IMG/VR virus record: IMGVR_UViG_3300046519_000390
Location: 1-24,167 of that record
Strand: one strand, 5' to 3'
Origin: a virus
DNA length: 24,167 nucleotides
Part shown: in pieces, positions 1 through 24,167 of the stretch
Layout of the letters: the number at the start of each line of letters is the position of its first letter
Numbering within the stretch: the first letter of the stretch is position 1
The notes under the pieces: model-generated
The model's database searches: none
What the model was told of the DNA's origin: nothing
What the model saw: the letters and a program-made list of their open reading frames with translations, nothing else
Program-made: the position numbers and the translations under genes

Positions 1-26
1 TTCAGTTTGAAGAAAGCAGAGGATAG
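1..26. repeat. Terminal direct repeat, left copy (circular junction)
   Basis: These 26 bases are identical to positions 24142-24167. A reading frame passes through the repeat without interruption when the ends are joined, so this is best read as assembly overlap of a circular molecule. A very short physical terminal repeat is possible but less likely. Confidence 0.93.
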
Positions 27-219
27 CAGGGCGAGGTCTGACTAATGCGGGATTGCCGATAAAGAGTCCAAACTGCGAAGGCGAGCGATGCAAGAGGTCT
101 TCAAAAGTGAAGCCATCGGGCAGGCCGTCTATGAACCCAGCGTTCGCGTTGACGGTGCGTTGCCACACCGCTTCAAGCTCGCGCTCGTCGTCTGCGACGG
201 ATGATTTTCTGTTTGTCAC
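1..219 (-). CDS. N-terminal part of the junction-spanning gene (72 or more of 272 residues)
   Basis: This is the 5' part of the gene annotated at 23542-24167. Reading leftward from a GTG at 217-219, the frame is open through base 1 and continues in the same frame at 24141 once the 26-bp duplicate is removed. The GTG is preceded on the minus strand by GGAAAGGGG, six bases upstream, a good ribosome-binding site. The next in-frame stop upstream is at 352-354, and no ATG lies between it and the GTG. The N-terminal residues are hydrophilic (VTNRKSSVADDERELEAVW) and are followed by a mixed alpha-helical segment. No family is recognised. Without circular joining, the gene would be annotated only as a truncated 191-aa product. 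Confidence 0.75.
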   Translation of the reverse strand, partial: MTNRKSSVADDERELEAVWQRTVNANAGFIDGLPDGFTFEDLLHRSPSQFGLFIGNPALVRPRPAILCFLQTE

Positions 220-262
220 TCTAGCCCCTTTCCGTTGGGCTGCTATCTTTCCGTTCAAAGTC

Positions 263-332
263 TCTGCCCGCCCGGAACGCCGGAAAGTGCGCTTTGTCTC
301 TGCGTTGTACGGCGCAGATAAGAGCGGGCAGA
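263..332 (-). promoter_or_regulatory. Three-way-junction RNA leader upstream of the junction gene
   Basis: On the minus strand a 9-bp outer helix pairs 324-332 with 263-271 (GCGGGCAGA against TCTGCCCGC). It encloses two hairpins: 299-304 with 313-318 (TCTGCG/CGCAGA, 8-nt loop) and 272-275 with 280-283 (CCGG/CCGG, 4-nt loop) directly beside the outer helix. The fold lies in the 155-bp gap between the exported-protein gene and the GTG at 219, so it would be a 5' leader. It could be a cis-regulatory RNA or an operator; the function is unknown. Confidence 0.45.
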
Positions 333-374
333 TGTTGCGTTCGTCTCTGTTTTATCTCTGCATTTCAGAGAGAA

Positions 375-854
375 TCAGTTCTCCCGTACCTCGGTCTTGC
401 CCTTTCTCGGATTATCCTTGAGAAATGCCGCGATGAATTTATCTACCAGAAAGTTAATCTCGCCCTGCGTGTCCCTCAGATCATCCGTCATGGTCACAAC
501 CGAATTAGTCCAGGTAGCGGCGCTGGTCGGTCTGTCCTCATCCCGGTATGGATAGCACGGCTCCAGTAGTTGCAACTCGACATTCAAAGCGAACATGCCC
601 CGGACTTTCTTTGTGGTGGACACGAAGACGTACACAACGCTGTCGCCAACCTTCTCTTCTTCCACCGGGACGCCGCCCAAAGCAAGACGCCGCTCCACTT
701 GGGTTTTAATCTTTTCCGCATCAATGCCCGCCGCCGTGAGTGTCGGATTCAAGTCCTCGACCACGACCGACACCTTTTGGAGATTGACGAGCGACTGCCC
801 GTAGACCGGAGCGGCGACCAAGAGCAGGACGGCGATCATCAATAGTCGTTTCAT
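375..854 (-). CDS. Exported small protein with signal peptide, unknown function
   Basis: The 159-aa product begins MKRLLMIAVLLLVAAPVYG-QS, a clear Sec signal peptide: two early basic residues, a hydrophobic core at about residues 4-15, and a likely cut after G19. The mature part is an alpha/beta domain with the segment VEDLNPTLTAAGIDAEKIKT followed by a beta-rich half. No lipobox cysteine or transmembrane helix is seen, so it should be periplasmic or secreted. GGGAAGGGAAG just upstream of the ATG is the ribosome-binding site. A copy of the 15-bp motif shared by three left-arm genes lies 32 bases upstream of the start. Exported proteins of this general look occur on bacterial chromosomes, so this may be a host-derived cargo (moron-like) gene. 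That origin is inference. Confidence 0.8.
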   Translation of the reverse strand: MKRLLMIAVLLLVAAPVYGQSLVNLQKVSVVVEDLNPTLTAAGIDAEKIKTQVERRLALGGVPVEEEKVGDSVVYVFVSTTKKVRGMFALNVELQLLEPCYPYRDEDRPTSAATWTNSVVTMTDDLRDTQGEINFLVDKFIAAFLKDNPRKGKTEVREN

Positions 855-885
855 GGCTTCCCTTCCCTGCTATGCCAAGACGTGC

Positions 886-900
886 CAACGTGACGTGTCA
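886..900. promoter_or_regulatory. Operator-like motif copy 1
   Basis: CAACGTGACGTGTCA, one of three matches to CARCGTGWCGYGWCA. It lies upstream of the exported-protein gene. Similarity to the copy at 2270-2284 extends about 12 bases further on its left side. Confidence 0.5.
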
Positions 901-932
901 GGCTGTCATAGCTTTTCCACCATTGGTATAAT

Positions 933-1439
933 TCACAGCCCCCGCGCCCATGCCTCTAAATCCGCTCTGAATATCTTCCCCAGCCCGCGCCCGATGCCCT
1001 TGTGAGCTTTCAGATCACCGTCATGGATAGCTTGCCGGATGCGCGCCACAGAGACGCCTACAACGTGCGCGGCCTCCGTGCTGCTCAAGTAGTACGGCTC
1101 CTGCAATGGCCTGCTTGCCGTCACAGCTTGAGCCAGCATCTCGCGCAGGATAGCCAAACTGTCTCCGTTGACGGATGGTGCGACAAGCGATGTGTCATTT
1201 GTCGCGTCAGGTGTCACGGCAGGCATCAGGGAGACGGCGCGGCGTGTCTGCGCGAGGTAGGCGTCCAGGTCGCTCCTGAGATACCACGTTTCATTGCCTT
1301 TGACGCCCTTCTTTGAATGGCAGGGGATGACGCCTTTATCGTTGCCCGTTCGGATGGTCAGGCGTTGGAGCGTTCGCAGGGAGACGCCGAGGTAAGTACG
1401 CGCCTGCTCTTTGTTCATCTCTTCTATGTGCTGTGACAT
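933..1439 (-). CDS. Double helix-turn-helix DNA-binding regulator
   Basis: The 168-aa protein carries two MerR/excisionase-type winged HTH modules joined by a variable linker. The N-terminal one (about residues 8-65) has the pattern EQARTYLGVSLRTLQRL followed by a wing and an LRSDLDAYL helix. The C-terminal one (about 117-168) has SSTEAAHVVGVSVARIRQAI with a wing and a final LEAWARGL helix. Such modules normally insert into the DNA of operators or of recombination sites. The gene starts at the ATG at 1439. The shared 15-bp motif sits only eight bases upstream, which would let the protein or its ParB-like neighbour repress it. Two HTH units in one chain could bind two half-sites without dimerising. 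The exact role (control of copy number, lysogeny or excision) is unknown. Confidence 0.78.
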   Translation of the reverse strand: MSQHIEEMNKEQARTYLGVSLRTLQRLTIRTGNDKGVIPCHSKKGVKGNETWYLRSDLDAYLAQTRRAVSLMPAVTPDATNDTSLVAPSVNGDSLAILREMLAQAVTASRPLQEPYYLSSTEAAHVVGVSVARIRQAIHDGDLKAHKGIGRGLGKIFRADLEAWARGL

Positions 1440-1446
1440 GGTATGT

Positions 1447-1461
1447 CAGCGTGACGCGACA
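1447..1461. promoter_or_regulatory. Operator-like motif copy 2
   Basis: CAGCGTGACGCGACA, matching CARCGTGWCGYGWCA. It fills the gap between the ParB-like gene stop (1462) and the double-HTH gene start (1439). Flanking bases make it an imperfect palindrome with TGTC and GACA ends. Confidence 0.45.
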
Positions 1462-2241
1462 CTAGGCGATCATTGAGGGCGCTGTCTCAGCCGCCGCCAG
1501 TATCCCCGCGAGTTCCTGCGGCGTGTAGTTCTTCCGCAGCAGTTGAGATTCAAGAATAAAAAGTATCGCCTCATCTCTGTTCTCAAAGTTTCGCGGGTAA
1601 ATCTCGAAGGGAAGGCCGAGGCGCATACAGATAAAATACCGTTCGTGGCCGTCGAGAACGGTCTTGCCCCACACATCAAGAGGATTGATAACACCGAGCT
1701 TGGTTATGCTTCGCGTGAGTCCTTCCAAGCCCGCAGCGTCAAACTCCGGCATCAGGCCATGAAACTCTTCATCTATCAGCAGCGCACGCCCCGGCGTCAG
1801 ATCACCATTCCAGCCGTGAGACTTGAGCAGAGCCACCGTGTACGCCGCCCGCTTGACGTGTTGTGCGGTTATCACCGGAACGTCATCCACGACCGGCGCA
1901 GTTTGCAGGGCGTAGCTCCACACTAATTGCTGTTCGTCGTCGGGAAGGGAAGCCAGAGCGCGAGCCTGCGCCTCATTCGATGGTGTTACATTTGTAACGC
2001 TTCCGAGATTGCGAACCACACCGGCAGCTCCGATCAGTTGACGGGCGCGACTTGCGACCATGCCCCAGCGTTGGCGGCAGTATTCCTCAAAGGTCGAGAA
2101 GTCTTGACGGTAGAGCCGGGAGTCCCGAATCTCCAGTAGAGAATTACCGACCTCAAGAAAGGTTTGCATCCCTGCTTTAATTGCAGCTTCGCAGGCTTCG
2201 AGCCGCCCCGCTTCCACTGTCGTCAGTTCGTTGTGATTCAT
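1462..2241 (-). CDS. ParB-like partition/regulatory protein with C-terminal ParB domain
   Basis: The 259-aa product has a helical, HTH-rich N-terminal half (about residues 5-140; for example FSTFEEYCRQRWGMVASRARQL reads as a DNA-binding helix pair). A ParB/Srx-like fold occupies the C-terminal half, about residues 155-245. The hallmark segments are FDAAGLEGLTRSITKLGVIN and LDGHERYFICMRLGLPF, where GHER corresponds to the GxxR nucleotide-binding box. In classical ParB the catalytic CTPase fold comes first and DNA binding follows, so the order is reversed here. The frame is open upstream to 2493, but the ATG at 2241 with GAGGA seven bases upstream is preferred: the extra upstream codons cover the operator-like motif and look non-coding. 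Likely role: plasmid-type segregation or transcriptional control. No ParA ATPase is present. Confidence 0.72.
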   Translation of the reverse strand: MNHNELTTVEAGRLEACEAAIKAGMQTFLEVGNSLLEIRDSRLYRQDFSTFEEYCRQRWGMVASRARQLIGAAGVVRNLGSVTNVTPSNEAQARALASLPDDEQQLVWSYALQTAPVVDDVPVITAQHVKRAAYTVALLKSHGWNGDLTPGRALLIDEEFHGLMPEFDAAGLEGLTRSITKLGVINPLDVWGKTVLDGHERYFICMRLGLPFEIYPRNFENRDEAILFILESQLLRKNYTPQELAGILAAAETAPSMIA

Positions 2242-2269
2242 CAGAAGTCCTCGCCGTGACAAGATGCGC

Positions 2270-2284
2270 CAACGTGTCGTGACA
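2270..2284. promoter_or_regulatory. Operator-like motif copy 3
   Basis: CAACGTGTCGTGACA, matching CARCGTGWCGYGWCA. It lies 29 bases upstream of the ParB-like start codon. The flanks resemble those of the copy at 886-900 (CAAGA, a few bases, then GCCAACGTG). Confidence 0.5.
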
Positions 2285-2343
2285 GGTGACGCGGGTTGAT
2301 TTAAGAGCCTGCGCTTTCGCGCCATTGGTCGCCCACCTTGAGC

Positions 2344-2363
2344 TTTCCCCGTCAACGGGGAAA
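2344..2363. repeat. Perfect hairpin flanked by direct repeats
   Basis: TTTCCCCG (2344-2351) and CGGGGAAA (2356-2363) form an 8-bp stem with a TCAA loop. CACCTTGAG occurs on both sides (2334-2342 and 2371-2379). It lies in the 261-bp gap 2242-2502 upstream of the ParB-like gene. There is no U-tract on either strand, so it is more likely an operator or RNA-processing element than a terminator. The rest of the gap holds operator copy 3 and TGGC-rich sequence near 2470-2500. Confidence 0.4.
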
Positions 2364-2502
2364 TTGACCACACCTTGAGAAGAGAAGAGGACGCTTGCGC
2401 GTCAAACTTGCCCTTTATTTGACCTGTAAGCTCTCCGGGCATCCTGCGAGCCATCCGAGGGAGCAAACGCCAGCCACGCAGCCAGCCAGCCACGCCAGCG
2501 AG

Positions 2503-2703
2503 TTAGTTTCTGGCTGTATCAATCGCCCCATCCTCAGAGACGGAATCCTCCGGCCGAACATTAGCCAGGTCAGCGCAGGCCCGCCGCGTCTCGTCATGGA
2601 ATCCCTGTTCGCCTTCCGCGTCGCTGATCGCACCGGCGAGGACGAGCAAGAACCGAACATAGTTGATGCTGGGCTGATTGCTGATCCGCGTTGCTCGAAT
2701 CAT
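2503..2703 (-). CDS. Small hypothetical protein, translationally coupled
   Basis: The 66-aa product is not recognised. The ATG at 2703 overlaps the TGA of the upstream gene as ATGA, which argues for coupled translation and for this being a real gene despite its size. The first half is mildly hydrophobic (NYVRFLLVLAGAISDAEGE) but too short and too charged to be a confident membrane helix. The second half is acidic. It is the third gene of the three-gene cluster starting at 3253. Confidence 0.55.
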   Translation of the reverse strand: MIRATRISNQPSINYVRFLLVLAGAISDAEGEQGFHDETRRACADLANVRPEDSVSEDGAIDTARN

Positions 2704-3044
2704 TGCCCCGCCAACGCTTCCCCCAATCGGCGATTGTAGTCCTCAGTGTGACGCCGATTTGACTCAATAAAGGAAGTGGGAAACCCGATCTTGTGTTTAT
2801 CAGCTTCAGCCCTCTCTTCATCAAGCTCCGCTAGATCAACGCCCTGTCGCTCAAGCAGCGACCTCATGCTTGCGGTCGCCTCGCGCACCGTCTCGCCCTC
2901 GGCTTCCATTTCAGCGGTGCGAGCTTGAATCCGCGCCACCAACGCAACCCGGTCAGGCTCAGGGAGCGCGGCTACTTCACCAATCGCCCGCTCATCTGCG
3001 TCTATTAGACGAGCTATCAGCTTGTCCAATTCCTTGTCTGTCAT
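2700..3044 (-). CDS. Hypothetical acidic helical protein
   Basis: The 114-aa product is rich in Glu, Arg and Ala and almost entirely predicted helical, with a likely coiled-coil stretch from about residue 36 to 88 (ARTAEMEAEGETVREATASM and following). The ATG at 3044 overlaps the stop of the excisionase-like gene (ATGA), and its own stop overlaps the next start in the same way, so the three genes are one translational unit. No enzymatic motif is visible and no family is recognised. It could be a partner of the HTH protein encoded just before it, but that rests only on position. Confidence 0.65.
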   Translation of the reverse strand: MTDKELDKLIARLIDADERAIGEVAALPEPDRVALVARIQARTAEMEAEGETVREATASMRSLLERQGVDLAELDEERAEADKHKIGFPTSFIESNRRHTEDYNRRLGEALAGQ

Positions 3045-3253
3045 CGCTTCTTACCTCTCTTAGTTGATTCAGATTTAACCACCGGCCCCGGCTTCGTCTT
3101 TCGCGCCTTTGCAGCGTCGAGAGCTTCCTTTGTAATCACATGCACCTTGCCGAAGCGGGATGTTTTGATTGTGCCGTCTCCGATGAGCTGGTAAATCCTT
3201 CCCACCGAGACACCAAGATATTGTGCGGCCTTTACGGTCGTGTACTCTGCCAT
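3041..3253 (-). CDS. Excisionase-family HTH DNA-binding protein
   Basis: The 70-aa product has the classic excisionase/MerR-like module: TTVKAAQYLGVSVGRIYQLI is the recognition helix pair, followed by a wing (GTIKTSRFGKVHVI) and the helix TKEALDAAKARK. The C-terminal tail is lysine-rich. The ATG at 3253 gives the expected start (MAEYTTV); the ATG at 3265 adds four residues and cannot be excluded. AGGTG lies about 13 bases before the later ATG, which is long. It is the first gene of the leftward unit and faces the AT-rich control region 3266-3340, so it is a candidate regulator of both divergent operons. No integrase is encoded, so true excision is less likely than transcription control. Confidence 0.78.
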   Translation of the reverse strand: MAEYTTVKAAQYLGVSVGRIYQLIGDGTIKTSRFGKVHVITKEALDAAKARKTKPGPVVKSESTKRGKKR

Positions 3254-3276
3254 GTGGTCGAGCATACACCTAGATA

Positions 3277-3336
3277 AGATATTATGGCAAGGCTTAATTA
3301 TTACGTTGCTAGATACTAAGGGAAATGATAATATCT
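3277..3336. repeat. Spaced inverted repeat in AT-rich control region
   Basis: AGATATTAT (3277-3285) and ATAATATCT (3328-3336) are exact reverse complements 42 bases apart, just upstream of the excisionase-like gene. They could be paired operator half-sites for a looping repressor. Chance occurrence in AT-rich DNA is possible. Confidence 0.35.
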
Positions 3337-3519
3337 CTGCATCGAAAGGGAATCCCCACCCGTAATTATTCCGAGAGTTGAGGCAGGCTTGAATGATAAC
3401 GACTAGCTGGCAGAGACAACGCGCGGTGAGTGTTACGCAGCGATCAATGGACGTTGAGGACACACACACTTTTCGCATTGTACAGCCCTCCAAAAGCGGC
3501 AAACTGCGCCGCTTCTGCG

Positions 3520-3597
3520 GGAAAAAGATTAACTGACAGACCCGGAAAATAGTTTGAACGACGAAACTATTTTCCTTTATCGGATAAATCTTTTTCC
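3520..3597. repeat. Large nested inverted repeat in the divergent region
   Basis: The inner arms GGAAAATAGTTT (3544-3555) and AAACTATTTTCC (3564-3575) are perfect over 12 bp around an 8-nt centre. The outer arms GGAAAAAGATT (3520-3530) and AATCTTTTTCC (3587-3597) are perfect over 11 bp. Inner and outer arms also resemble each other (GGAAAA starts), so they may be four related binding half-sites. The location between divergent operons suits an operator cluster or replication origin. Confidence 0.6.
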
Positions 3598-3670
3598 TAC
3601 GCAGCCCTACGGGTTGTTCGGTCTGTTTATAAAAAGTGTTGTTGCGTCATCCGACGAGGCGGGCGCAGCT

Positions 3671-3681
3671 AATCCATTCAA
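3671..3681 (+). repeat. Leader repeat AATCCATTCAA, copy 1
   Basis: First of three exact 11-bp copies placed before plus-operon genes. It is followed by CGCCAACGAAAGGA (3687-3700) and the ATG at 3708. Confidence 0.55.
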
Positions 3682-3707
3682 TGTTTCGCCAACGAAAGGA
3701 ATCAGTG

Positions 3708-3842
3708 ATGACGACCAAAAAGCAGATCGAGAGAGTTGATAGGCAATGGCAGAAGAAGGCGAAGTCCGAGGGCAAGCCGCTTGTGATCGTGAAGTGCGAC
3801 AGCGGCCGGAAGGTCGAGCGCGTGCGCGGCATTCAGATTTAA
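3708..3842 (+). CDS. Small basic protein, first gene of the plus operon
   Basis: The 44-aa product is very rich in Lys and Arg (starts MTTKKQIERVDRQWQKKAK, ends VRGIQI), with a predicted N-terminal helix and a beta-like tail (LVIVKCDSGRKVERVRGIQI). The ATG at 3708 has GAAAGGA seven bases upstream and is preferred over the in-frame ATG at 3636, which lacks a ribosome-binding site. Small basic proteins at the head of early phage operons often modify host polymerase or bind nucleic acid; no direct motif supports either here. Its leader carries the same repeat units as the next gene. Confidence 0.6.
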   Translation: MTTKKQIERVDRQWQKKAKSEGKPLVIVKCDSGRKVERVRGIQI

Positions 3843-3856
3843 GCCGCAAAGTTTAC

Positions 3857-3891
3857 GGGCGGCGAAGGTGATTCAAGCACCCGCGCCGCCC
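3857..3891 (+). other. Intercistronic hairpin 1 (ATTCAAG loop)
   Basis: The stem is GGGCGGCG (3857-3864) with CGCCGCCC (3884-3891), then a 2x2 internal loop, then GGTG/CACC closing a 7-nt ATTCAAG loop (3871-3877). There is no U-tract. It lies between the stop at 3842 and the start at 3933. Confidence 0.65.
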
Positions 3892-3902
3892 AATCCATTC
3901 AA
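3892..3902 (+). repeat. Leader repeat AATCCATTCAA, copy 2
   Basis: Exact copy directly abutting hairpin 1. It is followed by CGCCAAGAAAGGA (3911-3923), which supplies the ribosome-binding site for the ATG at 3933. Confidence 0.55.
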
Positions 3903-3932
3903 CTGCCTCTCGCCAAGAAAGGAAGTGAACAG

Positions 3933-4256
3933 ATGAACAGTATCACAACTGCCAACGGCCGCAAAGAACACCGAGACGAGATGTACTGGACGGACATCCC
4001 GAACGGTCAGCCCGTCGAGTATGACTTTCACATCAGCGAACCCCCGCCGAAGTTGCAGCCGAAAGGTCGGCACATTTTCACGAACGAGGAACGGGAGCGC
4101 GGCTGGACTAACGCCAAGCTCTCAGTTGACGAGCGTTATCCTGACGCCAGATGCAAACACGGAGCGGCTTTAAGTCATTGCCTGCTTCGCCGCCTTCATC
4201 CCGAAAAATATCAGGCCATCAAGGACGAGCAGCAAGCCCGCGCACAGAGAGCCTAA
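3933..4256 (+). CDS. Hypothetical protein
   Basis: The 107-aa product is hydrophilic and not recognised. Features seen are a proline-rich middle (SEPPPKLQPKGRHIF), a C-terminal Cys/His cluster (RCKHGAALSHCLLRRLHPEKY) that could bind a metal ion with C, H, H, C and H, and a basic tail. The ATG at 3933 follows AAGGAAG at good spacing. It sits second in the plus operon and is bracketed by hairpins. The Cys/His cluster would fit a small zinc-binding nucleic-acid or protein adaptor, but the spacing matches no standard zinc finger. Confidence 0.7.
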   Translation: MNSITTANGRKEHRDEMYWTDIPNGQPVEYDFHISEPPPKLQPKGRHIFTNEERERGWTNAKLSVDERYPDARCKHGAALSHCLLRRLHPEKYQAIKDEQQARAQRA

Positions 4257-4269
4257 TCCCTCAACCCGC

Positions 4270-4296
4270 GCGGGAGCGTGGCCGTCGCGTTCCCGC
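4270..4296 (+). other. Intercistronic hairpin 2
   Basis: GCGGGA (4270-4275) pairs with TCCCGC (4291-4296), and GCG (4276-4278) with CGC (4286-4288), around the 7-nt loop TGGCCGT. No U-tract. A degenerate leader repeat (AATCCCTCAA, 4255-4264) lies just before it. Confidence 0.6.
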
Positions 4297-4319
4297 CTTC
4301 ACCCTTTAGGAGATTGACC

Positions 4320-4691
4320 ATGACCGAATCAGGAATCGCATACATTCAGCTTTTGAGCCTCATCCCGCCGACGCCGGAAGAGACGCCCGCCAGAGTCGAG
4401 ACTTTGGCCGTCGCAGCGTTCGACGTGCAGGGCGAGATTCAATCCCTCTGTGACGAGATCGCCAGCCATGACGAGTTAGCGACCGCTCAGGCCGCCGAAG
4501 AGTCGAACGACACCAAGCGCAAGGCACGCAAGGCCGAGCTGCTCAGAGACAACGGTGAGTACCACGAGTTGAAACGCGCCGTCAGGGACTTGGAGCGCAC
4601 CAAGTTTCTCTTGCAGGAGAGAGCATCACGCCTCCGCAACGAACTGCGGTTGCACATCGCACAGAAGCACGCCGAGGGTGCTTTCGTCTAA
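4320..4691 (+). CDS. Coiled-coil hypothetical protein
   Basis: The 123-aa product has a short N-terminal segment (MTESGIAYIQLLSLIPPTPE) followed by a long helical region from about residue 25 to 115. Heptad-like spacing of Leu and Ala there predicts a coiled coil (for example LRDNGEYHELKRAVRDLERT). The ATG at 4320 with AGGAG eight bases upstream is chosen over the GTG at 4278, which begins inside hairpin 2. No catalytic motif is present. Dimeric coiled-coil proteins in such early operons may be structural adaptors or anti-host factors; the sequence gives no way to choose. Confidence 0.72.
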   Translation: MTESGIAYIQLLSLIPPTPEETPARVETLAVAAFDVQGEIQSLCDEIASHDELATAQAAEESNDTKRKARKAELLRDNGEYHELKRAVRDLERTKFLLQERASRLRNELRLHIAQKHAEGAFV

Positions 4692-4701
4692 ATCCATTCA
4701 A
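4691..4701 (+). repeat. Leader repeat AATCCATTCAA, copy 3
   Basis: Exact copy starting at the last base of the preceding TAA stop codon. Hairpin 3 follows, then CGCCAAGAGAGAAGGA (4743-4758) ahead of the ATG at 4766. Confidence 0.55.
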
Positions 4702-4707
4702 CCGAGC

Positions 4708-4734
4708 AGGGCAGGGGATTCAAGCCGCTGCCCT
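4708..4734 (+). other. Intercistronic hairpin 3 (ATTCAAG loop)
   Basis: AGGGCAG (4708-4714) pairs with CTGCCCT (4728-4734). An inner GG/CC closes the same 7-nt ATTCAAG loop (4718-4724) seen in hairpin 1, although the stem sequence is entirely different. No U-tract. Confidence 0.65.
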
Positions 4735-4765
4735 CCACTAATCGCCAAGAGAGAAGGAGAACACC

Positions 4766-5521
4766 ATGTCAGCATTTGTGATGGCCGAACTCGGATTCGT
4801 GCAGCTCGCCGCCGAATTAGCTTTCCGCGCTGAGTACGATAACAACATCCTTCACTATTCCGTCTGTGAGTACCTGAGAATTGACCCGCAGGACTTCACA
4901 CCGGACGCCCACCCGCAGGCTTCCGTCAAGTGTCAGCAGCTTATGGACGCCAACATGTGCGCCGTCAATCAGAGCTACGGCCAGCACGAGCAGCCGACGC
5001 AGCTTTCGTTCGTCAAGGTCGCGCCTCAGTGGTCAGACCTCCAATTCTTCAAACATCTGACTTGCCTCCGCTATCAGATGAACGAAGGCGACGTGCCCGA
5101 AGGCGAGACGTTTAAGGCTCTGGACAGATTGTGCGGACAGGTCGCACAGAACATCTTGAGAGAGCAGGCCGATTATGACGCGCTCGCTTGGGGCTGGCCG
5201 GATACGACGGGAGAGCCGGAGTACATTCCGACGCCTAACACTTCGGGCGTGCTGACTCGTCTCGGTCAGGTCGTCGCCACGCGCGCAGCCGTTGATGTCA
5301 TCGCGGACGCAGGGCAAGACCCCATCGAATTTATCACCATGCACCAGCATCTTGAGCAGGGCGAGCTTGGCGAGGATGACTGGCAATCGAATCTGAGTGC
5401 AGTCGCCAACGACGACGACCGTGTGTTGTCGAAGTTTAAGACCTCGAAAGGCGAGTTCCTGTACGTCATTACCGAGTGCGACAGGAGCGCGACGACAATC
5501 TTGCTGCCGAGCGAATACTGA
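4766..5521 (+). CDS. Hypothetical protein, 251 aa
   Basis: A soluble alpha/beta protein with no signal peptide or membrane segment. The middle (about residues 85-145: VKVAPQWSDLQFFKHLTCLR, then a helix around FKALDRLCGQVAQNI) resembles an uncharacterised family seen on plasmids and phages, from memory only. The C-terminal quarter is acidic and ends in a beta-rich segment (EFLYVITECDRSATTILLPS). AGAAGGAGA precedes the ATG at 4766. It is the first large gene of the plus operon, and the spacer before it contains all three shared leader units. No enzymatic motif is visible and I cannot assign a function. Confidence 0.78.
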   Translation: MSAFVMAELGFVQLAAELAFRAEYDNNILHYSVCEYLRIDPQDFTPDAHPQASVKCQQLMDANMCAVNQSYGQHEQPTQLSFVKVAPQWSDLQFFKHLTCLRYQMNEGDVPEGETFKALDRLCGQVAQNILREQADYDALAWGWPDTTGEPEYIPTPNTSGVLTRLGQVVATRAAVDVIADAGQDPIEFITMHQHLEQGELGEDDWQSNLSAVANDDDRVLSKFKTSKGEFLYVITECDRSATTILLPSEY

Positions 5522-5532
5522 GCAGAGAAGCG

Positions 5533-5562
5533 GAGCGGGGAAGGCTGTCACCGACCCCGCTC
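5533..5562 (+). other. Intercistronic hairpin 4
   Basis: GAGCGGGG (5533-5540) pairs with CCCCGCTC (5555-5562), with a 14-nt loop in which GG and CC can form a small inner stem around CTGTCA. No strong U-tract. It lies in the 82-bp gap before the gene at 5604. Confidence 0.6.
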
Positions 5563-5603
5563 TTATCAACCCATAGCACACACCACTTCTAGGAGATGAG
5601 ACT

Positions 5604-5861
5604 ATGAGCGACAAGAAATCTATAGCCAAGAAACCATCCAAGCGCAAGACCGCCACGCGAGAAGAGAACCGCAGGCGATTAGCCGCAGACCTCGCCCGCG
5701 TCCTCGCCAATCCTGAAACCCCCGAAGGGCTTTACAACGCCATCGCGGATCAGCACTCAACATGGGAGTCTGAAATCAAATGGCACGAAGCCCCGGAGCT
5801 ACTACGGGCTTTGAATAACTACGCTCGCAAGGAAGCCGAGCGGACGGGAGGGCGCAGCTAA
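5604..5861 (+). CDS. Small hypothetical basic/helical protein
   Basis: The 85-aa product has a strongly basic N-terminus (MSDKKSIAKKPSKRKTATRE) followed by a helical domain with Trp residues in the middle (QHSTWESEIKWHEAPELLRA). The ATG has TAGGAGATGAGACT upstream. The stop overlaps the next ATG as TAATG, the only gene junction in the plus operon without a spacer and without a hairpin, so the two products are probably made together and may interact. No recognised family. Confidence 0.72.
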   Translation: MSDKKSIAKKPSKRKTATREENRRRLAADLARVLANPETPEGLYNAIADQHSTWESEIKWHEAPELLRALNNYARKEAERTGGRS

Positions 5862-6349
5862 TGAGAAAGAGAAAAGACGGCGACGGCCAGCGCGAGGTCG
5901 AGCAGCAGTTGAGAACCTACTTTGCCGAGGATAGAGACAAGGCCGAGGCCGACTTGCGACTGACAGAGCTTGCCGGGATGCTCCTGCACCACTCGCCCGC
6001 CCGTCAACAGCTTGCCGTTGACATCATGCGCGCCTGCTCTAAGGCGTGGAACGCTGCCCGCGATGAGTACGGCCACACGAATCTGCTTCATCCGACAGAG
6101 CGCGCGATTGTCCACACATACCACGAGCTTTTAATTGAGCTTGTGAATGCCCTTGAGCCTTTGCCCGTTCACGAAACAATCAAGCGTGAGCTTGAGATTT
6201 ATGGAGCGGGCGCAGACTTCAAAACCAAGACGGCCATCAATCGCGCGCTCAAGAGCGGCGACAAAAGAGCCATTGAAAGCTTGTGGGAAACCGTGAATGT
6301 GTACGGCACGGTCAACGAGCCGAGGAAGGGGAAAAAGAAGCGCGCATAA
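5861..6349 (+). CDS. Hypothetical helical protein
   Basis: The 162-aa product is predominantly alpha-helical with charged ends (MRKRKDGDGQREVEQQLR at the start, EPRKGKKKRA at the end). Its start codon overlaps the stop of the previous gene (TAATG), indicating translational coupling. The central region (about residues 35-115) shows regular hydrophobic spacing (LTELAGMLLHHSPARQQLAV, TYHELLIELVNALEPLPVHE) suggestive of a helical bundle. No cysteines except C54, no metal site, no nuclease or HTH signature. Function not assignable. Confidence 0.75.
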   Translation: MRKRKDGDGQREVEQQLRTYFAEDRDKAEADLRLTELAGMLLHHSPARQQLAVDIMRACSKAWNAARDEYGHTNLLHPTERAIVHTYHELLIELVNALEPLPVHETIKRELEIYGAGADFKTKTAINRALKSGDKRAIESLWETVNVYGTVNEPRKGKKKRA

Positions 6350-6357
6350 CACGAGGC

Positions 6358-6393
6358 GAGAGCGGAAAGGTGCTGATAACACCATCCGCTCTC
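6358..6393 (+). other. Intercistronic hairpin 5
   Basis: GAGAGCGGA (6358-6366) pairs with TCCGCTCTC (6385-6393). An inner GGTG (6369-6372)/CACC (6380-6383) closes the 7-nt loop CTGATAA. This is the same two-tier layout and the same GGTG/CACC inner stem as hairpin 1, with a different loop. No U-tract. Confidence 0.65.
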
Positions 6394-6433
6394 TTCACCC
6401 ATGACCGCATCACCCGCAAAGGAGACTAGAGCC

Positions 6434-8104
6434 ATGAATGATACGCATAAGCCTACAGGAAAAAACAGGCAGCGAAAAGAGACGCGCCGCGTCCGTGTCA
6501 GTGTCAGGCGCTTTGAGAAATACGGCATTGAGCGCGGCGACGTAGCAACCTACCTGAACGACGAAGAGATAGCGATAGGGGATTTAGGATATTTCGCCGT
6601 GACCTGTAACTACAGCGACCACCGGCAGTATTACAACGCGCTCGCTTTTCTCTGCGAGCAGGACAAGACTTGCGGTAACAGCTGGAACTATAAGCGCACA
6701 TCAGAAGATTTGTGCATCAGGTACGACCCAAGCCAATGCGAGCACCACCATGCGGGGAGGGCATACGGCCGCGTGATCGAGATTGAACGACACGGCCAGC
6801 CCATTGAAACCGCGCTCGACCTCAGAGCCGCCCACGAGCGAGACGGGCGAGATTGTTACCCGAAGGAGGCTCTGCATCCAACCCGGCCCGCCATCCCTCC
6901 AACCCACAAGGCAGAAGAACTAACGACCCAGCACGCCATTCCCGACAACCTGATAACGTCGCCGATGATCGCCGGATTTACACTCGCCGACCTGTTGGGG
7001 CTCTGGCCGAGCGACCCCGCGCCGTTCCTGTTCACCATCACCAATGACAACCTACACCGCGTCGGCCTCCAACCCCAAGACGTACTAATCGGCTTCAAAA
7101 CCGACGACATCAAGCAGGGCGATCTTGTTCTAGCCCGCGTCGGCGAGCACCTGCTAGTGCGGCTTTACTCTCGCTTTCAAGATTGCGTCATCCTCGGCAC
7201 GGCCGGAGGCGAGGCCACCAGCAATCGCTCAGAGGACATTGAGATCGTCGGGCGCATCATTCGAGCAATGCGTAAAAGCGGCCTCGCCGACGTGTTGGGC
7301 ATCAGACCCGCGCACGTTGTCTCAAATATCCCGCCGAAGCGAGAGACGGAGGACAAACGCGCCGACTTCAGCTACACAAATCATTGGTGGACTGCCGCCT
7401 GGTCAAGTAAGCAGCTCCGCCGCTGCGCCGACAAGATCGCGCTCATTCAGGCCACCGGCACAGACGAGCAAAGGGCGATACTGGCAACAGCCCTTGAGTA
7501 TCGCGCTGAATATTCAGACGTGCTGACCTTCTTTCCAGACGTGGACATCTACTCGCCGGAATCCCTCTACATCACGGAATACTGCATCTCCTGTCGGCTG
7601 CGATGGACAGAGGACAGCAACAAGATGGAGCAGCTACGCATGAATACCCCAAGCGCCTACCTTTGGGTAAACAATGTCTGCAATGACTTGCTCACAGAGA
7701 AGGGCATGAAGAAGATCAGGAAACAGATTCAATCTGGAAACACCCCGGGGAACTATCGCAGCCGTTCTCACCAAGACGCGCCGATATGCGGCTTCATAAA
7801 CGGACAAAAGACCTACACCGCAGATGTGGACTTGCCACGAGACGGCATCAACAAAGGCGACCGCGTTGTAGTCGAGTTATGCGACGAGATTCCCAACGCC
7901 TGCGTTGGAGCCGTGAGGCATAGATGCCGCGTCACCATCAATCGCATCTACACGCCCGACCCCGACCATATCCGCATCGGCGAGGACTACGAGGACATAG
8001 AGAAGCGCGACCACGTTGAGATCATCGGCAAGGTCGTTAAGGTCATCAAGAAGAAGTTGCCGAAAGACGATGACGGGATTCTTGACGCTGACATTGTTGG
8101 ATAA
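6434..8104 (+). CDS. Large protein with three LexA/S24-like beta segments
   Basis: A 556-aa protein. Three stretches look like the beta fold of the S24/LexA peptidase family: about residues 20-120 (YGIERGDVAT ... IGDLGYFAV ... GRVIEIERHG), 195-280 (VGLQPQDVLIGFK ... IKQGDLVLARVGEHLLVRL ... DIEIVGRIIRAMRK) and 460-545 (DGINKGDRVVVEL ... DHVEIIGKVVKVIKKK). Each ends in a GxVI-like strand. In the middle segment the S24 nucleophile site reads NDNL instead of a GDSM-type serine, and the VKR lysine site reads VRL, so autoproteolysis is unlikely. No HTH is present. The ATG at 6434 (AAGGAG upstream) is preferred over 6401. It is the largest protein of the plus operon. It might be an anti-SOS or anti-repressor protein that mimics S24 regulators, or a scaffold; this is inference. 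Confidence 0.65.
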   Translation: MNDTHKPTGKNRQRKETRRVRVSVRRFEKYGIERGDVATYLNDEEIAIGDLGYFAVTCNYSDHRQYYNALAFLCEQDKTCGNSWNYKRTSEDLCIRYDPSQCEHHHAGRAYGRVIEIERHGQPIETALDLRAAHERDGRDCYPKEALHPTRPAIPPTHKAEELTTQHAIPDNLITSPMIAGFTLADLLGLWPSDPAPFLFTITNDNLHRVGLQPQDVLIGFKTDDIKQGDLVLARVGEHLLVRLYSRFQDCVILGTAGGEATSNRSEDIEIVGRIIRAMRKSGLADVLGIRPAHVVSNIPPKRETEDKRADFSYTNHWWTAAWSSKQLRRCADKIALIQATGTDEQRAILATALEYRAEYSDVLTFFPDVDIYSPESLYITEYCISCRLRWTEDSNKMEQLRMNTPSAYLWVNNVCNDLLTEKGMKKIRKQIQSGNTPGNYRSRSHQDAPICGFINGQKTYTADVDLPRDGINKGDRVVVELCDEIPNACVGAVRHRCRVTINRIYTPDPDHIRIGEDYEDIEKRDHVEIIGKVVKVIKKKLPKDDDGILDADIVG

Positions 8105-8111
8105 ATGAAGC

Positions 8112-8146
8112 GGGAGCGGCCACGCCTCGACAGCAGCGCCGCTCCC
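8112..8146 (+). other. Intercistronic hairpin 6
   Basis: GGGAGCGGC (8112-8120) pairs perfectly with GCCGCTCCC (8138-8146) over 9 bp, with a 17-nt loop. No U-tract follows. It lies between the stop at 8104 and the ATG at 8180. Confidence 0.62.
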
Positions 8147-8179
8147 AAGCTTTCCACCCTTAAACATGGAGATGCAAAG

Positions 8180-8620
8180 ATGAAAAGCAAAAGACAAACT
8201 AATACCGACCGCTTGAAAGCACAAGCTCAAGCCCTCTTCAACCTCATGGACGGATGGAATGACGAGCTGCCGGACTTCGCCTACAACGGCATCATGGAAA
8301 CCATTGACCGCGTAGCGCGCAGGTTCGGAGTCGAAGCCACATGGAGCCAGAACGACAACGAGGACGAGAGGCGAGCCGAAGACCTCGCCTTCATCACCGA
8401 AGTTGTCAGGAGAGCAGGGATATACACCCTGCCGGGACGCAACTCCGTTGAGGCGTTGGCCGAACACGTCGCGGGAGTGATGAGCAATCCGCACGCATCC
8501 GAGGAAATCAAAATGGCTCTCGGCGAGGCCGTAGACCCGATTGTTGACGAGGTACACATGACGCCGGAAGTTCTCAGAATCGCCTTTGAGAAGCAGGCGC
8601 AGAGCGAAGCCGTCAACTAG
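8180..8620 (+). CDS. Hypothetical acidic helical protein
   Basis: The 146-aa product starts with a basic segment (MKSKRQTNTDRLKAQAQAL) and becomes strongly acidic and helical (NDNEDERRAEDLAFITEVVR). The ATG at 8180 with GGAG upstream is chosen over the in-frame ATG at 8105, which would translate through hairpin 6. There is no cysteine, no signal peptide and no recognised motif. An intrinsic terminator-like hairpin follows at 8628-8662, so transcription may be partly stopped before the HNH gene. Confidence 0.72.
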   Translation: MKSKRQTNTDRLKAQAQALFNLMDGWNDELPDFAYNGIMETIDRVARRFGVEATWSQNDNEDERRAEDLAFITEVVRRAGIYTLPGRNSVEALAEHVAGVMSNPHASEEIKMALGEAVDPIVDEVHMTPEVLRIAFEKQAQSEAVN

Positions 8621-8627
8621 CGGGACA

Positions 8628-8662
8628 GCGGGCGTGGCTCCGGCTGCGCCCGCCCCCTTTTT
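8628..8662 (+). terminator. Intercistronic hairpin 7 with U-tract (intrinsic terminator)
   Basis: GCGGGCG (8628-8634) pairs with CGCCCGC (8647-8653), followed by CCCC and TTTTT (8658-8662). It is the only hairpin of the plus operon with a proper U-tract. It would attenuate transcription into the HNH gene or mark its separate regulation. Confidence 0.7.
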
Positions 8663-8683
8663 GTTCAGCACCGGAGATGAGAG

Positions 8684-9121
8684 ATGAAGAAACAGGATGA
8701 AGAACCACAGCCGCGCGGCTTCGTCACGTCCGCGCACTTCGAGGCGTTGAGAATAATTCGCAGAGAGCAGCCGGAGCTTTACATGACCATGAGCCGCAGC
8801 GTTAAAGCCCAGGTCGAGCTTTATAGTCTCTGGCGCAACCGTCACAAGAAGAAGAGGCAGGCAGCAGCCAGAGATAAGAGGATACAGAACCTCGGCGGTC
8901 TGTGTGTGTGCTGCGGAGAGAATATCAGGCTCGCGCTGTCTTATGACCACATCATACCGAAGTCCAAAGGCGGCACGAAGCAGCCGGATAACATTCAGCT
9001 TCTATGCTTGAGCTGCAACCAGCTTAAAGGTACGGGCGCGATGTGCCAGCACCAACAGATCGCCAGAGGGTTAATCTGGCAGAACATCACACCGGCAGCA
9101 GAAAGTCAGGAAGTAGCGTGA
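8684..9121 (+). CDS. HNH endonuclease
   Basis: The 145-aa protein carries a complete HNH nuclease domain at about residues 70-118. Paired zinc-binding cysteines lie in CVCCGE and CLSCN, the catalytic histidine in YDHIIP, then KGGTKQPDNIQLLC and the asparagine of SCNQLKGT. The N-terminal 65 residues are helical and basic (RNRHKKKRQAAARDKR), suitable for DNA binding. It is the last gene of the plus operon, converging on the large terminase. In cos-type phages an HNH protein next to terminase is needed for DNA cleavage at packaging. A solitary homing-type or anti-host nuclease is the alternative. A GGAG site precedes the ATG. Confidence 0.88.
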   Translation: MKKQDEEPQPRGFVTSAHFEALRIIRREQPELYMTMSRSVKAQVELYSLWRNRHKKKRQAAARDKRIQNLGGLCVCCGENIRLALSYDHIIPKSKGGTKQPDNIQLLCLSCNQLKGTGAMCQHQQIARGLIWQNITPAAESQEVA

Positions 9122-9143
9122 TGTAGGAGGCGTTTTTAAGGAG

Positions 9144-9181
9144 CGAGACAGGCCGGAGTATGGACTTTTCGGCCTGTCTCG
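9144..9181. terminator. Hairpin 8 in the convergent region (12-bp perfect stem)
   Basis: CGAGACAGGCCG (9144-9155) and CGGCCTGTCTCG (9170-9181) pair perfectly around a 14-nt loop. It stands 22 bases after the HNH stop and before the end of terminase coding from the other side, so it could terminate or stabilise transcripts from both strands. There is no U-tract on either side, so terminator activity is uncertain. Confidence 0.55.
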
Positions 9182-9282
9182 ACCACTAGATATTGTGATT
9201 GCACAGGAAGAGTGCAAAGAAGGGAAATTGTCTGTTGAAATCAGAGACGGCCACCACAACAGATTGTGATGCTCTATCTCTT

Positions 9283-9301
9283 TCAGACTGTCGGAGTCTG
9301 A
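9283..9301. terminator. Second convergent-region hairpin
   Basis: TCAGACT (9283-9289) and AGTCTGA (9295-9301) form a 7-bp stem with a 5-nt loop, followed on the plus strand by TAATATTTATT. It lies 49 bases beyond the terminase stop codon. The remaining part of 9122-9350 contains no gene that I can support. Confidence 0.4.
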
Positions 9302-9350
9302 TAATATTTATTATGTGTGAAGGGAATTATTCAGGCGTTATCCGACGCGG

Positions 9351-11393
9351 CTAATCATCAAGCTCATTGCCGTACATATCTCTTTTTCCGGACTTCGGGC
9401 GCAGCGTCTCTCTTGCCATGTCGCGCGCCGCGAGGTAGGAAATCTCATCATGCGGCAGCATCCCTCGCTTGCCCGGTATTCTCAAAGATTCAAACCGGGA
9501 CTCGGGCGGAGTTAAAGCTGTAATCCTTTCGCCCTCCGTCATCGGCGCGGCCTGCGGGGCTCCGTCGAAGAACTGCATCATTAGAAGATTGCCGTAGTCA
9601 TCATTCATCTTCATCGGCCCGTACTCGATTGCGCCCGACTCGGACACCTTGATCGGACGGTTGCGCCAATGCTTGAATTGATAACGAGCGAGGTCTGAGC
9701 CGTGCAGTCTGTCAGGCGTCACAGCCGAAGGGTATGCAGCCTGTTCTTTCTTCACCACGAGAAAGAATCTGGCATACCCCATCTGGCCGGGCTTGAAGGG
9801 ATGCGGCCTTTCATAGTCAACCTTCTGATAATGGTTTATCCATTCGATGCCGCCACCTTCCCCCGGATTAGCAGGCTGAAACGGCAGGCCGAAGCAGTCA
9901 TTGTAAATCCTGAGAGCATCGTTAGCCTGTTCGTGTGAGCCGCGAAATCTCTTATATCTTTTCTTCTCTAAGAGAGGCCGCACGTACTGAGGAATGACCT
10001 TTGCCAGCGTCTCACGCTCCAACCTCAAACGCTCCGTCGGACTCGGCACATAGCGGGACAACCCCTCGCGCTCGAACTGCGCCTGCACTAACTCTTCCCA
10101 CTCGCGCACAACACCCTCGACCGTCACCGTTGGAGAGATCGTCTTGAGCATCGCTAAGCCCACGTCATCGGCCAATGTGCCAGCCTCATAACTCAGTGCA
10201 TTGAACATGAAGATGAAACCCGGCAGCGGGTCGAACTGCCCAGCGACGGTTAAGCTGGCCGAGACATTAGCATGATAGGCCGACTTGGTTTTAGACCAAT
10301 CATTCCCACCGTACTTGTACCATCTATCCGGCGGCTCTTTTGCCCCGTAGATAGCCTCAAACTCTTCCTCAGTGATGACGTGGACATCATCATCCCAATT
10401 CGGCAGCACCTTCTCTGTCCTGTCATCCGTGAAGTCGTGTTGATACTCGGCGAGGAACGCAGACCGACCGGACTTAGCCAGGAACCGGCGAGCAGCGGCC
10501 ATATCAATATCAGGCCACGTTGGGGCGCAGGACTTGATTCTCCAGACGTGGTTTGTCTCGTCAACTTCAAGTTCCAAATCTTCAAAAGCTTTGACGGGTC
10601 CAGACACGATGCGCTCAGAGAGTACGTCCGTCCTGCGAGTGTAGATTTGATTCAGCACCGAATCTTCATCAATCAGATTTTGAGCAAAGAGTGTGATCGT
10701 GTCGGCTTGACCGGCAGGCAGGATAGAGCGCGAGATAACTTTTATTTTCTTCTCAACTTGAGCGGGAGAATCTTTCTCGCTGTCCACATCATCGAGGACG
10801 ATCATCGTAAAGCGCAGGTCTTTCTTGCGGCCTCCGCGTATCCCCTGCTCAAGTCCGACCGGGATTATTCCCCACCCCGAAGCCGTCGCCAGATAATCCT
10901 TTGACCATCCGATTTGATTACCATGCAAACCGACTTCGGGAGATGCCAGCCCAGGGTAATAGTAGGCTATCTCAGAGGATTCTAAGCGGTCACGAATAGC
11001 AGCAACGTGGTCAAGAGCTTGCCCCTCAGTCTCACAGGCATAAAGCACATAGCCTTCCCCCAAGACTGCGCCCTCTGCGATGCACGCCCATTCAACGTGC
11101 GAGCTTTTCCCACCGCCGCGAAACCAAATGGCGAGAAAGGCCAGCTCGTCATCCGCCAGAGGTTCGCCCCGCAGACGCTTCATTGTGATGCGCCAATACC
11201 ACGCCCATTTTTCACGATGGAAATATGAGAAGGAACCCGTAAAGGTGCGAGCACCGAGCGTCTTTAGCCAAACCTCGAAGCCTCTGGATTCAAGCTCTAC
11301 GGCCTGCGTCGTCTTCGGATAAGGTACGGGATTCTCAAGCACCCGCAGGGTTGCCGCAGACTTCCGAGCTAATCTATCTAGTGTGCTGCTCAA
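9351..11393 (-). CDS. terL: Phage terminase large subunit
   Basis: The 680-aa protein has the two-domain layout of a packaging motor. The N-terminal ATPase includes a Walker A-like WFRGGGKSSHVE (about residues 90-100) and a Walker B-like strand with acidic pair MIVLDDVDSE. An RNase H-like nuclease region follows, with an acidic strand in YKYGGNDWSKTKSAYHANVS. A motif SHEQANDALRIYNDCFGLP and a C-terminal tail follow. It is somewhat longer than the common 450-600 aa. The start is a TTG at 11393 overlapping the TGA of the small terminase gene (TTGA); no ATG or GTG lies between the preceding in-frame stop and this TTG. It is the last gene of the late operon, as in T7. It should dock on a portal, which is not encoded here. 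Confidence 0.9.
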   Translation of the reverse strand: MSSTLDRLARKSAATLRVLENPVPYPKTTQAVELESRGFEVWLKTLGARTFTGSFSYFHREKWAWYWRITMKRLRGEPLADDELAFLAIWFRGGGKSSHVEWACIAEGAVLGEGYVLYACETEGQALDHVAAIRDRLESSEIAYYYPGLASPEVGLHGNQIGWSKDYLATASGWGIIPVGLEQGIRGGRKKDLRFTMIVLDDVDSEKDSPAQVEKKIKVISRSILPAGQADTITLFAQNLIDEDSVLNQIYTRRTDVLSERIVSGPVKAFEDLELEVDETNHVWRIKSCAPTWPDIDMAAARRFLAKSGRSAFLAEYQHDFTDDRTEKVLPNWDDDVHVITEEEFEAIYGAKEPPDRWYKYGGNDWSKTKSAYHANVSASLTVAGQFDPLPGFIFMFNALSYEAGTLADDVGLAMLKTISPTVTVEGVVREWEELVQAQFEREGLSRYVPSPTERLRLERETLAKVIPQYVRPLLEKKRYKRFRGSHEQANDALRIYNDCFGLPFQPANPGEGGGIEWINHYQKVDYERPHPFKPGQMGYARFFLVVKKEQAAYPSAVTPDRLHGSDLARYQFKHWRNRPIKVSESGAIEYGPMKMNDDYGNLLMMQFFDGAPQAAPMTEGERITALTPPESRFESLRIPGKRGMLPHDEISYLAARDMARETLRPKSGKRDMYGNELDD

Positions 11394-11833
11394 TGGCTTA
11401 GCTGTGAGACTTCAGGATAATGGACGGAGAGCGCCGTAATCGCTTCAGCCCGCGTGCAGGGTTCGCCCAAATCAGCGGCCTCCTGCATGATTCTTTCTAT
11501 CTCGCTTTCCATCCGTGCTCGTTTGTCATTCGTGATCGTGATGCTCTGCGCGGGCTTCCCTTCCGTCCTGTCGCCAATCTCTTTCAAGAGGCCGACGAGC
11601 TGGCGGACATCTCCGTCTCTGGCCTGCATCACAGCCCGATCAGCTATCACTTCGGCAAAGGTGCGACGCTCCGGATCTGTCTCATCTACCTGTGCCAACT
11701 TGCTGCGAATAGCAGATGAGAGCAGCGCAGACTTCGGACGACCAGCCGGATTGCCAGATTGCCCCGGCTTGAATGGCCTGAGATTAGCAAGGCTTCGCGC
11801 CTTGGCGTCCTCCGTCTCTGTCTCTTCACTCAT
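11390..11833 (-). CDS. terS: Putative terminase small subunit, DUF5681-type
   Basis: The 147-aa protein carries the signature FKPGQSGNPAGRPKSALLSS at residues 20-39, the DUF5681 motif frequently found directly upstream of large terminase genes. A helical region follows (FAEVIADRAVMQARDGDVRQ, LVGLLKEIGDRTEG), suitable for oligomerisation and DNA recognition. Its start overlaps the stop of the preceding gene by eight bases and its stop overlaps the TTG start of terL, so the three are translationally coupled. Expected job: recognise the packaging site and present DNA to the motor. Assignment rests on the motif and on adjacency; the family as a whole lacks a proven function. Confidence 0.72.
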   Translation of the reverse strand: MSEETETEDAKARSLANLRPFKPGQSGNPAGRPKSALLSSAIRSKLAQVDETDPERRTFAEVIADRAVMQARDGDVRQLVGLLKEIGDRTEGKPAQSITITNDKRARMESEIERIMQEAADLGEPCTRAEAITALSVHYPEVSQLSH

Positions 11834-12062
11834 CGCCCTTGCACTCCGGCGATTCCGGCAGGCTCTCCACCGCCGTCAACGCCTGCGAGACTTGAGACAG
11901 CCCTTGCGTGGCCTCATCATACGCAGCCTGCGCTTTCGCTTTCGCCTCTGTCGCTGCCGCCTGCGTGTTCTCTAACCGCTCCTGTGTGGATTGCAGCAGG
12001 AAAGAGATTCGCGTCCGCTCTTGGTGCGTCATTGTGTAAGTTACGTCTGTTCCTGTGGGCAT
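11826..12062 (-). CDS. Small coiled-coil protein in the late operon
   Basis: The 78-aa product is hydrophilic, with a continuous helix from about residue 10 to 65 rich in Gln, Ala, Glu and Thr (RLENTQAAATEAKAKAQAAY). It has no transmembrane helix, so although it occupies the place of the T7 holin gene 17.5, it is not a holin by sequence. Two tandem ATG codons exist (12065 and 12062). The second is chosen because AAGGAGG ends only one base before the first. The stop of the upstream 222-aa gene overlaps the ATGATG. It could be a trimerising fibre partner or a scaffold. Confidence 0.65.
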   Translation of the reverse strand: MPTGTDVTYTMTHQERTRISFLLQSTQERLENTQAAATEAKAKAQAAYDEATQGLSQVSQALTAVESLPESPECKGDE

Positions 12063-12730
12063 CATGCCTCCTTATAGAATCCGAATATACTTGCCTGAAA
12101 GGTTGCCGGGTCGTCCGAACGGTCGCCCAGCTTGAAGCGCACAAAACCACCGGGAGCGACGGCCACCTTTGCCAGCGCAGACGGAATCAAGTGCTGCACG
12201 ACGCTTGAACTGTTGAGCGCAAGCTGCGTTGATTGAATGACCGTGCCGCCGCCAACCGACTCTTTGATCGTGATGCTCGGCGTGTTCGTGATGACGTTCG
12301 TGGTCGCGCCATAGCAGACAACTTTCGTCACAATGAGGCCGGTCGCTTCTTCGTTCTCGAACAAGTCCTGGTCAGTGGCTATGAAGGCGTTGACCGTCAC
12401 GGTATCAAGCAGTTGCTCGCCGCTGGCCGTCGAGATGTTAGCCGAGCCGAACACATGCCAGTCGCCGCGATCATCTATCTGTAAACTCACGGCAGCGGCT
12501 TGACCGGAGAGGGTTGTAATAACATTCCCCTGCGTATCTCTGAGCGTGACCACGTTGGAATTACTGCCCGTCTGGACGATGAATAACTCACGTTGCCCGC
12601 CGTTCGTGATGCTGTAGAGCCGACCGGAGAGAGCGCCCGCAGAGGCGTCCACCAGCAGCATGTAATCATTTTGCGTCGCGGTGAAATTACCCGATACCCT
12701 TCTCACTAAGATTGGAGCATGTACTGTCAT
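12062..12730 (-). CDS. Beta-rich virion protein, possible tail fibre or decoration
   Basis: The 222-aa protein is dominated by predicted beta strands and small polar residues (Gly, Thr, Ser, Val, Asn), with few lysines. Examples are FTATQNDYMLLVDASAGALS and TNGGQRELFIVQTGSNSNVV. It lies after the transglycosylase gene and before the terminases, the slot of T7 fibre gene 17, but it is far shorter than a T7 fibre (553 aa) and has no collagen-like or trimeric-needle repeats. GAGGT nine bases before the ATG supports the start. A head-decoration or baseplate-like role is equally possible. I see no sign that it is a major capsid protein, but a structure prediction would decide. Confidence 0.62.
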   Translation of the reverse strand: MTVHAPILVRRVSGNFTATQNDYMLLVDASAGALSGRLYSITNGGQRELFIVQTGSNSNVVTLRDTQGNVITTLSGQAAAVSLQIDDRGDWHVFGSANISTASGEQLLDTVTVNAFIATDQDLFENEEATGLIVTKVVCYGATTNVITNTPSITIKESVGGGTVIQSTQLALNSSSVVQHLIPSALAKVAVAPGGFVRFKLGDRSDDPATFQASIFGFYKEA

Positions 12731-12744
12731 CTTGTGTTACCTCT

Positions 12745-12954
12745 TCAATTCATAATCAAAAGATAAGTCTCATTCGCTAATTGCTCTCTTGCTATGAGAG
12801 CCGTGTAGCGCGTCTCTTCCGCCCACATCTCGACAGGCCAACGCTGAAAGGCATTCAATATATTTGCGCGGGGCGTATCGCTGTCTCCGGCGCACGCCTC
12901 AGTCACAACAAGGGTCAACTCTTGCAGCTTGGCGCGCATTGCCCGCCTGAACAT
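12745..12954 (-). CDS. Small paralog of the first late gene
   Basis: The 69-aa product shares a motif with the 78-aa protein at 19500-19736: FxRxPxExWxxETRxT appears as FQRWPVEMWAEETRYT here and FERRPTEVWHSETRMT there, preceded in both by an Arg-containing helix. So the late operon contains two diverged copies. The start at 12954 is uncertain because no clear ribosome-binding site is seen; the frame stays open upstream into the end of the 1309-aa gene. It lies 16 bp after that gene and 14 bp before the 222-aa gene. The conserved Trp and ETR residues suggest a fixed binding surface. Function unknown. Confidence 0.6.
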   Translation of the reverse strand: MFRRAMRAKLQELTLVVTEACAGDSDTPRANILNAFQRWPVEMWAEETRYTALIAREQLANETYLLIMN

Positions 12955-12970
12955 TTCATGGTTAGAGCCG

Positions 12971-15900
12971 CTATTGATTTTCAAACAGATCCTCCACGCC
13001 AGGCTCGGACTCTTCGGGCGCACCGAGTTCATCATCAGCGCGGCGAACCTCTGCGACACGACGCCGGATAGCCTCTTGCTTTTCCACGTCCGTCATTAGC
13101 TGATACGCCTCGCCCGTAATAAGCTCAGTCAGAGCCGCTTGAATCTTCGGCTCCTGGCGTTCGAGCCTTGCTTGATAGCTTTCGTCTGACTCGCCTTTGT
13201 CTCGACGCGCACGCCCGACTTTTATATCCAGATCGTGCAATTCTCCCGCGATGGCTTTTAGTTCAGGGTCGGCGTCTACTTTTTCCTTGAGTCTTACGCG
13301 CCACTCTTCCGGCTCGCCCTGCTCCGTTCGCCCCTGCAATTCATCAAGGGACTTCCCTCTCGTCTCCACTCCAACACCGACAGCAGACGGCAGCGCTTTA
13401 GCTGCGCCCGTCAAACCTTCCTCCTCGAAAGCCTCATACACGTCCTTGAGAAAGAGCGGAGTTATCAGCTCAATAGTGTTTCGCTTGAGACTGAAGGCTC
13501 TCCCCGTCACATCCTCACCTGTCGCGGCATCCGTGATGTATGAAGGAATGGGGGCGAAATTCTTTCTAGCTTCCGTGAGTGCCGCGCCTCCATCTTCTTT
13601 GAAGTTCACGCCATCAAACGGCAGACGGGCGATGTAACGAGCCAGCCGGAAGCCGACCCTTAAATACCGCGCATTTCCACCTGTTATATCAAACGCCATC
13701 TCGCCGGATTTAATTTTGAGGAAGGTTGATTTTTCCGGGTCTGTGCCGACCTCAAGCCCCGCAGCACTCGCCAGCATCAGCGTTGAGGTAATCGCTCCTA
13801 TAACCTTTGCGGTCTGCTTGAGCGCAATCTTTCGGACACGCGGATCCATTCGCATGTATTCGATAGGATTCAAAACATCGAAGCGAGCTTTAATCAGACG
13901 CGGAGAGAAGAACGGCACGTTGAGCAGCTCAGCGGCGGGATTGAGACGGCCAAGATCACCACGCCCCGACATTGAATTTATCCTGCGCGCGAGGTCACGG
14001 TAAGCCTTCGGATTAGTCTCCGGCGTGACGCCCTCCGATTGAAGTATCTCGGCATACTTCGAGAAGGTTTCGAGCCGCATAGTATCCAGAGTCGCGTTGT
14101 AACTCTGCTCCGATTGCTTCACAACAGGGAGCTTTGAAGCGAAGCGAGACGGAAAGCTTTCCTCTCTTCCCTTACCCTGCGTCGCCAGAAACAGCCCCGA
14201 TTCTTCCGCCGTCTGTTTCATCGGATGCGTTGCAATATCGTCAACCACATCGGCGTAAGTGTCCGAGTTGAGAGAAGCAAGCCCCCGCTTCATTCCGCGA
14301 TACCATGCGCGAGGTTCACTAATAAACATCAAGCCTTGCCGCAGGAGTCCCGACACATCACCGGATGATTGAGCGGACTTAAAGACGCCCAGCGTATCAA
14401 GTACATTCCTCACCAACCCGGGACGCTTGCGCGGGTCAACTACCTTGTAGCCGGATTTGTCATATTCAATCAGCCCTTCCGCTTCCATCCGATTCAGATA
14501 GTCGCCCACTTCCTCATCCGACAGTTTGAACTTTCGGCGCAGGCGTCGCCCGTTGAGCTTCCCAGAGTTCTCAACTTCAGATTTAACTTGCCGGTAGCGA
14601 TTGAGGCCGGGAGCAATCGGCTCGCCGTCCACATCCGTCATGTTCAGGACTTCAAGCAGATTCTCTCTCGCGTATCCCCTGATCGTCTCCGGCGTCACAG
14701 ACTCAGGATGAACCACATAAGAGCCATCGCGCACCCGCGTCTTGCTGTAGCCCTTTGGCACGCTCGGAACCTGTTCGCCCTTACCGTACCTCACATAGTT
14801 TGTCTCACCGGCCAGCAGGCCATCGAGAGCGGTAGGATTAAGCGCGCGGGCGAGAGCATCACCGAAAGGACTCCGGCTTGAAGGCGTAGACTCACGATTG
14901 CGACCAACCGGAAAAGCGGCACCGAGGGCAGCGGCGGAGAGAAGCTTTGACGGGTCACGCTCGCCAAATAGAGCGGCCTGTCCTGCGTTCGTCGCGGCCA
15001 TCGCAGCCCGACCGGCAGCTTGACGCGCCAACGGCGAAAGGTTTCCGGTTAATCCACTAACAGCTTTTCCGACGCCCATTGTCGCCGCTGTCTCAAGCCC
15101 TGCTCCAGTAGCCGCAGGAAGCCCACGATTCAGGTTTTGCGCGAAGGCCAGAACGGGCGCACCTTCACCCGCAGCCAAGTACATCGGAGCTTCCGCAAGT
15201 CCACCAACCACGCCGCGCACAATCTTTCGGACAGGCCCCTTCTCTTCAGGAATTGCACGGCGGGCATCATCAATCGCGGCCTGTCCTCTTCCCTCTTCCT
15301 GTTGGAGCCGTTGATAGTCCGCGCCGTTGCGATCTTGGGAGACAGCAGCCCGCGCCGCGATAGAGGCATTCTGAGCAAGCTGCGCCTCTGCTAACCCAGC
15401 ATCGGAAAGGCCAGCCCGCACAGTATCGCCAAAGGTGCGTGTCGCCTTCTCTTCTTCGGCGAGTCTTTCTTTCTCGGCTCTGTCCTCCATCTGGACGCGC
15501 GCATACTCATCCTGTAAGCCCTGCAATCCGCCCGACAGATAGGCCGCAGCTCCACGACGCAGCGCAGGAGAATCCGGCATCACAAATTCATAGGTGCGGC
15601 TCTGCGGGTCAAAGACAAGGCTCTTGCGAATCTGAGCTATTTCCTCCGGCTCAAAGTTAGCCAGGTATCGCCCCGTCTCGTTCCTGTAGAGATCATTCGC
15701 ACGCACGGCATCAGCACCAAAGGCCGAGATTGCAGCAGCCGTTATCTCTTCATCGGTCGGATGGCGTCTCTCGTCACCGGGCAACTTCACCGTCAGGTTG
15801 CCAGCTATTTCTAAGCCACGCGATGGATTGTCAGGAACACTTTCCCTTGTCGCACCGAAATACTTTGCGCCCCCTGCTATCTGTTCCCCGACAGACTTAT

Positions 15901-16900
15901 CCAGCAGTTGGGGGGCATCAATCGGACGTACAGAAAGAGGATTGCCGAGTCCGTCTGTGAGGTCTACAGCCTCACCTTCTGGAATCCGCACAGACGTATT
16001 CGGAAAAGCGAACTTGTCGGGATAAAGAGCGTGAGGCGACCGCGCGGCCTGAGTATCCGTGTCGGGAGCTGCACCGGGCGCGGCGTCAAACAGATCATCC
16101 ACACGCTGCTCGCCATTGGCGTTGTACAACCCGAAGGTGTCTCTGCCCTGTCCCTCAGCATCGAAAAGGTCTGAGACATCATCCGAAGCAGCCGGGAGCT
16201 TTTCAGCGTCAACTCTACGTCCGACAGTCTTGGGCTGCGGAGTGTCGAAAAGGTCTGAGGCATCATCTTGCGGCTTGGGGCGCACCAGCGCATTGAGCTT
16301 GATTCTGTTCGGATGATACCCGAAGCCCGTATAACCACTCGTGATGCGATCAATGTACTCTCCGGTGCTTCCAGTGTAAGAACCTCGCCGCGCATCACCT
16401 TTCGGGAAGTTTGAGAATCTACGAACACGACGCAGGCCGTACTTTTCTACAGCACCCTCGCCCGCGTTGTAGCCAGCCAGCGCAGAAGGCACATTGCCGT
16501 TAAACTTATCCAAGAGGAAGCGCATGTAACGCACCCCGCCCATAATATTTTGGTCGGGGTCGTCTATGTTCTTAACGCCAAACCTCTGAGCAGTTCCCGG
16601 CTCAAGCTGAAGCAGGCCACGCGCGCCAGCCCACGACTCTGCTTTTGGATTCGCGCCCCGGTTCTCTCTTCCGGCGAGTCTGAAAATAAGCTCCGGGTCC
16701 ACCCCATACTGCTCGGAATATTTCTCAATAGATGAGCTGTAGGGATGACGAAGCGCGGGGGGTGTAAAGCTTTGCGCTTGCGGAGCAGGAGCGCGGCGCT
16801 GTCTCCGGCGCGCACGTCCCATTGTCCCGCCGAGTTGAGGCGAGTCAAACAGATCATCCACGCCGGGAGCATCCGTCAATCCTTGAACGCTTGCGCCCAT
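12971..16900 (-). CDS. Giant ejection protein with N-terminal lytic transglycosylase
   Basis: The 1309-aa protein has a soluble lytic transglycosylase (SLT) domain at about residues 55-190. The catalytic Glu is E79 in AGRENRG, followed by WAGARGLLQLEPGTAQRFG and ALAGYNAGEGAV. It should cleave cell-wall peptidoglycan during DNA entry. Four DLFD motifs lie in the first 272 residues (near 16, 216, 244, 269) and a DLFE motif ends the chain. The C-terminal third contains SGRGDLGRLNPAAELLNVPF and FFSPRLIKARFDVLNPIEY, resembling the large polyvalent protein-associated domain group (LPD38), from memory. Length and SLT position match T7 gp16 (1318 aa). It overlaps the 707-aa gene by one base (TGATG). 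It is expected inside the capsid and in the envelope channel after ejection. Confidence 0.85.
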   Translation of the reverse strand: MGASVQGLTDAPGVDDLFDSPQLGGTMGRARRRQRRAPAPQAQSFTPPALRHPYSSSIEKYSEQYGVDPELIFRLAGRENRGANPKAESWAGARGLLQLEPGTAQRFGVKNIDDPDQNIMGGVRYMRFLLDKFNGNVPSALAGYNAGEGAVEKYGLRRVRRFSNFPKGDARRGSYTGSTGEYIDRITSGYTGFGYHPNRIKLNALVRPKPQDDASDLFDTPQPKTVGRRVDAEKLPAASDDVSDLFDAEGQGRDTFGLYNANGEQRVDDLFDAAPGAAPDTDTQAARSPHALYPDKFAFPNTSVRIPEGEAVDLTDGLGNPLSVRPIDAPQLLDKSVGEQIAGGAKYFGATRESVPDNPSRGLEIAGNLTVKLPGDERRHPTDEEITAAAISAFGADAVRANDLYRNETGRYLANFEPEEIAQIRKSLVFDPQSRTYEFVMPDSPALRRGAAAYLSGGLQGLQDEYARVQMEDRAEKERLAEEEKATRTFGDTVRAGLSDAGLAEAQLAQNASIAARAAVSQDRNGADYQRLQQEEGRGQAAIDDARRAIPEEKGPVRKIVRGVVGGLAEAPMYLAAGEGAPVLAFAQNLNRGLPAATGAGLETAATMGVGKAVSGLTGNLSPLARQAAGRAAMAATNAGQAALFGERDPSKLLSAAALGAAFPVGRNRESTPSSRSPFGDALARALNPTALDGLLAGETNYVRYGKGEQVPSVPKGYSKTRVRDGSYVVHPESVTPETIRGYARENLLEVLNMTDVDGEPIAPGLNRYRQVKSEVENSGKLNGRRLRRKFKLSDEEVGDYLNRMEAEGLIEYDKSGYKVVDPRKRPGLVRNVLDTLGVFKSAQSSGDVSGLLRQGLMFISEPRAWYRGMKRGLASLNSDTYADVVDDIATHPMKQTAEESGLFLATQGKGREESFPSRFASKLPVVKQSEQSYNATLDTMRLETFSKYAEILQSEGVTPETNPKAYRDLARRINSMSGRGDLGRLNPAAELLNVPFFSPRLIKARFDVLNPIEYMRMDPRVRKIALKQTAKVIGAITSTLMLASAAGLEVGTDPEKSTFLKIKSGEMAFDITGGNARYLRVGFRLARYIARLPFDGVNFKEDGGAALTEARKNFAPIPSYITDAATGEDVTGRAFSLKRNTIELITPLFLKDVYEAFEEEGLTGAAKALPSAVGVGVETRGKSLDELQGRTEQGEPEEWRVRLKEKVDADPELKAIAGELHDLDIKVGRARRDKGESDESYQARLERQEPKIQAALTELITGEAYQLMTDVEKQEAIRRRVAEVRRADDELGAPEESEPGVEDLFENQ

Positions 16901-19023
16901 CAGTAAAGTATTGCGCCTCCGTCGGTCAATCGCCGCTCAGCTTCAGCTTCCGACACATGCCAACGCGCGGCGAACTTCGGAATATTTGCGCGCGGTGTTT
17001 TCTTCCCCTGAAATTCCCCTGTGCCCATCGCAGGCGGCGCAGATGAAATGTTCAACTGCCCGCCCTGCATTCCGCTTTGGGCGTCTACAGGAGTCCCATT
17101 AACCTCATCGCGCAAATCTTGAGCTTGCTGTCTCAAACTATTGGCGCGTGCCTTCTCTTCTCTGGCTGCGGCTTCGTCGGCCTGAATGTCGAGCTTCCTT
17201 GCCGACCGCAGCAGGCGTCTCTTCTCACCCGCTTTTAGCTCACCCGCGCCCGACACCCCGGCAGCGATGCGTGCGGCCTGTCGCCTATCTTGAGCCGCCT
17301 GTGAAGCAGCAGCTCGCGTAGCGGCGGCCTGTCTGTTCTTCTCGCCCTCGCTTTCCCGCGAGGTTCTGTTTCTGGACGAGCCGACCTTTTCGCCGCTCTC
17401 CGGATCAACTTTCTCAACTCGCTTAGTGACAACAGGAGCACCGCCCTCGCCCGTGAGCGGCGTAACCGAGCCGTCAGGATTGACTCTCCCCTTGCCGACC
17501 TGCACGCCATCTTCACCAAGCACATCAACCAGCACCGGGCGTTGCTGGTCGGGCGGGAGAGGATGCCCGTCGCTGTCCGTCATCGGATAACCAATGCGCG
17601 GGTCTTTGCTGTTGACCGCATAAGAGACGCCGCCTGATTTCTTCGTCGCCCACTTGCCATCTTTGAGGGAGCGAGCCTGCTCTAGCTTGAGTGTGCGCGT
17701 GGCGTCATCATCTGCGGCCTCGCGGTCTTGCTTCGACCAGTCGCCCTCCACTTTCAGCCGACCCATCAGCTCATCAATCTTCTGCCGATGAACCGAGTCA
17801 GCGTAAAACTTTGGATTGATGCCAGCGACCACGCCGGGCGCGATGCCGCCGAGCAAAGACCACGCGCCCGATTGTGGATTAGCAGCCGCGAACTGCGCCA
17901 CGCCTTCCAAATATTTGACGATTGCAGCCCTCCACCTGGGCGGCGAGTTTTCAGGGCTGTTCTTAAAGGCCGGGTTATTTATCAGATCATTCATGCGCCG
18001 AATCTCACGACGCATCCCCGGTATGGAAAGATCTTCAGGCGGCTCTCCCACCTTCACGTTAGGCGCAGCGGCGGCAGGCACGCGCGGAGTGGGAATATCA
18101 GGCTGACCATTCGACAATGCGCGGCGCAGATCGTCACCGAGTTTCGGCGGCAGGTCGGGCGAGGCAGGTTGCCGCTCGTTCAAGATTGAAGTGCGAATGT
18201 TCGGGTCTACCTGCGGCGGGACAGATGCGGCCATCGGTCGAGGCTGCAACGCGGCGTTCAGGGCTGCGGTGTTGATAGTCGGCTCGCCCGTCTGCGCCTC
18301 GCGTGGCTGCGGTGAAGGCACGCCCCGAATTGCATCGGCAATCGCATTCCCCCATGGTTGGCCGGGAGGATTCACTACCGGATGACCGCGCCTGTCCCAA
18401 TTTTCATAGGGCTGAGTCTCGCGCGTGCGGTCGAGCTCTTGGGGATTCTCACGCGGCAGCGGTAGAGCATCGGTCTGCGGAATGCTCGAAACCGGAACCA
18501 CTGGCGGATTACTGCCGCCGAGACTCAAGAGCGCCTCGCGGATAAGGCTTGAGGAAGGGTTAGGGTCAATCGTCGAAGGACGAACAGGCACACCAACACC
18601 ATCGGTCAATAATTGCTTGTTGCCCTCATCGTCGGTTGCGACTTCGGGGCGTTGCTCGCCATAGCGAATCGCGCGCCCGATTTCTCCGCGCGTAGAGCCT
18701 CCACGACGAAACTCTCTCATTGGCAAGAGCGGTCTTTGCGGCAATCGGCCATCGTTGTAGGTCTGCCCTGTCGTGAGCAGCTGATTCTGCGCGTGTCTGA
18801 CTGCGTTGTTGGCGCGGCTGTTAATTCTGTGTTCGCCAAATCGCTCAAGACCGGCAGCGCCGAGCTGTCCAGCGGCGTTGATGATCGTCTCGGCAATGCC
18901 CGGCTCCTGGTTAGCCATCTGCGGCATCGGCATCATCGGCTGAGGCTGTAGGTCAACACCATCAGAGCGGCGCGGCCTGCGTCGTATCGCTTCCATCAGG
19001 GCATTAACATCTATTCCTTGCAT
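16900..19023 (-). CDS. Putative internal virion (ejection) protein, gp15-like by position
   Basis: The 707-aa product is dominated by Pro-, Arg-, Asn- and Gly-rich low-complexity sequence (residues about 80-330), then a mixed segment. A strongly predicted coiled coil runs from about 555 to 645 (RNRQ-type Ala/Arg-rich helices such as ARKLDIQADEAAAREEKARA). The small C-terminal domain ends KFAARWHVSEAEAERRLTDG and AILY. No similarity to T7 gp15 is visible at sequence level; the call rests on order and size (gp15 is 747 aa, directly before gp16). A portal or capsid identity is not supported. It begins at the ATG at 19023, 15 bp after the 148-aa gene, and is coupled to the transglycosylase gene. 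Confidence 0.6.
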   Translation of the reverse strand: MQGIDVNALMEAIRRRPRRSDGVDLQPQPMMPMPQMANQEPGIAETIINAAGQLGAAGLERFGEHRINSRANNAVRHAQNQLLTTGQTYNDGRLPQRPLLPMREFRRGGSTRGEIGRAIRYGEQRPEVATDDEGNKQLLTDGVGVPVRPSTIDPNPSSSLIREALLSLGGSNPPVVPVSSIPQTDALPLPRENPQELDRTRETQPYENWDRRGHPVVNPPGQPWGNAIADAIRGVPSPQPREAQTGEPTINTAALNAALQPRPMAASVPPQVDPNIRTSILNERQPASPDLPPKLGDDLRRALSNGQPDIPTPRVPAAAAPNVKVGEPPEDLSIPGMRREIRRMNDLINNPAFKNSPENSPPRWRAAIVKYLEGVAQFAAANPQSGAWSLLGGIAPGVVAGINPKFYADSVHRQKIDELMGRLKVEGDWSKQDREAADDDATRTLKLEQARSLKDGKWATKKSGGVSYAVNSKDPRIGYPMTDSDGHPLPPDQQRPVLVDVLGEDGVQVGKGRVNPDGSVTPLTGEGGAPVVTKRVEKVDPESGEKVGSSRNRTSRESEGEKNRQAAATRAAASQAAQDRRQAARIAAGVSGAGELKAGEKRRLLRSARKLDIQADEAAAREEKARANSLRQQAQDLRDEVNGTPVDAQSGMQGGQLNISSAPPAMGTGEFQGKKTPRANIPKFAARWHVSEAEAERRLTDGGAILY

Positions 19024-19038
19024 CTCTTCATTTCCCTT

Positions 19039-19485
19039 TCAGAGTGCCGCTGCGCCCACGCTCGACGCTGCGCCAATCAACGGCCCCAATAAGTTGTTGC
19101 TTTGCTGTGTCGTTCCCGTCTGCGTGCCGCCGCTTTGAACAAGACGCGGCGCGGTCAACTCAGCCAGCATTCCGAGTTGCCCCATCCTCTGCGCGTTCAC
19201 TCCACCGTAAGCCTCGCGGAACGCTTCGCCTTTTTCCTGATTAAGCCCCTTGATATTTGCACGCAGGCCAGCGCCTCTCGTCTGTGCCGTCTCGTATGCG
19301 CCAAGAGGGTTGTCATAGGTGTCTCGGATAGCATTTTCAGCTTGGCCGTACCTGTAACCTATCGCCGGGTCAATCTGAGGCGTCCACTTCTTAAAGTCCT
19401 CAATCTCCTGCGTGCTTGGCGTCTGCTGCCACGCATAGGTGTTCGCCTGCTGTACGGTTTGGGTCTGTTTTGGACCACCTTTCAT
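19039..19485 (-). CDS. Small internal virion-like protein, gp14-like by position
   Basis: The 148-aa product has a Gln/Thr-rich N-terminus and a central helical segment with NPLGAYETAQTRGAGLRANI and YGGVNAQRMGQLGMLAELTA. The C-terminal Gly/Ala-rich hydrophobic end, NNLLGPLIGAASSVGAAAL, is suitable for membrane insertion. These features and its place directly before the 707- and 1309-aa genes resemble the smallest ejection protein of T7-like phages (gp14, 196 aa), which forms the outer-membrane pore. The ATG at 19485 with GGAAGGAAG upstream is selected over a longer frame reaching 19596, which would overlap the preceding gene. Confidence 0.65.
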   Translation of the reverse strand: MKGGPKQTQTVQQANTYAWQQTPSTQEIEDFKKWTPQIDPAIGYRYGQAENAIRDTYDNPLGAYETAQTRGAGLRANIKGLNQEKGEAFREAYGGVNAQRMGQLGMLAELTAPRLVQSGGTQTGTTQQSNNLLGPLIGAASSVGAAAL

Positions 19486-19499
19486 AATTTCTTCCCTTC

Positions 19500-19736
19500 C
19501 TAATTCAAAAGCGCATCCGGCGCGAAGTCGGGCATATAGCCAATCTTTACCATGAGAGCGACGCCCCTGGAGGTCATGCGCGTTTCGCTGTGCCACACTT
19601 CGGTCGGACGCCGCTCAAACATTGAGACAAGCCTTGCTCTGGCCTCTGCTTCACTGACGCCTCGCAACCGAGCGGATGCCTTTACGATCTCTTCGGCGCG
19701 GGCATCAAAGGCAAGTTGGAATCTGTTTGCGCTCAT
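19500..19736 (-). CDS. First gene of the late operon, small conserved-motif protein
   Basis: The 78-aa product (starts MSANRFQLAFDARAEEIVKA) is helical in its first half and contains FERRPTEVWHSETRMT, the motif shared with the 69-aa protein encoded at 12745-12954. The ribosome-binding site is weak (CAAGAG). It starts only 24 bases after the U-tract of an intrinsic terminator, which leaves no room for a promoter in between. That suggests expression depends on read-through. Function unknown; the duplicated motif within one virion operon hints at a structural role or at a late regulator acting in two places. Confidence 0.68.
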   Translation of the reverse strand: MSANRFQLAFDARAEEIVKASARLRGVSEAEARARLVSMFERRPTEVWHSETRMTSRGVALMVKIGYMPDFAPDALLN

Positions 19737-19759
19737 CTTGTTTCAGTTCTCTTGCTCAT

Positions 19760-19806
19760 AAAAAAAAGGGCGCAGCGGACTAACGTGTGTTAGTCCCCAA
19801 ACACCC
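19760..19806 (-). terminator. Intrinsic terminator immediately upstream of the late operon
   Basis: On the minus strand GGACTAAC (19796-19789) pairs with GTTAGTCC (19784-19777) around ACAC. An outer GGGTG (19806-19802) can pair with CGCCC (19772-19768) across a 4x4 internal loop, and eight U residues follow at once (19767-19760). It can end the replication operon transcript or attenuate a promoter proposed at 19815-19844. Confidence 0.75.
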
Positions 19807-19814
19807 GCTCCATC

Positions 19815-19844
19815 ATACTATGAATCGCACTTTTTGAACGACAA
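19815..19844 (-). promoter_or_regulatory. Possible promoter upstream of the late-operon terminator
   Basis: On the minus strand TTGTCG (19844-19839) is followed after 18 bp by TAGTAT (19820-19815). Each box matches the sigma70 consensus at four of six positions. It overlaps the end of the spacer after the nuclease gene. Weak by sequence alone. Confidence 0.3.
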
Positions 19845-19849
19845 AACAT

Positions 19850-20146
19850 TTACATTTTCACCCCGACGAGCGCGAGCGCGTCCGCTTCGCTTCGAGCTAC
19901 ATCTAACTGTCCACGCCACGCATCATGGAACTCTTGCTGGTCAGGAGTCAGGATGCCGGTCAGACTTTTAATTTCGATAATGCGCGTCTGCTTTACGCGG
20001 CGACCGCTCCCGCAGCAGCACGGCATCACCCCTCCAACAACTATGTCAGGGAAGCCATCGCCGACGCCGGAAGTCACGGCAACGGAGACGCCGACCTGTC
20101 TCAGCGTTTTTACTATTGGAGTTTGATTTAAGTCCGTTCGCTTCAT
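19850..20146 (-). CDS. VRR-NUC-like PD-(D/E)xK nuclease
   Basis: The 98-aa protein shows the compact nuclease pattern of the VRR-NUC/Holliday-junction-resolvase-like group: GVGDGFPDIVVG with catalytic D34, then RIIEIKS with E58 and K60, then LTPDQQEFHDAWRGQ with Gln residues positioned for the last motif. An inserted CCCGSG (residues 43-48) sits where the family has a loop. The length is typical. The ATG overlaps the previous stop (ATGA), so it is the last gene of the replication operon. Likely role: branched-DNA or recombination-intermediate cleavage during replication or before packaging, comparable in logic to T7 gp3. Confidence 0.8.
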   Translation of the reverse strand: MKRTDLNQTPIVKTLRQVGVSVAVTSGVGDGFPDIVVGGVMPCCCGSGRRVKQTRIIEIKSLTGILTPDQQEFHDAWRGQLDVARSEADALALVGVKM

Positions 20147-20358
20147 GCCGCAAAATCTAACGCCTTGTCGCGCTGGCTATCCTTTCCCGTTGGAAACCAC
20201 TTCACACTTGCGCCGTGCGTCTCCACCAGCTCTGTGATCGAGACGTAGCGGGCTACGAGCTTCATCCGAGCAAGCCGGGTGTTATTAGCCGTGACCTCTT
20301 CCGCAGTCATCTCTTCCGGCTCGCCGAAATACTTTTCATTGATAGCGTAAACGTACAT
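20143..20358 (-). CDS. Small hypothetical protein
   Basis: The 71-aa product (begins MYVYAINEKYFGEPEEMTAE) is mixed alpha/beta with a central Arg/Lys-rich helix and a conserved-looking SVKWFPTGKDSQRDK tail. The start overlaps the stop of the Cys-rich mini-gene (TAATG) and its stop overlaps the nuclease start (ATGA). It is firmly inside the replication operon and probably translated with the nuclease. No recognised motif. Confidence 0.68.
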   Translation of the reverse strand: MYVYAINEKYFGEPEEMTAEEVTANNTRLARMKLVARYVSITELVETHGASVKWFPTGKDSQRDKALDFAA

Positions 20359-20519
20359 TATGCCGCCCTCTGCTTTCTCTGTTCCTCATCAAACTTCTTT
20401 CTCTCTTCACACGAGAGCGACCAGCGGTAGCATTGACGGTTATCCATCATCGCGCAGAACTTGAAACCGATCTTGCACGCGCAGCGATTCTCAGGAGTTA
20501 GAACGAGAGTTTTAATCAT
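20358..20519 (-). CDS. Cys-rich mini-protein, possible zinc-binding
   Basis: A 53-aa gene that a 60-residue cutoff would miss. It starts ATGA, overlapping the stop of the TubC-like gene (20516-20519), and ends TAATG, overlapping the next start. It fits exactly into the 157-bp space between its neighbours, which is strong evidence that it is real. The protein (MIKTLVLTPENRCACKIGFK at the start) has cysteines at 13, 15, 22, 30 and 37, four of which could hold a zinc ion, followed by a basic/acidic helix (EERKKFDEEQRKQRAA). No family recognised; a nucleic-acid-binding accessory of the primase or nuclease is plausible. Confidence 0.7.
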   Translation of the reverse strand: MIKTLVLTPENRCACKIGFKFCAMMDNRQCYRWSLSCEERKKFDEEQRKQRAA

Positions 20520-20878
20520 GCCGCTACTCCAAACACCCGATACCGCTCAGTGCTTTCCCCGCCGCGCTCGATAACGTGCAGACCTCCAACCCTACGAGCC
20601 ACAGACAGCAGCACCGGAGAATCCGCGAGCTGTCGAATAAAGTCCCGCCCCAGGTCTCTTTCAAAAGTCAGCGGACACTCTTCGCCTGCAATCGCCTCGC
20701 GCTCCAGTGAGTCAAAGACCAATTCAATCAGCGGCTCTTTATGCTCTCGGATAAGCTCTAAGAGTTCGGGCGTCAGTACGCCTTGAGGCGCGTCTAATTC
20801 AAGCTGCGATAGATCGTCCGACAGCCCGACCACAACGCCGAGTTCCCACAGGTGATAAAGCAGGGTTTCGGGATTCAT
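20516..20878 (-). CDS. TubC N-terminal docking-domain-like protein
   Basis: The 120-aa product opens with LLYHLWELGVVVGLSDDLSQ, LELDAPQGVLTPELLELIRE and a HKEPLIELV helix. This resembles the TubC N-terminal docking domain: short helix, strands, then the PxxLLxxIRxxKxxLIxLL helix. Proteins of this type are found beside RepB-like primases on plasmids and phages, from memory, and probably mediate protein-protein docking there, not peptide synthesis. The second half (about residues 65-120) is alpha/beta and unassigned. It overlaps the primase stop as ATGA, so a stoichiometric partnership with the primase is likely. Confidence 0.68.
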   Translation of the reverse strand: MNPETLLYHLWELGVVVGLSDDLSQLELDAPQGVLTPELLELIREHKEPLIELVFDSLEREAIAGEECPLTFERDLGRDFIRQLADSPVLLSVARRVGGLHVIERGGESTERYRVFGVAA

Positions 20879-22902
20879 ACAGCAACCCTCACTCTCTTAT
20901 TGTCCGAGTGAGACGCCAGCCACCGTTCGGCAGCATCAAGCGTGCGCCGGACATAATCAGGGCGACGGGCGGCCTTGTCTCTCAAAGACCTCAACTTGTC
21001 CTCCACCATGTAACGCGGCCATCCGGCAGAAAGAGCGATGATGCAATATTTCTCATCAGCGCGATTCAGGTCAGGCGATCCGCTATCCTTTGCTGCGACC
21101 GACGCCGCGCACGCCTGATAATCCGGCCACTCCGAAGGCAGGCGCGACGACTGCGGGCGGCGGGATGAGATAGAGACGACCTTTTGAGGCTCAGGAGCGG
21201 CGAGCATTCCGGACTCTTCCAACTCTCTCACAAAGACCTTGCGACCCATCGCTACATGCGCAAGACGAACCAGCGGGAACGAACTATCCGCCGCCCGATG
21301 CTTCTCTTTGGCGTTCGCCGTTCCCGGCCACCGGATTGAGTTTCGCGCGCCACCGTTGGCTGCCTCTTTTTCCAACTCACGTTGTTTGAAGAACCGGGAC
21401 CGGACGGATTCAAACTCTTCATCCGTCAACTCGTCGGCGATGCAAAGGAAATCTTGATAACAGGCAAGAGATGTTTCAGCACCGAAGAAAGAGAAAGGTC
21501 TTATCCGTTCGTGAAACTGCAAGCTTTCGTCGTCAATTTGAATCATGCGCGGCTGGTCAAGAAACGTGGTCTTGCCCCGCCCAATCCGCACGGCAACCGA
21601 TTGATGGCAGGTCAGACTCCGACCGATGAACTTGGCAGCGGACGCCCGGAGCTGCGACGGCGAGAGCCTGTCCGTGCTGATAACCGTCGCCTCTGCGCCC
21701 ATCGGCTTGATCGAGAGCCACACGGCCAGAACCTTGTCCCCGCCAACCGACGAAACGGCATCAGCGGCAAGGCAAAACTGTTCTTCGGGCGAAAGATTTA
21801 GATGGGACGCCGGCGTCCCATCTAAATTTGACGAATCCGCGTTATTGCTTAGGGAATTTACAAGGTCGGGAGCTTCAGACGGCGCGGAAATGTCGGCTTT
21901 TCCGGCGTTGTCGCTATTTAGTATCACAGAGGACGACGCATCACTATCACCACCGGCAGGCGGGAGCGGTGCGCCGACGAGAGCGGCGTCGAACGTTCTC
22001 TGAAGCTCCAACCGGAAAGCAACCTCTTCATCTTCGTCAAGATTGAGAGCGGCGATTTGTGCCAAGCTCTCCGCAGCAAAGTTTTTGACGGCCACCCGAA
22101 GCAGTTTTTTGACCGTCTCTTTGGAAGCGGGCGCAGCATCCGTCACCGTCTCACTCTCCGCGACTTCCGGCGCGTCGGGCATCTTCCAATCGGGCGCGTA
22201 GACGTGGGCTTTGACCTGTTTGAACTCTTCGATAACCGGGACGGCCGCGCGGCTGTAGTGCGTGACGAGATACTGCTTTTTCTGGATTGCCTTTGCCCCG
22301 GTCGTCGCCTGCCCGACCTTGATTACCAGGTCGGTGATCCGGTCGGTGTAGAGCGGCGGGATTTTCTTCGCCGTCTCGCTAATGCCACGCTCTTTATCAA
22401 TCAGACCGAGATGCAAATAGCTTTGAACGATGTGCAGCTTTTTCCAGCGACGCTGCCAGCAGCGAGCGTAAGAGTTAATGAAGGTCTGCTTTGCCTTCTC
22501 GCCCTCGTCGTCAGGCGCGAAGTTCGGCATAGTCTCGCGCCTGAATAGCAGCTCCATTCTGTAGGCCGGAAGTCGAAACCGTCTGTTGATGGAATAGAAC
22601 GGCGCATCATTTCCGGCCGTCGCCTCCGCTTCAATCTCCGCGATCTGCGCAGCCTCCATCACGGTTTCGATAACCCGTCGCATCTCGTTAGCGTCAAATT
22701 CAAGCCGCCGCTTTTTCTTCGGGTCCAGCGGGTCAATGATCTGCCCCTTGAGAGCATGGCAGGCGTCATAGACGCCCACCACCTTGAGAACCGCACTCAG
22801 AGAGGAAAGCAGCGCACCGACTCTCTTCCGAGCTTGCACGGTCGTCGCTGGAGCTGGCTGCTTATCATCATCAAAGACGTTGCCGCTAGTTGCTCGATTC
22901 AT
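20875..22902 (-). CDS. Replication protein with RepB-type DNA primase domain
   Basis: A 675-aa protein in three parts. Residues 1-310 are mostly helical and unassigned (contains KKKRRLEFDANEMRRVIETV). A Ser/Asp/Ala-rich linker runs about 311-372. Residues 376-555 look like an archaeo-eukaryotic-type RepB primase fold: MIQIDDES supplies the acidic pair near 457-458, FFGAETSLACYQDFLCIA is the strand-loop pattern after it, and NSIRWPGTANAKEKH with FPLVRLAH follows. The final helices (IIALSAGWPRYMVEDKLRSL and PDYVRRTLDAAERWLASH) match the usual C-terminal bundle. It would synthesise primers for autonomous replication; no helicase or polymerase is encoded here. The linker codes for a 32-bp perfect palindrome. 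Confidence 0.75.
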   Translation of the reverse strand: MNRATSGNVFDDDKQPAPATTVQARKRVGALLSSLSAVLKVVGVYDACHALKGQIIDPLDPKKKRRLEFDANEMRRVIETVMEAAQIAEIEAEATAGNDAPFYSINRRFRLPAYRMELLFRRETMPNFAPDDEGEKAKQTFINSYARCWQRRWKKLHIVQSYLHLGLIDKERGISETAKKIPPLYTDRITDLVIKVGQATTGAKAIQKKQYLVTHYSRAAVPVIEEFKQVKAHVYAPDWKMPDAPEVAESETVTDAAPASKETVKKLLRVAVKNFAAESLAQIAALNLDEDEEVAFRLELQRTFDAALVGAPLPPAGGDSDASSSVILNSDNAGKADISAPSEAPDLVNSLSNNADSSNLDGTPASHLNLSPEEQFCLAADAVSSVGGDKVLAVWLSIKPMGAEATVISTDRLSPSQLRASAAKFIGRSLTCHQSVAVRIGRGKTTFLDQPRMIQIDDESLQFHERIRPFSFFGAETSLACYQDFLCIADELTDEEFESVRSRFFKQRELEKEAANGGARNSIRWPGTANAKEKHRAADSSFPLVRLAHVAMGRKVFVRELEESGMLAAPEPQKVVSISSRRPQSSRLPSEWPDYQACAASVAAKDSGSPDLNRADEKYCIIALSAGWPRYMVEDKLRSLRDKAARRPDYVRRTLDAAERWLASHSDNKRVRVAV
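21796..21827. repeat. Perfect 32-bp palindrome inside the primase gene
   Basis: The 16 bases at 21796-21811 (starting ATTTAGATGGGACGCC) are the exact reverse complement of 21812-21827, with no central spacer. It encodes about residues 359-369 in the low-complexity linker between the N-terminal part and the primase domain. Confidence 0.9.
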
Positions 22903-23120
22903 GCCGCCCTCCTGTCTGCGCCGCGATGTGCGCCAGAAGGCCGGAACGGAACCACCGTTGCGAGCCGCTGTTGTTCGTGGACGTTTGCATGACGAATGAG
23001 CGCCATCATTGCGAAGTCGGGCGGGAGTTCATGCCTGATCGCTTCGGCGCGGTCGGAGTGGTAACGGGAAATCTTCTCTTTGTGGGTTGACGCTGGCGTG
23101 TTCTGTGATATTATCCGCAT
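22899..23120 (-). CDS. Small hypothetical protein, first gene of the replication operon
   Basis: The 73-aa product (begins MRIISQNTPASTHKEKISRY) is basic, with several His and Arg residues and a disordered-looking tail. The ATG at 23120 follows AGAAAGG at nine bases; an in-frame GTG at 23141 lacks a ribosome-binding site. The stop overlaps the primase start (ATGA), so it probably controls or accompanies primase synthesis. It starts 32 bases after the U-tract of an intrinsic terminator and has no promoter of its own in that space. No family recognised. Confidence 0.65.
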   Translation of the reverse strand: MRIISQNTPASTHKEKISRYHSDRAEAIRHELPPDFAMMALIRHANVHEQQRLATVVPFRPSGAHRGADRRAA

Positions 23121-23151
23121 GGCATTTGCCTTTCTGTTCACACAATCCGTT

Positions 23152-23193
23152 AAAAACTAGGAAGCTTCGAGCGCGGTCAACGCTCTGGCTTCC
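23152..23193 (-). terminator. Intrinsic terminator at the end of the structured leader
   Basis: On the minus strand GGAAGC (23193-23188) pairs with GCTTCC (23165-23160), and inside it GAGCG (23185-23181) with CGCTC (23173-23169) around a 7-nt loop. TAG and then five U residues (23156-23152) follow. Confidence 0.75.
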
Positions 23194-23466
23194 GCCTGTC
23201 CTTTTTCCCTTACAACAACGCCCGTATCTGAATTATGGCGATGACTCCACGTTCAGATACGGGCTTGCTGTTTACTCTCGTGGGCAGGCGAGCCAGCACG
23301 GAGCGGGGCGTTTGCTCTCGCCGCGTCATCGAGCAGCGAGAAGAACTATTTGCATTGATAGGGATTTGTCGTGCTAAGATGGCAGGCGACAAAGGCCGTA
23401 GCAATGCGGTTATCAATCAGGGGGCGCAAGTGGTTTTTAGCGAGACTTGCTTGCGCTCTCTCTGAG
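23152..23466 (-). ncRNA. Structured leader RNA or orphan ncRNA, about 310 nt
   Basis: Leftward RNA bounded by a good promoter (23472-23499) and an intrinsic terminator. Helices seen: 23450-23456/23424-23430 (7 bp); 23411-23417/23354-23360 (7 bp), enclosing 23387-23393/23365-23371 (7 bp); 23336-23341/23316-23321 (6 bp); a 12-bp perfect hairpin 23252-23263/23221-23232; and the terminator stem. A 421-bp stretch (23121-23541) holds no convincing gene; the 68-76 codon frames in it lack ribosome-binding sites. It may act as the 5' leader of the replication operon or as a free small RNA. It does not look like tmRNA, RNase P or 6S RNA to me. Confidence 0.6.
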
Positions 23467-23471
23467 CCCTC

Positions 23472-23499
23472 AATATACACGAACTTTCTACAATCTCAA
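23472..23499 (-). promoter_or_regulatory. Sigma70-like promoter, leftward
   Basis: On the minus strand TTGAGA (23499-23494) is followed after 16 bp by TATATT (23477-23472). Each box matches the consensus at five of six positions. The start point would be near 23465. It is the best promoter match I found in the window. Confidence 0.65.
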
Positions 23500-23541
23500 A
23501 AGCTTTTATTTTCCCACAACTTACAGACATAAAGGGAACAG

Positions 23542-24167
23542 TTAAGCGGCGGCTTTTCGCTCGAAACTGTTCTTTTTTAGCTGCGCCCAGCTAAGTTTGA
23601 GCTTCCGCAGCCGCTTCCCCAGCGTTGAGGCGTTGAACTTTCGCCCCTTCGAGTCGAGGCGGCTGATAAGCTCCGCGACCTCTTTTTGCTCCAAAGGGCG
23701 AGACTCTTTCCTGAGCAACACGAGTGCAGCCAGCACAGACGCCCGCAGTTCTTCCTTTGTCCATTCAGGAGCGGGGCCGCGCCGACGCCGGGGAAAACGG
23801 CGCTTTGCGGCTTTCTTCTCTTCACGAAAAAAGGCATCTATGATCCTCGACACAGAGCGCGTCTGAGGTTTAATGATCGAGTTGGCTTCGACGTGCGCGA
23901 TAGTCGTTATTCGATTAAAGGTAGGCTGAAGATCGCGCTGTACTGTTGACCAGATGCCTAAAAAAACCTGTTCCTCTTTTGTCTTGATGAAATCTCTAAC
24001 TGCGGCCTGATATGCGGCATCACGACCGAAAGCCGCCCATGCCTCTTCATTGCACTTCACTACATCGTCCTCTACATAGAAGACCCCTTTTTCAATCAGC
24101 GTTTCAATAAAAAACACTTCTCGCAGCGTGAGCCTGATGTTTTCAGTTTGAAGAAAGCAGAGGATAG
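23542..24167 (-). CDS. Junction-spanning DNA-binding-like protein, unknown function (C-terminal part)
   Basis: When the ends are joined this is a 272-aa gene starting at the GTG at 219 and stopping at 23542. The frame crosses the join as RPAILCFLQTENIRLTLREV, which reads as normal protein. The N-terminal two thirds are alpha-helical with a hydrophobic core (EVFFIETLIEKGVFYVEDDV). A very basic stretch (KKAAKRRFPRRRRGP) follows. The C-terminal 75 residues look like a winged helix (EQKEVAELISRLDSKGRKFN and STLGKRLRKLKLSWAQLKK), so DNA binding is likely. It is not a recognised replication initiator, but a large DNA-binding protein next to a structured RNA and the primase operon could be an initiator or regulator. 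Confidence 0.72.
   Translation of the reverse strand, partial: ILCFLQTENIRLTLREVFFIETLIEKGVFYVEDDVVKCNEEAWAAFGRDAAYQAAVRDFIKTKEEQVFLGIWSTVQRDLQPTFNRITTIAHVEANSIIKPQTRSVSRIIDAFFREEKKAAKRRFPRRRRGPAPEWTKEELRASVLAALVLLRKESRPLEQKEVAELISRLDSKGRKFNASTLGKRLRKLKLSWAQLKKNSFERKAAA
24142..24167. repeat. Terminal direct repeat, right copy (circular junction)
   Basis: Exact copy of positions 1-26. It lies inside the junction-spanning gene. Confidence 0.93.

Follow-up and report, generated by a model that had tools for sequence, protein, structure and literature searches.

The window analysed here, a viral DNA of 24,167 nucleotides, is a circle of 24,141 bp that is probably a parasite using another phage's shell. 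The reading that we favour, with a probability of about 0.5, is that this complete circle goes back to a tailed-phage family with genomes of ~72 kb, has lost their portal-scaffold-capsid-tail block and is now a helper-dependent satellite. In a more specific and more tentative form, it would be a novel satellite with a one-third genome, which has its own motor and ejection apparatus and takes portal, capsid and tail from a ~72-kb helper of the same family. The late genes of the circle, all of which are intact, are the following.

9351..11393, minus strand: large terminase (TerL), the packaging motor (PHROG 38, E 6e-16)
11390..11833, minus strand: candidate small terminase (TerS), DUF5681 (Pfam, E 2e-12)
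11826..12065, minus strand: 79-aa coiled-coil-like protein, no confident match (Pfam, PHROGs)
12062..12730, minus strand: beta-rich protein of 222 aa, probably a component for tail fibres or adsorption (homologue in G024)
12745..13059, minus strand: 104-aa ORF, no match (Pfam, PHROGs)
12971..16900, minus strand: 1309-aa ejection-type protein with an SLT lytic transglycosylase domain (PF01464, E 6e-20)
16900..19023, minus strand: putative second ejection protein, 707 aa and rich in proline (assigned from its position only)
19039..19596, minus strand: o185, tail-region virion protein (homologues in the relatives' tail region)
19500..19736, minus strand: 78-aa ORF that opens the late operon, no match (Pfam, PHROGs)

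The initial annotation had called a large terminase and a candidate small terminase, and both calls held, the second at candidate level. The ATPase and nuclease motifs of TerL are intact (RGGGKS and LDDVD are present), and D365 and D599 are invariant across seven relatives. In both L006 and MW202647.1, a homologue of the TerS candidate immediately precedes TerL. A swap of TerS was considered as a sign of hijacking and rejected, as the TerS type differs even between close relatives.

The family was reached through TerS and then through TerL alignments (family set: G003, G004, G005, G017, G018 and G024-G027, IMG/VR). It consists of uncultured phages with genomes of ~69-75 kb, whose TerLs are 42-52% identical to that of the circle (52, 50 and 42% for G003, G004 and G005, respectively). 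In the TerL tree, the window nests among portal-bearing phages, within the family clade, with a support of 100/100. Larger versions of the genome were found in other public contigs as distant relatives only (TerL at most 52% identical), which indicates that the window is a reduced member of a ~72-kb lineage. Three times 24,141 is 72,423, and the circular relatives measure 69.2-74.6 kb once their overlap is removed; this one-third ratio may be a coincidence. The circle itself is far below the 69-75 kb of a complete phage of the family. The tetranucleotide correlation between the window and G003 is 0.63-0.69, compared with 0.70 between its own early part and its late one and at most 0.52 for unrelated phages; G003, the closest relative, thus has its signature in common with the circle.

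In all better-covered close relatives, a conserved block adjoins TerL, which comprises portal-like, scaffold-like and capsid-like genes, five small genes and a gene for a ~700-aa tail protein. The labels 'portal' and 'capsid' are given to these genes mainly on position: neither protein has a sequence match in the PDB or matches an annotated P22-like portal or capsid, and the AlphaFold model of the capsid group is poor (pLDDT 41), its best Foldseek match being a major capsid protein (E 7e-7). Gene order varies within the family.

No such block is present next to the TerL of the circle. Among the ORFs scanned, no match to a portal, capsid or tail tube, nor to an integrase, DNA polymerase or RNA polymerase, was obtained with Pfam, PHROGs or NCBIfam. 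Since capsid and portal of the relatives themselves also escape these libraries, profiles were built from close relatives. The family profiles for portal, scaffold, capsid, g8-g14 and tail13 gave zero matches in the circle at E<=10, while the same search recovered TerL at 1e-248, the SLT protein at 1e-58 and o185 at 1e-36. In a leave-one-out control, the portal of the omitted relative was recovered at <=1e-168 and its capsid at <=1e-111, and the family portal was detected beside TerLs just 29-39% identical to that of the window. As judged from these profiles, the shell genes are truly absent, and divergence within the family does not account for this. The earlier observation that portal, capsid, tail tube, polymerases and integrase are lacking was thereby upheld with the general libraries and, for the shell block including the scaffold, with the family profiles, whose silence at E<=10, alongside strong leave-one-out controls, speaks against the alternative of very divergent capsid genes.

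We considered the possibility that the circle has its own capsid and portal, of an unrelated and unrecognised kind. Several plus-strand proteins and the 707-aa protein are without assignment, and the structure model of the 222-aa protein is unusable (pLDDT 33). Yet the largest unassigned proteins either have other domains or show no similarity to portal, scaffold or capsid in profile comparisons, and none of the unassigned ORFs combines the size of a portal gene with its location. The 222-aa protein, which had been suspected of being a capsid or portal, was rejected as a capsid: it is related to a gene in the tail-fibre region of G024 (29064-29663, E 4e-6), which lies behind the o185 homologue and g14. 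A second suspect, at 6434-8104, turned out to belong to an ORF (6401-8104) that bears S24 peptidase domains instead. We therefore regard a private capsid and portal as quite improbable.

The initial annotation had also proposed a three-protein ejection set. This was convincing for the SLT protein, whose C-terminal region is common to large phage virion proteins and whose relatives (1511-2235 aa; profile E 1e-58) adjoin TerL in G003, G004 and G005. The 707-aa protein is included by position, its gene lying immediately upstream of the SLT gene, where the relatives encode proteins of 416-656 aa; no homologues of it were found with Pfam, PHROGs or profile comparisons. The third member, o185, proved to be a tail-region gene: its homologues follow the large tail gene in G003, G004 and G005, and it was also detected in 11 of 15 further family records; its likely ATG start at 19485 gives a protein of 148 aa, the full ORF coding for 185 aa. 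The 79-aa protein weakly matches an ORF of G017 (E 0.0027).

The ends of the window and the genes outside the late operon are as follows.

1..26 and 24142-24167, no strand: 26-bp terminal repeat closing the circle (exact identity)
23542..24167 (C-terminal part) and 1-258 (N-terminal part), minus strand: protein read across the joint (ORF continuity)
933..1439, minus strand: regulator with two HTH (HTH_17) domains (PF12728, E 2.5e-17)
1462..2493, minus strand: ParB-like or partition-type protein (30-48% identity to plasmid proteins)
6401..8104, plus strand: 567-aa protein with two S24 (LexA-type) peptidase-like stretches (PF00717, E 2e-8)
8684..9121, plus strand: HNH endonuclease (PF01844, E 1e-13)
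19850..20146, minus strand: 98-aa VRR-NUC-like ORF (labelled by eye), homologous to a family-phage ORF
20516..20878, minus strand: protein with a TubC_N-type domain, beside the primase-like gene (PF18563, E 2e-9)
20875..22902, minus strand: 675-aa putative replication protein (weak match to RepB_primase, PF16793, E 3e-4, below the curated cut-off)

With respect to a phage-plasmid nature, a ParB-like gene and the sub-threshold RepB_primase match were observed. The ParB-like protein resembles proteins on many plasmids as well as an ORF of G003, and part of 4766-5521 matches a plasmid protein. The VRR-NUC-like ORF has no Pfam match and was linked with phmmer to G017 (E 4e-10) and G003 (E 0.0026). 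A search for defence genes gave only generic HNH matches, and no Rfam family or tRNA was found in the window. The family phages and the circle thus both have a TerL of the same clade, the SLT ejection protein, o185 and the VRR-NUC-like and ParB-like genes, and the 222-aa tail protein is common to the circle and one family member, whereas the family phages are three times larger and have the portal/scaffold/capsid/g8-g12/tail block, of which the circle has nothing.

An assembly artefact, in which 24 kb of a ~72-kb phage were falsely closed at a 26-bp repeat, had also to be weighed. Circularity was called from the 26-bp overlap in the contig sequence, and this overlap compares with 127 bp in four circular relatives and 62 bp in one. 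However, the probability of a chance identity over 26 bp is negligible, exact direct repeats of at least 26 bp (non-tandem and not at the ends) are nearly absent from eight family genomes, and the terminal repeat is the only exact one of at least 20 bp within the window. Furthermore, a stop-free ORF of 316 codons crosses the joint with coding-like codon use on either side, and the late and early parts of the window have a homogeneous tetranucleotide signature (correlation of 0.70). A false closure is therefore unlikely, though it deserves to be taken seriously.

About as doubtful, if not slightly more so, is a natural deletion derivative, in which a ~72-kb family member, deprived of the shell genes, survives in the manner of a plasmid, as a relic that no longer makes use of its late genes. 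The plasmid-type genes agree with this, and a single deletion upstream of 19736 would be enough if the ancestor's late operon was portal-first, family order being variable. Against it, the late genes are all intact and TerL has kept its active-site residues. In the circle, moreover, the tail-region gene precedes the 707-aa and SLT genes, an order different from that in G003, G004 and G005, so that the circle cannot easily be derived from their arrangement by one simple, recent excision. Least probable of all is a split genome, in which the virus would have its shell genes on another DNA molecule. The missing block is functionally coherent, and packaging and ejection would then be on one circle and the shell on another. 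However, no TerL-less shell circle was seen, TerL is present in every family portal contig with sufficient upstream sequence, and no precedent was found in the literature searched.

The helper-dependent satellite, which the initial annotation had raised, would agree with the small set of genes, with a genome of one third the family size, with maintenance genes of plasmid type and with an oligonucleotide signature like that of G003. Neither a helper phage nor a common packaging site nor another example turned up, and records very near the window were possibly outside the scans. Scans of viral contigs with single proteins (TerL, primase-like and 1309-aa) gave no relatives, nor did a first scan of genome contigs. 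The second yielded a single distant TerL, in a Nitrospirae MAG, and no host was therefore assigned. Among GenBank phages, TerL matches were weak, SLT and TerS matches distant, and the early proteins had no match.

We infer the helper dependence, packaging mode and timing as follows. The element would rely on plasmid-type genes of its own (for a RepB-like primase, a ParB-like protein and an S24/LexA-type regulator) for maintenance and replication until a phage of its family enters the cell or is induced and serves as helper. At that point the late operon of the element would contribute TerS and TerL, the SLT ejection protein and a small number of proteins for the tail or adsorption. By docking on the procapsid, portal and tail of the helper, these products would allow the DNA of the element to be packaged, whether into shells of reduced size or, in a full-size shell, at roughly three genome lengths apiece.

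Such an element would differ from the known satellites, of which no hallmark gene (integrase, capsid-size redirector) was recognised in the circle. SaPI genomes and P4-like satellites are both about one third of the helper's genome. Like PICIs and SaPIs, some of which encode their own TerS, the circle is a reduced element expected to use helper shells, but these integrate and use the helper's TerL, whereas the circle has its own TerL, and no integrase was matched among its ORFs (Pfam/PHROGs). With P4 it would have in common a plasmid-capable element using a helper virion. P4, however, relies on the helper's terminase and encodes Sid, while the circle codes for a motor and an ejection protein itself and no Sid was recognised in it; P4 families were unmatched among the ORFs scanned, though Sid-like proteins may have escaped.

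Like the circle, whose TerS is a candidate, cf-PICIs encode their own TerS and TerL (PMC10690885). They also have genes for capsid, protease, portal and connectors and use borrowed tails, whereas the circle has no capsid, portal or head connectors of its own and keeps ejection and tail-region proteins. The Streptomyces satellites Mulch and Flayer, one of which is not integrated, also have their own TerS and TerL, but portal, capsid and scaffold are present in them and primases absent (PMC10690885), in contrast to the circle with no shell genes and a possible primase. The satellites described in the literature considered here borrow both motor and shell (P4, PICI) or have a motor with their own shell (cf-PICI, Mulch/Flayer). 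If our reading is correct, a motor and ejection proteins without portal or capsid represent a different separation of functions, in which the motor can be retained for use with the portal of another phage and it pays an element to bring its own DNA-injection machinery. The circle would then provide a concrete route from phage to satellite inside one recognisable family, with G003-like phages as the candidate helper type.

The window, a viral contig of 24,167 bases, begins and ends with the same 26 bases and can therefore be closed into a 24,141-bp circle. This terminal repeat is the sole exact repeat of at least 20 bp in the window, and the joint lies within a single 316-codon reading frame, whose codon use looks coding on either side of it. 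The genes are laid out as follows.

19736 to 9351, minus strand: late operon
19039-19596, minus strand: 185-aa protein
16900-19023, minus strand: 707-aa protein
12971-16900, minus strand: 1309-aa SLT ejection protein
12062-12730, minus strand: 222-aa protein
11390-11833, minus strand: small-terminase candidate (TerS)
9351-11393, minus strand: large terminase (TerL)
3636-9121, plus strand: second operon, with the 567-aa protein at 6401-8104
minus strand: replication and regulation genes

Two intergenic perfect inverted repeats, terminator-like by eye, flank the late operon (GGACTAAC..GTTAGTCC, 19782-19801; GAGACAGGCCG..CGGCCTGTCTC, 9146-9182). At 375-854 (minus strand), a 159-aa protein has a secretion-signal-like N-terminus; a small signal-bearing protein resembling it lies beside the SLT gene of L088 (886-1350), a contig with a related TerL.

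TerL matched PHROG 38 (E 6e-16) and, as judged from its sequence and alignment, has kept Walker-type motifs and nuclease aspartates. TerS is a DUF5681 protein; in other phages, its homologues are encoded immediately ahead of TerL. The 1309-aa protein contains an SLT transglycosylase domain and shares its C-terminal region with a large protein of phage ctf1B273; no relative of the 707-aa protein was found. Five DLF[DE] motifs occur in the ejection protein (residues 16, 216, 244, 269 and 1304, the last at its very C-terminus), against a mean of 0.045 expected from shuffles, with one more in the 222-aa protein and none in the relatives' SLT proteins; they are possibly docking or processing motifs. 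The small late ORFs 12745-13059 and 19500-19736 (both minus strand) share a stretch similar by eye (RRPTEVWHSETR / QRWPVEMWAEETR) and are possibly duplicated regulators or virion parts.

A TerS scan found contig L006, in which TerS and TerL are adjacent, and further relatives, reaching 52% identity to the window TerL, were then gathered through TerL alignments. The closest long relatives are the uncultured phage contigs G003 (73.2 kb), G004 (73.9 kb) and G005 (69.3 kb, with a 127-bp end overlap). End overlaps of 127 bp in G017, G018 and G027 and of 62 bp in G026 indicate complete family genomes of about 69.2-74.6 kb; in G003, 108 bp are repeated between 2354 and the contig end. This family of about 72 kb is widespread (IMG/VR contigs G003, G004, G005, G017, G018 and G022-G027). 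Three unrelated small-terminase candidates precede three close TerLs (L088 1579-1974, G003 42310-42954 and window 11390-11833), which suggests frequent exchange of packaging specificity.

After TerL, G003, G004 and G005 carry the same block, found again at 12 loci via the portal: a portal-like protein (861-896 aa), a protein in the scaffold position (~510 aa), a capsid-like protein (~424 aa), the genes g8 to g12, a tail protein (~700 aa), g19 and the homologue of the 185-aa protein. The portal and capsid labels are putative, being drawn from gene order, protein size, a weak match to a capsid PHROG (E 0.0027) and the best Foldseek match of a low-confidence model of the capsid-like protein, a major capsid protein. 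Pfam, PHROGs and the PDB contain next to nothing that matches either protein, and to the extent of these libraries the set appears undescribed.

The initial annotation had reported no recognisable portal or capsid gene, and this was borne out. General library scans of the window gave no hit to a portal, a capsid or a tail tube. Profiles built for every group common to the relatives and run on the six-frame translation of the circle recovered TerL (2.6e-248), SLT (1.1e-58) and the 185-aa protein (4.1e-36), and no other group, the portal, scaffold, capsid and tail groups included, gave a match at E<=10. When one genome at a time was held out, the portal was recovered at 1e-168 or better, the capsid at 1e-111 or better and the tail protein at 1e-248 or better. 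The portal was also recovered next to TerLs that resemble the window's less closely than that of G003 does (L006, 1.8e-33; L092, 3e-94; L095, 7e-140; L130, 4e-192; L134, 1e-177), and many portal-bearing loci have TerLs more distant from each other than the window TerL is from that of G003. The null result, the controls and this recovery together show that the shell genes of the family are truly missing from the window.

Three proteins previously suspected of being capsid proteins showed other similarities. The 222-aa protein was rejected as a capsid, since its match, an ORF of G024 (29064-29663, E 4e-6), belongs to the tail-fibre region, where it comes after the homologue of the 185-aa protein and g14. 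S24 peptidase domains were recognised in the 567-aa protein, and part of the 251-aa protein (4766-5521) resembles a protein of a Diaphorobacter plasmid. Profile comparison of 11 window proteins with the family structural groups gave no match among the matches listed.

The TerL tree nests the window in the clade of portal-bearing phages, as the sister of G003, G004, L088 and G005 (set support 100/100). Given this nesting, loss of the block is derived if the late genes of the window have a joint history, which is suggested by its sharing of SLT, tail-region and TerL genes with the family. Where G003, G004 and G005 have the 185-aa gene after the tail block, the window has it ahead of the 707-aa and SLT genes; since gene order varies within the family, a single deletion in an ancestor with another gene order is possible. 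The window's tetranucleotide signature correlates with that of G003 at 0.63-0.69, close to the 0.70 between its own late and early parts, whereas unrelated phages reach at most 0.52. These values speak against a chimeric contig and point to G003-like phages as candidate helpers.

The circle keeps proteins for selecting and moving DNA (TerS, TerL) and proteins for DNA entry (the SLT ejection protein and tail-region proteins), without a shell. Most plainly, TerS and TerL would act on the portal and procapsid of a helper, the phage whose shell is borrowed. Three circles make 72,423 bp, the size of one family genome; the established satellites P4 and SaPI are about one-third the size of their helpers. 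We propose such helper dependence for this single example.

In the open-licence literature, we found no satellite that encodes its own motor yet lacks a shell. Further satellite families include PICMI, PLE, VEIMEs and tycheposons (PMC11389934). P4 and most PICIs are described as depending on the terminase of the helper (PMC10690885), whereas the circle has its own TerL and TerS. In contrast to cf-PICIs and the Mulch and Flayer satellites, described as carrying a terminase together with portal and capsid (PMC10690885), the circle carries its terminase without either.
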